Assembly (NCBI RefSeq): GCF_021654775.1
Contig: NZ_AP025343.1
Location: 4,617,501-4,681,500, forward strand
Direction of reading: 5' to 3'
Source of the DNA: Paenibacillus azoreducens
GTDB lineage: Bacteria > Bacillota > Bacilli > Paenibacillales > Paenibacillaceae
Length of the DNA: 64,000 nucleotides
Each line of letters begins with the position of its first letter. Within the stretch, counting starts at the first letter, position 1. The position numbers and the translations under genes were made by a program. This document shows, in pieces, positions 1 through 64,000 of the stretch. The notes beneath the pieces are model-generated. The model searched no databases. It was not told where the DNA came from and was given only the letters and a program-made list of their open reading frames with translations.

Positions 1-2
1 CC

Positions 3-371
3 CTTATATTTAATAAAAACTGGATTTCCACAAAGGAAATTGCTGTCTATTCTATGAATGGGGATAAGGATAAATGGTCATATGCCCGATTGAATATTCA
101 CGGGATCCAAATTGAAATTTCCAACACAGCTTCGCATGAGTACCTTGAACTGAGCCCTGTAGTATGGGAAATCAGAAGATATGAAAATTATCACGGAATG
201 TCTATTCCTGTTGTCCCATTGGAACTACAGTTGCATTCAAATCATGAAATGAAAAAGTTTGATAGAATCAGCAAAATCAAGGACGTTATAAAGTTAAAAA
301 ATCTCGATCTTCAATTTCTGGAGAATTATCTTACTGATAGCGATTATCGCCAGTTGTTGAATTTATTTTGA
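3..371 (+). CDS. Unknown protein, C-terminal part (5' end outside window)
   Basis: The reading frame is open from the first bases of the window to the TGA at 369-371, so the gene very probably begins upstream; an in-frame ATG exists at 54 but has no convincing ribosome binding site. About 122 residues are visible. The segment is hydrophilic, has no membrane segment, and ends with a Leu-rich helix. The alternation of an ARLNIHGIQIEI strand pair with a later PVVPLELQLHSN segment and a terminal LENYL...RQLL helix reminds me of the C-terminal half of small nucleotidyltransferase-like proteins, but I cannot assign a family with confidence. No functional residues can be named. Confidence 0.5.
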   Translation, partial: LIFNKNWISTKEIAVYSMNGDKDKWSYARLNIHGIQIEISNTASHEYLELSPVVWEIRRYENYHGMSIPVVPLELQLHSNHEMKKFDRISKIKDVIKLKNLDLQFLENYLTDSDYRQLLNLF

Positions 372-573
372 TCTCTTTCGATCTAAGAGCCATTTTAGAA
401 AGAAGTGCTTAGGCAAGTTGCTCCTATATATTAGCTGGTTTTGGTTAACGTCCTATACGGCCTTTTTTATTCAGCTGAACTTCAGAAATACTTCAGAATT
501 TCCTTTGCTCGTTCCGAAGAAATCTTTCTTAGTATTGAGATGCTGGTATGTGGAATGAGGAAGGAGAAATCGA

Positions 574-1152
574 GTGATGATGAGAAGTATTCAGGAGAAA
601 GTGTTGTTTCTGTACAAATTTTCGCAGGCGCCGAAACAAATCGGCAGTATTACGCCCAGTTCCGCGTTTTTGGCTAAAAAGATGCTTGAATCGGTGGACT
701 GGAACCAGGTCGAACACATCGCTGAGCTTGGAGCGGGCACAGGGGCCATCACCAAATATATCGAAGCGGTAAACCTGAAACATGCGCATGTACTGTTGTT
801 TGAAAAAGATTCTCTGCTCCGCAGCCAAATAGCGGAAAGCTTCCCCGCTTATTCTTGTTATGAAGATGCATGCAAGCTGACAGAAGCGCTCCAAAATGAG
901 CAGATTGAGCAACTGGACTGCATTTTGAGCGGGCTGCCATTTTTTAACTTCCCGCAAGACCTGCGCGATCAGTTGATGGAGCAAATTGTAACTTCATTGA
1001 AGCCGGGCGGTTTGTTTATCGCCTTTCAATATTCGCAGCAGATGAGAAAACAGCTCAGCACTTTGTTCGATATCGAGCATATCCATTATGTTCCGTTGAA
1101 TATACCGCCGGCGTTCGTATACGTTTGCCGCAAAAGGGATGAATACGCATGA
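574..1152 (+). CDS. SAM-dependent methyltransferase, phospholipid N-methyltransferase-like
   Basis: A soluble 192-residue class I methyltransferase. The SAM-binding motif I (ELGAGTGAIT, about residues 50-59) is clear, preceded by a GSITPSS segment typical of the PmtA/rRNA-dimethylase-like group (COG3963), and followed by an acidic strand end (FEKD) that would hold the ribose. Length fits phospholipid N-methyltransferases, which methylate phosphatidylethanolamine, but the substrate is inference. AAGGAG at 561-566 serves GTG 574 or ATG 577/580; the exact start is uncertain by two codons. The stop overlaps the next gene by 4 bases (ATGA), indicating translational coupling with the PAP2, DedA and two-component genes that follow, a context that favours a membrane-lipid role over RNA methylation. 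Confidence 0.72.
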   Translation: MMMRSIQEKVLFLYKFSQAPKQIGSITPSSAFLAKKMLESVDWNQVEHIAELGAGTGAITKYIEAVNLKHAHVLLFEKDSLLRSQIAESFPAYSCYEDACKLTEALQNEQIEQLDCILSGLPFFNFPQDLRDQLMEQIVTSLKPGGLFIAFQYSQQMRKQLSTLFDIEHIHYVPLNIPPAFVYVCRKRDEYA

Positions 1153-1784
1153 AAAATAAGCTCGCCCCTTATTTGCCGCTGGCTTGGCTTCTGTCCATTC
1201 CCGTATTAAATATATGTTATGGCTTTCTCAACCGCGGCGGTTCCGACACCGCCCAATTGATTACCGCGTGGGATCGCCTGATCCCGTTCGTGCCCGCTTT
1301 TATCATTCCATACCTGATTTGGTATCCGTACGTCTTTCTGATGTTTATCGTATTTTTCCGGAAGGATCGCAACGTCTATTACCGCAGCTTAACGCTGACA
1401 TGTGTCGGGCTTGCCGTATGCTATCTTGTTTTTTATTTGTACCAAACAACGTTTCCGCGGCCGGAAATCGGCCAAGACGGCGTATTAAACTGGCTCGTCG
1501 GCATCGTTTATCAAATGGATGCGCCGTACAATTGCTTCCCGAGCATTCATGTCCTGACCAGCTATATCGTTGTGAAGGCGGCTTATCAATGCAAGCTCAG
1601 CCGGCTGGCAAACGCTGCGGTTTGCGCAACCTCCGGGATCATTATACTTTCCACTCTGTTTGTCAAACAGCATGTATTGATGGACGTTGTGGGAGGAATC
1701 GTATTGGCGGAGATGCTTTATTTTTGGATCGGACGCAAAATATTCAAGCCGGGCAGAGAGAAGCGTGCGGCTCATGGATTATAA
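1149..1784 (+). CDS. PAP2-family membrane phosphatase
   Basis: A 211-residue protein with about six hydrophobic segments. The PAP2 catalytic signature is present: a PSIH motif after NCF (C2, about residue 133) and a later stretch ending KQHVLMD (C3, His then Asp four residues on) about 45 residues downstream, as in lipid phosphatases such as phosphatidate or undecaprenyl-diphosphate phosphatases. The classic C1 motif KxxxxxxRP is less clear, near YQTTFPRP. It overlaps the upstream methyltransferase by 4 bases and the downstream DedA gene by 11, so the products are probably made together. With DedA next door, recycling of an isoprenoid or glycerophospholipid carrier is a reasonable inference; the real substrate cannot be read from sequence. 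Confidence 0.8.
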   Translation: MKNKLAPYLPLAWLLSIPVLNICYGFLNRGGSDTAQLITAWDRLIPFVPAFIIPYLIWYPYVFLMFIVFFRKDRNVYYRSLTLTCVGLAVCYLVFYLYQTTFPRPEIGQDGVLNWLVGIVYQMDAPYNCFPSIHVLTSYIVVKAAYQCKLSRLANAAVCATSGIIILSTLFVKQHVLMDVVGGIVLAEMLYFWIGRKIFKPGREKRAAHGL

Positions 1785-2391
1785 TACGCTGATGTCGTAT
1801 ATTCAGCATTTCGGTTATGCTGCACTATTTTTCGCCTTGTGGCTCGGCATCGTCGGCATGCCGATTCCCGATGAAGTGGTCGTCATGACCGGAGGCGCCG
1901 TTACGGCAAGCGGGCTTCTGCACACGCTCCCTGCCTTTATTTTAACTTATTTAGGCGTTGTCTCCGGATTATCGCTGGGTTATGCGCTTGGACGATGGTT
2001 CGGGCTATCTGTGCTTGATCGGCTGCGCCGCAAAGAAAAAATGAGGAAATATATTGATTTTTCAGAGAAGCTCGTGCATAAATATGGTAGTTTTGCATTA
2101 GTCATCAGTTACTTTTTCCCGATCATACGCCATATCATGCCATACATGGTCGGTCTTAACAAAATGGCGGTATGGCGTTACGCTTTGATTTCCTTCACAA
2201 CCGGGCTTGTTTGGACGGCCATTTTCTTTACCACTGGGCATTTTGCCTTTGATCACGTGCAGGAGTTAGGTGAACTGATTTATCATTTGGGAATCAAGCT
2301 GCTCTGGATACCGCTCGCGCTCGGGGGCTTATATTTCGGGATCCGTTATGCTCGCATCAGCAAAAATCGAAAAGGAGGAGATAAACTTTGA
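1774..2391 (+). CDS. DedA-family membrane protein
   Basis: A 205-residue DedA/SNARE-associated family protein. The start is set at ATG 1774, inside the end of the PAP2 gene, because the family begins with a short N-terminus before the re-entrant helix. Family marks are the early GIVGMPIPDE segment, a GxxxGYxxGRxFG stretch, and the basic FFPIIRH motif (about residue 115) that is conserved in DedA proteins. Some DedA members (UptA) move undecaprenyl phosphate across the membrane; others act in pH or membrane-potential homeostasis. Its stop (TGA 2389-2391) overlaps the TTG start of the response regulator. The combination with PAP2 suggests lipid-carrier recycling, which is inference. Confidence 0.85.
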   Translation: MDYNTLMSYIQHFGYAALFFALWLGIVGMPIPDEVVVMTGGAVTASGLLHTLPAFILTYLGVVSGLSLGYALGRWFGLSVLDRLRRKEKMRKYIDFSEKLVHKYGSFALVISYFFPIIRHIMPYMVGLNKMAVWRYALISFTTGLVWTAIFFTTGHFAFDHVQELGELIYHLGIKLLWIPLALGGLYFGIRYARISKNRKGGDKL

Positions 2392-3086
2392 CCTCAAAAA
2401 TACTCGTCGTTGACGATGATCCGGAAATTCGGGACGTGGTTCATATATTTTTGCGCAATGAAGGATTCCAAGTATTCGAGGCCGAGGATGGCCTGCAGGC
2501 GCTCAATATCTTGAACCGCGAGGAGGTTGATTTGATCATTTTGGATGTCATGATGCCGAATCTCGACGGAATTAAAACCTGCTTCAAAATCCGCGAGGCA
2601 TTAAACATCCCGATCATTATGCTGTCCGCCAAAGGCGAGGATATCGATAAAATAACGGGGCTGACGACGGGAGCCGACGATTATGTCGCCAAACCTTTTA
2701 ATCCGCTGGAACTGATCGCGCGGGTCAAAGCGCAGCTCCGCAGGCTTAAATTAAGCGGTGACAATGACGGGAAATCCCAACCAATCGGAGATGTCATCGA
2801 AATAAACGACCTGGTCATCGATAGAAGCCGCCATATCGTTACGGTTCGCGGCAGGGAAGTATCGCTTACCCCGCTCGAATTCTCTATTCTAGAACTGATG
2901 GCCAGCCATCGCGGGCATGTATTTAATGTGGAAAAAATATACCAAAGCGTCTGGAAAGAAAATAAATTTTTATCCGATAACACCATCATGGTTCATATCC
3001 GCAATATCCGCGAAAAAATCGAAGACAACCCGCGGGAGCCTAGATATATCAAGACGGTTTGGGGAGTGGGATATAAAGTTGAATAG
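2388..3086 (+). CDS. OmpR/PhoB-family response regulator (VanR-like)
   Basis: A 232-residue two-domain regulator. The receiver has the acidic pocket DDD at residues 9-11, phosphoacceptor Asp53 (LDVMMP), the Thr/Ser position in MLSAKG and Lys in AKPF. The C-terminal winged helix (about 130-232) has the usual LTPLEFSILELM and YKVE ending. It begins at TTG 2388, supported by AAAGGAGGAG at 2371-2380, and overlaps the DedA stop. The kinase gene follows with an 8-base overlap. Sequence flavour is closest to VanR/YclJ-type regulators. It may control the lipid genes ahead of it in the same transcript; that is inferred from layout. Confidence 0.92.
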   Translation: MTSKILVVDDDPEIRDVVHIFLRNEGFQVFEAEDGLQALNILNREEVDLIILDVMMPNLDGIKTCFKIREALNIPIIMLSAKGEDIDKITGLTTGADDYVAKPFNPLELIARVKAQLRRLKLSGDNDGKSQPIGDVIEINDLVIDRSRHIVTVRGREVSLTPLEFSILELMASHRGHVFNVEKIYQSVWKENKFLSDNTIMVHIRNIREKIEDNPREPRYIKTVWGVGYKVE

Positions 3087-4149
3087 GAAGTTTCTTTCTG
3101 CTCTGAGTGGAAAAAAAAACATCCGGATACGCATGTTCTGGGCGGCTTTGATCAGTTTCATCCTCATGCTGGCTACGTCTTGGCTTCTTGCGTATTTGTC
3201 CCTCGACCTTAGGGAACTAAGCGCTGTCGGCGATGTTTTGTTCCTGATCGCTTCGTTTATGTTTTACTTTTTTCTGCTTACCAGGCCCATCGTGCGTTAT
3301 TTACGGACGCTTGCCGACGGCCTCATGACCATAGCGGGCGGGAATCTGGATTACCGGCTGCCGACGTCCAGCGAAGACGAGCTGGGGGAAGTCGCCAAAA
3401 GCATCAATTTCATGGCAGAACAGCTGCAGGAAAAAATGAATCGCGAGCGCCAGATCGAACAGTCGAAACTGGAACTGATTACGGGCGTCTCGCATGATCT
3501 GCGCACGCCGCTTACCAGCATCATCGGTTATCTGAATTTGCTAAAAAACGACGATTACACGAACCTGGAGGAACATAAACGTTATATCAGCAATGCCTAC
3601 AATAAATCGCAGCAGTTAAAGCAGCTGATTGACGACTTGTTTGAATACACGCGATTAACCAGCGGCTCGGCAACGTTTTCCTGGAAAGAGGTCGATATGG
3701 ATGGTTTGCTTACGCAGATCATAAACGAGTTCGAACCGATTGCCCTGGAAAATTCATTAACAGTCCATATCATCCGAGATCAGAAGCCAATCTATGGATA
3801 TATCGATACGGAAAAAATGGTCCGCACCATCGACAACCTGTTGATGAACGCACTTAAGTTTTCCATCAAACCCGGTGAAATTACGGTGCGGCTTGCAGTG
3901 CAAGGGCAGCAGATTTATTTTACCGTTGAAAATGTCGGTAAGCCGATATCTCCGGAGCAGGAGAAACTGCTGTTCGAAAGGTTTTACAAGGCAGATCCGT
4001 CGCGTAACGAATATCATGCATCCCCCGGCGCGGGTCTCGGGCTATCGATCGCCAAAAACATCGTAGAGCTGCATGGAGGCCGCATTGGCTTACAGCATCA
4101 AAACGGGCACTTCACTTTTTTTATCGAGTTGCCCCGAATTTCGAAGTAA
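3079..4149 (+). CDS. Sensor histidine kinase (VanS-like)
   Basis: A 356-residue membrane kinase. The frame stays open further upstream, but the start is taken at TTG 3079, overlapping the regulator stop by 8 bases, because this gives the short cytoplasmic lead followed at once by two hydrophobic segments (about 15-40 and 48-70). The extracytoplasmic loop between them is very short, which is typical of intramembrane-sensing kinases. A HAMP linker follows, then the dimerisation and phosphotransfer domain with His139 (SHDLRTPLTS), and a catalytic domain with the N-box (NLLMNALKFS), and G-boxes ending GLGLSIAKNIVELHGG. It pairs with the regulator directly upstream. The short loop suggests it senses membrane or envelope state rather than a soluble ligand. 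Confidence 0.9.
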   Translation: MNRKFLSALSGKKNIRIRMFWAALISFILMLATSWLLAYLSLDLRELSAVGDVLFLIASFMFYFFLLTRPIVRYLRTLADGLMTIAGGNLDYRLPTSSEDELGEVAKSINFMAEQLQEKMNRERQIEQSKLELITGVSHDLRTPLTSIIGYLNLLKNDDYTNLEEHKRYISNAYNKSQQLKQLIDDLFEYTRLTSGSATFSWKEVDMDGLLTQIINEFEPIALENSLTVHIIRDQKPIYGYIDTEKMVRTIDNLLMNALKFSIKPGEITVRLAVQGQQIYFTVENVGKPISPEQEKLLFERFYKADPSRNEYHASPGAGLGLSIAKNIVELHGGRIGLQHQNGHFTFFIELPRISK

Positions 4150-4182
4150 AGTGCCCGCAGCAAGCAGGTAATGTTATAAATT

Positions 4183-5103
4183 TTATGCCGATTTTAACGG
4201 TTCAGCCGCCCGTTTCCCTTTCGGGCTGCCTTTGAAACGGTCGGCGTTCAAAAATACGATCAATCCGGAAATGGCCAACATCCCGCCCGTAATCTGGAAC
4301 AAAGTCATTTGTTCGCCAAGCAGAAGAAAAGCGAGCAGGCTGGAACCGACAGGTTCTCCCAATATGCTCATGGAGATCGTCGTCGCCGACACATACTGCA
4401 GCAGCCAATTGAACAATAAGTGGCCAAAAACCGTCGGCACGACCGCAAGCAGCGCAAACATCGCCCAATCATTGCCGGAATATGCCGTAAAAGAAATGCC
4501 GCACACCACGTTGTACACCGCAAACACGATCGTTGCAGACAGAAATACGATAAAGCTGTATATATATGAGGATACCTGCTGCACCGCTTTTTGACCGATC
4601 AGCATATGGACGGATACCGCGAGCGTTCCGAGCAGCGACAGCAAATCGCCGATCAAATTATTCCTGGACACGCCGATATCTCCCCAGCCGATCAGAACCG
4701 CGCCAGCAATCGCTACGCCCATGCCAATCATGGCGACACGCGAGGTGCGTTCCTTATAAATGAAAAATGCGCCGATGACAATAAAAACAGGCTCCAGAGC
4801 CAAAATAATCGTCGAGCTGGATACCGTCGTCAGCTTTAGCGAACCCATCCACAGCAGAAAATGCAGCGCCAGGAAAAATCCCGAAGCAAACAGCATCATA
4901 AATTTCTTCCCGGTCAATGACTTGAGCTCCGCCAGATGCGGGCGAATAAACGGAAGCATCAGGAGCACGGTAAATAAGAGCCGGTACATGCCTTGGATCG
5001 ATGCTGGAGCCGAGGACCATTTGACGAAAATCGATGAAAACGAAACGGCGATAATACCGATGAACAAAGGGATGGCGGTTGGAATCGGTGCATTTTTTTT
5101 CAT
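4183..5103 (-). CDS. EamA-type (DMT superfamily) transporter
   Basis: About 306 residues with ten hydrophobic segments arranged as two EamA repeats: the first contains the early FSSIFVKWSS...R motif and an ALEPVFIVIGAFFIYKER segment; the second repeats it as SILGEPVGSSLLAFLLLGE. Proteins of this family export small metabolites such as amino acids. The start is placed at ATG 5103 with GGAAAGGA just upstream; an in-frame ATG at 5124 lacks a ribosome binding site. It is transcribed toward the two-component operon, with only 33 bases between the two converging stops, and its upstream region abuts the 68-bp repeat array. The substrate is unknown. Confidence 0.85.
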   Translation of the reverse strand: MKKNAPIPTAIPLFIGIIAVSFSSIFVKWSSAPASIQGMYRLLFTVLLMLPFIRPHLAELKSLTGKKFMMLFASGFFLALHFLLWMGSLKLTTVSSSTIILALEPVFIVIGAFFIYKERTSRVAMIGMGVAIAGAVLIGWGDIGVSRNNLIGDLLSLLGTLAVSVHMLIGQKAVQQVSSYIYSFIVFLSATIVFAVYNVVCGISFTAYSGNDWAMFALLAVVPTVFGHLLFNWLLQYVSATTISMSILGEPVGSSLLAFLLLGEQMTLFQITGGMLAISGLIVFLNADRFKGSPKGKRAAEPLKSA

Positions 5104-5172
5104 GGTGTTTCCTTTCCGGTACAATGATCACAACAACTTATTGTATCACGGCCCGGCAAAAGCATCTATCCC

Positions 5173-5507
5173 AAAATAACCCCACAAAGAGTATCGGAAA
5201 GAAGTAAGGGCGCCTCTCTCAGAGGGGCGCTTTTGCGAAGCAAAAGTACAGAGTGACGTGTAGCCTTTGAAGCTTATTCCGATTACTTTGCGGGAACCCC
5301 GGAAATTCAACCCCCACAAAGTGACGCATAACCTTCGAAGCTTATTCCGATTACTTTGCGGGGACCCCGGAAATTCAACCCCCACAAAGTGACGCATGAC
5401 CTTCGAAGCTTATTCCGATTACTTTGCGGGGACCCCGGAAATTCAACCCCCACAAAGTGACGCGTGACCTTCGAAGCTTATTCCGATTACTTTGCGGGGA
5501 CCCCGGA
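5173..5507. repeat. Tandem array of a 68-bp hairpin repeat, with one long-form unit
   Basis: The array starts with a long unit (about 5173-5300) containing a GGGCGCCTCTCTCAGAGGGGCGC-like inner hairpin, followed by three short units starting at 5311, 5379 and 5447, an exact 68-bp period. Each short unit begins CCCCACAAAGT and ends ACTTTGCGGGGACCCC, so its ends are inverted repeats, and carries a central CTTCGAAGCTTATTCCG segment. Other copies lie at 49531-49737 (again one long plus one short unit), 39941-40001 (diverged) and 59202-59248 (partial). No coding function; a dispersed palindromic element. Confidence 0.85.
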
Positions 5508-5570
5508 AATATATACTTTCTGGGCGTGTAAGCGGATTCACGGATTAACGTCCCGGCAAGCAAACAACCG

Positions 5571-6908
5571 TCACCGAACAAGTTCCTGCAAAAACGGAAA
5601 ACGGTATATTTGTTTGGGCCGTCCCTTCGACGGAGCTTTGATTTCATGCGATATTTCCACGAGGCCGGCATCCAGCCATAGCGACAACAGCCGATGCGTA
5701 CTCCGGACCGTAATGCTCAAGATCATGGCCAACTCAAAAGCGCTGTATTCCGTCCTTCCGGAGCGGGCAACCTGGACAACAAGTTTGCTCAGGTGCAGCG
5801 GGGACATCCCTGCAGCTTCCGCTTCCTTCAACAGCTTGTTATTGATCAGCGACATGTCGCACTCGTTCGACTCCGCCATCTCGAGCGGGCCGATGATACT
5901 CCGGTCTTCCCGTACGATAAAGCATATATTTCCGCCTGCGTCTTTGGCGTGGCGCAATGCGATGCCGGCATTTGCCCCCGCATCGGATGCGCTTGAACCG
6001 AATCCGGCTCCAATACTCATCCGAATACCGTATTCCTTACCGATTTCCTTGGCCAGTTGAATCGATTTATAGCCCCCGGTAACGGCTTCAAAAATTCCCC
6101 GCGTTGTGATGAACAAATAGTCATGCTCGTCCAGGTTGGAGACATGGCCATTCAATGATTCCACGAAGCTTTTCACCGCTAAATCGATTCGCTGCCTGTC
6201 CTTGTCTTGAAAAAGCCGCCCCCCTGCTTCTTTCGTATAGTCAATGCTAATATAACCAATCACGCACTGGGCTTCTTTGCCGCGCCGCGTTTCTGTCGAA
6301 AGCAGGGCCCGCTCCAGACTGACCGTGATATCCTGCTCCGTAGGCATGACCCATTCGTTGGGGATTCCATGAACGCTAAGCATCTCGGATATTTCCCTGC
6401 TGCCGGTCAGAGCTGCGTTGCTCTTCCCTTGTTCAAAATGCTGTATATGGAACCTCAGTACCTCATCCCGCGAAAGCAGCGGCTCCCCTTCGTAATAAAA
6501 CATATCGGACCCATGCATGCCCAGTTCGGTAAACACCCGTTCGACGGCAAGCTTCGAAATGGAGTCGACCGTGCAGGCCGGCATGTCGCTTTTATAATCA
6601 AGGTGGAACAAAGCGCGGTATAATCCTGTCCCGCTGTTCGGCACATAAAATGCGGGCACGCTTAATTTAAGCTGCTGCTTAGCGATACGGTATGGTTCGG
6701 GCCCTGAAAACAGCAGTACCTCAACTTGATCCATCAGCTCACGAGTTTGCTGGAATATCTCCGCTTCATGACGATAAACCCTAACTTCAGGAACAAAGGA
6801 AGGAAAGGCTTTAAGCGTCTGCAAAATAAGCGGCAGCAGTTCCAAGGGCCCGATTACACCGATGATAATCTCTGTGGGCAGTTGCTGCATAAGCTTGACC
6901 AAGGCCAT
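5571..6908 (-). CDS. Three-domain regulator: PrpR-N-like sensor, cyclase/GGDEF-like fold, winged helix
   Basis: About 445 residues, not a family I can name. The N-terminal part (1-180) reads as a Rossmann-like sensor: IIIGVIGPLELLPLIL, then a later VLLFSGPEPYRIA strand-loop, resembling PrpR-N/receiver-like ligand domains. The middle (about 195-320) has VIGYISIDYT and, after a helix pair, MSIGAGFGSSASDA, the pattern of a degenerate class III cyclase, GGDEF or GTP-cyclohydrolase-III-like fold. The C-terminus (about 360-440) looks like a winged helix (LAMILSITVRSTHRLLSLWLDAGLVE). The start is chosen among three consecutive ATGs (6914, 6911, 6908) following AGGAAAGG. It lies 61 bases after the lyase gene and is probably the locus regulator; the ligand or effector nucleotide is unknown. 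Confidence 0.6.
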   Translation of the reverse strand: MALVKLMQQLPTEIIIGVIGPLELLPLILQTLKAFPSFVPEVRVYRHEAEIFQQTRELMDQVEVLLFSGPEPYRIAKQQLKLSVPAFYVPNSGTGLYRALFHLDYKSDMPACTVDSISKLAVERVFTELGMHGSDMFYYEGEPLLSRDEVLRFHIQHFEQGKSNAALTGSREISEMLSVHGIPNEWVMPTEQDITVSLERALLSTETRRGKEAQCVIGYISIDYTKEAGGRLFQDKDRQRIDLAVKSFVESLNGHVSNLDEHDYLFITTRGIFEAVTGGYKSIQLAKEIGKEYGIRMSIGAGFGSSASDAGANAGIALRHAKDAGGNICFIVREDRSIIGPLEMAESNECDMSLINNKLLKEAEAAGMSPLHLSKLVVQVARSGRTEYSAFELAMILSITVRSTHRLLSLWLDAGLVEISHEIKAPSKGRPKQIYRFPFLQELVR

Positions 6909-6969
6909 CATCATCCTTTCCTGTTCGTCCTGGTGATCATCGCCCTCTATACGATCATGACTTCGACCT

Positions 6970-9900
6970 TCATCCAATCAACTTGATAAACATGACATCA
7001 TCGGTATCCACGATATCAAAGAATTCGCCGATTTGTAACGGCCGGATGATCCGCACCGAAAGCGTCGTCAAATCAGGAACATCTTGAATGACCGCCTCTC
7101 CGCCGCTGACGCCGATGACCCTCATCCCGTAAAAAGCGCTTTTGCCCGCTCCGGGGGCCGCAAACGGAAGCGGGATGCCCGTCTTGATTCGGTCTTCATC
7201 CGTTTCGGCGACGACTCCGATCGATACGATCATTTCGTCAAGAAGATTGACGATACAATCTCCCGGCTCCAACGCTGCATCCAACGAAGCCGGGTAGACG
7301 GTAACTGCGGAGCGGGAAGCTCCGCGCAGTCCGATAAAACGCGGCTTTCTACCCCATGAAGTTTCAGGACTCAAGCCGTGAACGGCCAGCCTGCTTGCCT
7401 TCCAATCGATCCAGGCAACCTCGTATTCTTCTTGTCCGAAACCAAAAGCTGACCATTGCCCTTCAAAGTATGCCTCATCTCCCGAGCAGGGAGTAAAATG
7501 AACCTCACGGGAGGCGACGGCATGGACATATATGGTTTTCCGCGCGGCGCCTTCCAGACGAACGCAACCGCAGCGGCCCTTGACCGTCACTTTTCCTTCT
7601 GCCGCCTGCCACGTATAAACGTCGGTTTCGAAACTGTAGAGCCACAGATCCCGGGTTCCATCCGACCATTCCAGACGCAAGGCGGTTGCCGTTCCGCCGT
7701 TAGTTCCTTGAACCATTGCATTGCGCGCCGAGACAAGAAAGACGCCGTCTCCCGCGTAAGTAACCGATGTGAAACGTTGCGATTCCCGCTCGCTATGAAT
7801 AATGAGGAAGGGATGAACGCAGCTGCCGTCCAGATTCGGCCCCATCCCTGTGTACAGCTTCTCCTCCCCTTCAAGCAGGACATGCCGATGCACTTGGCTA
7901 TCCGCCGTTCTCCAGCAAGCATGAACGGATTCGCCTTCGCAACCATGCGTCCCGTCCGGTTGCAGCCTGCGTATATCATATATATATCCGTAGCCGTTGT
8001 TCGGCTGCGTTGTCCAAAGCCTTTCCTCTTCACCAGGCAAAAGCTTTTCGAACGTCTCCCCTGTCGTTAACCGTTCTCCAAAACTGAGTCCCGGACAGTC
8101 GTATTGCAAGCTTTCCCCCGGATCTTTGCTTGCCGCTCCGGCCAACGTCCAAGCACTGCAGGGTGCCGCCGTAAATCCGGAAACGTCCAGTTCGCTTGCT
8201 TCATGGAATGCATGAAATGACAGGTCTTTGCCGCCTTCTGCCTTAACGTCGAAAATATCGAGCACATAAGAGCGGGAGCCGCTGAGCGGAACTGCGGCCA
8301 GCAGACGCTGGTAACGCTCCGCTCCATACAGGTCCGCAGCCTCGCATTCGCTGGCGGCCCACCCGCCATGCTCGTATATTGCCTTCGCTTCGCCACCGGC
8401 AAACGGCTTATAAATCTGCCCGCGTTCCATCTGCTCATCCTGCCGCAGAACGACCGTTGGATGAGCGATCGTTTTGGATGCCCAGCCCAAATGGCTGTTG
8501 GTCCCGTAGATGCCATAACCCAAATCGGCCGTAAGTTCCCTGCCGTCGGCAAACCACTGGTAAGACAGCACATCGTCATGGGCATGCGTCAGATTCGGGC
8601 CATAGCGGGTAAGCAGCGTCATATCATATTTATCGCGCAACACGATATACCCGGCTTGTCCTGCCAAGGTTATGCCGCTCGCGGGCCGGGCATCATCGCT
8701 GCTTGCCGCTTCTCCCTGGGGATGCGGCAGGAACAGCTCGATTCCCGACGTTCCGCCCATCCGGTCCACATGATCGCGGAAGCGTTCCAGCACGCTCCGC
8801 GCCTCTTCCCGGATCCCCGCATCGGTAGCGTAATAGGCGAAATGAAGGGCCGACCGGTAGACCACGGACAATACTTCCGGCTGGATTTCCGTGCCGATGT
8901 AAACGTCTCTGCCCCAATCCCCGTTGCTTGGCAAATGTCCTTGGCAGCTCATCGCGAGCGGATTTTGAACCGCGAAGCGGAAGAATCGCCTGCTGTTGAA
9001 CGGCTGGAATTCTTCTGCGCCGTTCCCGTATGCGGAAGCCGCCTTCTGAGCCAGCAAAGCCATATCAAGCAGCACTCCGATCGTAAACATGGAATACCCG
9101 AAGGAACCTTCGAAATACATGCCGTCGCGCCCGATGGCATTATAGATGAACCCCCGCACGGCCTGAACGCCCCATTTGCAATAAGAAGGAATGTCCAATG
9201 CCAAACCGACGGCCAGCATGGCCCGCACGCCGTCCGCCTCATGATTGTTCAGAAGCGTCAGCTTTCCTCCCCGTAAATCGTATACCGGTCCGCCGGGCTC
9301 ATCCAGCAAATAGTCCTCCAGCATCCGCAGAATATTGCCGCGAATGGTCAGATTATCCCCGGTTCCGGCAAGCCGGCAGCCTGTGGAGAGCTCGTTCATG
9401 AGCGGCAGGCCGGAGAGCCAGTCATAATCATGAGCCAAAAATACTTTAACCCGAAAGACAATGCTTGTCAGAAGATGCAGCCTTCCGATCTCGAAAGGGC
9501 TTCCGAATGGAGTAAAGTCGCGGGGCCCCATCGTTCCGGCCCAGATCGCGCTAAACGCATCCAGCAGCACGATAGCCCTGCGCGCATAGCGTTCTTCCCC
9601 GGTCAGCATATAGAGATAGGTCAGCTTCGTTACCATACCTTCATGATTGCGCACCCCGCCCAGCCAATGGCCGGCGACGGTGAAGTTCCACAAACCTATC
9701 GGGTAATACGCCTTACCGTTATACTGAAACCCGCTGCCGTCATCAGGGAATTTTTTATTGGGAACGACGGTTTGACAGGCTGGACATGTGACCGTTTTGG
9801 CCGGAAAGCTCTCCCATCCAGACAGGCAAAGGGCCAGTTCCTCCGGCCTTGCCGGATATGCCGAGCCGCAGGCCGGGCAGCCCGTGATGCCGTAAGCGAA

Positions 9901-10113
9901 GGTTTGCCCCCGCATGCTGAGGATCACCTCATAAACGAAAGAATCCTCCAGCTGCAGAAACTCGTCGCATTCCCGCCGCATCTCTTCCATCATCCGCTCT
10001 GCCCAGGCCAAACGGCTTTTCTGTTCCAGCGCGATTTCCACCTGCTCTGCCCCGATATAAAACCCCTTCGGATTATGCGAAGGCGGTGTAACATGTTTCT
10101 TTTCAGCATTCAT
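6970..10113 (-). CDS. Large heparinase II/III-like polysaccharide lyase, cytoplasmic
   Basis: A protein of about 1047 residues. No signal peptide or membrane segment is visible. Two CPxC knuckles (CPACGSAYP and CPACQTVVP, about residues 80 and 111) suggest a zinc ribbon. An alpha-toroid-like region follows (about 140-450), then the heparinase II/III C-terminal beta-sheet signature GPNLTHAHDDVLSYQW...LTADLGYG (about 510-545). The family cleaves uronic-acid polysaccharides by beta-elimination; the substrate here is not evident. ATG 10113 is preferred, with AGGTGG upstream; a GTG at 10122 directly abuts the permease stop. It follows the two permease genes in one apparent operon, so it probably acts on imported oligosaccharides. 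Confidence 0.78.
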   Translation of the reverse strand: MNAEKKHVTPPSHNPKGFYIGAEQVEIALEQKSRLAWAERMMEEMRRECDEFLQLEDSFVYEVILSMRGQTFAYGITGCPACGSAYPARPEELALCLSGWESFPAKTVTCPACQTVVPNKKFPDDGSGFQYNGKAYYPIGLWNFTVAGHWLGGVRNHEGMVTKLTYLYMLTGEERYARRAIVLLDAFSAIWAGTMGPRDFTPFGSPFEIGRLHLLTSIVFRVKVFLAHDYDWLSGLPLMNELSTGCRLAGTGDNLTIRGNILRMLEDYLLDEPGGPVYDLRGGKLTLLNNHEADGVRAMLAVGLALDIPSYCKWGVQAVRGFIYNAIGRDGMYFEGSFGYSMFTIGVLLDMALLAQKAASAYGNGAEEFQPFNSRRFFRFAVQNPLAMSCQGHLPSNGDWGRDVYIGTEIQPEVLSVVYRSALHFAYYATDAGIREEARSVLERFRDHVDRMGGTSGIELFLPHPQGEAASSDDARPASGITLAGQAGYIVLRDKYDMTLLTRYGPNLTHAHDDVLSYQWFADGRELTADLGYGIYGTNSHLGWASKTIAHPTVVLRQDEQMERGQIYKPFAGGEAKAIYEHGGWAASECEAADLYGAERYQRLLAAVPLSGSRSYVLDIFDVKAEGGKDLSFHAFHEASELDVSGFTAAPCSAWTLAGAASKDPGESLQYDCPGLSFGERLTTGETFEKLLPGEEERLWTTQPNNGYGYIYDIRRLQPDGTHGCEGESVHACWRTADSQVHRHVLLEGEEKLYTGMGPNLDGSCVHPFLIIHSERESQRFTSVTYAGDGVFLVSARNAMVQGTNGGTATALRLEWSDGTRDLWLYSFETDVYTWQAAEGKVTVKGRCGCVRLEGAARKTIYVHAVASREVHFTPCSGDEAYFEGQWSAFGFGQEEYEVAWIDWKASRLAVHGLSPETSWGRKPRFIGLRGASRSAVTVYPASLDAALEPGDCIVNLLDEMIVSIGVVAETDEDRIKTGIPLPFAAPGAGKSAFYGMRVIGVSGGEAVIQDVPDLTTLSVRIIRPLQIGEFFDIVDTDDVMFIKLIG

Positions 10114-10122
10114 ATCCGCCAC

Positions 10123-11019
10123 CTATCCTTTCAAAGAACCGACCATAACCCCTTTGACGAAATATTTTTGGACAAAGGGATATACAAGTATAATCGGAAT
10201 GGTCGCAACCATGATCGTTGCCGATTTGATAATATCCGGCGTAACCGCAGGCTGCCCGTTTTGGTTAAAGCCCTGATCGAACTGCTGGAATTGGGATGAA
10301 CCCTCAATGACGATTTTCCGGAGCACGTTTCCGAGCACAGCCTTATGCGGATCGGAAATATAGAGCAGCGAGTCGAACCATGCGTTCCAATGGGCAACGG
10401 CGTACCAAAGCGAAATGGTGGCGATGATCGGCACCGAAATGGGCAGCACAATGGAAAAAAGAATTCTGATTTCATTGGCCCCGTCGATGCGGGCGCTTTC
10501 CTCAAGTTCCTCCGGGAGCGACATAAAGTAATTGCGCACAATGATCATCGTAAACGCCGCGATGAGCCCCGGGAGAATCAGCGCCCAGCGGCTGTCCAGA
10601 AGTCCCAGCTCCTTGATCAGCAGATAATTCGGAATCAGGCCGCCGCCGAAAAACATCGTAAATACGATGAACGCCGTAAACAAATTGCGGTGGGGCAAAT
10701 ATTTTTTGGAAAGCGGGTAAGCGCACATGACGGAAAATAATACATTCAACAAAGTGCCGAGCACGGTACGGAAAATTGTATTGTAATATCCCGTCCAAAT
10801 CAGCTTGTTGGCAAAAACGGCCCTGTATCCTTCAAACGATATTTCTTGCGGCCACAGCTTCAGCCCGTAAGCATTGGCGGCTTGCGACGTGCTGAACGAT
10901 ATGGACAAAACGTTAAGAAACGGATACACCGCAGTAATCGAAAACACCGTAAGAAAAATAATATTGGCAGCATCAAATATTTTCTCTCCCGGTGATTTTT
11001 TTCCTACTGTTAGCGACAT
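10123..11019 (-). CDS. Carbohydrate ABC transporter permease (LplC/YtcP-type)
   Basis: A 298-residue inner permease with six hydrophobic segments. The ABC-importer EAA loop is visible as EELEESARIDGANEIRILFSIVLPIS (about 190-215, quoted in part), where it would contact an ATPase. The family (CUT1, LplC/YtcP) imports oligosaccharides and pairs with an LplB/YteP-type permease, which is encoded just upstream with a 12-base gap. No ATPase gene is present in this locus, so a shared multi-use ATPase such as MsmX would be needed; this is the norm for this transporter group. The stop codon TAG is followed immediately by the lyase gene. Confidence 0.92.
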   Translation of the reverse strand: MSLTVGKKSPGEKIFDAANIIFLTVFSITAVYPFLNVLSISFSTSQAANAYGLKLWPQEISFEGYRAVFANKLIWTGYYNTIFRTVLGTLLNVLFSVMCAYPLSKKYLPHRNLFTAFIVFTMFFGGGLIPNYLLIKELGLLDSRWALILPGLIAAFTMIIVRNYFMSLPEELEESARIDGANEIRILFSIVLPISVPIIATISLWYAVAHWNAWFDSLLYISDPHKAVLGNVLRKIVIEGSSQFQQFDQGFNQNGQPAVTPDIIKSATIMVATIPIILVYPFVQKYFVKGVMVGSLKG

Positions 11020-11031
11020 GAAAGTCTCCTC

Positions 11032-11973
11032 CTACCAAATTCCGTAATCGCTGAAACGTTTGACGATGCTGTTCGTGACCAAAATCAACACGAGCGCGAT
11101 CATATTGGTAAACAGTCCCGCCGCTGTCGACAGGCCATATTCCATCTGGCTGATCCCGACCCGGTACGTATAGGTGCTCAGCACGTCTCCGACCTCATAC
11201 ACGTTGGCATTGTAGAAGTTGAATACCTGATCGAAATCGTCATTGATAATGCCGCCTACAGCAAAAATAAACATGATGGTAATCACCGGCACCAATGCCG
11301 GGAGAGTAATATGCAGCATCTGCTTCCACCGGCTCGCTCCGTCGACGACAGCCGCCTCGTACAGCGTCGGATCGATCGAGGACAGAGCCGCAAGATAAAT
11401 GATGGACCCCCAGCCGACGCTCTTCCAGACCTCGGTACTGACAAGCAGCGTACGGAACCATTCTTTATCTCCAAAAAAGAAAATCGAATCTCCGCCAAAC
11501 AGGTTAATGATATAATTGACAACGCCCCGCGTCGGCGAAAACACTTCCATAAAGATCCCCGCCAAAATGACCCAGGAAAGAAAATGGGGCAAGTAGCTTA
11601 ACGTCTGCACGAACCGTTTGAAAAAAATGACGCGTAATTCATTCAACAACAGCGCTAATACAATCGGCGCCGGGAAATTGAACAAAAGTTTATAGAAACT
11701 GATGATCAGCGTATTGCGAAGTGCGCGCGGAAAATCATGTCCGGAAAACAGCACCTTGAAATTTTCGAGTCCGTTCCAAGGACTGCCCAGGATCCCGTCC
11801 AGAAATTGATAGTTTTTGAAAGCCAGTACAATGCCGTACATCGGCAAATATTTGAAAATGAGAAAATATAATATGCAGGGCAGCAGCATTAACAGCAAAT
11901 ACCGGTGCCGGTAATAAGACTTCCATTGATTGCGGAACCGTTTGCTTATAGTGACAGAACCCGGTTGTTTCAT
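11032..11973 (-). CDS. Carbohydrate ABC transporter permease (LplB/YteP-type)
   Basis: About 313 residues, six membrane segments. The N-terminus has a basic stretch followed by YRHRYLLLMLLPCILYFLIFKYLPMYG, which is characteristic of the LplB/YteP group (quoted in part); the EAA loop reads LYEAAVVDGASRWKQM (about 215-230). The start is placed at ATG 11973, because an upstream in-frame ATG (11994) would place the good GGAAAGGTGG ribosome binding site inside the gene. It lies between the binding-protein gene and the second permease, all on the minus strand. Function: one half of the membrane channel for an oligosaccharide importer. Confidence 0.92.
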   Translation of the reverse strand: MKQPGSVTISKRFRNQWKSYYRHRYLLLMLLPCILYFLIFKYLPMYGIVLAFKNYQFLDGILGSPWNGLENFKVLFSGHDFPRALRNTLIISFYKLLFNFPAPIVLALLLNELRVIFFKRFVQTLSYLPHFLSWVILAGIFMEVFSPTRGVVNYIINLFGGDSIFFFGDKEWFRTLLVSTEVWKSVGWGSIIYLAALSSIDPTLYEAAVVDGASRWKQMLHITLPALVPVITIMFIFAVGGIINDDFDQVFNFYNANVYEVGDVLSTYTYRVGISQMEYGLSTAAGLFTNMIALVLILVTNSIVKRFSDYGIW

Positions 11974-12012
11974 AACGTCCACCTTTCCATTCATTCATGC
12001 ACGATGGAGAAA

Positions 12013-12043
12013 GGCGGTCCTCCTCAAATTGGAGACAACCGCC
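12013..12043 (-). terminator. Intercistronic stem-loop after the binding-protein gene
   Basis: GGCGGTTGTCTCC pairs with GGAGGACCGCC across a short AATTT loop, followed on the minus strand by only three Ts. It sits in the 90-base gap between the binding-protein gene and the first permease. Such hairpins commonly stabilise the upstream message and lower downstream expression, giving more binding protein than permease. The short T-run argues for partial termination or an RNase barrier rather than full termination. Confidence 0.65.
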
Positions 12044-12063
12044 AATTCCTCATTCGTTTCGGC

Positions 12064-13665
12064 CTACTTCAAGCTTTCATACCACTGGTTCGCTTCTTCG
12101 GTAAGCTTGTCCCCGCCGCTCTGTTTCCAGGCTTCGACGAATGCGTCGAACTGGTCGATCGTCTTCTCGCCGTTGATGATGGCGGCGAAAGTCTCTTTTT
12201 GCAGCTGAACCAAACTGTTCATATATTGCCCTTCGGATGGAAGAGCCGTTTTAAGTGCATTCTCATAGCCCGCACCTTCGAATTTGTACAGCTTCGAATT
12301 GATTTCCTTCAGCTTCGGATTGGTTACCCGGGCGCGGAATTCCGGCTGGTCGAACGGGGCAAACGTGATGTTGGCGCCGATTTTGGCCTGCATGTCGTTT
12401 TTGCCCGCATATTCTTCTTTCCAGACAATCGTGATGCCGTCTTCGGCTTTCTCGGACTGAACCCCCAGTTCGCCGTATTTCATCCGCTGCCATACATCGA
12501 AATTGCCGTATACCTCATCCCAGATCTTCATGATCGTATGTTTCAGTTCTGGGTTGTCTGCCGTCTTTTTCCCGAATGCCATATATGTGCTGCCGACATA
12601 CCCTGGCGTAATGTTGCCGAATTTGCCGTCCGGCCCCACCGGCGGCTTGCCGAAGCCGATCTCGGCTTTCGGGTTTGCTTTTTTCGTCTCCACATAGTTT
12701 ACGCCGCCGTCGGACTTGATTTCCGGGATTGGCGGAGTCCAGTGATAGTTCATGCCATGATTGGAAACGCCGATCTTGCCATTGACGAAATCATTGGATG
12801 TCGCCCAATAACCGCCCGTATTTTCTCCGTTTTCCAGCACCCACTCCGGACTGATGACATCATCTTTTTTCCACTTGGCAAGGCGCTCCAATGCCTGCTT
12901 CGTTTCCGGCAAAATACCGCCCCAGACGAGTTTGCCGTCACGTTCGGTCCAAAACTCGGGATATACTCCGTAGGCGCCATAGATGCTTGTCATCGCGGAG
13001 CGGGACATGCCGTACGTATCCTTTTTGCCGTTCCCGTCCGGATCGTTGTTGCGGAATTTGTACATCGCTTCTTCAAACTCGTCTAATGTCTCGGGAATTT
13101 TGCTAATACCGACCTTATCGAGCCAATCCTTGCGCCATGCCGTGGCCAGGCTGTATTCCCCATCCCCGTTTATGCTTGGAATTCCGATGTATTGGCCATT
13201 AAATTTGGCATAATTCCAAATCTTCGGATCGATGGAATCGACGAGCTTTTTATAATTCGGCATATATTGTTCCAGCTCTTCCTGCGTAAAGCCGGTCGTC
13301 ACGCCGCTCTTGAAGAACTTCTGCAGGTCGGCTCCCGAATACACCGTCATGAAATCCGGTACTTGTCCCCCGGCTAGTTTGGCGCCGAGCAGTTCCTCGC
13401 GTTTCGTTACATCCAGGTACCAGATGTTGAATTTGACGTTGAATTTGTCTTCAAGAAATTTCTTGTTCGGTGCATCGTCATCGACCGGGCCATACTGATA
13501 CGTCAGCCATTCGATGTTAAGCGGTTCCTTGCCGCTCTCTTTCTGGTTCGTCTGCGGTTCAGGGCTTTTGGCCTCCTTCGGTCCGGAGCTCCCGCATGCT
13601 GCAAGGCTCAGCGAAAGCGACAAAGTGAAAAGAAGCATCCATTTTTGTTTCCATTTCCGGCGCAT
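12064..13665 (-). CDS. Extracellular sugar-binding lipoprotein (LplA-type)
   Basis: A 533-residue solute-binding protein. The N-terminus has a basic start, a hydrophobic core and a lipobox LAAC with Cys24 as the lipidated residue, so it is tethered outside the membrane. The mature part has the extended size of the CUT1 Lpl-type binding proteins (about 500 residues, larger than MalE-type) and typical segments such as GQYIGIPSINGDGEY and WRKDWLDKVGISKIPETLDEF (in part). It is the first ABC component of the operon, followed by two permeases, the lyase and the regulator. The ligand is likely an oligosaccharide released by the neighbouring secreted enzymes; identity unknown. Confidence 0.92.
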   Translation of the reverse strand: MRRKWKQKWMLLFTLSLSLSLAACGSSGPKEAKSPEPQTNQKESGKEPLNIEWLTYQYGPVDDDAPNKKFLEDKFNVKFNIWYLDVTKREELLGAKLAGGQVPDFMTVYSGADLQKFFKSGVTTGFTQEELEQYMPNYKKLVDSIDPKIWNYAKFNGQYIGIPSINGDGEYSLATAWRKDWLDKVGISKIPETLDEFEEAMYKFRNNDPDGNGKKDTYGMSRSAMTSIYGAYGVYPEFWTERDGKLVWGGILPETKQALERLAKWKKDDVISPEWVLENGENTGGYWATSNDFVNGKIGVSNHGMNYHWTPPIPEIKSDGGVNYVETKKANPKAEIGFGKPPVGPDGKFGNITPGYVGSTYMAFGKKTADNPELKHTIMKIWDEVYGNFDVWQRMKYGELGVQSEKAEDGITIVWKEEYAGKNDMQAKIGANITFAPFDQPEFRARVTNPKLKEINSKLYKFEGAGYENALKTALPSEGQYMNSLVQLQKETFAAIINGEKTIDQFDAFVEAWKQSGGDKLTEEANQWYESLK

Positions 13666-13697
13666 TGAATATCCCCCTTAATGATTGATTTCTTTTT

Positions 13698-16145
13698 CTA
13701 TTCCTCATCGGCGTTTGATGCCGTGAAGCCCGCTTGTTGTTTGGCTTGTTTAAGCCGCGCTTCCAGCCGCTCCCTCACGGGGCTTTTCGGAAGCTTTTTC
13801 AATTGATCCTTAGCCTTTTTCCAGTCTTCTTTTAGATGCGAAATTTCGAAGCGCTTAACTCCCTCTACCCCCAAAACCAACGCATGCTCGGGTGAACCGG
13901 GCACGATATCGCTAGCTCCCCAGTTCCGGTAAAGGGTGCCGTCTTTACGCATCATCTCGCCGTCCGGCCGGAGCATGAAGTCCCTTGATGTCGGAGCCGC
14001 ATGGCCTGCAGCTGTAAAATGGAGCGTCAAAAGCTCCGGAGCGCCTGTCATTGGACTGCGTTTGGCCAGCAAATCGGCTTCCAGCGCATGGGCCGCATCC
14101 GTATGAAACCGTATGCTCACCGTCCCGGCACCGTTATCCTGCACTTGAACGTCCATGTACGGCTTCAGGTTGTCAGGCAGCGTATACCGGTCAAACCTGG
14201 CTTTTTCCGGCACGTGTGCAATCGAAATTTCCCCATCCGTAAAGCCGTCGGCAAGAGGTACTTTGGCTTTTACCTGCATGTCGGTCGGTTGCGCGACGTT
14301 CGTTTCCAGCGTTACGGTAAATCTCGGTTCATACCTATCTTTCGCATATTCATACAAACGGTCGTACACGGAACGGCGGATCGAGGTCATGGCATCCGGA
14401 GCCCGGTCATCAAGCGGCGTATAAGCATAAGCCCCTTCGACAATCGGCATCGCCGCCAAGTAGTACGTATTAGGCGCATCGGTCATATAACCTTCGAACA
14501 CGCCATGGTTTAAATAAGGAGCAAGCGTGCGGTAATCGTCATACTCCACTTCGACGGAAGCCCCTGTCTTGCGGGCCAGCTCCGCCACATTCGGGAAGAT
14601 CGCCTTTTTGGACACGCCGAAGGCAAACCCCGGCTGAATCGACGCCGCATCAAAACCCAGATCGCGCCACTGGTAAGCGGATCCCGGACCGATATACGGT
14701 ATCCACGTGAACGTGCGCCCTCTGCCGTGAAGCAGCTTTGCCGTCTCCTGAATAAGTTCAGCCTCGCCCGTCGTTTCACCGATCCGTTCATGATACCAAT
14801 AGAAGCCGTCCAGCTTCAGATTGGAAAACTCCTTTTCCTGGAAAAGCCGCCCGACTTTATCGATATACCATTTGACGGCGGCTGTTTTGTTGCGGAACGC
14901 GAGTTCATTCATCTGCTTGAGGCCTTCATATGACCCGGGGTCGTCCACCTTTCCCGCAAAATCCGCCGCCCGCAGGCTAAACGGTTCGCCGTTTCCGCTT
15001 ACATCGCCGAAGTCGGAGCTTTCTTCGATTTGCGGAATAGCCACGGTAACGCGTACCGTCTGTTTGGTTTTCAATAATCGGTTGATGCTGCCGGCAGCCT
15101 CGTCAATGGCGGACAACTGCGCACCTGGCGCGAATATAAAATCGAGATACGCATTCAAGTCATCCATCGTGACGAATCTCGCATTCCCGCTCGCATCCGA
15201 ACCGGAAGGAGTCACCATGGAGGTAACAGGCAGGGCAAGCAGATCGGTAAAAAACCAGTCCCGAATGTTGCCGTAAATATCCTTGTAAGCCAGAAAGGCT
15301 TCCGCTTTTTCCTTCGTCCAGTCGGTGAAATACTCGCTGCCGGTTTTCATCGGGCCGGAATACCAAAGAAATTGATCCTTGATTCCTGCCGCTTCGGCGC
15401 TTCCCGGCATCGGATAGTGACCGGGTTCCCATTCGCTGTCGAATTCGGGAAGCGGAGTCGTTTCTCCGGAAACGCCTGGCTGCCCCCAAACCTCAATTTC
15501 ATCCATCCACCCGAAAAAGTTGATCGCAAATTCCAGCTTGATGTAACGCGCTTGAATATTGAGGTGCGAACCGTCGGCAAGGCGGTCCAGGACGTAAGTC
15601 TTCCGGTGCATATCCGATGCCGTTAACGTGCGGGCAAAATACAGCGGCTCGTCCGGAGCGGCCTTACCCAGATAACGGTAGTCCGTACCGTCCTGCGAAG
15701 CATAGAACCGGACGGCGACCGGAGGAGCGATCCCGACATCATTTCGTTGGCCGAATCCGGTTGCGATGCGCTTCACAGTGGACATTTCCTCCAGGTCGAC
15801 GACAACTTCTCTTTTCAGCTTGCGGTAAAAAACGAACCAGTCTTTCGTGTTCTCCCAGTTGGCAATATCTCCATAACGGCCGTCGGTCAGCTTTCCCGCT
15901 TCATCCAAGGAACTTTCCTTTCCGTATTTGCCTATGCCTTGGATCGTATCGAAAATAGCATTCGGCTCGGACACGGTTACCGGTTTGTTTAATGCCAAAT
16001 TTACGTCTTGGGGTTGTTTCGCAAGGGATGCGGTCTCCTCTGCATTTGCTGCGGACGGGATGAAAAGCTGCAGCATTAAACATGCGATCGTAAGATAAAT
16101 CCCGGGGAAAACTGCCCATTTTTTCTTTAAACGAATAGCAATCAA
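13698..16145 (-). CDS. Secreted DUF4855 protein (putative glycoside hydrolase), paralogue 1
   Basis: An 815-residue secreted protein. A signal peptide is clear (hydrophobic LTIACLMLQLFIP then SAANAEE). Residues about 50-225 form a discoidin/F5-8C-like domain (LTDGRYGD, FGQRNDVG, ARYIKLEF...DEIEVWG). Residues about 255-600 form the DUF4855 domain, with YWYHE (Glu453), WIPYIGPG, a QPGFAFG strand and VEVEYDD (Glu534). A basic helical C-terminus follows. The Glu453-Glu534 pair recurs with the same spacing in the two larger paralogues and is the best candidate for a catalytic pair. No SLH domain, so it is probably released. The gene is first in the transporter operon, 32 bases ahead of the binding-protein gene, and has a LacI/CcpA-like palindrome 29 bases before its start. 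Confidence 0.8.
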   Translation of the reverse strand: MIAIRLKKKWAVFPGIYLTIACLMLQLFIPSAANAEETASLAKQPQDVNLALNKPVTVSEPNAIFDTIQGIGKYGKESSLDEAGKLTDGRYGDIANWENTKDWFVFYRKLKREVVVDLEEMSTVKRIATGFGQRNDVGIAPPVAVRFYASQDGTDYRYLGKAAPDEPLYFARTLTASDMHRKTYVLDRLADGSHLNIQARYIKLEFAINFFGWMDEIEVWGQPGVSGETTPLPEFDSEWEPGHYPMPGSAEAAGIKDQFLWYSGPMKTGSEYFTDWTKEKAEAFLAYKDIYGNIRDWFFTDLLALPVTSMVTPSGSDASGNARFVTMDDLNAYLDFIFAPGAQLSAIDEAAGSINRLLKTKQTVRVTVAIPQIEESSDFGDVSGNGEPFSLRAADFAGKVDDPGSYEGLKQMNELAFRNKTAAVKWYIDKVGRLFQEKEFSNLKLDGFYWYHERIGETTGEAELIQETAKLLHGRGRTFTWIPYIGPGSAYQWRDLGFDAASIQPGFAFGVSKKAIFPNVAELARKTGASVEVEYDDYRTLAPYLNHGVFEGYMTDAPNTYYLAAMPIVEGAYAYTPLDDRAPDAMTSIRRSVYDRLYEYAKDRYEPRFTVTLETNVAQPTDMQVKAKVPLADGFTDGEISIAHVPEKARFDRYTLPDNLKPYMDVQVQDNGAGTVSIRFHTDAAHALEADLLAKRSPMTGAPELLTLHFTAAGHAAPTSRDFMLRPDGEMMRKDGTLYRNWGASDIVPGSPEHALVLGVEGVKRFEISHLKEDWKKAKDQLKKLPKSPVRERLEARLKQAKQQAGFTASNADEE

Positions 16146-16173
16146 CTCCTTTTCATCATTTTCCGCATCCTTT

Positions 16174-16187
16174 AGAAAACGTTTTCA
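16174..16187 (-). promoter_or_regulatory. LacI/CcpA-type operator (cre-like)
   Basis: The minus strand reads TGAAAACGTTTTCT, with a perfect 12-bp palindrome GAAAACGTTTTC. It matches the catabolite-responsive element consensus TGWAANCGNTNWCA at 13 of 14 positions. It lies between the candidate promoter and the ribosome binding site of the DUF4855 gene, where a bound repressor would block transcription. Confidence 0.75.
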
Positions 16188-16314
16188 AAAGGCATTCTGA
16201 CATCCGCTCCCATGATCCCTTAGGTTACTTCTGGTTCATTCATCCCGGAGAGGTGGATAAAAGAATGCAACCAGGCCGAGTTTTCGCCTTTGGAGTATTT
16301 ATTTATTTGATATC

Positions 16315-16343
16315 ATCGTATCGGGATAAATCCTCCAGTTCAA
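16315..16343 (-). promoter_or_regulatory. Candidate promoter for the DUF4855-transporter operon
   Basis: On the minus strand, TTGAAC (16338-16343) and TACGAT (16315-16320) are separated by 17 bases. The cre-like palindrome lies about 130 bases downstream. The -10 match is only moderate, so this is a suggestion, and the transcript would have a leader of about 160 bases. Confidence 0.4.
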
Positions 16344-16425
16344 TGAGAAAAATAGGACCATAAATACGCTTACATTCGGGATGCCTGATTTGCAGAGTCT
16401 TTCGTTATCACCGCCATTGAAATGA

Positions 16426-16464
16426 AAAAATCCGTCCCCAAAAGCTTTTGGAGAAACGGATTTT
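16426..16464 (-). terminator. Rho-independent terminator (MFS operon)
   Basis: AAAATCCGT and ACGGATTTT form the outer stem around an inner CCAAAAGCTTTTGG palindrome. The minus strand ends in a run of Ts, so it terminates transcripts from the ArsR/MFS genes; near symmetry could let it work in both directions. It is about 230 bases beyond the MFS stop codon; the interval holds no recognisable intact gene. Confidence 0.75.
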
Positions 16465-16697
16465 CATCAACTGTATTGTGATATTTTCTCATCCGTAACC
16501 GGATAAGATTGCTCCTATGTTTTCTCTTCGTCCATAGATTGCAGCAGATATCCCGATTCATTGCAGTCCGGAGTCAACTTGCTCTTTTCGGACGATCCGC
16601 CATCCCCCTAATATCGCAGGTAGGTATAAGGCCAGCGGAAGCGCCCCGAAGGCAAGAACGGGTACAAGCGAATGATAAGGGAGCTTTCCCCTGATAT

Positions 16698-17936
16698 TTA
16701 CTCTTTTGCCGACACGCTGCCGACTTGCCGCAATGCTGCAGCCCTTCCGAAAATAAAAATTCCCGCTCCCGAAATGGTGCAGATCAGAACTCCAACGGAC
16801 ATAAAAAGCGCAGGCATTCCGAAAGAAGATGCCAAGTACGTTCCGTACATCACACCAACCGGCGTCATCGCTTTTGTTAACAGCGAGCGGACAGATAGAA
16901 CCTGCCCCAAAACGCTTTCCGGCACAATCCTGTAATACAGCGTACTGCTGTACACATTCCAAAATGGCATTGCAACCCCCGCTGCCGCTTCAATCACCAA
17001 TGCTGTATGTATGCTCGTGGTCATGCCCAACATGATATAGGTCAGTCCGCCGGCAAAAAGCGCGGCGCTCATGACCGCATACAAATATGTTCCAGGCTCA
17101 CGCAGCCACCCTGCAATGATACTGCCGCACACATATCCGAACGGAAAAGCCGCTGAAAATAAACCGGATGCGAGCGGACCGCCATGAAGCGTTTCTGTTA
17201 CGTAGGGGATATACATAGCCTGTGTGGCAAACACGCCAAAACTCGTCACCGCAACAAGGAGCGTAAGCCCGCATAAAATACGATTCGATTGATAGACTTG
17301 AATTCCCTGCACGAAGCTGCCTTTCCATGTGCGCACGGTTCCCGCTGATTGGGGCCTTTCGTTTATGAATGAGGCGGGAAACCATACACACCAAAACAAA
17401 ATCGCCATAACAGGCAATAAAAATTCAGCAGAAAGCATCCCCGTCAGCAAGCCTGCGGTTGGCAGCGCCAGCACTCTAACGAGTTGCACCGAACCAGATA
17501 GGACAGCGTTAACACGGACCAGTTTGTCCGATTCGGACAGTTTGGGAATAAGGGCACCTGCAGCCGCATCATAAACATGGAGGGAGCTAACGAATGAGCC
17601 AATCCATATAATGTATGCTTCCTTATGCCCCGCGATCCACATCAGCCATACAAATAAAAAGGCCGCTCCCCGAATCGTTTCGGACAACTTCATTACGGTA
17701 ACCCGCTTCCACCGGTCGATATATGGACCCGCGATCCACTGGACAAGCCATTGGCCGACCAGGCTGAGCAGCCATATTCCACCCATAGCCGCTTTTGAAC
17801 CGGTCAGCGTATACAACATCCACGATAGAATAAACGTGCCCGATGTTCCCGCAAGGTTCGAACGCATTTGATCGACACACAGCCAGCCCAAGTTTCTATT
17901 CCATGATTTGGCCGCTGTAGCCATTTCCCCGGTCAT
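16698..17936 (-). CDS. Major facilitator superfamily exporter
   Basis: About 412 residues with 12 hydrophobic segments. The MFS loop 2-3 motif is recognisable as GPYIDRWKRVTVMKLSE, and the overall pattern is that of the EmrB/MdfA-like or enterobactin-exporter (MFS_3) group used for drug or metabolite efflux. ATG 17936 follows the ArsR-type regulator stop with a single base between, and GGGAG eight bases upstream serves as ribosome binding site; the two genes are one transcript. The arrangement suggests a regulator that senses the exported compound, or a stress signal, and controls its own pump. Confidence 0.85.
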   Translation of the reverse strand: MTGEMATAAKSWNRNLGWLCVDQMRSNLAGTSGTFILSWMLYTLTGSKAAMGGIWLLSLVGQWLVQWIAGPYIDRWKRVTVMKLSETIRGAAFLFVWLMWIAGHKEAYIIWIGSFVSSLHVYDAAAGALIPKLSESDKLVRVNAVLSGSVQLVRVLALPTAGLLTGMLSAEFLLPVMAILFWCVWFPASFINERPQSAGTVRTWKGSFVQGIQVYQSNRILCGLTLLVAVTSFGVFATQAMYIPYVTETLHGGPLASGLFSAAFPFGYVCGSIIAGWLREPGTYLYAVMSAALFAGGLTYIMLGMTTSIHTALVIEAAAGVAMPFWNVYSSTLYYRIVPESVLGQVLSVRSLLTKAMTPVGVMYGTYLASSFGMPALFMSVGVLICTISGAGIFIFGRAAALRQVGSVSAKE

Positions 17937-17937
17937 A

Positions 17938-18993
17938 TCAACGGCTCCCGTCACCCAGACCCAGAAAATCGCGCAGTTCTTGATCATGTTGATTCAGGGA
18001 GCCCGGATTCCATGAATAGCTTCCGTCCTTTACGCGCACCAATCCCGCTCCTCTAAGAATCGCAAGATGATGATGCACCGTAGTTTTCCCCATATTGAGC
18101 AAGTCGGTAAGCTCTTTTAAAGACCGGTCCTGCTCGGAAATCAATTTTAAAGCCCGCAGCCGTTTGTCATCGCCCAAAGCTTTGTATAATTGGACAAGCT
18201 GTCCCGGCGGCTCGTAAGGATCGCCATTCGACTGCATGCTCGCGTCGCTGACCGGATAATAAAAAATACGCGTATCATCCATATCAGCCTCAACCGTCCA
18301 AGGGCGGTAGATGACATGCGGGATCAGCAGCACTTTGCTTACACTTGATTCCGGTTTATATTCGATGCCTGATGCTCTTAGCACGACTTCTTCGGGTGTG
18401 CAGGTGCGCAGCCAATTCCTTTTCATGGACAAATCACGCTCCAGGATCTCTTTTTTCTCCTCCGCATCAACACCGCCAATTTCTTCTTCCCATAGCCGGA
18501 GCATATCCGTGAGGTGTCGTTTCAGTTCTTTTGCCCCAATTTCACAGACAGTTCGGATCATTTGCGGGAAGAAAAGATGTTCTTCACAGGCCTGAATCAT
18601 GCTTTGTGCAGCTTCCAAATCCCCTTGGGCTGCTCGAAGCCGATTGTTCTCTTGGCAATTCCCTAAATACGGGAGGATCAGAAAGTTGAAATCCCTGTCT
18701 TCTAAAGCCTGAATAAATGTAAAAAAATCCTCCGCAGTAGCAAAATTTTGCGCATGCAGCAATTGAAGCAGCATTTTCCATGTCTGCTGCCGCTGGCAGA
18801 AGTCCAATTCCCGCCGGAGCTCAAGCGAAGTTGATGTCCTTAGATGCTGCCAATAAGATTGCGGCTTGTCCAGGGCGGCATGCAGCTTGGGATAAGTAGC
18901 AGCGGCGATCCCCAAAGCACTTTCAAATAATAGCGAATTGTACAGCTCAACCTGATAGGAACTTCTTTTAAATGACGTATCTACAACCTTCAT
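17938..18993 (-). CDS. ArsR-type winged-helix transcriptional regulator with long N-terminal domain
   Basis: About 351 residues. The C-terminal 75 residues form an ArsR-type winged helix (ALGDDKRLRALKLI, then LKELTDLLNMGKTTVHHHLAILRGAGLV). The preceding 270 residues are an all-alpha domain without cysteine metal sites, as in the larger DUF5937-like ArsR relatives found next to MFS pumps in Paenibacillus and Bacillus. Start: three ATGs are possible; ATG 18993 is favoured by an AGGAGG eleven bases upstream, while 19002 is only two bases from it. Upstream lies an array of 23-bp-period direct repeats that may be its operator. Confidence 0.8.
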   Translation of the reverse strand: MKVVDTSFKRSSYQVELYNSLLFESALGIAAATYPKLHAALDKPQSYWQHLRTSTSLELRRELDFCQRQQTWKMLLQLLHAQNFATAEDFFTFIQALEDRDFNFLILPYLGNCQENNRLRAAQGDLEAAQSMIQACEEHLFFPQMIRTVCEIGAKELKRHLTDMLRLWEEEIGGVDAEEKKEILERDLSMKRNWLRTCTPEEVVLRASGIEYKPESSVSKVLLIPHVIYRPWTVEADMDDTRIFYYPVSDASMQSNGDPYEPPGQLVQLYKALGDDKRLRALKLISEQDRSLKELTDLLNMGKTTVHHHLAILRGAGLVRVKDGSYSWNPGSLNQHDQELRDFLGLGDGSR

Positions 18994-19150
18994 ATAACTC
19001 ATTTCCTCCTGCATCTAAATCTATCTTATTACCGACTTCAGGGATCCAGCTCATCACTCGAATCCCCTAAGATATTCCATCGTCACATGTTTATATTCTA
19101 AATTATTATAACATCGCATTCAATATATTTGAAACAAACTACTCAATAAA

Positions 19151-19236
19151 ATTAGAATATTTGATTTCATATTATTAGAATATTTAATTCTGTGTAATTA
19201 GATCATTTAATTCGAAATCATTAGTAAATCGAAAAT
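19151..19236. repeat. Direct repeats with exact 23-bp period upstream of the ArsR-type gene
   Basis: Copies of ATTAGAATATTTAATTC begin at 19151 (one substitution plus one extra base), 19174 and 19197 (two substitutions), with a weaker fourth at 19220 (ATTAGTAAATCG). The spacing is exactly 23 bp throughout. The area is very AT rich and about 160-240 bases upstream of the regulator start. The regular period suggests repeated binding of one protein on nearly the same helix face. Confidence 0.6.
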
Positions 19237-19309
19237 AGACTGCTATTTACTTTTAAAATAATCGGATTTAGCGGATTTCCTTGGGAGTCAGGATGATGTG
19301 TCGGAGTGC

Positions 19310-19333
19310 TAACGAAACTCACAATCGTTATTG
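19310..19333 (-). repeat. Short repeat CAATAACG-6 bp-AGTTTCGTTA, copy 1
   Basis: The minus strand reads CAATAACG, a variable 6-bp core, then AGTTTCGTTA. Two copies of the same unit with different cores lie on the plus strand at 21215-21238 and 21265-21288, on the other side of the insertion sequence. No function is known to me. Confidence 0.7.
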
Positions 19334-19408
19334 CCGCAAAATAAAGCCTCTGATTTTTCTAAACATTCCTGTGTAGGCTAAGAAAATGGTCTTTGAAAAA
19401 AAAAAGGA

Positions 19409-19467
19409 GCGCCTCGTATGATAGGGGTGAGACGGGTCAAATGCCCTAAAAACCTATCAGGAGGCGC
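19409..19467 (+). promoter_or_regulatory. Long hairpin sequestering the transposase ribosome binding site
   Basis: GCGCCTC (19409-19415) pairs with GAGGCGC (19461-19467), and TGATAGG (19419-19425) pairs with CCTATCA (19453-19459), giving 14 base pairs with a small bulge. The right arm contains the AGGAGG (19459-19464) used by the transposase start at 19473. A transcript entering from outside would fold this hairpin and hide the site, a common protection against read-through expression in insertion sequences. Confidence 0.7.
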
Positions 19468-19472
19468 CTACT

Positions 19473-20750
19473 ATGAAGTTTACTCGAATTGAAGTTACAA
19501 ATCAACGGATTGAACGAATTACCACCCAGCACGCTATCGTGGGGATCGACATCGCCAAAGAGAAGCACGTCGCTCAAGTGACCAACTTCCGCGGTATCGT
19601 ACTCACGCGTCGGCATCTGACCTTTGCAAATACGCTCGAAGGCTTTGAGAGGCTGATGCGCTTTACCCAAGAAGTACAGAAGAAGCAGGGATTGACATCG
19701 GTTATCGTCGGCCTCGAGCCGACCGGACACTACTGGTTTAATCTAGCCCATTGGCTGCGGAAACAAGGAATCGAGGTCGTCCTGGTGAACCCAGTCGTGA
19801 CGCATCGCAACAAGGAGAACCGTGACAATAGCCCGTCCAAAAACGATGCCAAGGATGCCCTAACCATTGCCGATGCGGTCAGCCGCGGCTTCTATACCGA
19901 GTTTACCCCGCAAGCAGGCCAATTGGAGCAACTCAAGACGCTGATGAGTGATCGGGAATTCTGGGTGAAATATGCTATCAGTTTGGGTAATCGCATCGTC
20001 CGCTGGATCGACATGTACTTTCCGGAGTTCCAGCTTGTTTTTAAAGACTGGAAGGCCGAGCGCTCGTTGGCTTCCCTGCGGGCTTTTCCTTTACCGTGCG
20101 AGTTGCAGGACCTGAACGCCGATGAAGTCATCCAGCGCTGGCACGAACAAGGCATGAGACGCCCGGGTGGAGTTACCGGGAAAGCGAAGGCGGTCCAACT
20201 CATCCAGGCGGCCAAACGCAGCATTGGCCGTACCGAGGGATTGGAGCAGGCAAGGCGAGATCTGCAGCGCCTGCTGACGGCGTACGACCAGATTACAAGC
20301 CACCTGCAAGAGATGAAGGAAGAAGTCGAAGCGCTGCTAGGGAAGATCCCCATGGCCAAACAGTTGCAGAGCATCCCCGGGATGGGCCCGACCACGATCG
20401 CAGCCTTGCTGGGATTCGCCGGCGATCTTGGTCACTATGCCCATGGACGGCAGCTCTTGCGCCGCGCCGGGCTCAATCTGGCTGAACGAACCTCCGGCAA
20501 GTACAAAGGTCAGATCAAGCTCTCCAAACGCGGAGACAGTGCGCTGCGCAAATATTTCTTTTTGGCTATGCTCACCTTGGTGCGTGAAAACCCGGACTTC
20601 AAACGGTGGCATGAACACAACTTGAACAAGGGCATGAAGAAGATGGCTTCGTTATTCAAATTAATCGGCAAGCTGGCCCGGATCGTCATCGGGATGGTCC
20701 AGCGTGGAGAAACGTATCGCCCTGAGATCGGTGTGAAGCAGGCCGCCTAA
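19473..20750 (+). CDS. IS110-family (IS1111 group) transposase
   Basis: A full-length 425-residue transposase/recombinase. The N-terminal RuvC-like DEDD domain shows Asp26 (VGIDIAKEKH), Glu in VGLEPTGHYW, and the pair in KNDAKDALTIADAV. A coiled-coil linker leads to the Transposase_20 domain with the helix-hairpin-helix-like LQSIPGMGPTTIAALLGF and the serine-bearing ERTSGKYKGQ segment that supplies the nucleophile in this family. No frameshift or stop is seen, so the gene looks intact. Start at ATG 19473 with AGGAGG eight bases upstream. Known family members use an RNA encoded in the non-coding end to choose targets. Confidence 0.93.
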   Translation: MKFTRIEVTNQRIERITTQHAIVGIDIAKEKHVAQVTNFRGIVLTRRHLTFANTLEGFERLMRFTQEVQKKQGLTSVIVGLEPTGHYWFNLAHWLRKQGIEVVLVNPVVTHRNKENRDNSPSKNDAKDALTIADAVSRGFYTEFTPQAGQLEQLKTLMSDREFWVKYAISLGNRIVRWIDMYFPEFQLVFKDWKAERSLASLRAFPLPCELQDLNADEVIQRWHEQGMRRPGGVTGKAKAVQLIQAAKRSIGRTEGLEQARRDLQRLLTAYDQITSHLQEMKEEVEALLGKIPMAKQLQSIPGMGPTTIAALLGFAGDLGHYAHGRQLLRRAGLNLAERTSGKYKGQIKLSKRGDSALRKYFFLAMLTLVRENPDFKRWHEHNLNKGMKKMASLFKLIGKLARIVIGMVQRGETYRPEIGVKQAA

Positions 20751-20861
20751 CCCCGAGGATTCCTATCGATCCCGTAGCACCTGTCGCCCCGTCGTATTAC
20801 GAATATTGTCTTATTCGCAGGATCTCTAATATGCACAGAGAACCGAGTGCCAGTTTCGCAA
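20751..20861 (+). ncRNA. Candidate bridge/seek RNA region of the IS1111-type element
   Basis: About 110 non-coding bases separate the transposase stop from the right sub-terminal repeat. In IS1111-group elements the guide RNA is encoded in this downstream position. The stretch holds short inverted segments, for example GCGAATAAGACAATATTCG-type complementarity near 20797-20820 (CGAATATTGTCTTATTCG on the plus strand), that could form a stem-loop. Placement rests on the element class, not on a matched model. Confidence 0.45.
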
Positions 20862-21158
20862 GGGCATAGACCCGTCACCTAAACGCTATCGGTCTCCACG
20901 CCTTGGGTAGGTATGACGAAGGAATGGAAGGACAATGATCCGTTGAGACATGGGAGGGTGAACCTCCAAGGGCCAAGTGGAGCGTGCAGTATACCAGCAC
21001 CCACGAAGTGCGTATAAGCGTAGCTTCTGTTCTTGCACGCCCGTTTGTCGAAAAAAGCGGTGTCTACTTCTTCATTCCGGCTCTCGTTCTGTTTTACAAG
21101 GCGAAGGAATTCTGCGAATAAGTGAGTATTCATGAGAAAACACCTTAAATACGAGGGA

Positions 21159-21288
21159 CGAAACTAGGTATCGCTATTTAACAAAATTTTTGGCGTTCAT
21201 ACCCATTTTCACCCCAATAACGATATGGAGTTTCGTTAAAAATAAAATGCTGCCGTTTTTGAGACAATAACGCTTCCCAGTTTCGTTA
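21159..21288 (+). repeat. Further copies of the CAATAACG/AGTTTCGTTA repeat
   Basis: Two plus-strand copies start at 21215 and 21265, 50 bp apart, with conserved flanks and different 6-bp cores (ATATGG, CTTCCC). A degenerate inverted copy lies at about 21159-21179. The interval from the insertion sequence to here (20883-21158) has no convincing gene. Confidence 0.65.
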
Positions 21289-21303
21289 GACGCTATTGCG
21301 GGT

Positions 21304-21560
21304 GGTATGCTACATTACTGGTGGGCAGTGTGCTACGTAACATTAATGACCGGTATGCTACGTTCATTGGTAGGCGGTTTGCTTCGTTCATTAGCGAGAG
21401 GATCCTAAGTTCATTACCAAGTGCGGCCCGAATTTGTGCGATGAGGCTTGAATTTCTGCGATGATGTAGCGTTCAAATTTTAAAAAACGCACTAGGATGA
21501 TTGAATATAACCTGCTGGATGATTGAATATGACCAGCCGGGTGATTGACAGATCACCGAA
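21304..21560. repeat. Degenerate tandem arrays with 24-bp, 20-bp and 22-bp periods
   Basis: Five diverged units of about GGTATGCTACGTTCATTGG start at 21304, 21328, 21352, 21376 and 21400, exactly 24 bp apart. Two AATTTGTGCGATGA-like units follow at 21431 and 21451 (20 bp), then GATGATTGAATAT units at 21496 and 21518 (22 bp) and a weaker third. No open reading frame explains them. Confidence 0.55.
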
Positions 21561-21584
21561 GGAAGCTTGAAAACTAACACATGC

Positions 21585-21614
21585 AAAAAAGGCCTCGTCC
21601 GAAAGGACAGGGCC
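21585..21614 (-). terminator. Rho-independent terminator for the 1034-residue DUF4855 gene
   Basis: On the minus strand GGCCCTGTCC, TTTC loop, GGACGAGGCC is followed by six Ts. It lies about 175 bases beyond the stop codon at 21789. The interval contains a segment (ACGCATGTTATTTGCTTCC) that is repeated behind the neighbouring paralogue at about 25378. Confidence 0.85.
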
Positions 21615-21788
21615 AATAAAAATATATATCATTCCGTGTTTCTTCTCTTAATATGATACAAAAACGCATGTTATTTGCTTCCCCACCGCGTCAGTATGGC
21701 TATGGATCGCGTCTATATCCAAAGTCATAATTCATTGAGATCAGCCGAACACCATGAATTATGCGCTTATCACAGGAAAAAACTTCAG

Positions 21789-24700
21789 TCACTGCGGTTT
21801 GTATTCGAATGTAAATTTCACGGGCGCCGACATCCCATCCATTGAGAGATAGGCATCGTTGGTTCCCTTGAGATTACCGGTAAGCTTGATCGTGAATTGG
21901 AATCTTCCCGTTTCCGAGCTTATCGTCTGGCCTTCGTACAGGACTTTCCCTTTCGAATTGAGCACTTTCAAATTCACTTTGGACTGGCTTCCATTCATCA
22001 CCAGACCGTTGATCGTCAATTTCCCCGCATCAGTATCTGCCGCAGCCTGAACACCATCTATCGGAGTTACTATACCGCCTCCCGAAAGGAGATATACGCC
22101 AAATTCATAGAAGGAATATCCGTATTCTGTATTTCTCTGAACGCCTTGGAATTTGACGTATCTGGCTTTGACCGGATCAAAATGAACGGTTTCTTTGCCG
22201 GAATACGCCGTAATAATTCCGTCATTGTCCTTGATCACACTGGTCCAATTCTGATTGTCATCGGAAACAAGCAGTTTGTAGGTTTTAGCCCGGGCATTCT
22301 CCCAGTCGATTCTAACCGTATCGAATTCTTTGGATTCGCCAAGATCGACTTGGAACCAGGTGTCATCAACATAGCCGCTCGACCATCTGGTCGAAGAGAA
22401 TCCGTCCACAGCATTTTTCGGCGCCAATCTCTCAAGCGAGCCTTCTACGGAAGAAGCAGTTGCCGGTTTATTTTCCGCCAGATTGCCAACGAGGCTATAA
22501 ATTTCTTCATTCAACGCGGCATACGCCGTATCCGAAATGATATGGTCTGTAGACAATTGATCCAGCTTCACATTGAAGCCTTTTAAGTACTTGTCAAACT
22601 GCGCTGCAGCTGTTCCTTCATAACGTTTCATCAGTTCCAGATAATTGTTCAGCGAACGAGGGGCTTCCGCTGTTGTGAACTGATTCTGTTCGGCGAATTT
22701 GCTTACGTGAGCTTTCATGGTATCGGCGGTCGCCACCGCTTTGATGATGTAAGTCGTCGTCTTGGATTGGGCTGCGGCCACGGTGATGGCCAGTTGATGT
22801 TTACCCGGTTTTCCCGCCAGATCAATCGGAGTTCCCTCGGTGTAAGGATTGCCATCGATCAATACCGTTACCTTTGCCAATCCGCTTCCATCGTCATCTT
22901 TGATTTTCCATGTAATTTGAAGGGTTTCCGTATCCGGTATGTCCATATCGCCATTTAACGTTTGTCCGTTGACGAATATGTCCGCCTCCGGAGCCGGGCT
23001 ATTGTGGGCGACGTACGTTCCGTTCAAATATTGATACAGCCAGTCATACATTAAACGTAAACTTGGATCTTTGCTCACCCCTAAGTTGTAAACGGCATTA
23101 TTTCCTTGGTAATAAGCTCTAAAGCCATTTTGCATCAAGCCGGTTGTGGCGCCGCTGTTCAAGTAGTCGATAAAACGCTCGCGGAATACATTGTCCGTCA
23201 GCATCCGGTCATCAAACTCGACTTCGTTCCCCATCCCATATCGTTTTGCATTATTCGCGGCATCTTCCAGACGGTCAACATCCATGCCACCGAAGAAGTA
23301 GTTCGGCTGATAGGCAGCGGCATCCATGCCGACGTCTTTCCACATATACATTTTGTAAGCTAAAGAGTGAGGAATCCAGAATACCTTCAAGTTCATAGCA
23401 TGCACTTTTTCAGTCACCATTCGTGCATCGTCTGGTCCCGTTTCACCTACATCGATTTGTTCTGGCAGCCAGTACATACCTACAAGTTGAAGATTTGAAT
23501 AGTTTGCCGCCTGCCATCTTTGCTGAACCTGATCCAGCCACCACTGTACCGCTTTCCCCCTGTTTTCAAGCGCTTTATCTCTGCCGACGACGGATTCGTT
23601 AAAATTCAAGGAACCGGTACCGTCAACGTCGCCAAAATCTGTTAAGGATCCCCCCGGATTCGGAATCATTAACACAACCTTTTCTTTATAATCAGGCTGG
23701 TTCAGCTTGGTTCCGACTTCCTTGGTAGCCTCATTCAAATTCTGCATATCCCCCGTGGCAGCAAAGGTTTTATCCAAATACCATTTCCAATCTTCCAGGT
23801 TCGTTTGCCCAAGGCCGAAATCACGACCGGCAGGCGAAGCAAGCCCGAGATATAAAATGCCGTCAAAAAGCCAATCGGTAGGCTCGCCATCCTTATTAAT
23901 ATAACTAATGTTTGGAATGATCCGTTCCTTACTCCAATCCCCCAAACCATTTGCATACTGTCCGTTATACAACAAATTCAAATTCCGGATACCAGCTGTC
24001 GCTTCGCCTGGCTCCAAAAAATGAGGCTGCTCGGTAGGAACGGTTACTGCCCCGTCGGCCTTGCCATCCGTACCCATAATTTCGATTTCATCAATGTATT
24101 CCCATAGCTCTTGATGCATCGTAAAGATGACTTTAACGTAACGGGCATAAGCCAGCTTGCCATCCGTTTTCCCGCCATTGATTCCGTCCCGGCTGCCGTC
24201 CCATGTAAAGGTCTCCTGTCTAGGCGGCCCTGACCCCCAGAGCAACTGAGTGGCGTTATGGGAAAGCAATCCCCAATTCTCCTTATCATCGGAGACATAC
24301 ATCGATACCTCCAGCGGCACGAGGATCGAGTTTGTAGGATAATCTTGGAAAAAGTGGGCCGTAATCTTGGCGATCGACTTTTCCTCACCCAAATCGAACA
24401 CGACTTCGCGAGCTTTGCCACGCACATGTCCTACCCATGCCGGATCATTCATATCGAGCGCGCCATATTTTCCATCCGTAAGCTTATAACCGTCGTCCGG
24501 ATGCGATGCGTCCGGTTGTTCAGACCATTCATAAGGAAGACCTGACGCGAGATTACGGAATTCCGTCTGATCTCCTGCTGCCGATGCGGCCTGCTGATTT
24601 GCATCCGGTGTTTGTTTTGCCTGATCCGCTCCCGGCTTCCCTTCATTTTTCGATTGATCCTCTGCCTGTTGTTCTGCTGTCAGTTGTTCTGCTGTCGGCT

Positions 24701-24893
24701 CTCCGGCATCCGTCGGTTGATCCGGTAAAGCTTGCGGATTTTCCATTTCATTCCCTCCTACCTGGTCCGCATCACCCGTCTGTGTGATGGACACAGCCGA
24801 AACAGGCGACTTCGCCTGTACCGCAGAAACCGGAGCCATCAGCAAAACGGCAGCCATCAGGACCGATCCCCATTTTTTATTTGATTTCATCAA
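21789..24893 (-). CDS. Secreted DUF4855 protein with discoidin domains, paralogue 2
   Basis: A 1034-residue exported protein. Signal peptide residues 1-28 (AVLLMAPVSAVQA, then cleavage). A Gln/Pro/Asp-rich linker (about 30-110) leads to an F5/8C-like domain (about 115-275), then DUF4855 (about 300-630) with YWLPE (Glu478), WIPHSLAYKMYMW, QPNYFFGG and VEFDD (Glu559). A short Ig-like stretch and a helical region follow, then a second F5/8C domain (about 810-945: LAENKPATASS, RWSSGYVDDTWFQVDLGE) and a C-terminal beta domain. It lacks the SLH anchor carried by the adjacent 1502-residue paralogue, so it is probably released or bound through its discoidin domains. Start ATG 24893 follows AGGAGC. 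A LacI-type palindrome lies 229 bases upstream. Confidence 0.85.
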   Translation of the reverse strand: MMKSNKKWGSVLMAAVLLMAPVSAVQAKSPVSAVSITQTGDADQVGGNEMENPQALPDQPTDAGEPTAEQLTAEQQAEDQSKNEGKPGADQAKQTPDANQQAASAAGDQTEFRNLASGLPYEWSEQPDASHPDDGYKLTDGKYGALDMNDPAWVGHVRGKAREVVFDLGEEKSIAKITAHFFQDYPTNSILVPLEVSMYVSDDKENWGLLSHNATQLLWGSGPPRQETFTWDGSRDGINGGKTDGKLAYARYVKVIFTMHQELWEYIDEIEIMGTDGKADGAVTVPTEQPHFLEPGEATAGIRNLNLLYNGQYANGLGDWSKERIIPNISYINKDGEPTDWLFDGILYLGLASPAGRDFGLGQTNLEDWKWYLDKTFAATGDMQNLNEATKEVGTKLNQPDYKEKVVLMIPNPGGSLTDFGDVDGTGSLNFNESVVGRDKALENRGKAVQWWLDQVQQRWQAANYSNLQLVGMYWLPEQIDVGETGPDDARMVTEKVHAMNLKVFWIPHSLAYKMYMWKDVGMDAAAYQPNYFFGGMDVDRLEDAANNAKRYGMGNEVEFDDRMLTDNVFRERFIDYLNSGATTGLMQNGFRAYYQGNNAVYNLGVSKDPSLRLMYDWLYQYLNGTYVAHNSPAPEADIFVNGQTLNGDMDIPDTETLQITWKIKDDDGSGLAKVTVLIDGNPYTEGTPIDLAGKPGKHQLAITVAAAQSKTTTYIIKAVATADTMKAHVSKFAEQNQFTTAEAPRSLNNYLELMKRYEGTAAAQFDKYLKGFNVKLDQLSTDHIISDTAYAALNEEIYSLVGNLAENKPATASSVEGSLERLAPKNAVDGFSSTRWSSGYVDDTWFQVDLGESKEFDTVRIDWENARAKTYKLLVSDDNQNWTSVIKDNDGIITAYSGKETVHFDPVKARYVKFQGVQRNTEYGYSFYEFGVYLLSGGGIVTPIDGVQAAADTDAGKLTINGLVMNGSQSKVNLKVLNSKGKVLYEGQTISSETGRFQFTIKLTGNLKGTNDAYLSMDGMSAPVKFTFEYKPQ

Positions 24894-25121
24894 TTTCAGC
24901 TCCTTTTATTCCCGAGTATAGATAAACCAGAAACCTTTAAATTCATTGTCCTGTTCTGGAGAACTTCCGATTTCGATCCCCCTTTCGCCTCATCAAGCAT
25001 AATCCATTGGGACAGCACTTTCGAAAAAGGCACCCAAAAGCCCGAATGTGAGTGTTGTCAGATGCTGAGTAAAAACATGTTGCGTATCAGCCTTCCCAAA
25101 ATATGCTCCCGAACAAAAAAA

Positions 25122-25135
25122 GTTAGCGCTTTCAA
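25122..25135 (-). promoter_or_regulatory. LacI/CcpA-type operator (cre-like)
   Basis: The minus strand reads TGAAAGCGCTAACT, 13 of 14 matches to the cre consensus TGWAANCGNTNWCA. It lies upstream of the 1034-residue DUF4855 gene, in the position matching the sites upstream of its two paralogues. Confidence 0.65.
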
Positions 25136-25294
25136 AATAGCAGGAATATTTTCCAATTAACCATTCTAAAAAGCGGGTCACCGGCCTATATTTCGGGATA
25201 CGGCTGAAAATGCTTCCGCACGGATTCATGATAAAAGGAGATTGACGGGAAGGCAAGCAACATAATTTGTGCGCTGTACAATTTTTTTCGTACG

Positions 25295-25327
25295 AAAAAA
25301 AGGCCATATCCGAACTTGACAAGGCCT
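25295..25327 (-). terminator. Terminator-like hairpin downstream of the 1502-residue gene
   Basis: The minus strand shows AGGCC, a 17-base loop, GGCCT and a T-run. The stem is short. The GGCC...GGCCTTTTTT layout is the same as the terminator at 21585-21614 after the paralogue. Confidence 0.5.
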
Positions 25328-25508
25328 ATGAAAACCCAATATTATTCCAAGTTTATTCACTTAATACAATGTACACCGCATGTTATTTGCATTACCTGCG
25401 ACATAATTTGTCATGAACTATTTTCGTCCAAGACCGAAATCAACGAAAACAGGTCGACTGCCATCGAATATTGCGCTTGCCCGAGAAATAAATGAGTGAT
25501 CTCTAAGG

Positions 25509-25536
25509 CCCGGCTGCTCGAATACGAACAGCCGGG
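25509..25536. terminator. GC-rich hairpin near the 3' end of the SLH-DUF4855 gene
   Basis: CCCGGCTG and CAGCCGGG form a perfect 8-bp stem around a 12-base loop. The only T-rich tail (TGTATCTTTT) is on the plus strand, so its direction does not suit the minus-strand gene; it may stabilise the 3' end of that message instead. Confidence 0.45.
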
Positions 25537-25610
25537 TGTATCTTTTCACCGCTGAGAATACCCGTCAAAAGAAAGCGCCTCCACAGCTTTTTTATCCTGT
25601 TGTCTTCCGA

Positions 25611-28600
25611 TTACTTTGATAGGAAATTTAATAACCGGTCCACGAAAACTGCTGTCTCAGCCCGGGTTGCATTACCGAACGGACGAATCATTTTTTCGCT
25701 GCCATGAATCAGCCCATGCTCAACCATGCCCGCGATACTGCCTGCGGCGTATGCCGATACTTTGCCGGCATCCTTAAAACCGTTCAACGCTGAGAGAGCG
25801 CCTGCAATCTCTTTGGCTTTTGCCGCTTGTAATGCGCGGTCCGCCATGACCATCATGTCCTGTCTTGTAACCTTCGCAGTCGGATCAAAGCGCTTGTCAT
25901 CAAGTCCAGTGACGATCCCAAGCTTCTTCGCCGTCGTCACGGCTACATAAAAATAATCCTCCGGCTTCACGTCTTCAAAGGCTTCGCTTGCATCGGCCTT
26001 CAAATCAAGCGCTCTTACAAGCATGACAATATACTCTGCTCTGCTTACTTGATCGGCCGGACTAAACGTGTCGGCAGTCGTCCCCTTCACGATGCCTGAA
26101 GCAGCCAACCGTTCAACAGAAGCTTTGGCCCACGCGTAACCATCAAGATCGATAAATGTCGCTTCCGGCTGTTTGTAGAATATCGCGTAAACCCCCGTAT
26201 GGTCCGTTTGGAACCGGATGAATTGGCCCGAAGCGGAATAAGCTGCCCCCGTCACGGCTGTGGAAGCATCTTGCTCATTTTCTGCCAACACGCCAATGTT
26301 AGCTGCCGCCTCATTGTTTGCCTTTACGTAGGCAATGCTGACGGTTATTGGCGCCTTTTCATTTTTCCAGGCAATGGCCTTTCCGTCCACTAGTACCTCA
26401 AGCTTCAGCACCGGTCTGCTGCCTACGATCTCTTGATCCGCTTGACCCAGGGACTTACTGCCAACCTCGCGAATGGCGAATCGCAGCTGCTTGCCAGATT
26501 GGGCGGATGCCGCCAGCATTTGTCCGGACAGCATAACGGAAGCTTTTGGCGTGATGAGTTCAACCTGCAAATTTGGATATCCGGACATCAGCGCCGCCGG
26601 AAGATCCACGGCATAGTCCGCTGCCCCAGTGTTCTTGACTTCAATAGCGACCTTCACCTTGCCGTCCTGACCAGCCTTCGCTTGAGTCATCGCTTTTTGC
26701 ATTTCCTGCTCGTTCACAGCGGCTACGGCTGTTTTTCCGTCGGCATCAAGCTTTCCGTTCACAACGGCTTTGACTGAACCATCCCGCTGCGACTGGAACG
26801 CATTAGCAACTGGATTCGGCGTGCTACTGCCGCTAGTATTTCCGTTTCCGGTACCATTGCCGCTGCCACCGCCGCTGCCGCCGTTATCTCCACCGTTGTT
26901 TCCACCGCTGCCTGGATTCCCGCCGTTATTGCCTCCATCTCCGCCCCCGGGAGTTTTGTATTCAAAAGTAACCTTAACGGGTTCGCTCATGCCATCCAAG
27001 GACAACAATGCTTCATAGGTTCCCTCTACGCTGGTAAGCGAGAATGCAAATTGGAAGCTCCCGGCTGCCGTGCCCGTTGTCTGGCCTTCGTATTGAACCT
27101 TGCCTTTCGGATCTAGTACTTTCAAATTCACTTGAGCCAGATCGCCATTCATGACGAGACCGTCGATCGTTACTTTTTTCGCCGAAGCATCTACCGCTGC
27201 TTTAACTCCATCGATCGGAGCTGCTTCCTGGGCCCCCGAGAGGTTATATACGCCAAATTCGTAGAAGGAATATCCGTAATCCGTATTTCTTTCAATGCCT
27301 TGGAATTTGACGTATCTGGCCTTTACCGGTTCGAAATGAACGGTTTCTTTGCCGTCACGGGCCGTAATCATGCCGTCATGGTCCTTGACCGCAGAAGTCC
27401 AGTTCTGTTTATCCTCTGAAACAAGGAGCTTGTAGGTTTTGGCGCGGGCATATTCCCAATCGATACGTACCGTGTCGATCTCCTTGGCTTCGCCAAGATC
27501 CACCTGGAACCAGCTGTTATCCGCGTAATCGCTCGCCCATCTTGTCGCAGGGAAACCATCCACCGCTTTTCCCGGTTGTAAATTCGGGCTGCCGCCTTCT
27601 ACCGAAGATGCTTCCGCCTTTTTATTTTGCGCCAGGTTTCCAATAAGGTAGTAAACATCTTCTTTCAGCGAGCTGTACGCTTTCTCCTTCATTACGCCAT
27701 CTTTCTGCAAAAGATCCAGCTTCGCATTAAACCCCCTCAAATATTTATCTGTCTGGACCGCATCCGTTCCTTCGTAACGTTTCATCATTTCCAGATAATT
27801 GTTAAGAGAACGCGGCCCTTCGGCAGTCGTAAACTCTTTTTGCTCCACAAAGCGGTTGACCAATGTCTTCATGCTGTCCGCGTTGGCGGCCGCATCGATG
27901 ATGTACGATGTTTTTTGCGACTTGCCCGCCGTTACAGTGATCAAGAGTTCATGTTTTCCGGGCTTGCCGGTTAGATCAATGGTTGAACCCGCCGTGTATG
28001 GTTTGCCGTCAAACTGAGCTGTAACTTTTGTTAATCCGTCATCGTTTTTCAGTTCCCACGTAAACTGTAGTGGCTGGGTTTCATTTACCACTGCACCGCT
28101 TTGAAGCGCCTGCCCATTTATTTGCACGGCTACCTCAGGTGGAGCCTCATTGTTGATTTTGTATTCGCCTTTTACATATTGATACAACCAATCATACAAA
28201 ACGCGAGTAGAGGGATCTTTGTTGACAGCTGCGTTAAACACGGCATTATTGCCTTGGTAGTAGGCTCTGAAGCCGTTTTGCATCAATCCCGATTCGACGC
28301 CGCTGTTCAAATAATCGATATACCGCTCGCGGAATACGCCATCGGTAAGCATCCGGTCATCAAATTCAACTTCATTGGATATGTTGTATTGCTTCGCCAG
28401 ATTTGCGGCATCCTCCAGATGATCGTAATCCATCGCCTCAAAGAAATAGTTTGGCTGGAAGGCAACGGCATCAAAACCGACATCCTTCCACATAAACACT
28501 TTGTATCCCATGAAATGCGGGATCCAGAAGAACTTCAGGTTTTTCGCATGGATTGCATTGCTGGTTTCCTTAAGCAAATTGGGACCCGATTTACTTGTGC

Positions 28601-30119
28601 TGATCTGTTCATCGAGCCAATAGATGCCGACAAGCTCTAGGTTGGAATAGTCCGCTTCACTCCATCTTTTTTCAACCTCATTAAGCCACCACTGAATCGC
28701 CTTGACCCGGTTCGCAAACGCCTTCTCTTCTCCGCCGTCGGCAGCGTTAAAACTTAAATTTTCACCGTCAATGTTACCGAAGTTTCTTATCGATTCTCCG
28801 GGATTCGGTACCATCAGCACGACTTTTTCCTTCTGACCCGGCTGGCCCAGCTTTTCGGCTATCTCTTTGGTTGCTTCGTTTAAATGCTGCATGTCTCCAT
28901 CCGCTTTAAACGTTTTGTCAAGATACCAGTTCCATTCATCCAGGTTCGTTTCCCCTAAGCCATAATCATGGCCTTGAGGAGAGTTCAGCCCCAGATACAA
29001 AACGCCGTCAAACAGCCAATCTTTCGGGTTGCCGTCTTTATCGACGTAGCTGATGTTCGGGATGATCCGCTCTTTGCTCCAATCCCCCAAACCATTCGCA
29101 TATACTCCGTTATACAGCAGTCCGAGATTGCGGATGCCTGCGGTGGCTTCACCCGGCGCCAAAAATTGCGGATGCTCGGCAGGAACCGTTACCGCCCCGT
29201 CAGCCTGGCCATCGGTACCCCAAACTTCAATTTCGTCGATGTATGTCCATTGCGTAGGATGCATCGTGAAGGTTACTTTAACATAGCGGGCATACGCCAT
29301 CTTGGCATCCGAATTCCCGCTTTTGATGCCATCCTTGCTGCCATCCCATTCATAGGTTTCTTGATTGATAGGTTCATCTCCCCACAAAACTTCGGTGGCC
29401 TTGTGAGCCAGAAGCCCCCAATTTTGTTTGTCATCGGAGACGTACATCGAAACCGTTAACGGATTCAGGATCGAGTTCGCCGGATAGTCCTTCAGAAAAT
29501 GGGCTTTTACGCTGGCGATCGACTTTTCTTCACCGAGATCGAATATGACTTCACGCGTTTTTTTATGCAGATGCCCAACCCATGCCGGGTCCGTTATATC
29601 CAACCCGCCGTATTTTCCGTCCGTCAGTTTATAACCATCGTCAGGATGGGATGCTTCCGGCCCTTCCGACCATTCATAAGGAAGACCTGCGGCAAGATTG
29701 CGAAGTTCCGACTGCTTTTCCGCTGCCGGATCTACCGGTTTTTGGGCTTCCTCTTTCGGATTTCCCGCATCTTTGGCTGGATCTTTCTCACCCGTCCCCG
29801 GTTGCTCCGGATCCACTGCCGGATCATCCGTATTTACAGGCGGCTGCTCCGGTTCTGTTCCCGGATTGTTTGAATCCGAACCCGGGTTCCCTGGGGCTCT
29901 TCCTGGAGCTCCCGAATCCGAACCCGGCCGCTCTGGGCCTGCCCCCGGATCCCCGGAACCGGTATTCGGCTGCTCCGGAATTCCCCCCTGCACCGTGTCT
30001 TCTGCCTGCATGATTCGCACTGCAGAGCCTTGCTCATTCGCTTGCACCGCGGATAGTGGTGTCAGCAGCAGGACTGAGCTTAACAGGATCGATCCCCATT
30101 TTTTATGCCAATTCATCAA
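25611..30119 (-). CDS. S-layer-anchored DUF4855 protein with discoidin domains, paralogue 3
   Basis: A 1502-residue cell-surface protein. Signal peptide about 1-27 (LLTPLSAVQA). A Pro/Gly/Asp-rich linker (about 40-135) of repeated P-G-S/A-D/E units is probably a wall spacer. Then F5/8C-like domain (about 140-305), DUF4855 (about 330-660) with YWLDE (Glu504), WIPHFMGYKVFMW and VEFDD (Glu585), a helical region, a second F5/8C domain (about 840-970), a Gly/Asn-rich linker (about 1070-1110), a beta region, and three SLH domains at the C-terminus (about 1320-1500; ASGIVKGTTADTFSPADQVSRAE and two more, in part). SLH domains bind pyruvylated secondary wall polymer. It shares all but the anchor with the 1034-residue neighbour. 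A LacI-type palindrome lies 122 bases upstream. Confidence 0.88.
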   Translation of the reverse strand: MMNWHKKWGSILLSSVLLLTPLSAVQANEQGSAVRIMQAEDTVQGGIPEQPNTGSGDPGAGPERPGSDSGAPGRAPGNPGSDSNNPGTEPEQPPVNTDDPAVDPEQPGTGEKDPAKDAGNPKEEAQKPVDPAAEKQSELRNLAAGLPYEWSEGPEASHPDDGYKLTDGKYGGLDITDPAWVGHLHKKTREVIFDLGEEKSIASVKAHFLKDYPANSILNPLTVSMYVSDDKQNWGLLAHKATEVLWGDEPINQETYEWDGSKDGIKSGNSDAKMAYARYVKVTFTMHPTQWTYIDEIEVWGTDGQADGAVTVPAEHPQFLAPGEATAGIRNLGLLYNGVYANGLGDWSKERIIPNISYVDKDGNPKDWLFDGVLYLGLNSPQGHDYGLGETNLDEWNWYLDKTFKADGDMQHLNEATKEIAEKLGQPGQKEKVVLMVPNPGESIRNFGNIDGENLSFNAADGGEEKAFANRVKAIQWWLNEVEKRWSEADYSNLELVGIYWLDEQISTSKSGPNLLKETSNAIHAKNLKFFWIPHFMGYKVFMWKDVGFDAVAFQPNYFFEAMDYDHLEDAANLAKQYNISNEVEFDDRMLTDGVFRERYIDYLNSGVESGLMQNGFRAYYQGNNAVFNAAVNKDPSTRVLYDWLYQYVKGEYKINNEAPPEVAVQINGQALQSGAVVNETQPLQFTWELKNDDGLTKVTAQFDGKPYTAGSTIDLTGKPGKHELLITVTAGKSQKTSYIIDAAANADSMKTLVNRFVEQKEFTTAEGPRSLNNYLEMMKRYEGTDAVQTDKYLRGFNAKLDLLQKDGVMKEKAYSSLKEDVYYLIGNLAQNKKAEASSVEGGSPNLQPGKAVDGFPATRWASDYADNSWFQVDLGEAKEIDTVRIDWEYARAKTYKLLVSEDKQNWTSAVKDHDGMITARDGKETVHFEPVKARYVKFQGIERNTDYGYSFYEFGVYNLSGAQEAAPIDGVKAAVDASAKKVTIDGLVMNGDLAQVNLKVLDPKGKVQYEGQTTGTAAGSFQFAFSLTSVEGTYEALLSLDGMSEPVKVTFEYKTPGGGDGGNNGGNPGSGGNNGGDNGGSGGGSGNGTGNGNTSGSSTPNPVANAFQSQRDGSVKAVVNGKLDADGKTAVAAVNEQEMQKAMTQAKAGQDGKVKVAIEVKNTGAADYAVDLPAALMSGYPNLQVELITPKASVMLSGQMLAASAQSGKQLRFAIREVGSKSLGQADQEIVGSRPVLKLEVLVDGKAIAWKNEKAPITVSIAYVKANNEAAANIGVLAENEQDASTAVTGAAYSASGQFIRFQTDHTGVYAIFYKQPEATFIDLDGYAWAKASVERLAASGIVKGTTADTFSPADQVSRAEYIVMLVRALDLKADASEAFEDVKPEDYFYVAVTTAKKLGIVTGLDDKRFDPTAKVTRQDMMVMADRALQAAKAKEIAGALSALNGFKDAGKVSAYAAGSIAGMVEHGLIHGSEKMIRPFGNATRAETAVFVDRLLNFLSK

Positions 30120-30241
30120 AGTCAGCTCCCTTTTCTGTTATTCAAGTACACTGCTGGAATCAGTAAAGCAGCCTTTCCTTGCTTAAGGTTGAACCTGCTA
30201 TCGCCCCCCTTTAAAGAAAGTCATACACCCCATATTCATTT

Positions 30242-30255
30242 TGAAAGCACTTTCA
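30242..30255 (-). promoter_or_regulatory. LacI-type palindrome upstream of the SLH-DUF4855 gene
   Basis: TGAAAGCACTTTCA is an inverted repeat of TGAAAG with a two-base-offset centre. It is close to the cre consensus but has CA where CG is expected, so it may be a diverged cre or a site for a locus-specific LacI-family repressor. Remaining bases from 30256 to about 30411 hold nothing recognisable. Confidence 0.55.
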
Positions 30256-30451
30256 ATAATCTTACTGTATGTACTTTGGAGCTTTCTTCAAAGAGATAAT
30301 TAATTACATTGCATATACTTTTGTTTACCTGTCCATAGGCAATATGTTCACTTAGTACACAGAATTCCGAATAAAACATAAAAAAAACTTAAGATGCAGT
30401 TGCCTTGAGCAGATAAAGTAGGGGAACCACTCTCATGGCTCCCCCCTTATC

Positions 30452-30484
30452 GAACCGCACGTGCCCTACTAAGGCATACGGCTC
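30452..30484 (-). ncRNA. Group II intron domain V
   Basis: The minus strand reads GAGCCGTATGCC, loop TTAGTAG, GGCACGTGCGGTTC: the size and GAGCCGUAUGC start of domain V, the catalytic core hairpin. It is followed directly by a domain VI-like stem (GGGGAGCCA...TGGTTCCCC) at 30412-30451. Confidence 0.85.
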
Positions 30485-30506
30485 ACCAACGTGATTCAAC
30501 TTGAAA

Positions 30507-31640
30507 TCAATATGTCGCTAAACGTTGTGCATATTGTATCTTACGAACGAGTTCAGGGGTATAATACTCTTGTCCTCGTTCCTTTGTTTTCTGCACCTTC
30601 CGGGTATGCTTTGTCTTTTGTCTGTTCTTCATGTAGTCGATATAGCTTTCCAATGTATAACCGTACTGTGTGTTGTAATATAGCCAAAACGCCGGAACCA
30701 ATCCAATTCGGGCAAAGAATTCGTTGTTCCATTTCGTCTTCATAGCCTGTCCTTTTCTTTGGCTTGGATGGTTGTGTATCATGGCGACTCGCAGTCGTTG
30801 TCTTACATACCCGTCCATATCAAAGAGCTGGTTTTTGCATGCATTAAAGAAACAACGACTTTCTTTCCTGTCCATATCGCTTGTTTTCCTCTACGGCCTT
30901 GTACAGGTTTAGGAAATAGTTTACCTTCCCTCGAATAATCGGATTGACACGTTCAAGCCATGCTTTCTTGTTCAACGTTAGGGTTTTCCGTGTCTTGGCC
31001 TTCACTTTCTGCTTGAGGTCTTTCCACGTGGAATCCTTGGGTTTCGCGATGAAATACGGCCTGCCATCCTTCTTCCGCTCCCGCCAGTGTTCAAACGTGA
31101 ATCCCAGAAAATCGAAGTCATCTTTCTTGAAGTTTACCGTTTTAATATTCTCCATGGCGACTTCCAATCCTAGCTCTGCTAATACTTCTCGGGTGACTTC
31201 AGCCGCCTTTTGGATGTCTTCCTCCGTTTTCGCGAATAAGAGAAAATCGTCAGCGTAGCGCACGAAGCGGATACCGTGCTTCTCCAACTTCCAATCCAAC
31301 TCATTATGCTTTCCTCACACTTTGGCTGTAACACGTTTACAACGGCTTGTTGCACAATCCGGTCTTCAATGTTAGGTATGCCTAGCGGACGCATCTTCCC
31401 GTTTTTCTTTGGGATATATTGTCTGCGTACGGGGGATGGTACATAGGCTTTGTCTCGGAGTTTCTGCAAGAGTCCGCTTAGATTTTCATCCAACTTCTTC
31501 TCATAGCTCTCCAAGGTTTCGCCGTCGATTCCACCCGCCCCTTTGTTTTCCTTTACCTGTAACCATGCTTCATGAAGTTTTCGTTCAAACAAAATTTGCC
31601 CATAAATACTGTGCCACTTTAACTTCAGTTCTTGATTCAA
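30507..31640 (-). pseudogene. ltrA: Group II intron reverse transcriptase/maturase, broken
   Basis: Three pieces in different frames cover one protein. Piece 1 (31640 to about 31310): N-terminus through KKNGKMRPLGIPNIEDRIVQQA. Piece 2 (about 31310-30850): restarts at LDWKLEKHGIRFVRYADDFLLFAKTEED and includes the YADD catalytic motif. The sequence between them, which should contain the first catalytic Asp and the PQG segment, is missing, so an internal deletion joins the pieces. Piece 3 (30870-30507): the C-terminal maturase/DNA-binding part, reached only by a one-base frameshift near 30855. TTG 31640 has AGGTGG upstream. The protein cannot be functional. Confidence 0.9.
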
Positions 31641-32137
31641 GTCTATCGCCCACCTTTCATCGTGCCCATTCCGTTCGTTCTTACCACAGTAGCGTGACGG
31701 TTGTTCGGCACCACATTCAAGTGTTTGTCCACGAGGTCGTTCCCCTTCCGTTCGGCAAACGTTTAGTCATCTGCCTACTTCCGTACTATGAGAACGTCTG
31801 AGTTCTCTACCATGATTTCAACTTCGGCGAAGCCTTATATGTAATCATCCTTTTCAGGGAAGTAGAGAACCTCACGGGGTCATCGTATCTTCCTTCTGAA
31901 CATACCCAGCACCTTCACTTGATAAGCCACCGCCCTCCGTCTGGTTCATTGGACAACGATTTTTTTTCTTTAGGCTTCCCGTTATTACCGCACAGTCGCC
32001 GACTTATCCTGCCGCTGCGTGCTTCACGCTTTTCGCATTTGGGTCTGCTCATTCGCCTACGGGTCTCTCGATTTTCCGCATCTCCTTCAGACAACTACCT
32101 CGCGATGTTGCCCTAGATTAGGCTTCTCAACTCACAC

Positions 32138-32216
32138 CAGAGTGGTTGAGGAGGGGCTCCGGCAGCATCATGCGGGATGATTCAAACAAACCGTTGCCTT
32201 CGAGTTTTTTGGTCAT
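32138..32216 (-). pseudogene. yolD: 5' fragment of yolD interrupted by the group II intron
   Basis: Starting at ATG 32216, the frame reads MTKKLEGNGLFESSRMMLPE, the conserved N-terminus of YolD-like proteins (G-N-G-L-W/F-E-S-S-R-M-M-L-P-E). YolD genes normally follow a UvrX/DinB-type polymerase, and this one starts 26 bases after the polymerase stop. After 26 codons the reading runs into the intron 5' end at 32137. No continuation of yolD is recognisable beyond the intron 3' end, so the rest of the gene is lost. Too short for routine gene calling. Confidence 0.8.
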
Positions 32217-32242
32217 TTGTAATGCCCCCCAATCCTAAGAGC

Positions 32243-33457
32243 TCACTCTTGAGCCTGACCGGCATCATCAAGTGAAGATGCTCGGAGTATGACTGTTTCT
32301 CCGAATCTACGCTTAAGGCTATCCGTTGCCCTTTCCAGATCTCGTTTCCGCTCACGGTTACCAAATAGGGTCAGTTGGACCAATGAGTCCTGGCTAAGGT
32401 CTGATAAGGATATTCCAATTTTTCGGACGGGCAGGCCGTTCCAGTGGCAGCTGAACAGCTCGGAAGCAGCGTTGAATATTTCGTCGGTTATGTTGGTAGG
32501 GTCAGCGATCTTCATTTGTCTTGAAAAACCAGTGGGATGGTCAAAATCAGCACCCTGGCAACCAACACTGACAACGGACCCCATAAGCCCCTTTTCACGG
32601 CAACGCCGTCCGACCAGCTCACAGAGTTCCAATAAGACTATCCTGATTTCTTCCCAGCTCGTATAATCGCGCGGGAGCGTCATTTGATGACCCACTCCCT
32701 TCTGCGGCTGCAGCTGACTACGAGGAGTAACTGGTGAGGAATCAATTCCATTAGCAATTCTCCACAGCACTTCGCCATTTACACCCCAACGCTTGGTTAG
32801 CCTTGGCAGTGGTGTTTGCGCCAGGTCCCCGATCGTATGGATGCCCATTTTGTAGAAGTGACGTGTCATACGCGAGCCAACCATAAACATCTCGTTGACA
32901 GGTTTAGGCCATAGGGTTTCCGACAGCCTCTCACGATCCAATGTAAAGATGCCGCCCGGGATTTTTTTAGCAAAGATATCGCAAGCGATCTTGCTGAGAA
33001 CCTTGCAATCACTTAAACCCACTCTCACATAAATGCCTGTCTCATGCTGTACCTGTTGCTGGATTTTATGTGCTATTTCATCAGGACTGCCGAACAATTG
33101 GAGACTACCTGTGACATCCAAATGCTGCTCATCAATACTGTATGGCTCTACAAGATCCGTAAATGATTGATAAATTTCCGTGATATGCAAAGATACACGG
33201 ATATATTCCGACATCCTCGGAGGCATTACAACCAAATGCGGGCACTTCTGCAGCGCGTCTCCGAGTCGTTCAGCCGTCGTTACACCGTATTTTTTGGCGA
33301 GTGGACAGGCAGCCAGAATAATTCCCGATCTGCGAGCTGGATCACCTGACACAACTAAAGGTTTGTCCTTGTATTCGGGGTGGGCAGCCTTCTGAACACT
33401 GGCATAGAAGGATTGGCAGTCAGCCAACATGATGACACGTTTTTTGGACTTGACCAT
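32243..33457 (-). CDS. Y-family DNA polymerase, UvrX/YqjW type
   Basis: A 404-residue translesion polymerase of the ImpB/MucB/SamB (UvrX) type. The palm carries the metal-binding Asp in MLADCQSFYASVQ and the later SIDEQHLDVTG motif; note the expected Ser-Ile-Asp-Glu pair is intact. A helix-hairpin-helix thumb (KMGIHTIGDLAQTPLPRLTKRWG) and C-terminal little-finger region follow. Length matches the family. ATG 33457 has AAGGAG at the right distance. A LexA box lies inside its promoter, so it is part of the SOS response. The enzyme copies past DNA damage with low fidelity. The partner yolD gene downstream is destroyed. Confidence 0.92.
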   Translation of the reverse strand: MVKSKKRVIMLADCQSFYASVQKAAHPEYKDKPLVVSGDPARRSGIILAACPLAKKYGVTTAERLGDALQKCPHLVVMPPRMSEYIRVSLHITEIYQSFTDLVEPYSIDEQHLDVTGSLQLFGSPDEIAHKIQQQVQHETGIYVRVGLSDCKVLSKIACDIFAKKIPGGIFTLDRERLSETLWPKPVNEMFMVGSRMTRHFYKMGIHTIGDLAQTPLPRLTKRWGVNGEVLWRIANGIDSSPVTPRSQLQPQKGVGHQMTLPRDYTSWEEIRIVLLELCELVGRRCREKGLMGSVVSVGCQGADFDHPTGFSRQMKIADPTNITDEIFNAASELFSCHWNGLPVRKIGISLSDLSQDSLVQLTLFGNRERKRDLERATDSLKRRFGETVILRASSLDDAGQAQE

Positions 33458-33504
33458 AGGATTCGCTCCTTATTCTTCGATTCAAACAAGAACGTTTTGT
33501 TTGT

Positions 33505-33534
33505 ATCATATGCGAACGTACGTTCTTTTATCAA
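33505..33534 (-). promoter_or_regulatory. Promoter with LexA (DinR) box for the Y-family polymerase
   Basis: On the minus strand TTGATA (33529-33534) and TATGAT (33505-33510) are 18 bases apart. The spacer contains AGAACGTACGTTCG (33513-33526), one mismatch from the Bacillus LexA consensus CGAAC-N4-GTTCG. LexA bound here would cover the promoter, giving damage-inducible expression. Confidence 0.85.
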
Positions 33535-33617
33535 TGTAAATTTAACCCTGCTGTGTCCAAAACTTACCGCCTGATCATCAGCCATCCCAACGCTATAATT
33601 ACATAAGAGGTGGTTTA

Positions 33618-33998
33618 ATGTTTATTTACCCGATGTTACTTGCCATGGTCTCCTCGCCCTTTTCGGGTTCAGACATTATTTTTGAACCTAAGGGTCGATG
33701 GGCATCGTCTTATATATTCTCAGGAATCCGGGATGATCCATACATTGGTAGCATTGAGCGGGGGAAGCAAAACATAACTGTCCAGATGCTTTTAAAGATT
33801 GCTGATGCTCTTCATGTAGATGTAAGTGAATTATTTGGGCATGAGAGATCATTGACATTTAAAAGTAAAAGGCTTTATGAGATCATTGACGTTTTAAGCG
33901 ATAAAAATGACAATGAGATGGATAGCGTTTTGATTATTTTGCAGCATGTTTTTAAGATAGGTAACATGTCAATGAAGAGTATGGATGATAAAGAATAA
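33618..33998 (+). pseudogene. XRE-type regulator with degraded N-terminus
   Basis: The stretch YIGSIERGKQNITVQMLLKIADALHVDVSELF (in part, about residues 42-73) is the second half of an XRE/Cro helix-turn-helix. The first half, normally IRxLRxxxGLSQEELA, is absent; instead the N-terminal 40 residues are unlike any DNA-binding domain, though GRWASSYIF could be a shifted remnant. The C-terminus is helical and acidic. An acceptable ribosome binding site (AAGAGGTGG) precedes ATG 33618, so a protein may be made, but it lacks one helix of the DNA-binding unit. Probably a decayed regulator left from an accessory element. Confidence 0.6.
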
Positions 33999-34047
33999 TT
34001 TAAACGAATAATTGGATTTTATATAATTAAATACAGCTTGCTAATTG

Positions 34048-34070
34048 AACCGTCCAAATGGGCGGTTTTT
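34048..34070 (+). terminator. Rho-independent terminator after the XRE remnant
   Basis: AACCGTCC, AAAT loop, GGGCGGTT followed by TTTCTTTT on the plus strand, 50 bases after the stop codon. Confidence 0.75.
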
Positions 34071-34325
34071 CTTTTGTTCTGCAGAAACTGACTTTTAGTT
34101 AAAATGCTACGTAATATTTCTCCTTCTCCTCAAAAAAAAATATAAAAAAAGCAAAAAAATCTTTTTTTGGTGTAACTTTCCTTATTTTCTTTTGTCTTTA
34201 TATATGAAACGAGTTTCATTGGGAAAAGAAAGGAGGCACAAAGCACATCGTTTTCATTTCAATAAAATGGGAGTGGGATGCTGAAATGAAAAGAACAATA
34301 AAATTTAAAAAGGAGATGTGTTGAG
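34071..34325 (+). other. AT-rich leader region upstream of two small genes
   Basis: Contains a GAAACGAGTTTC palindrome (34207-34218), a strong AAAGGAGG (34229-34237) and very short frames, including a 26-codon one from ATG 34204 and a 12-codon one from ATG 34285 that ends over the next start. None is supported as a gene on its own; they could be leader peptides. Confidence 0.4.
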
Positions 34326-34454
34326 TTGTTCTACACAAATTACAACAAAAAGAGTTACCAAATGTGGGAATTGATAAACGGACTAGACTATAATTTAGGT
34401 ACTGAATATTTGCATAAAGCAGTTGGACTGTATTTTGAACAGATAAAACGATAA
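34326..34454 (+). CDS. Small hypothetical protein (42 residues)
   Basis: A short frame starting at TTG 34326 with AGGAG ten bases upstream (an out-of-frame TTG lies at 34321). The product is soluble, aromatic-rich and helical near the end (MWELINGLDYNLGTEYLHKA). It stops three bases before the next ATG, which suggests the two are translated together. An internal ATG at 34362 would give a 30-residue product. I do not recognise the family; the clean spacing and coding-like composition are the only support. Confidence 0.45.
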   Translation: MFYTNYNKKSYQMWELINGLDYNLGTEYLHKAVGLYFEQIKR

Positions 34455-34457
34455 TAA

Positions 34458-34694
34458 ATGAAGAGAACCATTATTAGTATCGCATTGTTGTATTGCGGGA
34501 CTATTGTATGTTTGACTATATTAGGGTATGGATTTAAATACTCCCAAGACTTAACAGGATATCGCGTGTCTTATGGAAAATTATGGACATTTATTAGTGA
34601 TAATTATTTACTAATTCCGTTCATTTTTTCATTGATAGTTTCGTTGGTTGCAATTGTTTTGATGTTAATAGAGTATTTTTGTAAACAAAAATAA
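34458..34694 (+). CDS. Small two-pass membrane protein, unknown function
   Basis: A 78-residue protein with two hydrophobic helices (about 5-25 and 48-72) joined by a polar, Tyr-rich loop and closed by a Lys-rich tail. This places both ends in the cytoplasm. It follows the 42-residue frame by three bases and precedes a bidirectional terminator. I do not recognise the family. Confidence 0.6.
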   Translation: MKRTIISIALLYCGTIVCLTILGYGFKYSQDLTGYRVSYGKLWTFISDNYLLIPFIFSLIVSLVAIVLMLIEYFCKQK

Positions 34695-34756
34695 TTTTAT
34701 ATTCCTTCCTCGTGAAGAAGCAAGAAAGAGCATCTTACGACTGCCCGTCACACAGC

Positions 34757-34785
34757 AAAAACCCCGTCCACAAAGACGGGGTTTA
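34757..34785. terminator. Bidirectional rho-independent terminator
   Basis: AAAACCCCGTC, CACAAA loop, GACGGGGTTT, with T-runs on both strands. It lies between the converging small membrane-protein gene and the SLH-GH18 gene and can serve both. Confidence 0.9.
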
Positions 34786-34827
34786 ATTATTTGTTAGATG
34801 CATCATCAGATTGTGAGTTCGAATATT

Positions 34828-36432
34828 TCAATAGGATGCGTAACGTATGGCGTTACTCAAACTTATCCAGATGTCGGGGGTTTCCGCACCGATAAACCAA
34901 TAGGCAAAACCTGCAACGCCGCGTTCTGCCGCCATCATCGTTTTCAATCCCAGTGAACGCCCGTCTTCCACCCAAATCCGGTGCTGGCTTCCTTGCCGGT
35001 TATAGCTGACGACATATTGCCCAAGACCGGAGTCCCATGAACGGTTATAGGGAACGGAGCGGATGCGCTGGCCCTGCTGGATCAAAGTCAGATCTTCGGA
35101 CACCGCGCCCCCTGTTTGCAGCGTCCAATCCCTTGTATAAAAGGGAAGCGCCAGGATTGTTTTCGAAGCCGGAACGACAGACTGCAGACGTTTGAGCGCC
35201 GATTCAACCCAAGGAAACGAGGAAACCGAACCCGCGACGGGATCGCCGTCCCAATGCTCGTCATAACCCATGAGGATTACATAATCCGTATAATGTCCCA
35301 ACGCGGCATAATCGAAAGCTTCCGTCCAGTCTGTTCCCAGGTCCGGAGAGACATCAATAGACAAAACCGCCCCTATTGCGTGCAAGCTTGTACTGAGTTC
35401 GGAAACAAAAGCGGTGAGATAAGGTCCATCTTCCGGACTTACGTTCTCAAAATCCACATTGATCCCGGACAATCCATATGTTTTGGTATACCCTGTAAGC
35501 TTCTGAATGACGGTTTGCCGCTTTGTTTTATCCGACAAAATTTGATGCGTTAAAGCCGCATCCGAATGATTGCCAAGGAGCGCCCATATCTCCTTGCCAT
35601 TTTGCTTCGCCCAGGAGGAAAGGCTGGGATCCGCATAATTCGAGAGAGGCACCTGCCCGTTTTCGAGGAAAAACCAGCGGGGAACCATAGTGTTTACATG
35701 GCTGGCTTTAATCTTCTCCTTAAACTGGGAGAGCGTTAATTCGTTCTGCCATCCGATCTGAATGCCATAATCCGGTAAGCGATGGATAGCTGCGGACCAG
35801 GTCTTGTTTTGTAGCACCCGATCGAGCACCGCCGCCGTTTCCTCACGGGTCATCGGATCTAGAGGCCGGAATTTGCCGTCCGCCCCGTCCATAAGGCCTA
35901 ATGCCCGGGCTTTTTTAATATAAGGTGCCGCCCAAGAAGCAATTTTGTCCCCATCTATGTATGGTAATTTGCCTCCTGTGCCGCTGCCTGGATCAACCTT
36001 CAATGCCCGCACGATAAGAACGGCAGCTTCCTGTCTCGTAATCTGGGCTGAAGGCATAAACTGCGTTTTGCTTTTTCCTTCAACGATTCCAAGCTGAACC
36101 GCCGCCTCGATCCATCCGTAATACCAGCTTTTCGCAGATACGTCGCCAAAAGACGCCATATCAGCGTTCACTGGTGACAATTTGAGCAGCCGATCCGTCA
36201 TAGCCGCGAATTCAGCACGGGTCACGTTTTTTTTCGGCTCGAATCTGCGGGGACCCGTCCCGTCCACCACGCCTTCCTTAACCAATTCCACAATTTCTTT
36301 TTTGGCAAAGCTGCCAGCGATGTCGTCAAATGGTAAACCAGTGGATTGAACTGCTTGAACGACGCTGCCACAGGCTCCAAACAGGAGTGCGGATGCCGTC
36401 CATGCGGCTGCAAATCTACGATACTTCTTCAA
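34828..36432 (-). CDS. SLH-anchored GH18-family glycoside hydrolase
   Basis: A 534-residue surface protein. Signal peptide 1-27; FGAC gives only a weak lipobox. Three SLH domains (about 32-90, 92-150, 155-212) anchor it to the wall polymer. The rest is a GH18 TIM barrel: the catalytic strand reads LSGINVDFENV with Glu329 as proton donor, and the YVILMGYDEHW and AYWFIGAE strands match the YaaH/CwlE-like (spore and wall lytic) subgroup rather than secreted chitinases. The first Asp of DxxDxDxE is replaced by Ser/Gly, common in this subgroup. Likely substrate is GlcNAc-containing wall or glycan chains; that is inference. Flanked by a terminator; a single-gene unit. Confidence 0.88.
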   Translation of the reverse strand: MKKYRRFAAAWTASALLFGACGSVVQAVQSTGLPFDDIAGSFAKKEIVELVKEGVVDGTGPRRFEPKKNVTRAEFAAMTDRLLKLSPVNADMASFGDVSAKSWYYGWIEAAVQLGIVEGKSKTQFMPSAQITRQEAAVLIVRALKVDPGSGTGGKLPYIDGDKIASWAAPYIKKARALGLMDGADGKFRPLDPMTREETAAVLDRVLQNKTWSAAIHRLPDYGIQIGWQNELTLSQFKEKIKASHVNTMVPRWFFLENGQVPLSNYADPSLSSWAKQNGKEIWALLGNHSDAALTHQILSDKTKRQTVIQKLTGYTKTYGLSGINVDFENVSPEDGPYLTAFVSELSTSLHAIGAVLSIDVSPDLGTDWTEAFDYAALGHYTDYVILMGYDEHWDGDPVAGSVSSFPWVESALKRLQSVVPASKTILALPFYTRDWTLQTGGAVSEDLTLIQQGQRIRSVPYNRSWDSGLGQYVVSYNRQGSQHRIWVEDGRSLGLKTMMAAERGVAGFAYWFIGAETPDIWISLSNAIRYASY

Positions 36433-36745
36433 AGGAATGCCTCACTTTTTAATAGAATCGGAATATCAAAACTCGATCGTTTCTCTTCTTCTATCCTATC
36501 AAAAAGAGCGGGTGAGGTAGATGTCCAAATCATGGTAAAGTAGGAATGGACGACTATATCATAAGAAAAACGTCTTTCGACGTACTTTCACAGAAGACAG
36601 ACCGCATTTAGTGGTAGTTTTTCTTGCGATATAAGGATGCGAGATCCTCGAAGTTTATACTTTCTTATATCTTCAAAAATTTGAACTTTACTTGGTAGGA
36701 GCTTTATAATCTTATTCCGGCATATTTTAATAGATTCGGAGGGAA
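36433..36745. other. Divergent intergenic region with a sigma-A-type promoter
   Basis: 313 bases between the SLH-GH18 gene and the broken GNAT gene. The plus strand carries TTGAAC (36681-36686) and TATAAT (36705-36710) 18 bases apart, a convincing promoter for the GNAT gene. An ACGTC-TTTC-GACGT hairpin is at about 36571-36584. Nothing else is seen. Confidence 0.55.
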
Positions 36746-37312
36746 ATGGGAATGATTAGGTCAAAAGACGGAAGGATTTTCTTGCAGCTGTTGCAGGTGG
36801 AGCATGCCCGGGAACTTCTTGATCTCAGACTGCGCAACCATCACTATTTACAGCCGTTTGAACCGATCCGCGACGCTTCCTTTTTTACGGTAGAGGGTCA
36901 AGAGGCGGACATTCAGTCTGGAATTGGCGATAAAGACCGGATTTCATCCCAGCTATTCGGTATTTTTATTGAAGAAACGAATGAACTTGCCGGCAGGATT
37001 GCGCTCACGGGTATCGCACGCGGCCCCTTCCAAAATGCCAATCTCGGTTATTTTATAGGCCGGGAGCATCAAGGAAAAGGTTATACGACTTAGGCCGTGC
37101 GGCTGTGCATCCGATATGCTTTTGAGGATCTTGGCCTTCACAGGGTTCAGGCAGGCGTGATGCCGCGAAATACACCTTCGCTGCGCGTGCTTGAAAAAGC
37201 GGGATTCCGGCTCGAGGGACTCGCCCAAAAATATTTATGTATTCATGGAGTCTGGGAGGATCATAAGTTATTTGCGATAACGCGGGAGGACTTTGAAGCT
37301 CAAAAGAAATGA
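36746..37312 (+). pseudogene. RimJ/RimL-type GNAT acetyltransferase with an in-frame stop
   Basis: Reading through the TAG at 37091-37093 gives one continuous 188-residue GNAT protein of the ribosomal-protein/serine acetyltransferase type: N-terminal LLDLRLRNHHYLQPFEP, the acetyl-CoA loop region GREHQGKGYTT, stop, AVRLCIRYAFEDLGLHRVQAGVMPRN (in part) and the C-terminal LEKAGFRLEGLAQKY. Relatives have Glu after GKGYTT, so GAG changed to TAG explains the break. Both halves remain well conserved, so the mutation looks recent. A good promoter and GGAGGG ribosome binding site precede it; the second ATG (36752) is better spaced. Confidence 0.88.
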
Positions 37313-37437
37313 AGTTTTTTGTAGCGTTTCCGAATGAGCATCCAGATGACCGTGTGGCCTGCATGAAACCTTTGGAGACATCTGAGCGCCAAAAGAATTG
37401 GGCTCCGGCGCCTAAAAATCAGAGGTTGATAAAAGCC

Positions 37438-37467
37438 GAAAACCCGGTTCGACCGAACCGGGTTTTC
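37438..37467. terminator. Bidirectional terminator between converging GNAT genes
   Basis: GAAAACCCGGTTC, GACC loop, GAACCGGGTTTTC with flanking T-runs on both strands. Confidence 0.9.
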
Positions 37468-37480
37468 TTTCGCTTTGCGT

Positions 37481-38041
37481 TTATACAGGCTTTACCATGT
37501 GATAATATACATGATTGTTAATCATGATCTCTTTGTCCACTTCGTAACCGAGATGAAGATATAATGAGTAAGCTCTTTGGTTATCGGTGACTACAGCCAT
37601 GGCAATTTTCTTATAACCGCGTTCCTTGGCTCTTTCTTCGGCCGCCTGGATCAACTTGGTGCCGATCCCTTGACCGCCGAATTTCGGAGAGACGGATAAT
37701 GTATCGATATAATACTCGTCTTCATCCGCTTCTTTATCCAATGTGAGCTCCGGATCGTTTTTCATTGCGCGCAGTCGCTCCAAAATCGGCCGATCCAATT
37801 CAGCCGCTTCATTTCCGCCGTAAACAACGATAACTCCTGCGACCTCGCCGTCCACTTCCTTGACTAACGCCTGTTGATGGGAAAGACGGCCTTTCTCTGC
37901 GGCAAAATACTGCTCCAGTATCCGAACCGCATCCTGCTCGCTTTCTTCCCCCGTCAGCTGATGGGCAACATCATGCAAAGCGTCATAAAGAAGTCTGGCT
38001 GCTTGTATTGCGTCCCCAGGTACTGCTGCACGAATTGTCAT
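37481..38041 (-). CDS. GNAT-family N-acetyltransferase
   Basis: About 186 residues once the start is placed at ATG 38041, which has GGAGGAAATAACAAC directly before it; an open frame upstream to 38149 overlaps the end of proS and lacks a start signal. The acetyl-CoA motif A is clear: YYIDTLSVSPKFGGQGIGTKLI (in part; Q-G-I-G-T-K loop), followed by the NQRAYSLYLHLGYEVD motif B. It is a general GNAT; the acceptor cannot be named. Lies 67 bases downstream of proS, same strand. Confidence 0.87.
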   Translation of the reverse strand: MTIRAAVPGDAIQAARLLYDALHDVAHQLTGEESEQDAVRILEQYFAAEKGRLSHQQALVKEVDGEVAGVIVVYGGNEAAELDRPILERLRAMKNDPELTLDKEADEDEYYIDTLSVSPKFGGQGIGTKLIQAAEERAKERGYKKIAMAVVTDNQRAYSLYLHLGYEVDKEIMINNHVYYHMVKPV

Positions 38042-38108
38042 GTTGTTATTTCCTCCACTATTTCTGATCATCAATGTACTTTCTATTATAGTATAGTCCA
38101 CCTGCCAA

Positions 38109-39821
38109 TTATGGACAAATCTTGGCAATTCGGTTAAATGCCTCTTCAATGCCGATCAACTCTTTTTCGCCCGATCCCAATCGGTCCAGCCACTCCACTT
38201 GACGATCCGAAGCTGCTTTGCCGACGATAACCCGAAACGGCGCCCCGATCAGATCGGCATCCTTAAATTTAACGCCAGGCCGTTCATCCCGGTCATCCAG
38301 CAGGACGTCGATGCCAGCATTCCGAAGCTTCCGGTAAAGTTCCCCTGCCAACTGATTCTGCTGCTCATCAGCCGCAGACACGGGGATGATGTGAACCTGA
38401 TACGGCGATATGTTGAGCGGCCAAATGATGCCGGTTTCGCTAAGGCTCTGCTCCGCCACTGCGGACATCAACCGCGAGACACCGATGCCGTAGCAGCCCA
38501 TGATGATCGGTTCTTCTTTGCCGTCGGCATTGGTGAATACTGCGCCAAGCGGCTTGCTGTATTTGGTTCCAAGCTTGAAAACATGCCCGATTTCGATGCC
38601 ACGGTTAAACGCCAGCTCGCTGCCGCAGTGGATGCAGCAATCCCCCGCCTCGGCATTCCGGAAGTCTCCGATTTGCACTGGATTGAAGTCCCTTCCCGCC
38701 GCAACATGACGAACATGATAATCCTTCCGGTTTGCGCCGGCAATCCCGCCTCTTACGGCCGCTGCTTCCCTGTCCAGGTAAACGGGAATGTCCAATCCTG
38801 CCGGTCCGGCAAAACCATGCGGCGCTCCGCTTAACCGCTCCACCGCTTCCAAATCAGCCAATTCCAACTTTGCCGCACTCAGCGCATTTTTCAGCTTGAA
38901 TTCATTCACTTCATGATCGCCGCGTACGACAACCGCAATCGGGTAATTATCGGCGATATAGATCATTGTTTTCAGGAGAACCCGAGGGGCCTCTCCCAAA
39001 AATGCGCTGACTTCCTCTATCGTTTTGGCATCCGGCGTATGGACCGCTTCCATCAATGGAATGTCTTCATTCGCATGAGGCGCTTCTTCCGGCTGCTGAA
39101 AAATCGCTTTCTCCAAATTAGCCGCATAATGACATGTTGGACAAGTGACAATCGTATCCTCTCCGATATCCGCCAAGGCCATAAATTCCAGCGTTTCGCC
39201 TTCACCGCCGATGGAACCTGCCTCGGCTTCCACCGCCCGGAACCGAAGGCCGCACCGCTCAAAAATCCGGTTATAAGCAGTGACCATTGATTGATACGTT
39301 TTGTCGAGCCCCTCCCAATCCACGTCAAAGGAATAAGCATCCTTCATCAGGAATTCCCGCCCTCTGAGAAGACCAAACCGCGGACGACGCTCATCACGAA
39401 ATTTGGTCTGGATCTGATAGAGCCGTAGCGGCAGTTTTCGATACGAATCCACCTCAGCCGCCACAAGCGTTGCAATGACCTCCTCATGCGTCGGACCAAG
39501 CACAAAGCCGCGGTGATGACGATCCTCAAGCCTGATCAGCTCCGGACCGTATTCGTTGTATCGGCCGGACTGCTCCCACAGCTCGGCAGGCTGCATGGCA
39601 GGCATCAGCAATTCGTTGAAGCCTGCCGCATCCATTTCTTGACGGATCACCTGCTCCAGTTTGCGAAGGACGCGGTAACCGAGCGGCAGAAAGCTGTAAA
39701 TCCCCGCGGCCAACTGCCGGATATAACCTCCCCTGAGCAGCAGCTTATGGCTAAGCGCCTCGGCTTCCGATGGAGCCTCGCGCAGCGTTGGGAGCAGTAT
39801 TTCTGTTTGTTTCATCCTCAT
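38109..39821 (-). CDS. proS: Prolyl-tRNA synthetase
   Basis: A 570-residue bacterial-type class II synthetase that charges tRNA-Pro with proline. Class II motif 2 (TKFRDERRPRFGLLRGREFLMKDAYSF, in part) is near residue 140 and motif 3 (GCYGIGVSRLMSA) near 440. Between them, about 225-410, lies the INS editing domain that removes alanine mischarged to tRNA-Pro. The anticodon-binding domain is C-terminal. Length matches Escherichia coli and Bacillus ProS. ATG 39821 is preceded by AAGGAG. Expression is controlled by the T-box leader upstream; an additional 190 bases, including a copy of the dispersed repeat, separate the leader terminator from the start. Confidence 0.97.
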   Translation of the reverse strand: MRMKQTEILLPTLREAPSEAEALSHKLLLRGGYIRQLAAGIYSFLPLGYRVLRKLEQVIRQEMDAAGFNELLMPAMQPAELWEQSGRYNEYGPELIRLEDRHHRGFVLGPTHEEVIATLVAAEVDSYRKLPLRLYQIQTKFRDERRPRFGLLRGREFLMKDAYSFDVDWEGLDKTYQSMVTAYNRIFERCGLRFRAVEAEAGSIGGEGETLEFMALADIGEDTIVTCPTCHYAANLEKAIFQQPEEAPHANEDIPLMEAVHTPDAKTIEEVSAFLGEAPRVLLKTMIYIADNYPIAVVVRGDHEVNEFKLKNALSAAKLELADLEAVERLSGAPHGFAGPAGLDIPVYLDREAAAVRGGIAGANRKDYHVRHVAAGRDFNPVQIGDFRNAEAGDCCIHCGSELAFNRGIEIGHVFKLGTKYSKPLGAVFTNADGKEEPIIMGCYGIGVSRLMSAVAEQSLSETGIIWPLNISPYQVHIIPVSAADEQQNQLAGELYRKLRNAGIDVLLDDRDERPGVKFKDADLIGAPFRVIVGKAASDRQVEWLDRLGSGEKELIGIEEAFNRIAKICP

Positions 39822-39940
39822 TCATCTCCTTAGTTCCTATCTTCATTCAACTGAAGCGTTTTGAAAAAACGCACATCGGAAGCAAATACTCTGGTGCTGA
39901 AAACCGACCTTTTTGAACTCGCACTTTTAGTGAATACAAA

Positions 39941-40001
39941 ATAACCCCGCAAAGTGGAGCCTATGCTTCGATGCTTATTCCAAATACCTTACGGGGCCCC
40001 T
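39941..40001. repeat. Diverged copy of the 68-bp dispersed repeat, inside the proS leader
   Basis: Starts ATAACCCCGCAAAGTGGAG and ends CCTTACGGGGCCCC with the same central GCTTCGATGCTTATTCC-like core as the units at 5.3 and 49.6 kb. It lies between the T-box terminator and the proS ribosome binding site and would be transcribed as part of the 5' untranslated region. Confidence 0.7.
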
Positions 40002-40010
40002 ATAAACTAC

Positions 40011-40330
40011 AAAAAAAACACATCCATCCCGGTATAGGGACGAATGTGTTCGTGGTACCACCCTGTATTTAACGGTCCGGCTGACTTTTGGCGTGTCAAA
40101 ACAGACCATCCTCATGGTTCACATAACGGGCCCTTGCCCGGCCGGAATTTTCAATCCTCGCAGATAGTTCCGACAGCTCGCAAGATGGGTGGGTTCATGC
40201 CGCATGCGAAACCTTTCAGCCTTGGGTTTCTTCTCTGGCGCAGGACGGACTGTAATGAACCATTGGTCTTGGTCACGGCTTTTCATCATTTGACAGCAAA
40301 CCATACGGTTTGTTTTTCCATACATTACAG
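40011..40330 (-). promoter_or_regulatory. T-box riboswitch leader, proline-specific
   Basis: The minus strand contains the T-box core AGGGTGGTACC (40054-40064), which binds the acceptor end of uncharged tRNA. It is followed by the terminator hairpin CACATTCGTCCC...GGGATGGATGTG and eight Ts (40011-40050). The specifier region reads GAA-CCC-ACC, with CCC (40191-40193), a proline codon, in the usual GAA-XXX-ACC context. Uncharged tRNA-Pro would stabilise the antiterminator and switch on proS. Confidence 0.92.
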
Positions 40331-40351
40331 GATAGAGAAGAATGATGTCAA
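40321..40351 (-). promoter_or_regulatory. Candidate promoter of the proS T-box transcript
   Basis: TTGACA (40346-40351, minus strand) is a perfect -35 box; an 18-base spacer leads to TAATGT around 40322-40327. It lies just before the start of the T-box leader. Confidence 0.6.
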
Positions 40352-40478
40352 GTATCCGAAACGGATTTTTGCTTTTATGCGAATTAACCGCTGCGGTTTC
40401 GGGTCGTTCTTCCGATCGCTGTTGTCCCCTCCGCTACCTTCGCCTGTTTCATGTGCAAATTTGATAGATAGTCAGCTC

Positions 40479-41159
40479 TTATTGCAGCTTCTGAAGCAGC
40501 TGCACGCGGTACGCTTCGCTTTCCAGCGACTGAATTTCCTTGTACTCGGCATCCGTCAGCGCTTTTGGCGTGCCAACCGCCTTGGCTGCGAGATAGATTT
40601 TGGCGCTTTCCTCGACTACCTCGGTCCGGTAATAGGCTTCGCGCAGGTTTTTACCTGTCGTAACGAGCCCGTGGTTTTCCAGCAAGATGGAATTAAATTG
40701 TCCTACCTTGGCCGCAACCGCATCAGCAAGCAGATCCGTCGTCGGCAGCACATACGGCACAAAGCCCACGTCTCCTACAAGCGCGGCCTGGTCCGGGAAC
40801 AGCATCGGCAGCTCCTGGGCAACAAGCGTCAGCGCGATGCAGTATGCGGGATGCGTGTGTACGATCGCCTCTATAGCCGGATTTTCGCGGTATGCGTATA
40901 GATGCATCAATACCTCGGATGAAGGCCGGACCTCCGTATCGAGTATTTTGCCCGAACCGATCTCAACGCGAATCCACTCATGCGGTTCAATATCCTCAAG
41001 AGCAAAACCGCTTGGCGACAGCAGCATCAAATCGCCGGCTTTCGCGCTGATATTGCCCCCGGGACCAACGACAAGTCCTTTGGCGACGATTTTGCGGGCA
41101 TACAGCGTCAGTTCTTCCCTTATTTTTTGTTCCAGTGATCGAGTCATCTCTCCATTCAC
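40479..41159 (-). CDS. fucA: Class II aldolase, L-fuculose/L-rhamnulose-1-phosphate aldolase type
   Basis: A 226-residue zinc-dependent class II aldolase/adducin-family enzyme. The zinc ligands are in the VHTHPAYC motif (His pair) and the later LLENHGLVTTG (His), with the catalytic Glu at about residue 75 (PSSEVLMH). The family splits L-fuculose-1-phosphate into dihydroxyacetone phosphate and lactaldehyde. Symbol is based on operon content (L-fucose isomerase upstream); substrate could also be rhamnulose-1-phosphate or ribulose-1-phosphate. ATG 41159 has AGGAG at five bases. Last gene of the three-gene fuc operon, 38 bases after the kinase. Confidence 0.85.
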   Translation of the reverse strand: MNGEMTRSLEQKIREELTLYARKIVAKGLVVGPGGNISAKAGDLMLLSPSGFALEDIEPHEWIRVEIGSGKILDTEVRPSSEVLMHLYAYRENPAIEAIVHTHPAYCIALTLVAQELPMLFPDQAALVGDVGFVPYVLPTTDLLADAVAAKVGQFNSILLENHGLVTTGKNLREAYYRTEVVEESAKIYLAAKAVGTPKALTDAEYKEIQSLESEAYRVQLLQKLQ

Positions 41160-41197
41160 TCTCCTATCCTTTGTTTAATCGGACCATTCAAGCCGCA

Positions 41198-42703
41198 TCA
41201 GTTGCCTTTTGCTTGCTGAACGGCCCGAAGCTGATCATATCTCCGGTAACGTTCTTCCCACTCTTCCGCATCTTCGGGAACGTAGATTTCGGGAGGGTAA
41301 GACTGCCGGACCACCTCGCGGATATCCGCCAAATGTTTGACTTCGCCATGCGCCTTCGCCTGCATCATCAGATTTCCGATCGAGGTTGCTTCGACCGGGC
41401 CTGCGATGACGGATCTTCCCGTGACATTTGCGGTCAACTGGCAGAGCAGCCGGTTTTGAATGCCTCCGCCGACCATATGAATCTGTTCGATGTCTTCTCC
41501 GGTCAATGCTTCGATTTCATCCAAGGTCTGTCTATATTTAAAAGCAAGGCTCTCCAAAATGCACCGGATGATTTCCGGGCGGGACTGCGGAACGGCCTGA
41601 CCGCTTGCACGGCAGTATTCCTGGATCCGCTGCGGCATGTTCCCCGGGGGTAAAAATACTGCGTCACCCGCATCGATATAACTGGAGCTGTGCGGCGCAA
41701 GCCGGGCCATTTCCGTTAATTCCGCGTAATCGAAAGCGGCTCCCTCCATCGCCCAGAAACGCCGGCATTCCTGAAGCAGCCATAGTCCCATAATATTTTT
41801 AAGCAAACGGATTCTCCCATCGGCACCGCCTTCATTGCTGAAGAGCAGCCGCCGGCTTTGCTCCGTCAAAACAGGGGCGTCCAGTTCAATCCCCATCAAT
41901 GACCATGTTCCGCTGCTGATAAATGCATATCGAGCATCACCATCGGTCGGAATGGAAGCGACGGCAGCCGCGGTGTCATGACCGGCAGCGGCAATCACCG
42001 GCATAGCCCCGATCGCCAGCTCTGCGCGGATATCCGGCCGAATCTCTCCAAGCTTCGTTCCCGGCATAACGACCGGATTAAGAAGCGTCGACGGGAGCGC
42101 AAGAGCATCCAGAATCGGGGTGCTCCAGTTCCGGTGGGCCGCATCGATCATGCCGCTTGTACTGGCGATGGTGTATTCGCTCGCCATCACGCCGGACAGA
42201 TAGTAATGGAATAGATCCGGCATAAACAGCATTCGCCAATCATCCGCGTTCTGCTCGTAACGAAGCTGCACTTCTGAGAACAGCTGGTAAACGGTGTTGA
42301 TGCTCGACGATTGGATTCCTGTCCGCGCGTAAAGATCCGCTTCGCGTATCAGCCGCAGAGCTTCCTTCATGGCCGGTTCGCTCCGCAAATCCCGATAGTG
42401 ATGCGGATTGCCGATCAGACGGCCTTGCGGATCCACCAGCCCATAATCCACTCCCCAGGTATCCACGGCGATCGAGGCGGGGGTAGCGCCAAGCTGATGT
42501 CTGGCCTTCGTAATCCCCCGCTTCAGCTCATGAAACAATCTCAAGAAATCCCAGTGCAGCCTATCCCCAAGCTGTACGGGTTCATTCTCAAAACGGTGAA
42601 CCTCCTGAATGGAGAGCCGCCTCCCGTCAAAAGCCCCGGTTACCGCCCTTCCGCTGCTGGCTCCGAAGTCGACCGCCATCATATGCAATGATTGTGTGCT
42701 CAC
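41198..42703 (-). CDS. FGGY carbohydrate kinase, rhamnulokinase-type, probably fuculokinase
   Basis: A 501-residue FGGY kinase. N-terminal phosphate motif MMAVDFGASSGRAV, a central AAAGHDTAAAVASIP segment with the catalytic Asp, and the ATP-binding HMVGGGIQNRLLCQ near the end. The overall sequence is of the RhaB (rhamnulokinase) type; because it sits between L-fucose isomerase and a class II aldolase, it probably phosphorylates L-fuculose in vivo. The start is GTG 42703, with GAGGTGATG immediately upstream. A terminator-like hairpin separates it from fucI, which should lower its expression relative to the isomerase. Confidence 0.88.
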   Translation of the reverse strand: MSTQSLHMMAVDFGASSGRAVTGAFDGRRLSIQEVHRFENEPVQLGDRLHWDFLRLFHELKRGITKARHQLGATPASIAVDTWGVDYGLVDPQGRLIGNPHHYRDLRSEPAMKEALRLIREADLYARTGIQSSSINTVYQLFSEVQLRYEQNADDWRMLFMPDLFHYYLSGVMASEYTIASTSGMIDAAHRNWSTPILDALALPSTLLNPVVMPGTKLGEIRPDIRAELAIGAMPVIAAAGHDTAAAVASIPTDGDARYAFISSGTWSLMGIELDAPVLTEQSRRLLFSNEGGADGRIRLLKNIMGLWLLQECRRFWAMEGAAFDYAELTEMARLAPHSSSYIDAGDAVFLPPGNMPQRIQEYCRASGQAVPQSRPEIIRCILESLAFKYRQTLDEIEALTGEDIEQIHMVGGGIQNRLLCQLTANVTGRSVIAGPVEATSIGNLMMQAKAHGEVKHLADIREVVRQSYPPEIYVPEDAEEWEERYRRYDQLRAVQQAKGN

Positions 42704-42727
42704 TCCATCACCTCATCATCCTCATTT

Positions 42728-42766
42728 AAAAAACCCGCCAAATCCGTTTTCCAATGGAATGGCGGG
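42728..42766 (-). terminator. Intra-operon terminator between fucI and the kinase gene
   Basis: CCCGCCA and TGGCGGG form the stem on the minus strand with a six-T tail. It lies between the isomerase stop and the kinase start. As the two downstream genes have no evident own promoter, it probably acts as a partial terminator. Confidence 0.75.
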
Positions 42767-42787
42767 CATTGGCCGTTTCTAGCGGAA

Positions 42788-44575
42788 TTACTTGTATAGC
42801 GGCCCAAAATTTTGGCATGCCCGGTAATCCGCGCCCTCAGGATCATTTGTGCCAAACATGCCCCATGCTCGCGGACGGAAAATTTGATCCGCATTGACGT
42901 TATGCATGCTGACAGGAATCCGGAGAATAGACGCCAATGTGATCAAATCTGCGCCGATATGCCCGTAACAGATGGCACCATGATTTGCGCCCCAGTTATC
43001 CATCACGGAATATACATCCTTGAATGCTCCTTCTCCGGTCAGGTTTGGCGCGAACCAGGTCGTAGGCCATGTAGGATCGGTACGTTGATCCAGCTTGTCA
43101 TGCACTTCCTCCGGCAAATCCACGGTGTAACCTTCGGCGATTTGCAGAACCGGCCCAAGCCCTTTCACCAGATTAAGGCGAGACATCGTAACAGGCATGC
43201 CGCCGCGGGTCAGGAAGTCGGAGGAGAAGCCGCCGCCGCGGAAATATTCCACTGCCGCCGGACGCCAGGAGGTTGCTTTCAGGCAGTTGTTTTTGTCTTC
43301 CTCGGTAATTTCCCAGAACGGTTTTAAGACTGGCTCTCCGTCTCTCATCTGTTCACCGGTGCCGTCAAGCGCCGCAGGACCGGAGTTGATAAGATGCAGC
43401 AGCCCGTTTTGCGCAATCCCTGTCAGTTCATGCCCCGTCACCCGTTTCACGGCATCCGGACTCCAATATGTACGGACATCGGCAAAAATTTGAGCCGTAT
43501 GGGTAAGCAGATTACCGAACAGCATCGATACGCCATTCAGGCTGTCATTTTCCGTTGCCACCAGATAAGGGGCGCGGATGCCGTTCCAATCGAAAGAAGA
43601 GTTCAGGATCGCTTCATGGAAGTCGCCATTCGGGAAATGATCCGTCCATTGGCGTTGTCCCTGGAAGCCTGAAACGATCGCATGATGTCCCATCGCTTCT
43701 TCCGCAAAGCCAAGTTCCGCAAGCCGCGGGTTACCTACCATCAGATCGCGGACGATTTGCGTCATTTTAACGACCATTTCCCAGTCCTTGTCTTTTTTCT
43801 CGCGCGAGGTTTGAATATGTGCCGGGTTGTTGTCCGGTCCTTCCTTGCAGTTTTCCTTCACCCAGGCCAAAGCCAGCTTATATTCTTCCGGATCATAAAT
43901 TTCCTCTTCCACCCGCCGGGTAATTTCCGACATATCCACATATTCATTGCGCATGCCCAAATATTCCTGGAAGAAATCCGGATCGATCATCGAACCTGCA
44001 ATTCCCATCGATACCGAACCGATCGCAAGATACGATTTGCCTTTCATGAGCGCTGCCGCCATGCCTGCTCTGGCAAAACGGAGCAATTTCTCCTGCACAT
44101 CTTCTGGAATGGATGGATCATTCAAATCCTGCACGTCTCTGCCATAGATTCCGAATGCCGGCAGCCCCTTCTGCGCATGGGCGGACAAGACGGCGGCCAA
44201 ATATACCGCCCCCGGTCTTTCCGTACCGTTGAAGCCCCATATCGCTTTCGGTACCGCAGGGTCCATATCCATCGTTTCCGTCCCATAACACCAGCAAGGC
44301 GTCACCGTAATCGATACCCCTACCCCTGCTTTTGCGAATTTATCCGCACAGGCAGCAGCCTCGGCAACACCGCCGATGCAGGTATCCGCAATAACGCATT
44401 CCACTGGCGAGCCGTCCGGATAGCGAAGATTTTCGCTTAATAAAGAAGACACGGCCTTAGCCAGATTCATCGTCATATCTTCAAGAGATTCGCGAACGCC
44501 TTTTCTTCTTCCGTCAATAGTAGGTCGTATACCGATTTTGGGAAAATCCTGTTTCCATCTTGCATCTTTGGTCAT
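42788..44575 (-). CDS. fucI: L-fucose isomerase
   Basis: A 595-residue enzyme of the FucI family, the length of characterised L-fucose isomerases (about 590). It converts L-fucose to L-fuculose (also D-arabinose to D-ribulose) with a Mn ion. Recognisable parts are the N-terminal [20 protein letters not shown], the [16 protein letters not shown] segment near 345-360 bearing active-site residues, and the [18 protein letters not shown] region near the C-terminus. ATG 44575 follows GAGGAGGAAG. First gene of the operon; a repressor operator lies 55 bases upstream of its start. Confidence 0.95.
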
Positions 44576-44629
44576 CGTTTCTTCCTCCTCATGAAAAAAT
44601 AAAAATGTTAAACATGGCTTTTACAACAT

Positions 44630-44647
44630 AGGGTTACCGATAACCCT
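44630..44647 (-). promoter_or_regulatory. Operator O1 of the fuc operon
   Basis: AGGGTTACCGATAACCCT, inverted repeat AGGGTTA/TAACCCT around CCGA. Located 55-72 bases before fucI. Matches the second site at 44779-44796 in GGTTA-CGATAAC, indicating a shared LacI-type repressor. Confidence 0.8.
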
Positions 44648-44778
44648 AATACAAAAAAATAAACAGCTATTCCGCTTTACATGAACAATATGACCAACAA
44701 AATAAATTCCATAAGACACGTATAAAACGAAAGCTGCATAGTATTGTTATTTTCATTTTGCAAAACCTTTGTACAAAT

Positions 44779-44796
44779 AAGGTTATCGATAACTCT
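44779..44796 (+). promoter_or_regulatory. Operator O2 in the fuc/LacI intergenic region
   Basis: AAGGTTATCGATAACTCT contains the perfect 12-bp palindrome GTTATCGATAAC. It lies about 107 bases before the repressor start, in the divergent promoter region, consistent with autorepression. Confidence 0.8.
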
Positions 44797-44902
44797 AAAA
44801 TATCAATGAAAGCGGTTGCTGTCAATCCGTTTTTTTTCGTGATGAGGATTTCGCCAAAATCCTGTAGAATGGGTAACAGTACATACAAGAAGGGGCTTAC
44901 GT

Positions 44903-45913
44903 ATGGTAACGATATACGATATTGCACAAAAGGCCAACGTCTCCGCCATGACGGTTTCGAAGGTCATCAACAATACGGGACGAATCAGCGAACAGACGCG
45001 CAAACGCGTCAAAAAAGTCATGGAGGATCTGAACTATATCCCGAACTCCAATGCGCGCAGCCTGGTGCTGCAGCAAACGCAGATTCTGTCTCTGCTGATC
45101 ACGGATATCACAAATCCGTTCTATACCAGCCTTGCCCGCGGTGCGGAAGACAGCGCCAAAAAGCTGGGCTACCGGCTTCTGTTCGGCAACAGCGATGAAG
45201 ATTACATCAAGGAGCAGGATTATGTGGACATGATTCTATCGACCCGCGTGGACGGCGTATTGTTTGCTCCGGCGGGAGACGGCTCGCTGAAAAATCTCGA
45301 GAAGCTGCGCGCACATAACATCCCTTTTGTTATTTTGGACAGAGCCGTGCCTGGCATTGAATCCGATATTGTTTCAGGAGACAGCCGTCAGGGAGCCCGC
45401 AATCTCGTCGATTATTTGGTAAGTCTCGGCCATCGCCGCATTGCGCTGGTCAACGGCTCGCTGGATGTGTCCACCGCCCGCTTGCGTTATGAGGGTTACG
45501 CCGAAGCGCTTCAGCTTCAAGGCATCGCACTGGATGAAGATCTGGTTATTCATAAAAGCTACCGCGAATATAAAGATGAGGATCAGCTCGCCCGGTTATT
45601 GGACCTTCCGGCTCCGCCGACCGCTATTTTTGCGGCGAACAACTTTTTGGCTGTGGGAGTCATCGGTGCACTGCGAAAACGGGGAATTCGCGTTCCGGAG
45701 GATATGTCGGTCGTGTGCTTTGATGATCTTGACTTGTCGTCGGCGCTCGATCCTTTTCTGACGGTTGCAGCCCAGCCATCATACCAGTTTGGGGCCATGG
45801 GAATTCAGCTGCTGGTTGAGCGCATTCAGGGCAGCGCCGTCCCCGAAGCCAGAAAAGTAGTTTTGCCCTCGGAGCTTATCATCCGTTCATCAGCCAAGAC
45901 AATCGGCGAATAA
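44903..45913 (+). CDS. LacI-family transcriptional repressor of the fuc operon
   Basis: A 336-residue LacI-family protein. The N-terminal helix-turn-helix (TIYDIAQKANVSAMTVSKVIN, in part) is followed by the hinge helix (PNSNARSL) and a periplasmic-binding-protein-like ligand core with the standard DRAVPGIESDIV, GHRRIALVNG and RVPEDMSVVCFDDL stretches. Divergently transcribed from fucI with two near-identical palindromes between them, so it almost certainly controls the operon and itself; the inducer is probably a fucose-pathway sugar or sugar phosphate. ATG 44903 has AAGGGG upstream. It ends 41 bases before ktrB. Confidence 0.93.
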   Translation: MVTIYDIAQKANVSAMTVSKVINNTGRISEQTRKRVKKVMEDLNYIPNSNARSLVLQQTQILSLLITDITNPFYTSLARGAEDSAKKLGYRLLFGNSDEDYIKEQDYVDMILSTRVDGVLFAPAGDGSLKNLEKLRAHNIPFVILDRAVPGIESDIVSGDSRQGARNLVDYLVSLGHRRIALVNGSLDVSTARLRYEGYAEALQLQGIALDEDLVIHKSYREYKDEDQLARLLDLPAPPTAIFAANNFLAVGVIGALRKRGIRVPEDMSVVCFDDLDLSSALDPFLTVAAQPSYQFGAMGIQLLVERIQGSAVPEARKVVLPSELIIRSSAKTIGE

Positions 45914-45954
45914 TTGGGTACAATAGGAAGACTGCAGTGTAAAGAAGGTGACAA

Positions 45955-47325
45955 ATGATTATCTTAAAATCCAAAAAAATATCTAAAAATCTGTTAACTC
46001 CGGCCAAAACGCTGGTGATCGGTTTCCTGTTCATGATTACGCTGGGAACGATTCTGCTGTCTTTGCCTATTGCATCTGCCAACGGGGTACGGATTCCGTT
46101 TCTGAATGCCTTATTTTCGGCCACTTCCGCCACTTGCGTAACCGGACTGGCTGTTATTGATACCGGAACCCAATTTTCCTTGTTTGGCCAAATCGTCATG
46201 ATTGTCCTGGTTCAGGTCGGAGGCATCGGCTTTATGACCATGGCTACCATCATCGCGCTGGCGCTGAACAAGCGAATATCCTTGCGTGAACGCTTAATCC
46301 TGCAGGAAGCCCTCAATCATGGCACAATTAACGGTGTGGTACGCCTCGTGAAAAAGGTCATTCTGTATTCCCTGCTGGTGGAATTGGCGGGTGCGCTGCT
46401 GCTGGGGCTTCATTTTTTCTTTATGCAGAATCTATCGCTGGGACGAGCATTATACTTTGGCATTTTTCACAGCATTTCTCTGTTCAACAATGCCGGTTTC
46501 GATCTGATGGGAACCGTAAACGGCCCCTTTAGCGGCCTGGCTCCTTTCGTTGCCGATCCATTTATCAACATGATCACGATGGTGCTTGTATTCCTCGGCG
46601 GAGTCGGTTTTATCGTGCTGTCGGATCTCATCGAATTTCCGAACACGCGTAAAATTTCACTGCACAGCAAGGTGGTTCTGACTGCGACTACGATTCTGAT
46701 CGTCGTAGGCACCGTGGCTATTTTCGCCATGGAATTCAACAATCCGTATACACTAAAACCACTGCATGCAGGCGGCAAATTTCTCGCCTCCATGTTTCAA
46801 TCCGTAACAACCCGCTCCGGCGGCGTCTCGACGCTTGATATCGGAGCATTTCATGAATCGACGCAGTTTTTGCTCATCTTATTGATGTTTACCGGGGCGG
46901 CTCCAGGATCAACTGGCGGCGGCATAAAAATTACGACATTTGTCCTTCTGCTCGGTGCCGTGCATGCCATGATCCGAGGACGGAATGATGTGATCTTGTT
47001 CCGGAAAAGAATCGCGAAGGACGTCGTGTATAAAGCAATCACGCTGACATTATTGTCCATATTGCTTGTCATCGTGTTCTCCATGCTTTTATCCATTACG
47101 GAGCACCAGGATTTCTTAACCATATTGTTTGAGTCCACCTCGGCTTTTGGAACGACCGGGCTGTCAATGGGATTGACGTCTCAACTCACGCCGCTTGGCA
47201 AGGTATGGATCATATGCTTGATGTTCTTTGGCCGGATTGGCCCGTTAACCTTGATTTATGCCTTGACCCGGCTGCGGAAAAATGAACCTTTCAATTATCC
47301 GGAAGGCCGAATTATTATCGGTTAG
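45955..47325 (+). CDS. ktrB: Potassium channel subunit, KtrB/KtrD type
   Basis: A 456-residue TrkH/KtrB-family membrane protein. Four pore loops with the family filter glycines are visible: SATCVTGLAV, LFNNAGFDLM, TRSGGVSTL and AFGTTGLSMG. A flexible Gly-rich stretch (GAAPGSTGGGIKI) forms the intramembrane gate loop. It needs a cytosolic KtrA/KtrC RCK subunit, which is not encoded here, as usual for KtrD-type loci. Na-dependent potassium uptake at the cell membrane, often controlled by c-di-AMP through the RCK subunit. ATG 45955 follows AAGAAGGTGAC. No c-di-AMP riboswitch fits the 41-base gap upstream. Confidence 0.93.
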   Translation: MIILKSKKISKNLLTPAKTLVIGFLFMITLGTILLSLPIASANGVRIPFLNALFSATSATCVTGLAVIDTGTQFSLFGQIVMIVLVQVGGIGFMTMATIIALALNKRISLRERLILQEALNHGTINGVVRLVKKVILYSLLVELAGALLLGLHFFFMQNLSLGRALYFGIFHSISLFNNAGFDLMGTVNGPFSGLAPFVADPFINMITMVLVFLGGVGFIVLSDLIEFPNTRKISLHSKVVLTATTILIVVGTVAIFAMEFNNPYTLKPLHAGGKFLASMFQSVTTRSGGVSTLDIGAFHESTQFLLILLMFTGAAPGSTGGGIKITTFVLLLGAVHAMIRGRNDVILFRKRIAKDVVYKAITLTLLSILLVIVFSMLLSITEHQDFLTILFESTSAFGTTGLSMGLTSQLTPLGKVWIICLMFFGRIGPLTLIYALTRLRKNEPFNYPEGRIIIG

Positions 47326-47385
47326 TGCTCTAACTATTATTCGAAAAACTGCAGCATAAATCTCGATAGAGAAACCTCATCTACT

Positions 47386-47425
47386 AAAAAGCCCGCCTCA
47401 CCGCTGACGGAAGGACGGGCTTTTT
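47386..47425. terminator. Rho-independent terminator after ktrB
   Basis: AAAAAGCCCGCC and GGACGGGCTTTTT form a strong stem with Ts on both sides; it ends the ktrB transcript. Confidence 0.9.
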
Positions 47426-47434
47426 GAAATTTTT

Positions 47435-47517
47435 ATTATAAATGGTAACCTTAAACCGACAAACGGTCGTGCTGAATTATAAATGGTAACATTAAACGAA
47501 CAAGCGGTCCGTGCTGA
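47435..47517. repeat. Tandem duplication of a 41-bp unit
   Basis: ATTATAAATGGTAACCTT...GCTGA (47435-47475) is followed immediately by a second copy (47476-47517) with a few changes. Located just behind the ktrB terminator; non-coding. Confidence 0.8.
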
Positions 47518-47604
47518 AACTGGCATCCAATATACGCATGGCATCTTCATTGGTCTTCCTCTGATGCCACTCCTGATGAGAAAAGGCCAGTTTATGTAGG
47601 AAGT

Positions 47605-47790
47605 TGCAATAGTGCATCTTTTTGCTTGATTTTAGATTACTTCATCGAAATAAATGCAAAAATACATCTTTTCCCTACATTTCCTTCTACAAATGAATAT
47701 TCTCCATCAAAAGCCTGCACTTTTGCAGGTTTTTGGCTTCAGTAAATGATTTTCACCCATAAAAACTGCACTTTCGCATCTTTTTCCTTC
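47605..47790. repeat. Degenerate ~50-bp periodic array with TGCA-6 bp-CATCTTTT units
   Basis: Units start at 47605, 47655, 47716 and 47767. Three share TGCA, six variable bases, CATCTTTT; the one at 47716 has become a CCTGCACTTTTGCAGG hairpin followed by Ts (47714-47734), which could terminate plus-strand transcripts. The remaining sequence from 47518 to 47965 holds no recognisable gene. Confidence 0.5.
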
Positions 47791-47965
47791 TCAGACTGAA
47801 ACGGCTGCCATATTTCTCATTCTTAGAATAAAACCGGCTGCCTGTAATCCAATTTTAGCGGTTTCCGGTTCTATCTACTCCATTTCACAGATCTTCAGCC
47901 AGGAGCAGGAAAAGCATCAAAAAATGCGATATACGAACATCTGCATCTTCATCTGCCCCTGCATC

Positions 47966-48643
47966 TCATTCCTTCCAGAGCTTGGTGAATAATCCCGGTT
48001 TCCGGCCTACTAGCCCTTTTTCCAATGCGTACCGCGTCAATTGCACCCGGTTTTCCAAATGAAGTTTTTGCAGTATGTTTTTCAGGTGATTTTTCACTGT
48101 TTGATCCGATATATGCAGTTGCGCCGCGATTTCTTTGTTCGTTAGTCCGGAGGCGACCCAGTTCAGGATTTCACGCTCCCTATTGGTTAGCGTTTCATGA
48201 TGTTCGGGACTTTTCATTGTCAGCGGAAATTCGCGCAGAATTTGCGTAGCCAGCTCGCGGCTCAGCGGGGCTTCGTCACTCATGATGGCCTGCAAGTATT
48301 CAATCCAGGTGGACGGGGATAGATTTTTCAATAAATAACCCTGCGCTCCCTGCTTCAACGCTTCAAACAGATGTGAGGCATCGTCCGATACGGTTATGAT
48401 CACGATTTTGACATATGGGAACTGAAGCTTGATTTGCCTGGTTGCCTCCAGACCGCCGATCCCCTGCATCTGAATATCCATCAAAATAAGATCAGGCATC
48501 AGCCTTTCCGTCATCGCAATCGCCTCTTCGCCGCTTGTAGCCAGTCCGACGACCTCAAACGAATGATCCGCAGATAAAATATCAACCACCGCTTCGCGTG
48601 CATGGGCGGAATCATCCGCGATCAGTACCCGAAATATGCTCAT
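47966..48643 (-). CDS. NarL/FixJ-family response regulator
   Basis: A 225-residue regulator. Receiver with phosphoacceptor Asp56 (LILMDIQMQG) and conserved Lys in LLKNLSP; LuxR-type helix-turn-helix at 150-215 (LTNREREILNWVASGLTNKEIAAQLHISDQTVKNHL, in part). Start at ATG 48643, overlapping the kinase stop in an ATGA, with GGGAAGG upstream. It resembles LiaR/YxjL-type regulators that respond to the envelope. No target gene is adjacent, so its regulon is unknown. Confidence 0.9.
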   Translation of the reverse strand: MSIFRVLIADDSAHAREAVVDILSADHSFEVVGLATSGEEAIAMTERLMPDLILMDIQMQGIGGLEATRQIKLQFPYVKIVIITVSDDASHLFEALKQGAQGYLLKNLSPSTWIEYLQAIMSDEAPLSRELATQILREFPLTMKSPEHHETLTNREREILNWVASGLTNKEIAAQLHISDQTVKNHLKNILQKLHLENRVQLTRYALEKGLVGRKPGLFTKLWKE

Positions 48644-49476
48644 GTTAACACCTTCCCTTTCCGGATTTCTACTCTGCTCCCCTTCGGCAAAGAGATAAAC
48701 TCCATCTGCCACTTCAGTTCCATTGCCCGTTCCTTCATGATCCGCAGCCCATACCTGTCTTTCATTTGAAAAGGGTCCTGTTTAGCCCCTCTTCCGTTAT
48801 CGTCAATGCGCACAATCCATGAATGCTCATCCCCACTGCCTGTTACGACAACCAGGTCGGCGTGAGCATGTTTTTGAGTATTTAGCAGCGCTTCGCGGAT
48901 GCATGCCAGCAGTTCCACCTTTTCCTTGGCGGTGAAGGATGAATCCGGAATGCTCCAATGAATGGCCGGACAGATAAAAGCCTCCTGTGCCGCATGTTCG
49001 ATTCGCGATCGCATGGAATCCTCATATTCCCTCTCATCTGTTTGAGTCGGGAAGCGCAGGTTGGCGATGGCTTGTCTCACATAACGGTTAACCTCATGCA
49101 CAAGTTTCCGCATCTCTTCGAAATCGGAGCGTTCTTGGGATTCTTTCTGCCGTAGCTCCGCACGGTCCATTTTCACTGACAAAAGAAAAAGCGACTGCGC
49201 TATCCCGTCGTGTAACTCCCTTGCAAGCAAATCTCTGGCTGCTAATGCCGCATTTTCCGCCCTTTCTTTATTCAGCTCCTCCTGCACCTGCTCTAACCGC
49301 ATAAATAACTGGTTGAGCAGCGTCATGCTGATCAAAAATACGAACACAGGGGTGAGAAAATTTCCCGCTTCCATCGATAAATAAGGCATCAACAGCGTAT
49401 GGCGCACATATTCCCACAGCCCTACCGTTAAGGTCGGGACAATCAAGATCATCCATTTAATTTGCTTATAAGACAT
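48640..49476 (-). CDS. NarL-type sensor histidine kinase
   Basis: A 278-residue kinase with two N-terminal hydrophobic segments (about 8-25 and 38-55) and almost no external loop. A coiled coil (QVQEELNKERAENAALA) leads to the HisKA_3 domain with His89 in RELHDGIAQSLF, and a HATPase domain with REALLNTQKHAHA and DDNGRG. The G2 box is short, as in LiaS/DesK-type kinases. ATG 49476 has GGGGAGGG upstream. It forms an operon with the regulator downstream. Intramembrane sensing of envelope or membrane change is a family-based inference. Confidence 0.9.
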   Translation of the reverse strand: MSYKQIKWMILIVPTLTVGLWEYVRHTLLMPYLSMEAGNFLTPVFVFLISMTLLNQLFMRLEQVQEELNKERAENAALAARDLLARELHDGIAQSLFLLSVKMDRAELRQKESQERSDFEEMRKLVHEVNRYVRQAIANLRFPTQTDEREYEDSMRSRIEHAAQEAFICPAIHWSIPDSSFTAKEKVELLACIREALLNTQKHAHADLVVVTGSGDEHSWIVRIDDNGRGAKQDPFQMKDRYGLRIMKERAMELKWQMEFISLPKGSRVEIRKGKVLT

Positions 49477-49530
49477 AGCGCCCTCCCCAAAATGGCTTTA
49501 ATTCCAACATTGTAGCATGAAGCGAAGCGG

Positions 49531-49737
49531 AAAATAACCCCACAAAGGGTATCGGAAAGAAGTAAGGGCGACTCTCAAAGAGGGGCGCTTTTGCGGAGCA
49601 AAAGTACTGAGTGACGTGTGGCCTTCGAAGCTTATTCCGATTACTTTGCGGGGACCCCAATAAATAACCCCACAAAGTGACGTGTGGTCTTCGAAGCTTA
49701 CTCCGATTACTTTGCGGGGACCCCAATAAATAACCCC
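49531..49737. repeat. Dispersed hairpin repeat, long form plus short form
   Basis: A long unit (about 49531-49658) nearly identical to the one at 5173-5300, including the GGGCG...AGGGGCGC inner part and TTTTGCGGAGCAAAAGTAC, is followed by a short unit (about 49662-49724) and a residual ATAACCCC start at 49729. Upstream of the NarL-type kinase gene and of the deacetylase gene. Confidence 0.85.
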
Positions 49738-49900
49738 AAATTATGCTTTGGTTCTGTAAAGTATTTAAACTTGCTGATATTAAAAAAAATGCCGCCGCTT
49801 CCCCGCAATGTATGTTTAGGCATCCGCTGTCGCATACTACCAACGGACTTTACGGACGGGCCTATATATGGAATTTCACACTGAAGGAGGGGTCGAAGCC

Positions 49901-50647
49901 ATGCTTGTATATTTTCGCCGCACGCTGTTGATCGCATGCGCCGCCATTTTAGCCATGGAGGTCCTCTCCCCTGCTGCCGCTGCCGCCCCTTCGGGCAATC
50001 GAGGCCGGGAATATTATGAACAGCGCGGAGACGTCATTTGGGAAGTCCCCAATAAAGAAAAAGTGATAGCACTCACCTTTGATGACGGTCCCGATCCGGA
50101 AGAAACGACGCATATTTTGGATCTTCTCAAGCAATATGATGCCAAAGCAACTTTTTTTGTCGTTGGCAAACAAGTCGAGAAACATCCTGAGGTCGCGCGT
50201 AGAGAGGTGGCCGAAGGCCACGAGCTTGGCAATCATACCTATGACCATGCCTATTTCAACCGCGGCAGTTCCGCGGAAACGATCGCCAACCAGCTCAGAC
50301 GAACGCAGGAGGCTATTTTCAAAGCCACGGGAAAAAGATCCTATCTGTTCCGCCCCCCGGGTGGTTTCTACAGCGACCGCATGATTGAAACGTCCAAAAA
50401 AGAAGGATATTTGGTTGTGATGTGGTCCTGGCATCAGGACACACGGGATTGGAACCGTCCCGGAGTAGGCAAAATCGTAAAGAAAGTGCTTGGCAATGCG
50501 CGCAACGGCGATATCGTGCTGATGCATGATCATGTCGAAGGAAAATCGCAAACCATCGATGCACTGAAGAAAATACTGCCGGAGCTGAAAAAGAGAGGAT
50601 TCCGCTTCGTCACCGTTTCCGAGCTTACGCGGTACAATATCCCTTGA
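49901..50647 (+). CDS. Secreted polysaccharide deacetylase (NodB domain)
   Basis: About 248 residues. Start set at ATG 49901 because GAAGGAGGGG precedes it; the upstream frame lacks a signal. A signal peptide (LLIACAAILAMEVLSPAAAAA) sends it outside. The NodB domain has motif 1 TFDDGP (catalytic Asp, metal Asp), motif 2 HTYDH (two metal His), motif 3 RPPGG and a late LMHDH motif. This full set predicts an active metal-dependent deacetylase acting on N-acetylglucosamine of peptidoglycan, as in PdaA/PdaB/YheN-like proteins, or on chitin oligomers. Monocistronic; followed by a strong terminator. Confidence 0.9.
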   Translation: MLVYFRRTLLIACAAILAMEVLSPAAAAAPSGNRGREYYEQRGDVIWEVPNKEKVIALTFDDGPDPEETTHILDLLKQYDAKATFFVVGKQVEKHPEVARREVAEGHELGNHTYDHAYFNRGSSAETIANQLRRTQEAIFKATGKRSYLFRPPGGFYSDRMIETSKKEGYLVVMWSWHQDTRDWNRPGVGKIVKKVLGNARNGDIVLMHDHVEGKSQTIDALKKILPELKKRGFRFVTVSELTRYNIP

Positions 50648-50777
50648 GCGGTAAAAGGCACCCGCAAAGTCAGGAAACCAGCCGAGCTGGTTCCGACTGC
50701 AAACGGATGGCAGACAGACGGCAGACATTTTCTGAAATATCGATATCCTGCTGGTACACTCATTCGCTTAGCTCTAT

Positions 50778-50801
50778 CGGCCCCTTGTGGGGCCGTTTTT
50801 A
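50778..50801 (+). terminator. Rho-independent terminator
   Basis: CGGCCCC, TTGT loop, GGGGCCG, TTTTTATT. It ends the deacetylase transcript 130 bases after its stop. Confidence 0.92.
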
Positions 50802-50936
50802 TTGATCAGGCAAAAGCAAGCAAACAAAATACGCAGAAAACTTCTGAGTCTGCAAGCCCCCGCTACCATACCCTTGATTGCACTGCGTTTTCCAGCCATC
50901 TAATAGGATCAATCCGCCGTCTTCCGGGTTCCAGTT

Positions 50937-52316
50937 TCAGGGTTTCGACCAGTCCAGCGGTATTTTGACCCATACCGGCGGTTCCGGTTTATAACCAGGC
51001 TCATATTCATTAATAAAAACCTTGGCTTTCAAGGAAGATCTTATGTCCAATTTAGGGTATTTCATTTTAAACGCAAACCGATCTTTGGCAATTCGGACAG
51101 GTTCGCTTATGTTGACATGCTCTTTTGAATCCATCAGCACAATCATCGGGTACTGATTCTCCGCATCGCTCGCTTCATAATATAACATCGTACCGTCTTC
51201 GCTATACTCCACCTTCGTAATTAAAACGGTTCCTCCATGCGCTCCTTTTAGGATAATCGGGAATTTGTTCGTCAAAGCAGCTGTTTCTTCATGTTGTACC
51301 AAATGATTCATCCTCATTTTTTTATTGACGGCAATTTCGATATATTCGGGGTAAGGGTTAATTGAAGAAGGAGGGGCAAAGTTATTGATATATTTTCCGT
51401 TGCCTGCCAACCCACCGTTGCTATAAAATAATGTTTGCAAATTATCTCTTATATTAAAAGAAAGGTCGCTTCCTTCTTTTTTATCCTCAGAACGAATAAC
51501 AATCTGTGTCGTTACCGGCGTCATGGTGATGCGCTCCACCGTTCTTTTCTTGCCATCCATCTCAAATACCTTGTTCGGAAAAAAGGTTTTGGTGTGGGGA
51601 TCCGTTTTGGAAACGGATAAAGGTATCGTAACCGACCAATCCCCCTTCACTTGTCCGATCTGGGAGATGTTCATTTGAAGCTGATATCCGTCCAGATACT
51701 GATAGGCATCAATGAGCGTACTGCCGATAAAAGAATGATCATTCAGAATCGTAAACTTATGTGTGCTCATCATATCCGGTTCGGCTCCGATAATAGCAAG
51801 ATTGTAGTAGACGCTCGCATCTTTTTCATTGATTTTTTCTTTGGCATTCAAATACTCCACATCATAGTTCAGCACAATTTGAATTCCGTCATAAAAAATC
51901 TCGTCCACTGTAAAACGAATATTTTGATCCGTCACGGACCGGTTGAGCTTGACCCCCAGATCCTGCTTTTCAATTTGCGAGAGACCATAATGCTCTTTAA
52001 ATTCGCCGTCTTTCAGAAGCATTTTCATAAAAGGAAACTTGGCTAACGCGGCACGGACTTCAGGCGAAGTATAAAAAGCCGTACCTGCCACAATTATTGC
52101 CATGACAAGCCCGCAAGCAGCTATGCCCCATCGTTTTTTGCGCTTGGAACGTACTCCGTTTTGCATGAGAAACTGATGATGCTTGCCCCACACAGCTTGA
52201 AACGTGGTATGAGGAACCAAGTTGCCCAACCGATCCGGCATTTCCTGCGTTTTGCTCCGCAGCAAAGCATCCTGCTGCCTCAAGTTTTCATCTCCATAGA
52301 TCCTATCTCGGTTCAT
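50937..52316 (-). CDS. Anti-sigma factor, DUF4179/DUF5643 type
   Basis: A 459-residue single-pass membrane protein. The N-terminal 65 residues are cytoplasmic and would hold the sigma factor; one membrane helix follows (WGIAACGLVMAIIVAGTAFY), then a large external beta-rich part with the DUF4179 segment (TSPEVRAALAKFPFMKMLL) and a C-terminal DUF5643-like domain. The gene overlaps the ECF sigma gene by 14 bases, the standard layout for a sigma/anti-sigma pair in Paenibacillus. What the external domain senses is unknown. Confidence 0.85.
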   Translation of the reverse strand: MNRDRIYGDENLRQQDALLRSKTQEMPDRLGNLVPHTTFQAVWGKHHQFLMQNGVRSKRKKRWGIAACGLVMAIIVAGTAFYTSPEVRAALAKFPFMKMLLKDGEFKEHYGLSQIEKQDLGVKLNRSVTDQNIRFTVDEIFYDGIQIVLNYDVEYLNAKEKINEKDASVYYNLAIIGAEPDMMSTHKFTILNDHSFIGSTLIDAYQYLDGYQLQMNISQIGQVKGDWSVTIPLSVSKTDPHTKTFFPNKVFEMDGKKRTVERITMTPVTTQIVIRSEDKKEGSDLSFNIRDNLQTLFYSNGGLAGNGKYINNFAPPSSINPYPEYIEIAVNKKMRMNHLVQHEETAALTNKFPIILKGAHGGTVLITKVEYSEDGTMLYYEASDAENQYPMIVLMDSKEHVNISEPVRIAKDRFAFKMKYPKLDIRSSLKAKVFINEYEPGYKPEPPVWVKIPLDWSKP

Positions 52317-52851
52317 TGCATTTCCTCCTTACAGGAAATCCCATTGCCGTTGTTACACCACTTTGCCGCAGCTGCTTTAATGCTTCATGCAGCCTCGATT
52401 TGCATGTTCCCTCACGGATGCGCAGCACGGAAGCCACTTCCGGTAAAGTCAATCCGGCATAATAATGCAAAATGATGACTTCCCTTCTTTTGGGAGTAAG
52501 CGCATGGACTGCTTCCCATAATTCCCGTTCTCCTTCGTTTCTCACGATACCATCCTCAAGCGTATTCCCATCATGCCGTTCCGGTAATGTATCCTGAAAC
52601 AAAAGCCATTTTTGTTTGCGCATCGTGCTTTTCACTAAATTAACTGTAATCCGATACAACCACGGTCTTAATGGCCTTGACGGATCATATGTATGATATT
52701 TCTGGAATACCCGCAAAAACGTCTCCTGCATGATGTCGTCCGCAATCGCTGGAGAACGGGTCAGCATCAGGGCAATTCCGTAAACATAAGGCGAATGGGC
52801 TTCATACAAAACCCGCGCCTCCTCTTCGGATAACATGTGATTGTCCACCAC
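52303..52851 (-). CDS. ECF RNA polymerase sigma factor (sigma-70 family)
   Basis: A 182-residue ECF sigma factor. Region 2 (EAHSPYVYGIALMLTRSPAIADDIMQETFLRVFQKY, in part) binds the -10 element; region 4 (LTPKRREVIILHYYAGLTLPEVASVLRIREGTCKSRLHEALKQL, in part) binds the -35. Start at GTG 52851 with AAGGAGG at eight bases. Overlaps the anti-sigma gene at its 3' end, so the two are made together and sigma is held inactive until a signal arrives. I could not identify a convincing autoregulated ECF promoter upstream. Confidence 0.92.
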   Translation of the reverse strand: MVDNHMLSEEEARVLYEAHSPYVYGIALMLTRSPAIADDIMQETFLRVFQKYHTYDPSRPLRPWLYRITVNLVKSTMRKQKWLLFQDTLPERHDGNTLEDGIVRNEGERELWEAVHALTPKRREVIILHYYAGLTLPEVASVLRIREGTCKSRLHEALKQLRQSGVTTAMGFPVRRKCNEPR

Positions 52852-53053
52852 TGGAACTTCCTCCTTACCTGGTTACTCTCTATATACGCTTTGAATCGCA
52901 TAACCGTTTGGTTCGTAATCCGAAAAAAAGTCTGTAAAATTTAAGCTATCTTATGGTAAAGTTGTGAAAAATATCGTTTTGCTCGAGATTCAACATATAG
53001 TTATAACAAGCTAAAGTTGAATCTTAAAACGCTAGCGGGGGAGGAATATGCTA

Positions 53054-53581
53054 ATGAGTTCAGATTTACGTTATCCAATCGGGGAATTTTCACCGTCTCA
53101 AGCCATCAGTCCGGCAGAACGCAGCTATTGGATTGACCAGCTTCGCGCTTTACCTGGGCAAGTAAGGGATGCCGTCAGCGGACTATCGGAGGAACAGCTT
53201 GATACCCCTTACCGGCCCGACGGCTGGACGGTGCGCCAAGTGATACATCATCTTGCCGACAGCCATATGAACGCGCTGCTTCGAGTCAAGCTGGCGCTGA
53301 CTGAGGATGAACCCGTCATCAAACCCTATGAAGAAACATTATGGGCTGAACTGCCTGATTCCGTGAATCCCGCTCCAGAGGTATCCCTTAAGATGCTGGA
53401 CGGTATTCATGCACGTATGGCACTCCTTTTCAAATCTTTAAAAGAAGATGACTGGCACCGCTCCTATGTACATCCCGTCAACGGAAAAACCCGGCTCGAC
53501 CGCCATCTTGGCCTTTACGCCTGGCACGGCCGCCATCATCTGGCCCATATTACTTCTTTGGTCCGCCGGATGGATTGGTAG
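53054..53581 (+). CDS. YfiT-type DinB-superfamily protein (putative bacillithiol transferase/metal hydrolase)
   Basis: About 175 residues. The family start DLRYPIGEF and the metal-ligand histidines (HHLADSHMN near 75, and WHGRHHLAHI near 160) match YfiT/BstA of Bacillus, a four-helix bundle that binds a divalent metal and is thought to transfer bacillithiol to toxic electrophiles. Two ATGs are possible; 53054 is nine bases from GGAGG, 53048 only three. A single-gene unit between the sigma pair (divergent) and yhgE. It belongs to the DinB structural superfamily but is unrelated to DNA polymerase IV. Confidence 0.85.
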   Translation: MSSDLRYPIGEFSPSQAISPAERSYWIDQLRALPGQVRDAVSGLSEEQLDTPYRPDGWTVRQVIHHLADSHMNALLRVKLALTEDEPVIKPYEETLWAELPDSVNPAPEVSLKMLDGIHARMALLFKSLKEDDWHRSYVHPVNGKTRLDRHLGLYAWHGRHHLAHITSLVRRMDW

Positions 53582-53671
53582 GCAGTTTCGAATCCGTGCG
53601 CGAGCGGTTAACATGCGGCAACCAAGGAAATACTAACAAAAAATCGTAGACAGGCGAGGTTATGCAGCTTC

Positions 53672-55816
53672 ATGAAAAATATTGCACTCATTTACGGCAG
53701 AGATATCCGAAATATCGTTACCAACTGGGCGGCGCTGGTGATCATTCTGGGGCTTATCGCGCTGCCTTCTTTATATGCTTGGTTCAACATCAAAGCCTCG
53801 TGGGATCCTTACGGCAACACCGGGGGCATAGCCATTGCCGTTGCCAACAATGACAAAGGCACGACGATTCGCGGCAATCCCATCAATTTGGGAAATGAAG
53901 TCATCAATTCCCTGAAGGAAAATCACAAACTCGGCTGGCGGTTCGTCAGCGAGGAAGATGCGGTAAGAGGCGTCAAACACGGGAATTATTATGCCAGCAT
54001 CGTCATTCCCGATAACTTCTCGGCAACAATCGCGACCGTGCTCACCAATAATCCTACCAAAGCCGAAATATTATATTACGTAAATGAAAAGATCAACGCC
54101 ATTTCACCCAAGATCGCTTCTTCGGGCGCAAGCGGTATCATTCATGAAGTCAGCAAAAACTTTATCGAAACGGCCAATGGCACCATTTTCAAAATATTTA
54201 ATGCGCTTGGCATTGAACTGCAGGAGCAGCTGCCGACCATCGAAAAAGTGCGTTCCCTCGTGTTTAGATTGGAAAAAAGCTTCCCTGAGATCAATCACAT
54301 TGTCAACGTCGCCGCGAATGACATACATAAAACGGATCAGCTTGTGAGCAAAGCGCAAACCGATCTTCCATTGGTGACCCAAATCGCGGAAAACGGACGG
54401 CAATTGGCGAGCGGCTTGGACAGCTTTTTGGCGCAGTCCTCCGATGTGGCCAAAAACATCGCCCCAAACGTAAAGCAGGACCTTCTCCTGCTTCAGCAAA
54501 CCGCGATTTCGGCGCAGCAGCTTACTTCGGTGCTGAAAGACGCAAACGTGGATCCGGCAGTCGTAACCGATACGCTGGATCGGGTATCATCCGGAATTGA
54601 TCTCGGGCTTAAAGTTCAATCCCAGCTTGTCAACTGGTTTGACCAATTAAACAAGGTGACAGGCAACCGCATCGGTTTTGTCAGTTCAAAGCTGCGGCAG
54701 GTTCAGGATAAAATGCAGCAGCAAAAAGGGCTTGTCAGTGGCATCAGCACCGCCATCAAAAACGGCGAGAAACCCGCTTCGGATTTGGTCGACCGCCTGA
54801 ATCAGGTTTCCGGAGACATCTCGCGAATCCTCGGCGACATTATCGGCCGATACGACAGTGAAATTGAACCCGCGATCTTAAGCGGTCTGAACAAAGCTCG
54901 GCAAACGGCGGCCAAAACGAAAACTGTCTTAAACGATGCGCTGAAAAGCGTGCCGGACGTGAAAAAGATTTTAAGCGACGCATCAAAAGGGCTGACGCTC
55001 GGCAGCGAAGGGATTCGTGAGATCCAGAAGGATCTCCCGGTCGTTGAAGCCAAAATATCCGAGCTCGCCCAAAAAATGCGGCAGTTCGAATCCGAAGGCA
55101 GCCTGCAGGAATTGGTTAACCTTCTCAAAAACAATTTCCAACTGAAAAGCCAATTTTTTGGCGAACCTGTCGTTCTGAAAGAAAATCAGCTGTATCCTAT
55201 TCCGAATTACGGCTCTGCCATGTCGCCTTTCTTCTCTACGCTGGCGTTATGGGTCGGGGCTACCCTGCTTGTATCCCTCGTGACGACGGAAGTCCACGGC
55301 GATCAATCGTACAGAAGCTACGAGGTTTATTTCGGCAGATTTCTAACCTTCCTGACGATTGCCCTGCTTCAGTCGATTCTCGTCACATCAGGAGACATAT
55401 TCTTGCTCGGTGCTTATGTCGTCGATAAACCTTGGTTTATCATCTTTGGAATGATCAACAGCGTGGTATTCATCCTCATCGTTTATACGTTGGTCTCGGT
55501 ATTCGGCAATGTCGGCAAAGCGCTGGCGGTTGTGCTGCTCGTGCTTCAGCTCGCCGGTTCCGGCGGAACCTTTCCGATCCAGACCACGCCGGCCTTCTTC
55601 CGGGCAATCCATCCGTTCCTCCCGTTTACGTATGGCATCAGCATGATGCGCGAATCGGTCGGGGGCATTCTCTGGGATATTGTGCGGAGTGATCTTTTGA
55701 CGATGTGCATCTTCGTCGCCATCACGCTGGTCGTTGGTCTTGCCTTAAAGGGCATCATCAATCAACTAGCTGCTGGTCTTGTGAAGAAAGCCAAGGAGAG
55801 CAAATTGATTCATTAA
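53672..55816 (+). CDS. yhgE: YhgE/Pip-family membrane protein
   Basis: A 714-residue protein. One N-terminal membrane helix (about 15-38; WAALVIILGLIALPSLYAWF) is followed by a long external part (about 40-510) rich in heptad-like helices, then five membrane helices (about 520-700) with the ABC-2-type permease signature of the family (PFTYGISMMRESVGGI). YhgE/Pip proteins are the phage infection proteins of lactic acid bacteria and are related to EsaA of type VII secretion; their cellular job is still unclear. ATG 53672 follows GGCGAGG only weakly. Followed by a terminator-like hairpin. Confidence 0.88.
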   Translation: MKNIALIYGRDIRNIVTNWAALVIILGLIALPSLYAWFNIKASWDPYGNTGGIAIAVANNDKGTTIRGNPINLGNEVINSLKENHKLGWRFVSEEDAVRGVKHGNYYASIVIPDNFSATIATVLTNNPTKAEILYYVNEKINAISPKIASSGASGIIHEVSKNFIETANGTIFKIFNALGIELQEQLPTIEKVRSLVFRLEKSFPEINHIVNVAANDIHKTDQLVSKAQTDLPLVTQIAENGRQLASGLDSFLAQSSDVAKNIAPNVKQDLLLLQQTAISAQQLTSVLKDANVDPAVVTDTLDRVSSGIDLGLKVQSQLVNWFDQLNKVTGNRIGFVSSKLRQVQDKMQQQKGLVSGISTAIKNGEKPASDLVDRLNQVSGDISRILGDIIGRYDSEIEPAILSGLNKARQTAAKTKTVLNDALKSVPDVKKILSDASKGLTLGSEGIREIQKDLPVVEAKISELAQKMRQFESEGSLQELVNLLKNNFQLKSQFFGEPVVLKENQLYPIPNYGSAMSPFFSTLALWVGATLLVSLVTTEVHGDQSYRSYEVYFGRFLTFLTIALLQSILVTSGDIFLLGAYVVDKPWFIIFGMINSVVFILIVYTLVSVFGNVGKALAVVLLVLQLAGSGGTFPIQTTPAFFRAIHPFLPFTYGISMMRESVGGILWDIVRSDLLTMCIFVAITLVVGLALKGIINQLAAGLVKKAKESKLIH

Positions 55817-55887
55817 AGCGAGGGCCGCATTCGGCTGTAATTTTTCTTGCGATTTCAGAATAAACTCCGCTTAAAACTTAAATAATC

Positions 55888-55946
55888 AAGGGACTTCACT
55901 CCGTTTGGGCCAAACCAAAAACCAATGATGGAGGAAGTCCCTTTTG
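55888..55946 (+). terminator. Long hairpin after yhgE
   Basis: AAGGGACTTC and GAAGTCCCTT form the outer stem, with an inner TTGG...CCAA stem, followed by TTGTATT. Probably the yhgE terminator. Confidence 0.65.
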
Positions 55947-55970
55947 TATTCCACAAGAAAACACGCAGAG

Positions 55971-56004
55971 ATGACACCTGTCATAAAAATCTCATTACAG
56001 GTGT
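55971..56004 (+). promoter_or_regulatory. Palindromic operator candidate upstream of the DUF418-kinase-regulator operon
   Basis: ATGACACCTGTCAT (55971-55984) is a perfect inverted repeat, and ACACCTGT is repeated in inverted form as ACAGGTGT at 55997-56004. The site lies about 70-100 bases before the DUF418 start. LuxR-type regulators of the DesR kind bind such inverted repeats, so autoregulation by the operon's own regulator is plausible. Confidence 0.55.
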
Positions 56005-56074
56005 GAATGTTCCGTCACTCTTTTCACAACTACAATAAAACCACGTTAATAAATGTGAGAAGAGGGGGAGCAAT

Positions 56075-57208
56075 GTGGAGCAACACAAAGGGAGAATTCG
56101 TCTGCTTGATATTCTGCGAGGGTTCGCCATTCTGGGAACTCTAGGAACAAACATCTGGATATTCGCGCAATTGGGGGACTTATCTTATATTTTGACGTCT
56201 AGTTATACCGGCTGGTGGGAGCTCGATGATTTGATCAGAATGATCGTGTTATTCCTCGTGAACGGGAAGATGCTTGGCTTGTTGACGATTATGTTTGGGG
56301 TAGGACTGGAATTAAAGTACCAGCAATCGATGCGCACAGGAAAAACTTGGCCAGGAGCCTATATGTGGGTCCTCATCATCCTGTTTATGGAAGGCCTGCT
56401 TCATTTCACTCTGGTCATGGAGTATGACATATTAATGAGCTACGGAATCACTGGCATGATTGCAGCCTTCATCGTTCGGGGCGGTGACCGCCTCATATCG
56501 GTTGCGATGAAAGTAATTGGCAGCTTCCATGTTGTCATTATCTTGGCGATCCTGCTTCTTGCTTTAATGGGTAGCAATATGTCGCTGGGCAGCTTCGATC
56601 AGGTAGTTGCTCTCTATCAAGACGGTTCTTGGCTGCAGCAGGTCCAATATCGGCTGGCTCATTTCCTGCAGCTTCGCGCAGAGTCCATTTTCGTTATTCC
56701 CATGAATGTCTTTTTATTTTTGCTTGGCGTTCGTCTCATGCGGTCAGGGGTTTTTGCGCAAGATGAAAACGGCGAAAGGCAGCGTAAAAAGCTCTTGAAA
56801 TTGGGACTCTTTATCGGACTGCCGCTGAACCTGTTGATTTTTATCCCCGGAGGCGCCTTCGATCTGCCTGCACGCTATTTATTTGCCCCATTTCTTTCAC
56901 TTGGGTATATAGCGCTCATTGGAAAAATGATACAATATACGAAGTGGAACTGGTTGTGGCGCTTGCTTGAATCTGCCGGGAAAATGTCATTAAGCTGTTA
57001 TGTCATGCAAAATATTATAGGTTCCGTTCTTTTTTATGGCTGGGGTTTTGCTTTAGGCGGAAAGCTGAATTCCCTGGGAATTATAGCGGTCTGGATCGGC
57101 ATTTCCCTATTCCAGCTATGGTTTGCCTCAACATGGCTTCGCCTCTTTAAGCTGGGGCCAATGGAAGCTGCACGCAAACGAGCATTAGGAATCATCGAAT
57201 CCAGATAA
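56075..57208 (+). CDS. DUF418-domain membrane protein (YeiB-like)
   Basis: A 377-residue polytopic protein with about ten hydrophobic segments. The opening RIRLLDILRGFAILGTLGTN is the hallmark of this acyltransferase-3-related group, and the C-terminal DUF418 part includes SAGKMSLSCYVMQNIIGSVLFYG. Start is GTG 56075 with AGAGGGGGAG; an ATG two bases earlier is out of frame. First gene of an operon with a DesK-like kinase (26-base gap) and regulator, so its product may be sensed by, or be a target of, that system. Biochemical role unknown. Confidence 0.83.
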   Translation: MEQHKGRIRLLDILRGFAILGTLGTNIWIFAQLGDLSYILTSSYTGWWELDDLIRMIVLFLVNGKMLGLLTIMFGVGLELKYQQSMRTGKTWPGAYMWVLIILFMEGLLHFTLVMEYDILMSYGITGMIAAFIVRGGDRLISVAMKVIGSFHVVIILAILLLALMGSNMSLGSFDQVVALYQDGSWLQQVQYRLAHFLQLRAESIFVIPMNVFLFLLGVRLMRSGVFAQDENGERQRKKLLKLGLFIGLPLNLLIFIPGGAFDLPARYLFAPFLSLGYIALIGKMIQYTKWNWLWRLLESAGKMSLSCYVMQNIIGSVLFYGWGFALGGKLNSLGIIAVWIGISLFQLWFASTWLRLFKLGPMEAARKRALGIIESR

Positions 57209-57234
57209 CCCGATAACCGAACTGGAGGTCATTC

Positions 57235-58341
57235 ATGATATTCAAGATTTACCCAAAAGATCTGATCAAAAATTATTTGCTCTTAGATGTGATCGCGATC
57301 GTAAATTTAATTTACAACGTTCTCAGCTCCAGTTCGAAGCTGGGTCTTTTGGGTAGCCTCCTTCTTCTGCTTATATTTCTTGCTTGCTTTTGTATAGGAT
57401 TGCGGTACCGCAATGGGTATCTTCTAGCGGCCGTTCTAGCCGGTCTTGCCACACTTGCTGTAATCAGTAGTTTTATAAATCCGAAACTCTTAATCTACGG
57501 TTTTATATTTGCGGACCAGATCGGAAGGTCTCATTCCAAGCGGCATATTGGTATTGCGATTGCAGCCATTGCCATCATGTTTATCCTTGTGTATTGGGGA
57601 AGGATGGACGATTTCCTCTTCCTTCCTGTCATGATAGTTCAAATGCTGTTCCCGATCTGTATTTATATTATGGAAAAATCCAAGCGCCTGCAGAGCAAGT
57701 TGGATGCGGCCAACCAACAGCTTGAAAAGTACATTCAACAGGAGGAAAGGCAGCGGATTGCGAGAGATCTTCATGATACGCTGGGGCAAACCCTCATGAT
57801 GATTAAACTGAAAAGCGAGCTGGCCTCGAAGTGGGTTGATAGGAACCCATTGCAGGCCAAAGAAGAACTGAAGGATATACTGTACACCTCAAGAGTCGCC
57901 TTGAAGCAGGTGAGAGAATTGGTTTCCGATATGAAGTTCATCTCTCTGGAGCATGAAATCGAGCATACCCGCAAGCTGCTGCAGACGGCAGGGATTGAAC
58001 TGGAAATCGTGAAAGATGGAATGCCTCCCCTGTTAGCAAGCGTAGAGGAAACGATGATGGCGCTCGCTGTTCGGGAAGCGACGACCAATATTGTGAAACA
58101 CAGTCAAGCAAAGCATTGTACAATCAGGCTGGAAACGTTGGACAATCTGTACTGTGTATCGATAACGGATGACGGAGTTGGTCTGTTGCAGGCAGCAGCC
58201 GGAAATGGATTTCAGTCAATGAAGGAGCGGATGCAAGCTCTTCATGGAACCTTCACGGTGGACAGCTCACCGGACGGGGGAACAGTTGTTTCTATGCAGC
58301 TGCCGCTTCGTCAGCACGGAAAGGAGAGACTTGCCACATGA
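57235..58341 (+). CDS. DesK/YvfT-like sensor histidine kinase
   Basis: A 368-residue kinase. The first 145 residues hold about five membrane helices without a large external loop, like DesK, which senses membrane thickness and fluidity. A short coiled coil leads to the HisKA_3 domain with His180 (RDLHDTLGQTL) and a HATPase domain (AVREATTNIVKHS; DDGVGL). Overlaps the regulator gene by 4 bases (ATGA). By architecture it is a member of the DesK/YvfT group; which signal it reads is inference. Confidence 0.9.
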   Translation: MIFKIYPKDLIKNYLLLDVIAIVNLIYNVLSSSSKLGLLGSLLLLLIFLACFCIGLRYRNGYLLAAVLAGLATLAVISSFINPKLLIYGFIFADQIGRSHSKRHIGIAIAAIAIMFILVYWGRMDDFLFLPVMIVQMLFPICIYIMEKSKRLQSKLDAANQQLEKYIQQEERQRIARDLHDTLGQTLMMIKLKSELASKWVDRNPLQAKEELKDILYTSRVALKQVRELVSDMKFISLEHEIEHTRKLLQTAGIELEIVKDGMPPLLASVEETMMALAVREATTNIVKHSQAKHCTIRLETLDNLYCVSITDDGVGLLQAAAGNGFQSMKERMQALHGTFTVDSSPDGGTVVSMQLPLRQHGKERLAT

Positions 58342-58943
58342 TTCGAGTTGTCATTGCCGAAGATCAGCAGATGCTGCGCGGCGCTTTCGCCTCATTGTTA
58401 AAATTTGAACCCGATATTGAAGTGCTGGCTGAAGTGCCGGACGGTATACAAGCCTGGGAAGCGATTCAACGGCATCAGCCAGATGTCTGTGTGCTGGACA
58501 TTGAAATACCCTTCATCAACGGCCTTGAGTTGGCTGAACAAATCAGAAATGCCGGCTTGCCCTGCAAAATCATGATCGTCACTACGTTTGCCCGCCCCGG
58601 CTATTTACAAAAAGCGACTGAAGCTCAAGTAAATGGCTACTTGTTAAAAGATGAACCGATTGAATATCTGATTGAGTCGATCCGTCGGGTCATGGCAGGG
58701 GAACGGGTGATCAGCACCGATTTGGCGGCAGCGCTCTTAATGAAAGAAGTTAATCCGTTAAGCGAAAGGGAAGCGGAGATGCTGCGCCTCACCAAAACAG
58801 GTATGACGACAAGTGATATCAGCAAGGCCCTCTTCTTGACGAAGGGCACCGTGCGGAACTATTTGTCCTCGGCGATTCAGAAGCTGGAAGCCGACTCGAG
58901 GCAGCAGGCCGTGAATATTGCCGATGAAAAAGGATGGCTGTAA
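58338..58943 (+). CDS. DesR/YvfU-like response regulator (NarL family)
   Basis: A 201-residue regulator: receiver with acidic pair ED at 8-9, Asp54 (VLDIEIPF) and Lys in LLKDEP; LuxR helix-turn-helix with LSEREAEMLRLTKTGMTTSDISKAL (in part). The very short linker and the TKGTVRNYLSSAIQKL recognition helix are typical of the DesR/YvfU group. Begins in the ATGA overlap with the kinase gene. A palindromic site upstream of the operon is a candidate target. Confidence 0.92.
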   Translation: MIRVVIAEDQQMLRGAFASLLKFEPDIEVLAEVPDGIQAWEAIQRHQPDVCVLDIEIPFINGLELAEQIRNAGLPCKIMIVTTFARPGYLQKATEAQVNGYLLKDEPIEYLIESIRRVMAGERVISTDLAAALLMKEVNPLSEREAEMLRLTKTGMTTSDISKALFLTKGTVRNYLSSAIQKLEADSRQQAVNIADEKGWL

Positions 58944-58987
58944 AATTGTACGCGGCAAGGGACTGCTTATTGTTGAATGATTATTAA

Positions 58988-59204
58988 CCGGTACACGACG
59001 CCCGGGAGAAATCGTCAGCGCTTTTAGATATCGCGGAATTACATATTTTGAATCACGATTATGGGCAAGCGTTGGAAACCGCACAAGCATGGGAACGGCT
59101 TCTCTCCCGATTCGATAGTTGGCAGTATACCGGATTAGGCCGCTCCATGACTGAAACCTGGTTTGATCTTTGTCTTGGCTTTTATAAAGAAAAAGATAGG
59201 AGAC
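58988..59204 (+). pseudogene. C-terminal remnant of an unidentified helical (TPR-like) protein
   Basis: After a stop at 58985-58987 the frame is open and protein-like: ALLDIAELHILNHDYGQALE is a TPR-style helix pair, followed by AWERLLSRFDSWQYTGLGRS and a WFDLCLGFYKEKDR tail. There is no start signal and the front of the gene is missing. The frame runs straight into a partial copy of the dispersed repeat at 59202, which now supplies the C-terminus and stop. Probably the tail of a TPR-type regulator whose 5' part was deleted. Confidence 0.55.
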
Positions 59205-59248
59205 GCATGACCTTTGAAGCTTATTCCGATTACTTTGCGGGGACCCCG
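59202..59248. repeat. Partial copy of the 68-bp dispersed repeat
   Basis: GACGCATGACCTTTGAAGCT continues to ACTTTGCGGGGACCCCG, the right two thirds of a unit. The CCCCACAAAGT left end is missing and replaced by the coding tail of the remnant upstream. Confidence 0.8.
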
Positions 59249-59265
59249 TTAATACTTTCTGATAG

Positions 59266-59319
59266 AAAAGGGTTGCCTCCTTCGTCATTTCAGCATGACG
59301 ATCCGAGACAACCCCTTTT
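59266..59319 (-). terminator. Rho-independent terminator of the padR-like gene
   Basis: AAAAGGGGTTGTCTC pairs with GAGGCAACCCTTTT on the minus strand, with an inner CGTCAT/ATGACG stem. It lies 35 bases after the PadR stop. Confidence 0.8.
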
Positions 59320-59354
59320 GTCTTTCTGTATGGTTAGAAGTATTATTCAGATGG

Positions 59355-59873
59355 CTACATCCATCGATCAAGCTCCCGGATCGTTTCCAGCAGAAATTTT
59401 TTGTTGCATTCAAGCAAAGCAAGCCGGTGCCGGAAAGCAAGGTTGACCCCTATGCCCTCTTCATGTGTGGGGATCGAGGAACAAATCTCAATAAACTGCT
59501 CCACCTTACGGAGCTTGATTTCCAGCAGTTCCCTGGCATCTTTCCGCTCGAGATGGTCGATAAACATCAGCCCGATATCTCCTGCCGGCGTAACGTTTTC
59601 AGCATGAGCCAACGAAGAACGAAGCAATTCGTAAAAAAGCTTCTCCCCTTTGCCCGTGATCGAATAAATCTGTCTCGGCGGACGGTTGCCTTCCTGCTCG
59701 ACCGTTACATTCACGCAGCCCTGTTTGTCCAGCCGTTTCAGAATGGAATAGGCCGTCGCCTTTTTCATATCGGACACCTGTCCCAAATTCCGCTCGATAA
59801 AATCATTAATTTGATAACCATGCTGGCTTTGGGTCATGAGCAGGCCCAAAACAAGCAGTTCGCGTTCATCCAT
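59355..59873 (-). CDS. PadR-family transcriptional regulator
   Basis: About 172 residues after start correction to ATG 59873, which has GAAGGAG at a good distance; the longer upstream frame is only the reverse of a methyltransferase remnant. The N-terminal winged helix reads LLVLGLLMTQSQHGYQINDFIE and later ATAYSILKRLDKQGCV, the PadR pattern; the C-terminal helices (Vir_C) dimerise. Such regulators usually repress an adjacent transporter or detoxification gene, but none is left here, only fragments. Its own promoter carries an inverted repeat that could be its operator. Confidence 0.9.
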   Translation of the reverse strand: MDERELLVLGLLMTQSQHGYQINDFIERNLGQVSDMKKATAYSILKRLDKQGCVNVTVEQEGNRPPRQIYSITGKGEKLFYELLRSSLAHAENVTPAGDIGLMFIDHLERKDARELLEIKLRKVEQFIEICSSIPTHEEGIGVNLAFRHRLALLECNKKFLLETIRELDRWM

Positions 59874-59906
59874 ATCAAAGACTCCTTCGGTGCTATTGCT
59901 ATTACT

Positions 59907-59935
59907 AGTATAGTCATCCTTGACTAGAAGGTCAA
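59907..59935 (-). promoter_or_regulatory. Promoter of the padR-like gene with an internal inverted repeat
   Basis: On the minus strand TTGACC (59930-59935) and TATACT (59907-59912) are exactly 17 bases apart, a strong sigma-A promoter. The spacer holds TAGTC-AAGGAT-GACTA, an inverted repeat where a repressor would block polymerase. Confidence 0.75.
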
Positions 59936-59989
59936 AAATTATTTCCTTGCCTTCACAGATGAACTGGAGAATCAATATCCACGGGCTAA

Positions 59990-60144
59990 TCATTTTTTGC
60001 GCGCGGCAATGATAAACCGATCGCAGCTCGTATCCCAAAACCCTTGTTGTTCCAAAATTCGATGCAGCTCGCGCAGCTGGTTCTCATACTTAGACACCGA
60101 AAAATCCGGAATTTGCCACGGTATGACGCTCAGGTAATAAGTAA
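59990..60144 (-). pseudogene. C-terminal fragment of a SAM-dependent methyltransferase
   Basis: The minus-strand frame reads EVTYYLSVIPWQIPDFSVSK, then a helix ending QQGFWDTSCDRFIIAARKK and TGA at 59990-59992. The IPWQIPDFS segment and the closing RF-I-I-A-A-R-K-K are characteristic of the tail of class I methyltransferases of the YcgJ/methyltransferase-11 kind. The SAM-binding N-terminus is absent; the fragment begins right at the stop of the LysR gene. A deletion remnant, about 51 codons. Confidence 0.75.
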
Positions 60145-60146
60145 CC

Positions 60147-61061
60147 TCATATCATTAACGATTCATCATTGGATAGTGGCGATCGCTTGACCAACTCCGA
60201 TTGAAATAATCTTGCCGGATAACTTAATTCCCTGTTTTTATGAACGATCAATCCATGCATAGAATAGTTTGCTGAACTTATGGGAAGCACTTTGAGCTGG
60301 CCATCTTCGAGTTCTTTCTGCACCGCGATTTCCGGAACCAATGCAAACCCATTTCCGCATTTGACGGATTGCTTAATCATCTCCAGGCTCGGGAGTTCAA
60401 TTGCTTCCTTGACGTCGATTCCTGCTTCCTGCAGCGCCATGCCGGCCTGTGTATGGTATAAGCAATCGGTTCCGAAGCTGATCATGACTTCTTGGTTTAA
60501 TCGCTCAAGTCCCTCTCGCCCAACTTCCAGCGCCAAAGCACCCGATGCGACAAAAATCAATTTTTCTTCAACCAAAGGATAAAACAGGATGTCATTTCGC
60601 TGCGGGTCGCGCGGCACGATGCCAAAATCAATCGCGTGGTTCAGCACTTGATCCAGAATATCTTGATGGAACCCGGATTCAATCCGAAACTTCACTTTCG
60701 GGAATTCCCTCATGAAAGGCTGCATAAACGAAGAGAACCTCGTCAGAAAAAAGGATTCCTGCATTCGAAGATAAACCGTGCCTTGGGCTTGCTCGATCTC
60801 ATTCATAGCTTCTTCGATCGAAGTCCCCAAGTGGATAAATTGATAAGCATATTTCATGAGTTTTTCACCCGCTGCCGTTGGTTTGACCCCACGGGACAAT
60901 CGATGGAACAATTTCTGCCCGCAAGCTTGCTCCAAAAGCTGAATATGTGTTGTCACGGTGGATTGAACATATCCCAGTTTATCCGCTGCACGGCTAAAAC
61001 TTTGTTCCTCCATCACGACTATAAAAGTTTTAAAGAATCTTCCTTCAAGCAATTCAATCAC
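60147..61061 (-). CDS. LysR-family transcriptional regulator
   Basis: About 304 residues. Start at GTG 61061 with CAGGAGGGG upstream; the open frame to 61151 lacks a start signal. The helix-turn-helix reads SFSRAADKLGYVQSTVTTHIQLLEQACGQKLFHR (in part), followed by a LysR substrate domain. Divergent from the DJ-1/PfpI gene with 145 bases between, which is the classic arrangement for a LysR regulator and its target. A palindrome in the gap is a candidate site. The inducer is unknown. Confidence 0.92.
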   Translation of the reverse strand: MIELLEGRFFKTFIVVMEEQSFSRAADKLGYVQSTVTTHIQLLEQACGQKLFHRLSRGVKPTAAGEKLMKYAYQFIHLGTSIEEAMNEIEQAQGTVYLRMQESFFLTRFSSFMQPFMREFPKVKFRIESGFHQDILDQVLNHAIDFGIVPRDPQRNDILFYPLVEEKLIFVASGALALEVGREGLERLNQEVMISFGTDCLYHTQAGMALQEAGIDVKEAIELPSLEMIKQSVKCGNGFALVPEIAVQKELEDGQLKVLPISSANYSMHGLIVHKNRELSYPARLFQSELVKRSPLSNDESLMI

Positions 61062-61130
61062 ATTGAACCCCTCCTGATATCGAAAAACTAAATACATTAT
61101 ATCGATTACTATCATGACTACGATACCTGA

Positions 61131-61147
61131 TTCCATGATATCATGAA
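61131..61147. promoter_or_regulatory. Operator candidate between the LysR and DJ-1/PfpI genes
   Basis: TTCCATGATATCATGAA contains the perfect palindrome CATGATATCATG (61134-61145) and fits the T-N11-A LysR box pattern. It lies 60 bases before the DJ-1/PfpI start. Confidence 0.65.
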
Positions 61148-61206
61148 TCACGTAAGAAAATGAAAAATATATTTTAAAATTCGATGGGAAAGCGAGAGGA
61201 GTAATT

Positions 61207-61875
61207 ATGAGTAAAAAACAAGGTTTTAGACTCGGAGTTTATGTTTTCAAAGATGCTGAAGTTGTTGATTATGCGGCACCTTACGGCGTATTTTCTGTTG
61301 CAAGGAGGCTTGACCCCGAACTTGATGTTTTTCTTGTTGCGGATTCTTTAAGACCCGTCCAGACACAAGCCGGTCTCACTGTACATCCCAACTACAGTTT
61401 CAATGAAATGCCTGACATGGATGCGTTTCTGATTCCGGGAGGTTTCGGAACAAGACAGGAAACTTACAATAAACGGCTGCATCAATACATTAAATCACTT
61501 CCCGAAACAACGCTGCTGACCAGCGTTTGCACTGGTTCCTGGATCTACGGGAACATGGGACTGCTGGACGGTCTTCCCGCAACAAGCCGGAAAGAACCGG
61601 ATCGGCTGGAAGCATCGGAAATGGGCAAAGTGCCGATCGATCGCCTTGCCGAGATTGCACCGGCTTGTACAATCAGCAGAGCGCGGATCGTCGATACCGG
61701 CAGAATCATTACCGGAGCCGGCATCGCATCCGGCATGGAGATGGGCTTCCATTTGCTGAGACGAGCCGGATACGAAGAAGACTTCATTCTGGAAGTGGCC
61801 AGAGTGATGGAGTATTCCGAAGCGTACAACGTCTACAAAAATGATATTGAATATTTCAATCATGCGAGTAGATAA
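61207..61875 (+). CDS. DJ-1/PfpI-family protein (class I glutamine-amidotransferase-like)
   Basis: A 222-residue cytoplasmic protein. The nucleophile elbow is TLLTSVCTGSW (Cys about 109); an early Glu/Asp (KDAEVVDYAAPYGVF) supplies the acidic partner. This EV-D-x-A-P-Y-G-V-F arrangement matches the isonitrile-hydratase/ThiJ-like subgroup, without the AraC domain fused in some relatives. Possible roles are hydration of isonitriles or stress-related deglycation; not resolvable here. GAGAGGAG precedes ATG 61207. Divergent from the LysR gene; ends in a terminator. Confidence 0.88.
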   Translation: MSKKQGFRLGVYVFKDAEVVDYAAPYGVFSVARRLDPELDVFLVADSLRPVQTQAGLTVHPNYSFNEMPDMDAFLIPGGFGTRQETYNKRLHQYIKSLPETTLLTSVCTGSWIYGNMGLLDGLPATSRKEPDRLEASEMGKVPIDRLAEIAPACTISRARIVDTGRIITGAGIASGMEMGFHLLRRAGYEEDFILEVARVMEYSEAYNVYKNDIEYFNHASR

Positions 61876-61878
61876 AGA

Positions 61879-61907
61879 AAAAGCCGTCCGGCATTCCGGA
61901 CGGCTTT
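61879..61907. terminator. Rho-independent terminator after the DJ-1/PfpI gene
   Basis: AAAGCCGTCCGG, CATT loop, CCGGACGGCTTT: a perfect 12-bp stem with short T-run, four bases after the stop. Confidence 0.9.
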
Positions 61908-62039
61908 CCTGCTGTAATCTCTTCAAAGTCCCCAGCGTTACCGCTTGCTCTCCAAATCGCGATTCTATTCGTGCCATTGTCACTTGGTCTCTTTTGATCA
62001 TCAAACTCTAATTCTTGAAAACCATCTGAATTGTTTTCG

Positions 62040-62298
62040 TCATTTGTTTCCGCTAAAGGCAATATTCAATCCTATAATCCCTAGCAATACGCCTTGAATA
62101 TAGTTTAGCTTTTTAGAGATAAACGGACTTTTCAACAAAAGATTCCGCACTTTCTCCGAAAAAAAGCTGATTCCCACAAAAATGACGATGGCCTGAAGGA
62201 TAAATGCTTTGTGCAAGCACAAACAAATTGTCCGGGCCGGGAATCAATGTAAGAAGTACGGCTACCCCGAGAAAAGACAATACGGTTGCGATGTCCAT
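62040..62298 (-). pseudogene. LysE/RhtB-family exporter with large internal deletion and frameshift
   Basis: The start (ATG 62298) reads MDIATVLSFLGVAVLLTLIP then GPDNLFVLAQS, the strongly conserved LysE/RhtB N-terminus. In the next frame the sequence continues FILQAIVIFVGISFFSEKVR and ends LNYIQGVLLGIIGLNIAFSG, the last two membrane helices of the same family. About 120 residues between them, including the family's central helices, are gone. Intact relatives are about 205-210 residues and export amino acids. Confidence 0.85.
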
Positions 62299-62352
62299 GA
62301 ATATCATCTCCTAACATTTATTGCATACTTTTTGCGGCATTTCTACTGCGTA

Positions 62353-63147
62353 TTACCCTAACACGACCCGGTCATCGGAAAGCTTATGGCCGCTGATTTG
62401 CTCAAACTCTGCGAGCAGTTCCTCAACCGTCAGGTTCTTCTTTCGCTTTTCATCAAGATCGAGAATAATCCGGCCTTTGTCCATCATGATTAAGCGATTG
62501 CCGAGGCGGATCGCCTGCTCCATATTGTGCGTAACCATGAGGGTTGTCAGCTTCATTTCTCTCACGATGCCGTCCGTGAGCCTGGTGATGAGCTCGGCTC
62601 TCGCCGGGTCCAAAGCGGCGGTATGCTCATCAAGCAGCAAAATTTCCGGCTCGGTGAAAGTAGCCATGAGCAGGCTCAGCGCCTGCCGTTCGCCGCCAGA
62701 AAGCATGCCTACCTTGGCACGGAGCCTGCTTTCAAGTCCGATGCCCAAACGCCGCAGCTGCTCGCGAAACATCGCGCGTCTTTTGGTGTTGATACCGATG
62801 CTTAAGCCGCGCCGTTTTCCTCTCGCATAGGCCATGGCGAGGTTTTCTTCGATGGTCATATGCGGGGCCGTTCCGGCCATCGGATCTTGGAAAACCCGCC
62901 CAATCCAGCGGCTTCTCCGGAATTCAGGAAGCTGGCTGACCGCTTTGCCGTCGATCCTAACATCTCCCGCATCCGGCTTCATAACGCCCGAAATAATATT
63001 CATAAGCGTTGATTTGCCTGCGCCGTTACTGCCGATAACAGTCACAAAATCGCCTGGATTAAGGCGCAGTCGGATATCATTCAGAGCAATTTTTTCGTCC
63101 GGCGTACCGGGGTTAAACAGCTTGGATACATGGAATATTTCCAACAT
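62353..63147 (-). CDS. ABC transporter ATP-binding protein
   Basis: A 264-residue ATPase: Walker A GSNGAGKST (about 39-47), Q-loop in GRVFQDPMAGTAPHMT, signature MLSGGERQALSL, Walker B ILLLDEHTAALDP and switch His in VTHNMEQA. The sequence belongs to the group paired with BPD_transp_2 permeases and an ABC-substrate-binding lipoprotein of the TrpX/CD2181-like kind. Its ATG shares one base with the permease stop (TAATG), so the two are translationally coupled. The substrate-binding gene is expected beyond the right edge of the window. Confidence 0.93.
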   Translation of the reverse strand: MLEIFHVSKLFNPGTPDEKIALNDIRLRLNPGDFVTVIGSNGAGKSTLMNIISGVMKPDAGDVRIDGKAVSQLPEFRRSRWIGRVFQDPMAGTAPHMTIEENLAMAYARGKRRGLSIGINTKRRAMFREQLRRLGIGLESRLRAKVGMLSGGERQALSLLMATFTEPEILLLDEHTAALDPARAELITRLTDGIVREMKLTTLMVTHNMEQAIRLGNRLIMMDKGRIILDLDEKRKKNLTVEELLAEFEQISGHKLSDDRVVLG

Positions 63148-64000
63148 TACAGATCACCTCCAAGGGTCCGGCTGTTCGAAACGTCCCGCAACCCGGATAA
63201 TTCGGCCGTCCGTTTCTGCGCCTGTTTCTTCTGCTTGATTGCCCGGCTTGCGGTCGGGAAAATCAACGCTGCGATAACGATGACCGCCGTAATGATTTTC
63301 AGGTCGGAAGTATCAAGCCACTCCACACGCAGCGCAAGCGCGACGACGATCCGGTAAACGATTGAACCAAGCACAACGGCGATCGTGGCGTGAATGACGT
63401 TTCTGGCCCCGAAAATCGCCTCGCCGATTATGACTGACGCTAGCCCGATGACGATCATCCCGATTCCCATCGATATATCGGCGAAACCGGAATGCTGGGC
63501 GATAAGAGCGCCGGATAATGCCACAACGCCGTTGGACAGACTGACGCCGATGATTTTGGTCGTATCCGTATTGGCGCCGAAACTCCGGATCATCCGGTCG
63601 TTATCGCCTGTGGCGCGCAGCGCCAGCCCGAGATCCGTGTGCAGGAACCAATTCATGAGGAGCAAAATGACAATCGAAAGAATCGGAAGGAAAATCCAAG
63701 GATTTATGGAGGTGAAAACGGTATCCACGCCAAGCATTCCGATATTGGGTTTCCCGCTCATAATTCGCATATTGATCGAATACAGGGCAATCATCATCAA
63801 AATACCGGACAAGAGACCGTTGATTTTGCCTTTTGTGTGCAGGAGTCCCGTGCAAATCCCCGCCGCAAGCCCTCCCAAAAACGCAACGAAGCTTGCCAGC
63901 CAAGGATTCGCTCCATGAGAAATCATGACGGCAGCAATGGCTCCGCCTGTCGTAAAGCTGCCGTCAACGGTCAAATCCGGGAAATCAAGAATCCGGAAAG
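63147..64000 (-). CDS. ABC transporter permease (BPD_transp_2 family), 5' end outside window
   Basis: The frame is open to the window edge, so the start lies beyond 64000; 283 residues are visible. Six or more hydrophobic segments, with the family segments LPILSIVILLLMNWFLHTDLGLALRATGDN and GVSLSNGVVALSGALIAQ (in part), as in permeases of TrpXYZ-like and Rbs/nucleoside-type importers. A basic C-terminal tail follows the last helix. Probably imports an aromatic amino acid or similar small solute, judged only from family resemblance. Confidence 0.9.
   Translation of the reverse strand, partial: FRILDFPDLTVDGSFTTGGAIAAVMISHGANPWLASFVAFLGGLAAGICTGLLHTKGKINGLLSGILMMIALYSINMRIMSGKPNIGMLGVDTVFTSINPWIFLPILSIVILLLMNWFLHTDLGLALRATGDNDRMIRSFGANTDTTKIIGVSLSNGVVALSGALIAQHSGFADISMGIGMIVIGLASVIIGEAIFGARNVIHATIAVVLGSIVYRIVVALALRVEWLDTSDLKIITAVIVIAALIFPTASRAIKQKKQAQKRTAELSGLRDVSNSRTLGGDL

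Follow-up and report, generated by a model that had tools for sequence, protein, structure and literature searches.

The DUF4855 domain (PF16147) is probably the catalytic domain of a mostly secreted glycoside hydrolase family, judging from residue conservation and predicted models. Three proteins of this family are encoded in the window, the whole 64,000-nucleotide stretch of DNA analysed here, and they share a pair of glutamates that models predicted for two of them place at the ends of strands 4 and 7 of a barrel. DUF4855 would thus work like a 4/7 barrel glycosidase, while standing outside the sequence families compared and lacking the Asn-Glu mark typical of clan GH-A. As the Glu pair is testable, a natural branch lacks one of the two residues and likely substrates are few, DUF4855 function is open to direct experiment.

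DUF4855 proteins of the window

The three proteins score 201, 294 and 313 bits against PF16147 (curated cut-off 27 bits), and are the only matches in the whole 7.3 Mb genome. Their signal peptides, like all export calls here, were judged by eye from N-termini. Their parts are as follows.

13698..16145, minus strand: secreted protein of 815 aa, in which a signal peptide (by eye) is followed by beta-sandwich, DUF4855 barrel, cohesin-like sandwich and helical bundle
15474..15836, minus strand: N-terminal beta-sandwich of the 815-aa protein, residues about 104-224 (strands in the model)
14418..15368, minus strand: DUF4855 (beta/alpha)8 barrel of the 815-aa protein, residues 260-576 (PF16147, E 3e-59, and predicted model)
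13908..14327, minus strand: cohesin-like beta-sandwich of the 815-aa protein, residues about 607-746 (predicted structure only)
13734..13892, minus strand: C-terminal helical bundle of the 815-aa protein, residues about 752-804 (helices in the model)
21789..24893, minus strand: secreted protein of 1034 aa in which the DUF4855 barrel is joined by FIMAH and F5/8 type C modules
23031..23984, minus strand: DUF4855 barrel of the 1034-aa protein, residues 304-621 (PF16147, E 2.2e-87, and predicted model)
22488..22724, minus strand: FIMAH domain of the 1034-aa protein, residues 724-802 (PF22888)
22110..22463, minus strand: C-terminal F5/8 type C (CBM32-like) domain of the 1034-aa protein, residues 811-928 (PF00754)
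25611..30119, minus strand: 1502-aa secreted, SLH-anchored DUF4855 protein
28179..29129, minus strand: DUF4855 barrel of the 1502-aa protein, residues 331-647 (PF16147, E 2.2e-93)
25614..26150, minus strand: SLH region, starting near residue 1324 of the 1502-aa protein and made up of three stretches (PF00395)

The 1034- and 1502-aa barrels are 69% identical and the two proteins are sisters in a tree of 74 rows. The 815-aa protein belongs to a separate subfamily with a barrel only 32-33% identical to either, in line with the low similarity remarked on in the original prediction. Its closest named protein, among 8000 candidates scored in a follow-up search, comes from Paenibacillus azoreducens (99% over the searched part).

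Accessory modules differ among the three. The N-terminal sandwich of the 815-aa protein is probably F5/8 type C-like according to its model; Pfam gave this protein no F5/8 match up to E 0.01, and its relative P0191, of the same subfamily, has an F5/8 match at E 0.064 and a FIMAH domain at its C-terminus. The C-terminal sandwich has no sequence match to cohesin. Cohesin and dockerin domains occur in other DUF4855 proteins, which suggests enzyme complexes. The F5/8 type C domain of the 1034-aa protein resembles a glucanase/chitosanase domain (4zy9, E 2.2e-21). Modular glycosidases of Clostridium perfringens carry CBM32, FIVAR and cohesin/dockerin modules; their accessory modules are similar to those of DUF4855 proteins, but their catalytic domain is a different one. 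We suggest that F5/8-type, FIMAH, cohesin-like and SLH modules would hold the enzyme on its glycan, a partner or the cell wall.

A scan of positions 13400-31500 for promoters and terminators gave counts close to those of shuffled sequence (17 versus 21.1 and 20 versus 20.0). An IS110-type transposase lies at window positions 19473-20750, with the 1034-aa gene on one side and an ArsR-type regulator gene on the other, and a gene resembling this regulator stands directly 3' of the DUF4855 gene in three other loci (L035, L040, L046). The IS110-type element may have inserted into a conserved neighbourhood of the 1034-aa gene.

The glutamate pair across the family

The original prediction drew attention to two motifs in the three window proteins, YWxxE (Glu453, 478 and 504) and VE[FY]DD (Glu534, 559 and 585), with WIP, WxDxG and QPxxxF between them. 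All of these are present in the 815-, 1034- and 1502-aa reading frames, and the six glutamate codons are located as follows.

14787..14789, minus strand: Glu453 of the 815-aa protein, just past barrel strand 4 (YWYHE)
14544..14546, minus strand: Glu534 of the 815-aa protein, final residue of barrel strand 7 (VEYDD)
23460..23462, minus strand: Glu478 of the 1034-aa protein, three residues past barrel strand 4
23217..23219, minus strand: Glu559 of the 1034-aa protein, final residue of barrel strand 7
28608..28610, minus strand: Glu504 of the 1502-aa protein
28365..28367, minus strand: Glu585 of the 1502-aa protein

Conservation was assessed on a family search (120 of 148 matches listed) that gave 175 proteins, 172 found plus the three of the window; dropping seven with partial domains left a 168-row alignment, to which 26 rows from a search with the 815-aa protein were added (194 rows; 191 database proteins and three from the window). 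Each of the two glutamates is present in 194 of 194 aligned domains, which are related rather than independent and fall into 45 groups at 62% identity and eight at 40%. Of the 326 barrel columns, ten never vary (P411, W451, Y474, E478, W506, P508, Q529, F534, E559 and Y577, in the numbering of the 1034-aa protein used throughout), and E478 and E559 are the only invariant columns among the 43 acidic ones. Thus, the match of the Glu pair among the window proteins is not due to chance. The spacing of 81 residues holds in all three window proteins as claimed, but it is not invariant in the family, where it ranges from 79 to 87 (81 in 142 of 194). Conservation of the pair likewise extends through the whole alignment and 18 of 27 further domains from additional loci, but stops at a short branch in which the strand-7 Glu is found in none of 13 proteins.

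Predicted fold and comparison with known glycosidases

Both predicted (AlphaFold) models, of the 815- and the 1034-type, contain a (beta/alpha)8 barrel with the two glutamates at the C-terminal ends of strands 4 and 7. In model numbering, strand 4 spans 374-381 with Glu 384 and strand 7 spans 461-465 with Glu 465 in the 815-type, and strand 4 spans 179-186 with Glu 189 and strand 7 spans 266-270 with Glu 270 in the 1034-type. These are the places where 4/7 glycosidases carry their catalytic pair. Barrel fold, strand positions and conservation together support the proposal, made from the letters of the window, that DUF4855 is an uncharacterised glycoside hydrolase.

The resemblance has clear bounds. 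In 4/7 glycosidases of the clan GH-A type the two carboxylates lie about 5 A apart, and an Asn directly preceding the acid/base Glu is typical of the clan. In clan GH-A enzymes of GH5 and GH113, including the comparison structures 3wh9 and 4awe, which we take to be of this type, and 5yli, Asn precedes the strand-4 Glu, whereas in DUF4855 position 477 is variable and its six commonest residues in the 194 domains are E, P, H, A, D and S. As the Asn-Glu pair is absent, we do not file DUF4855 as a member of clan GH-A, only as working like one. GH18 chitinases have the strand-4 motif DxxDxDxE, whereas the window proteins carry GxYWxxE. Similarly, GH20 enzymes have an adjacent Asp-Glu pair on strand 4 that does not occur as a rule in DUF4855, where the variable residue before E478 is Asp in 18 of 194 domains. 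The Foldseek ranking is a mixture of TIM barrels, among them tryptophan synthase and aldolase; TM scores reach at most 0.55 and rmsd is at least 7 A, and thus the likeness of the DUF4855 barrel to glycosidases is a general one.

Pfam searches of 53 members at E up to 10 matched 46 families. The 25 of them that were listed include no other glycosidase barrel and comprise DUF4855, accessory domains and stray matches (one of these, at E 0.05, is the C-terminal lectin domain of GH59); the remaining 21 families each occur in one member only. Searching the PDB with phmmer gave no match for the 815-aa protein, and matches to F5/8-type accessory regions only for the 1034-aa protein and a profile of A1; NCBIfam gave no match for either protein.

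A conserved import operon of the 815-type

Five genes follow the 815-aa gene in an operon: one for a solute-binding protein, a pair for permeases, one for a heparinase II/III-like protein and finally one for a 468-aa protein. The intervals are 32, 69, 12 and 0 bases, and the last two genes overlap by 8 bases.

12064..13665, minus strand: solute-binding protein with a lipoprotein-like N-terminus (ortholog kept beside the DUF4855 gene)
11032..11994, minus strand: ABC importer permease (PF00528)
10123..11019, minus strand: ABC importer permease (PF00528)
6970..10122, minus strand: 1050-aa heparinase II/III-like protein with no evident signal peptide (PF07940, E 1.2e-13)
5571..6977, minus strand: 468-aa protein encoded at the end of the conserved operon (kept in L158 and L159)

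The solute-binding protein matches no Pfam family, and the 468-aa protein matches nothing in Pfam or the PDB. Relatives of all six genes stand in the same order in L158 and L159 (the last gene cut off in L159), and relatives of the first five in L157, where the stretch ends. In L160 the first four are present together with a lyase-like gene spread over several frames, and no 468-aa gene was found. Two relatives of 42-43% identity (L161, L162) adjoin a DUF2961 gene and importer genes. DUF5696 and DUF2961, two further families with little description so far, are thus represented near DUF4855 genes (L094:3877-6654, L161:13819-14940, L162:5659-6780).

Within this operon, export signals are seen by eye only on the DUF4855 and solute-binding proteins. 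Thus, should this operon supply the cell from an external polymer, the first cleavage would have to come from DUF4855 as the sole exported enzyme. Heparin and alginate were considered as its target; the 1050-aa protein shows no more than a distant likeness to alginate lyases (best PDB E 0.014). Uronic acid may be part of the polymer that the 815-type operon acts on, which may differ from the target of subfamilies linked to the epimerase gene NanE, described below.

A short branch lacking the strand-7 glutamate

Nine of the 27 further domains, and four more proteins, are short (319-399 aa) and show no evident signal peptide, although start codons, and hence signal-peptide absence, are unsure for L135 and L224. 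They were found at L131, L132, L133, L134, L135, L223, L224, L225 and L226. The strand-7 Glu is replaced in all 13 by Thr, Val, Ile or Asn (at L134:9503-10471 the position is a gap in one alignment and Val in another), and the strand-4 Glu is kept in 12 as xWx[R]E and is Asn in one. E557 reads Gln in 12 of 13 and falls in a gap in the other; none of the 13 retains Q529. Thus, the two glutamates are not conserved throughout Pfam DUF4855. The 12 short members among the 74 of 75 rows that entered the tree form one group, whose sister, L141, has both glutamates (100/99).

Loci of 12 of the 13 contain varying subsets of glycosyltransferase, UDP-sugar dehydrogenase, aminotransferase, Gfo/Idh, epimerase and hexapeptide-acyltransferase genes, families that were checked on examples. 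Short DUF4855 genes alternate with glycosyltransferase genes in L131 and L134, and L226 has the epimerase type alone in common with the other short-branch loci. This appears, from sequence, to be what loss of a catalytic residue looks like, the residue being missing together with export and degradative context; the reaction appears to have been lost and the domain repurposed, mostly in polysaccharide-biosynthesis clusters.

DUF4434 as a possible relative

DUF4434 (PF14488) has a sequence-similar solved structure in BT_0435 (PDB 4h41, deposited as a putative alpha-L-fucosidase), which a DUF4434 protein matches at E 3e-6. In 18 DUF4434 sequences the Glu of GxYxxxE is kept in 18 and that of a later ExF in 16. 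A weak profile alignment with DUF4855 (E 0.011, against 0.095-0.49 for five control families) places the first of these on E478 and the second on E557, one gap before E559. Kinship of the two families is suggestive at the level of sequence. We rejected DUF4434 as a proven sister family, as the E-value moved from 0.0019 to 0.011 once two wrong reading frames were removed and the second Glu fell on E557.

Among 249 genomes sampled from the phylum, the same five show an expansion of both families. These genomes (G066, G112, G151 and G185, with loci L142-L150, and also G215; one family, 2.0-2.5 Mb) hold at least 6-8 DUF4855 matches among those listed and 7-11 DUF4434 matches each. In L145, genes of the two families are about 5 kb apart.

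Proposed mechanism and alternatives

We lean slightly towards a retaining glycosidase that uses E478 and E559. The strand-4 Glu would serve as acid/base and the strand-7 Glu as nucleophile, in a double displacement as in GH5 and GH113. We hold this as a leaning because neither the DUF4434 alignment nor the short branch favours E559 over E557; the short branch cannot separate the two, since both are lost there. There is perhaps a one-in-several chance that the enzyme inverts instead, or that its second carboxylate is E557 or D561. E557 is present in 193 and D561 in 183 of the 194 domains, residues 557 and 559 lie on one strand and face the same side, the DUF4434 Glu aligns with E557, and retention and inversion are indistinguishable by sequence. 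However, E557 is replaced by N, T, Q or L in four domains that keep E559 (L140 twice, L142 and L139), D561 varies further in the 27 additional domains, and E559 itself is invariant and sits at the strand end.

A family that is non-catalytic throughout, a lectin-like barrel that binds carbohydrate, would fit the chitinase-like proteins SPG-40 (1zbv) and concanavalin B (6caf) among the structural neighbours, as well as the loss of the second Glu in one branch. We regard this as highly unlikely, as both carboxylates and sequence-near Tyr, Trp and Gln are kept in 194 domains, and no other enzyme-like protein of the conserved import operon has an evident signal peptide. Equally slim is the chance that the barrel cleaves glycans otherwise, by the reaction of a polysaccharide lyase or a transglycosylase, for instance. 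In favour are the range of chemistries seen on barrel folds and the heparinase II/III-like partner encoded in the 815-type operon; against it, two Glu placed in this way on a (beta/alpha)8 barrel are what retaining hydrolases have, GH5, GH26 and GH113 among them (PMC9032380). If DUF4855 is the hydrolase we favour, its products would be imported by ABC importers and processed by GH20, the heparinase II/III-like protein, and NanE with a ROK kinase.

Genomic neighbourhoods and substrate

From 201 confirmed stretches, 79 loci were kept, with neighbour families defined as BLAST clusters and Pfam run on examples only. An ABC permease gene shares a same-strand run with DUF4855 in 25 of 79 loci and lies within 10 kb in 44. 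Within the same distance we found GH20 in 8, Gfo/Idh in 8, NanE in 7, SLH-GH18 in 6, and ROK kinase and RpiR in 5 each. The window has an SLH and GH18 gene of its own, and genes of one such cluster account for the six loci:

34828..36432, minus strand: SLH plus GH18 gene

The seven NanE loci compare with 0.46 expected from a density of 36 matches in 122.5 Mb, measured with fragments counted in 18 genomes partly chosen for having NanE; with three alike loci (L079, L080, L085) merged, five loci remain (Poisson P 1.2e-4). NanE is directly upstream of the DUF4855 gene in L094, and is only loosely linked in L097, about 6 kb away and outside the same run. No match to nanA above the model cut-off was found in the seven NanE-linked genomes searched. 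Three genomes (G661 with L042, G662 with L064 and G667 with L097) hold more than one NanE match, and their best nanA-like gene is near a NanE that is not linked to DUF4855, hinting at two separate uses of NanE. On the L042 contig, a weaker nanA-like gene (108 bits) lies about 14 kb from the linked NanE. Sialic acid, considered as a target from the nearby NanE, is less likely on the nanA results, with the weaker L042 gene and the loose L097 link speaking against this conclusion.

In Bacteroides thetaiotaomicron, the DUF4855 protein BT0442 is listed shortly after the alpha-N-acetylglucosaminidase BT0438 in PMC10434189. The GH20, NanE and BT0438 neighbourhoods point to amino-sugar polymers, and for the NanE- and GH20-linked subfamilies an amino-sugar substrate has close to an even chance of being right. 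NanE without a sialate lyase points further to N-acetylmannosamine (ManNAc), and the secondary cell wall polymer of Paenibacillus alvei has a repeat of 4,6-pyruvyl-beta-ManNAc and beta-GlcNAc, according to PMC11464976. We nevertheless consider a ManNAc polymer doubtful as the specific substrate; if it were true, DUF4855 would supply an enzyme for a class of bacterial surface glycans.

An equally doubtful reading joins these observations by making DUF4855 the missing depolymerase of ManNAc-containing bacterial surface polymers, with the short branch repurposed. A secreted DUF4855 of the beta-N-acetylmannosaminidase type would, with GH20, dismantle secondary cell wall polymer, the ligand under SLH domains such as those of the 1502-aa protein. 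A ROK kinase would phosphorylate the freed ManNAc and NanE would epimerise it, while the nucleophile-less sister branch would help to build polysaccharide from dehydrogenated, aminated UDP-sugar.

Literature and distribution

We found no printed function for DUF4855 in open papers, the scope of our search (subscription papers and the CAZy site lay outside it), and a CAZy family number could exist already. Across 5.39 million open papers, the term DUF4855 occurs in a single one, in a table. PF16147 and mannosaminidase were absent from the same collection, and DUF4434 from a set of 21 papers. DUF4855 is spread over genera of Firmicutes, Actinobacteria, Bacteroidetes and Armatimonadota, and some genomes carry eight or more DUF4855 copies.
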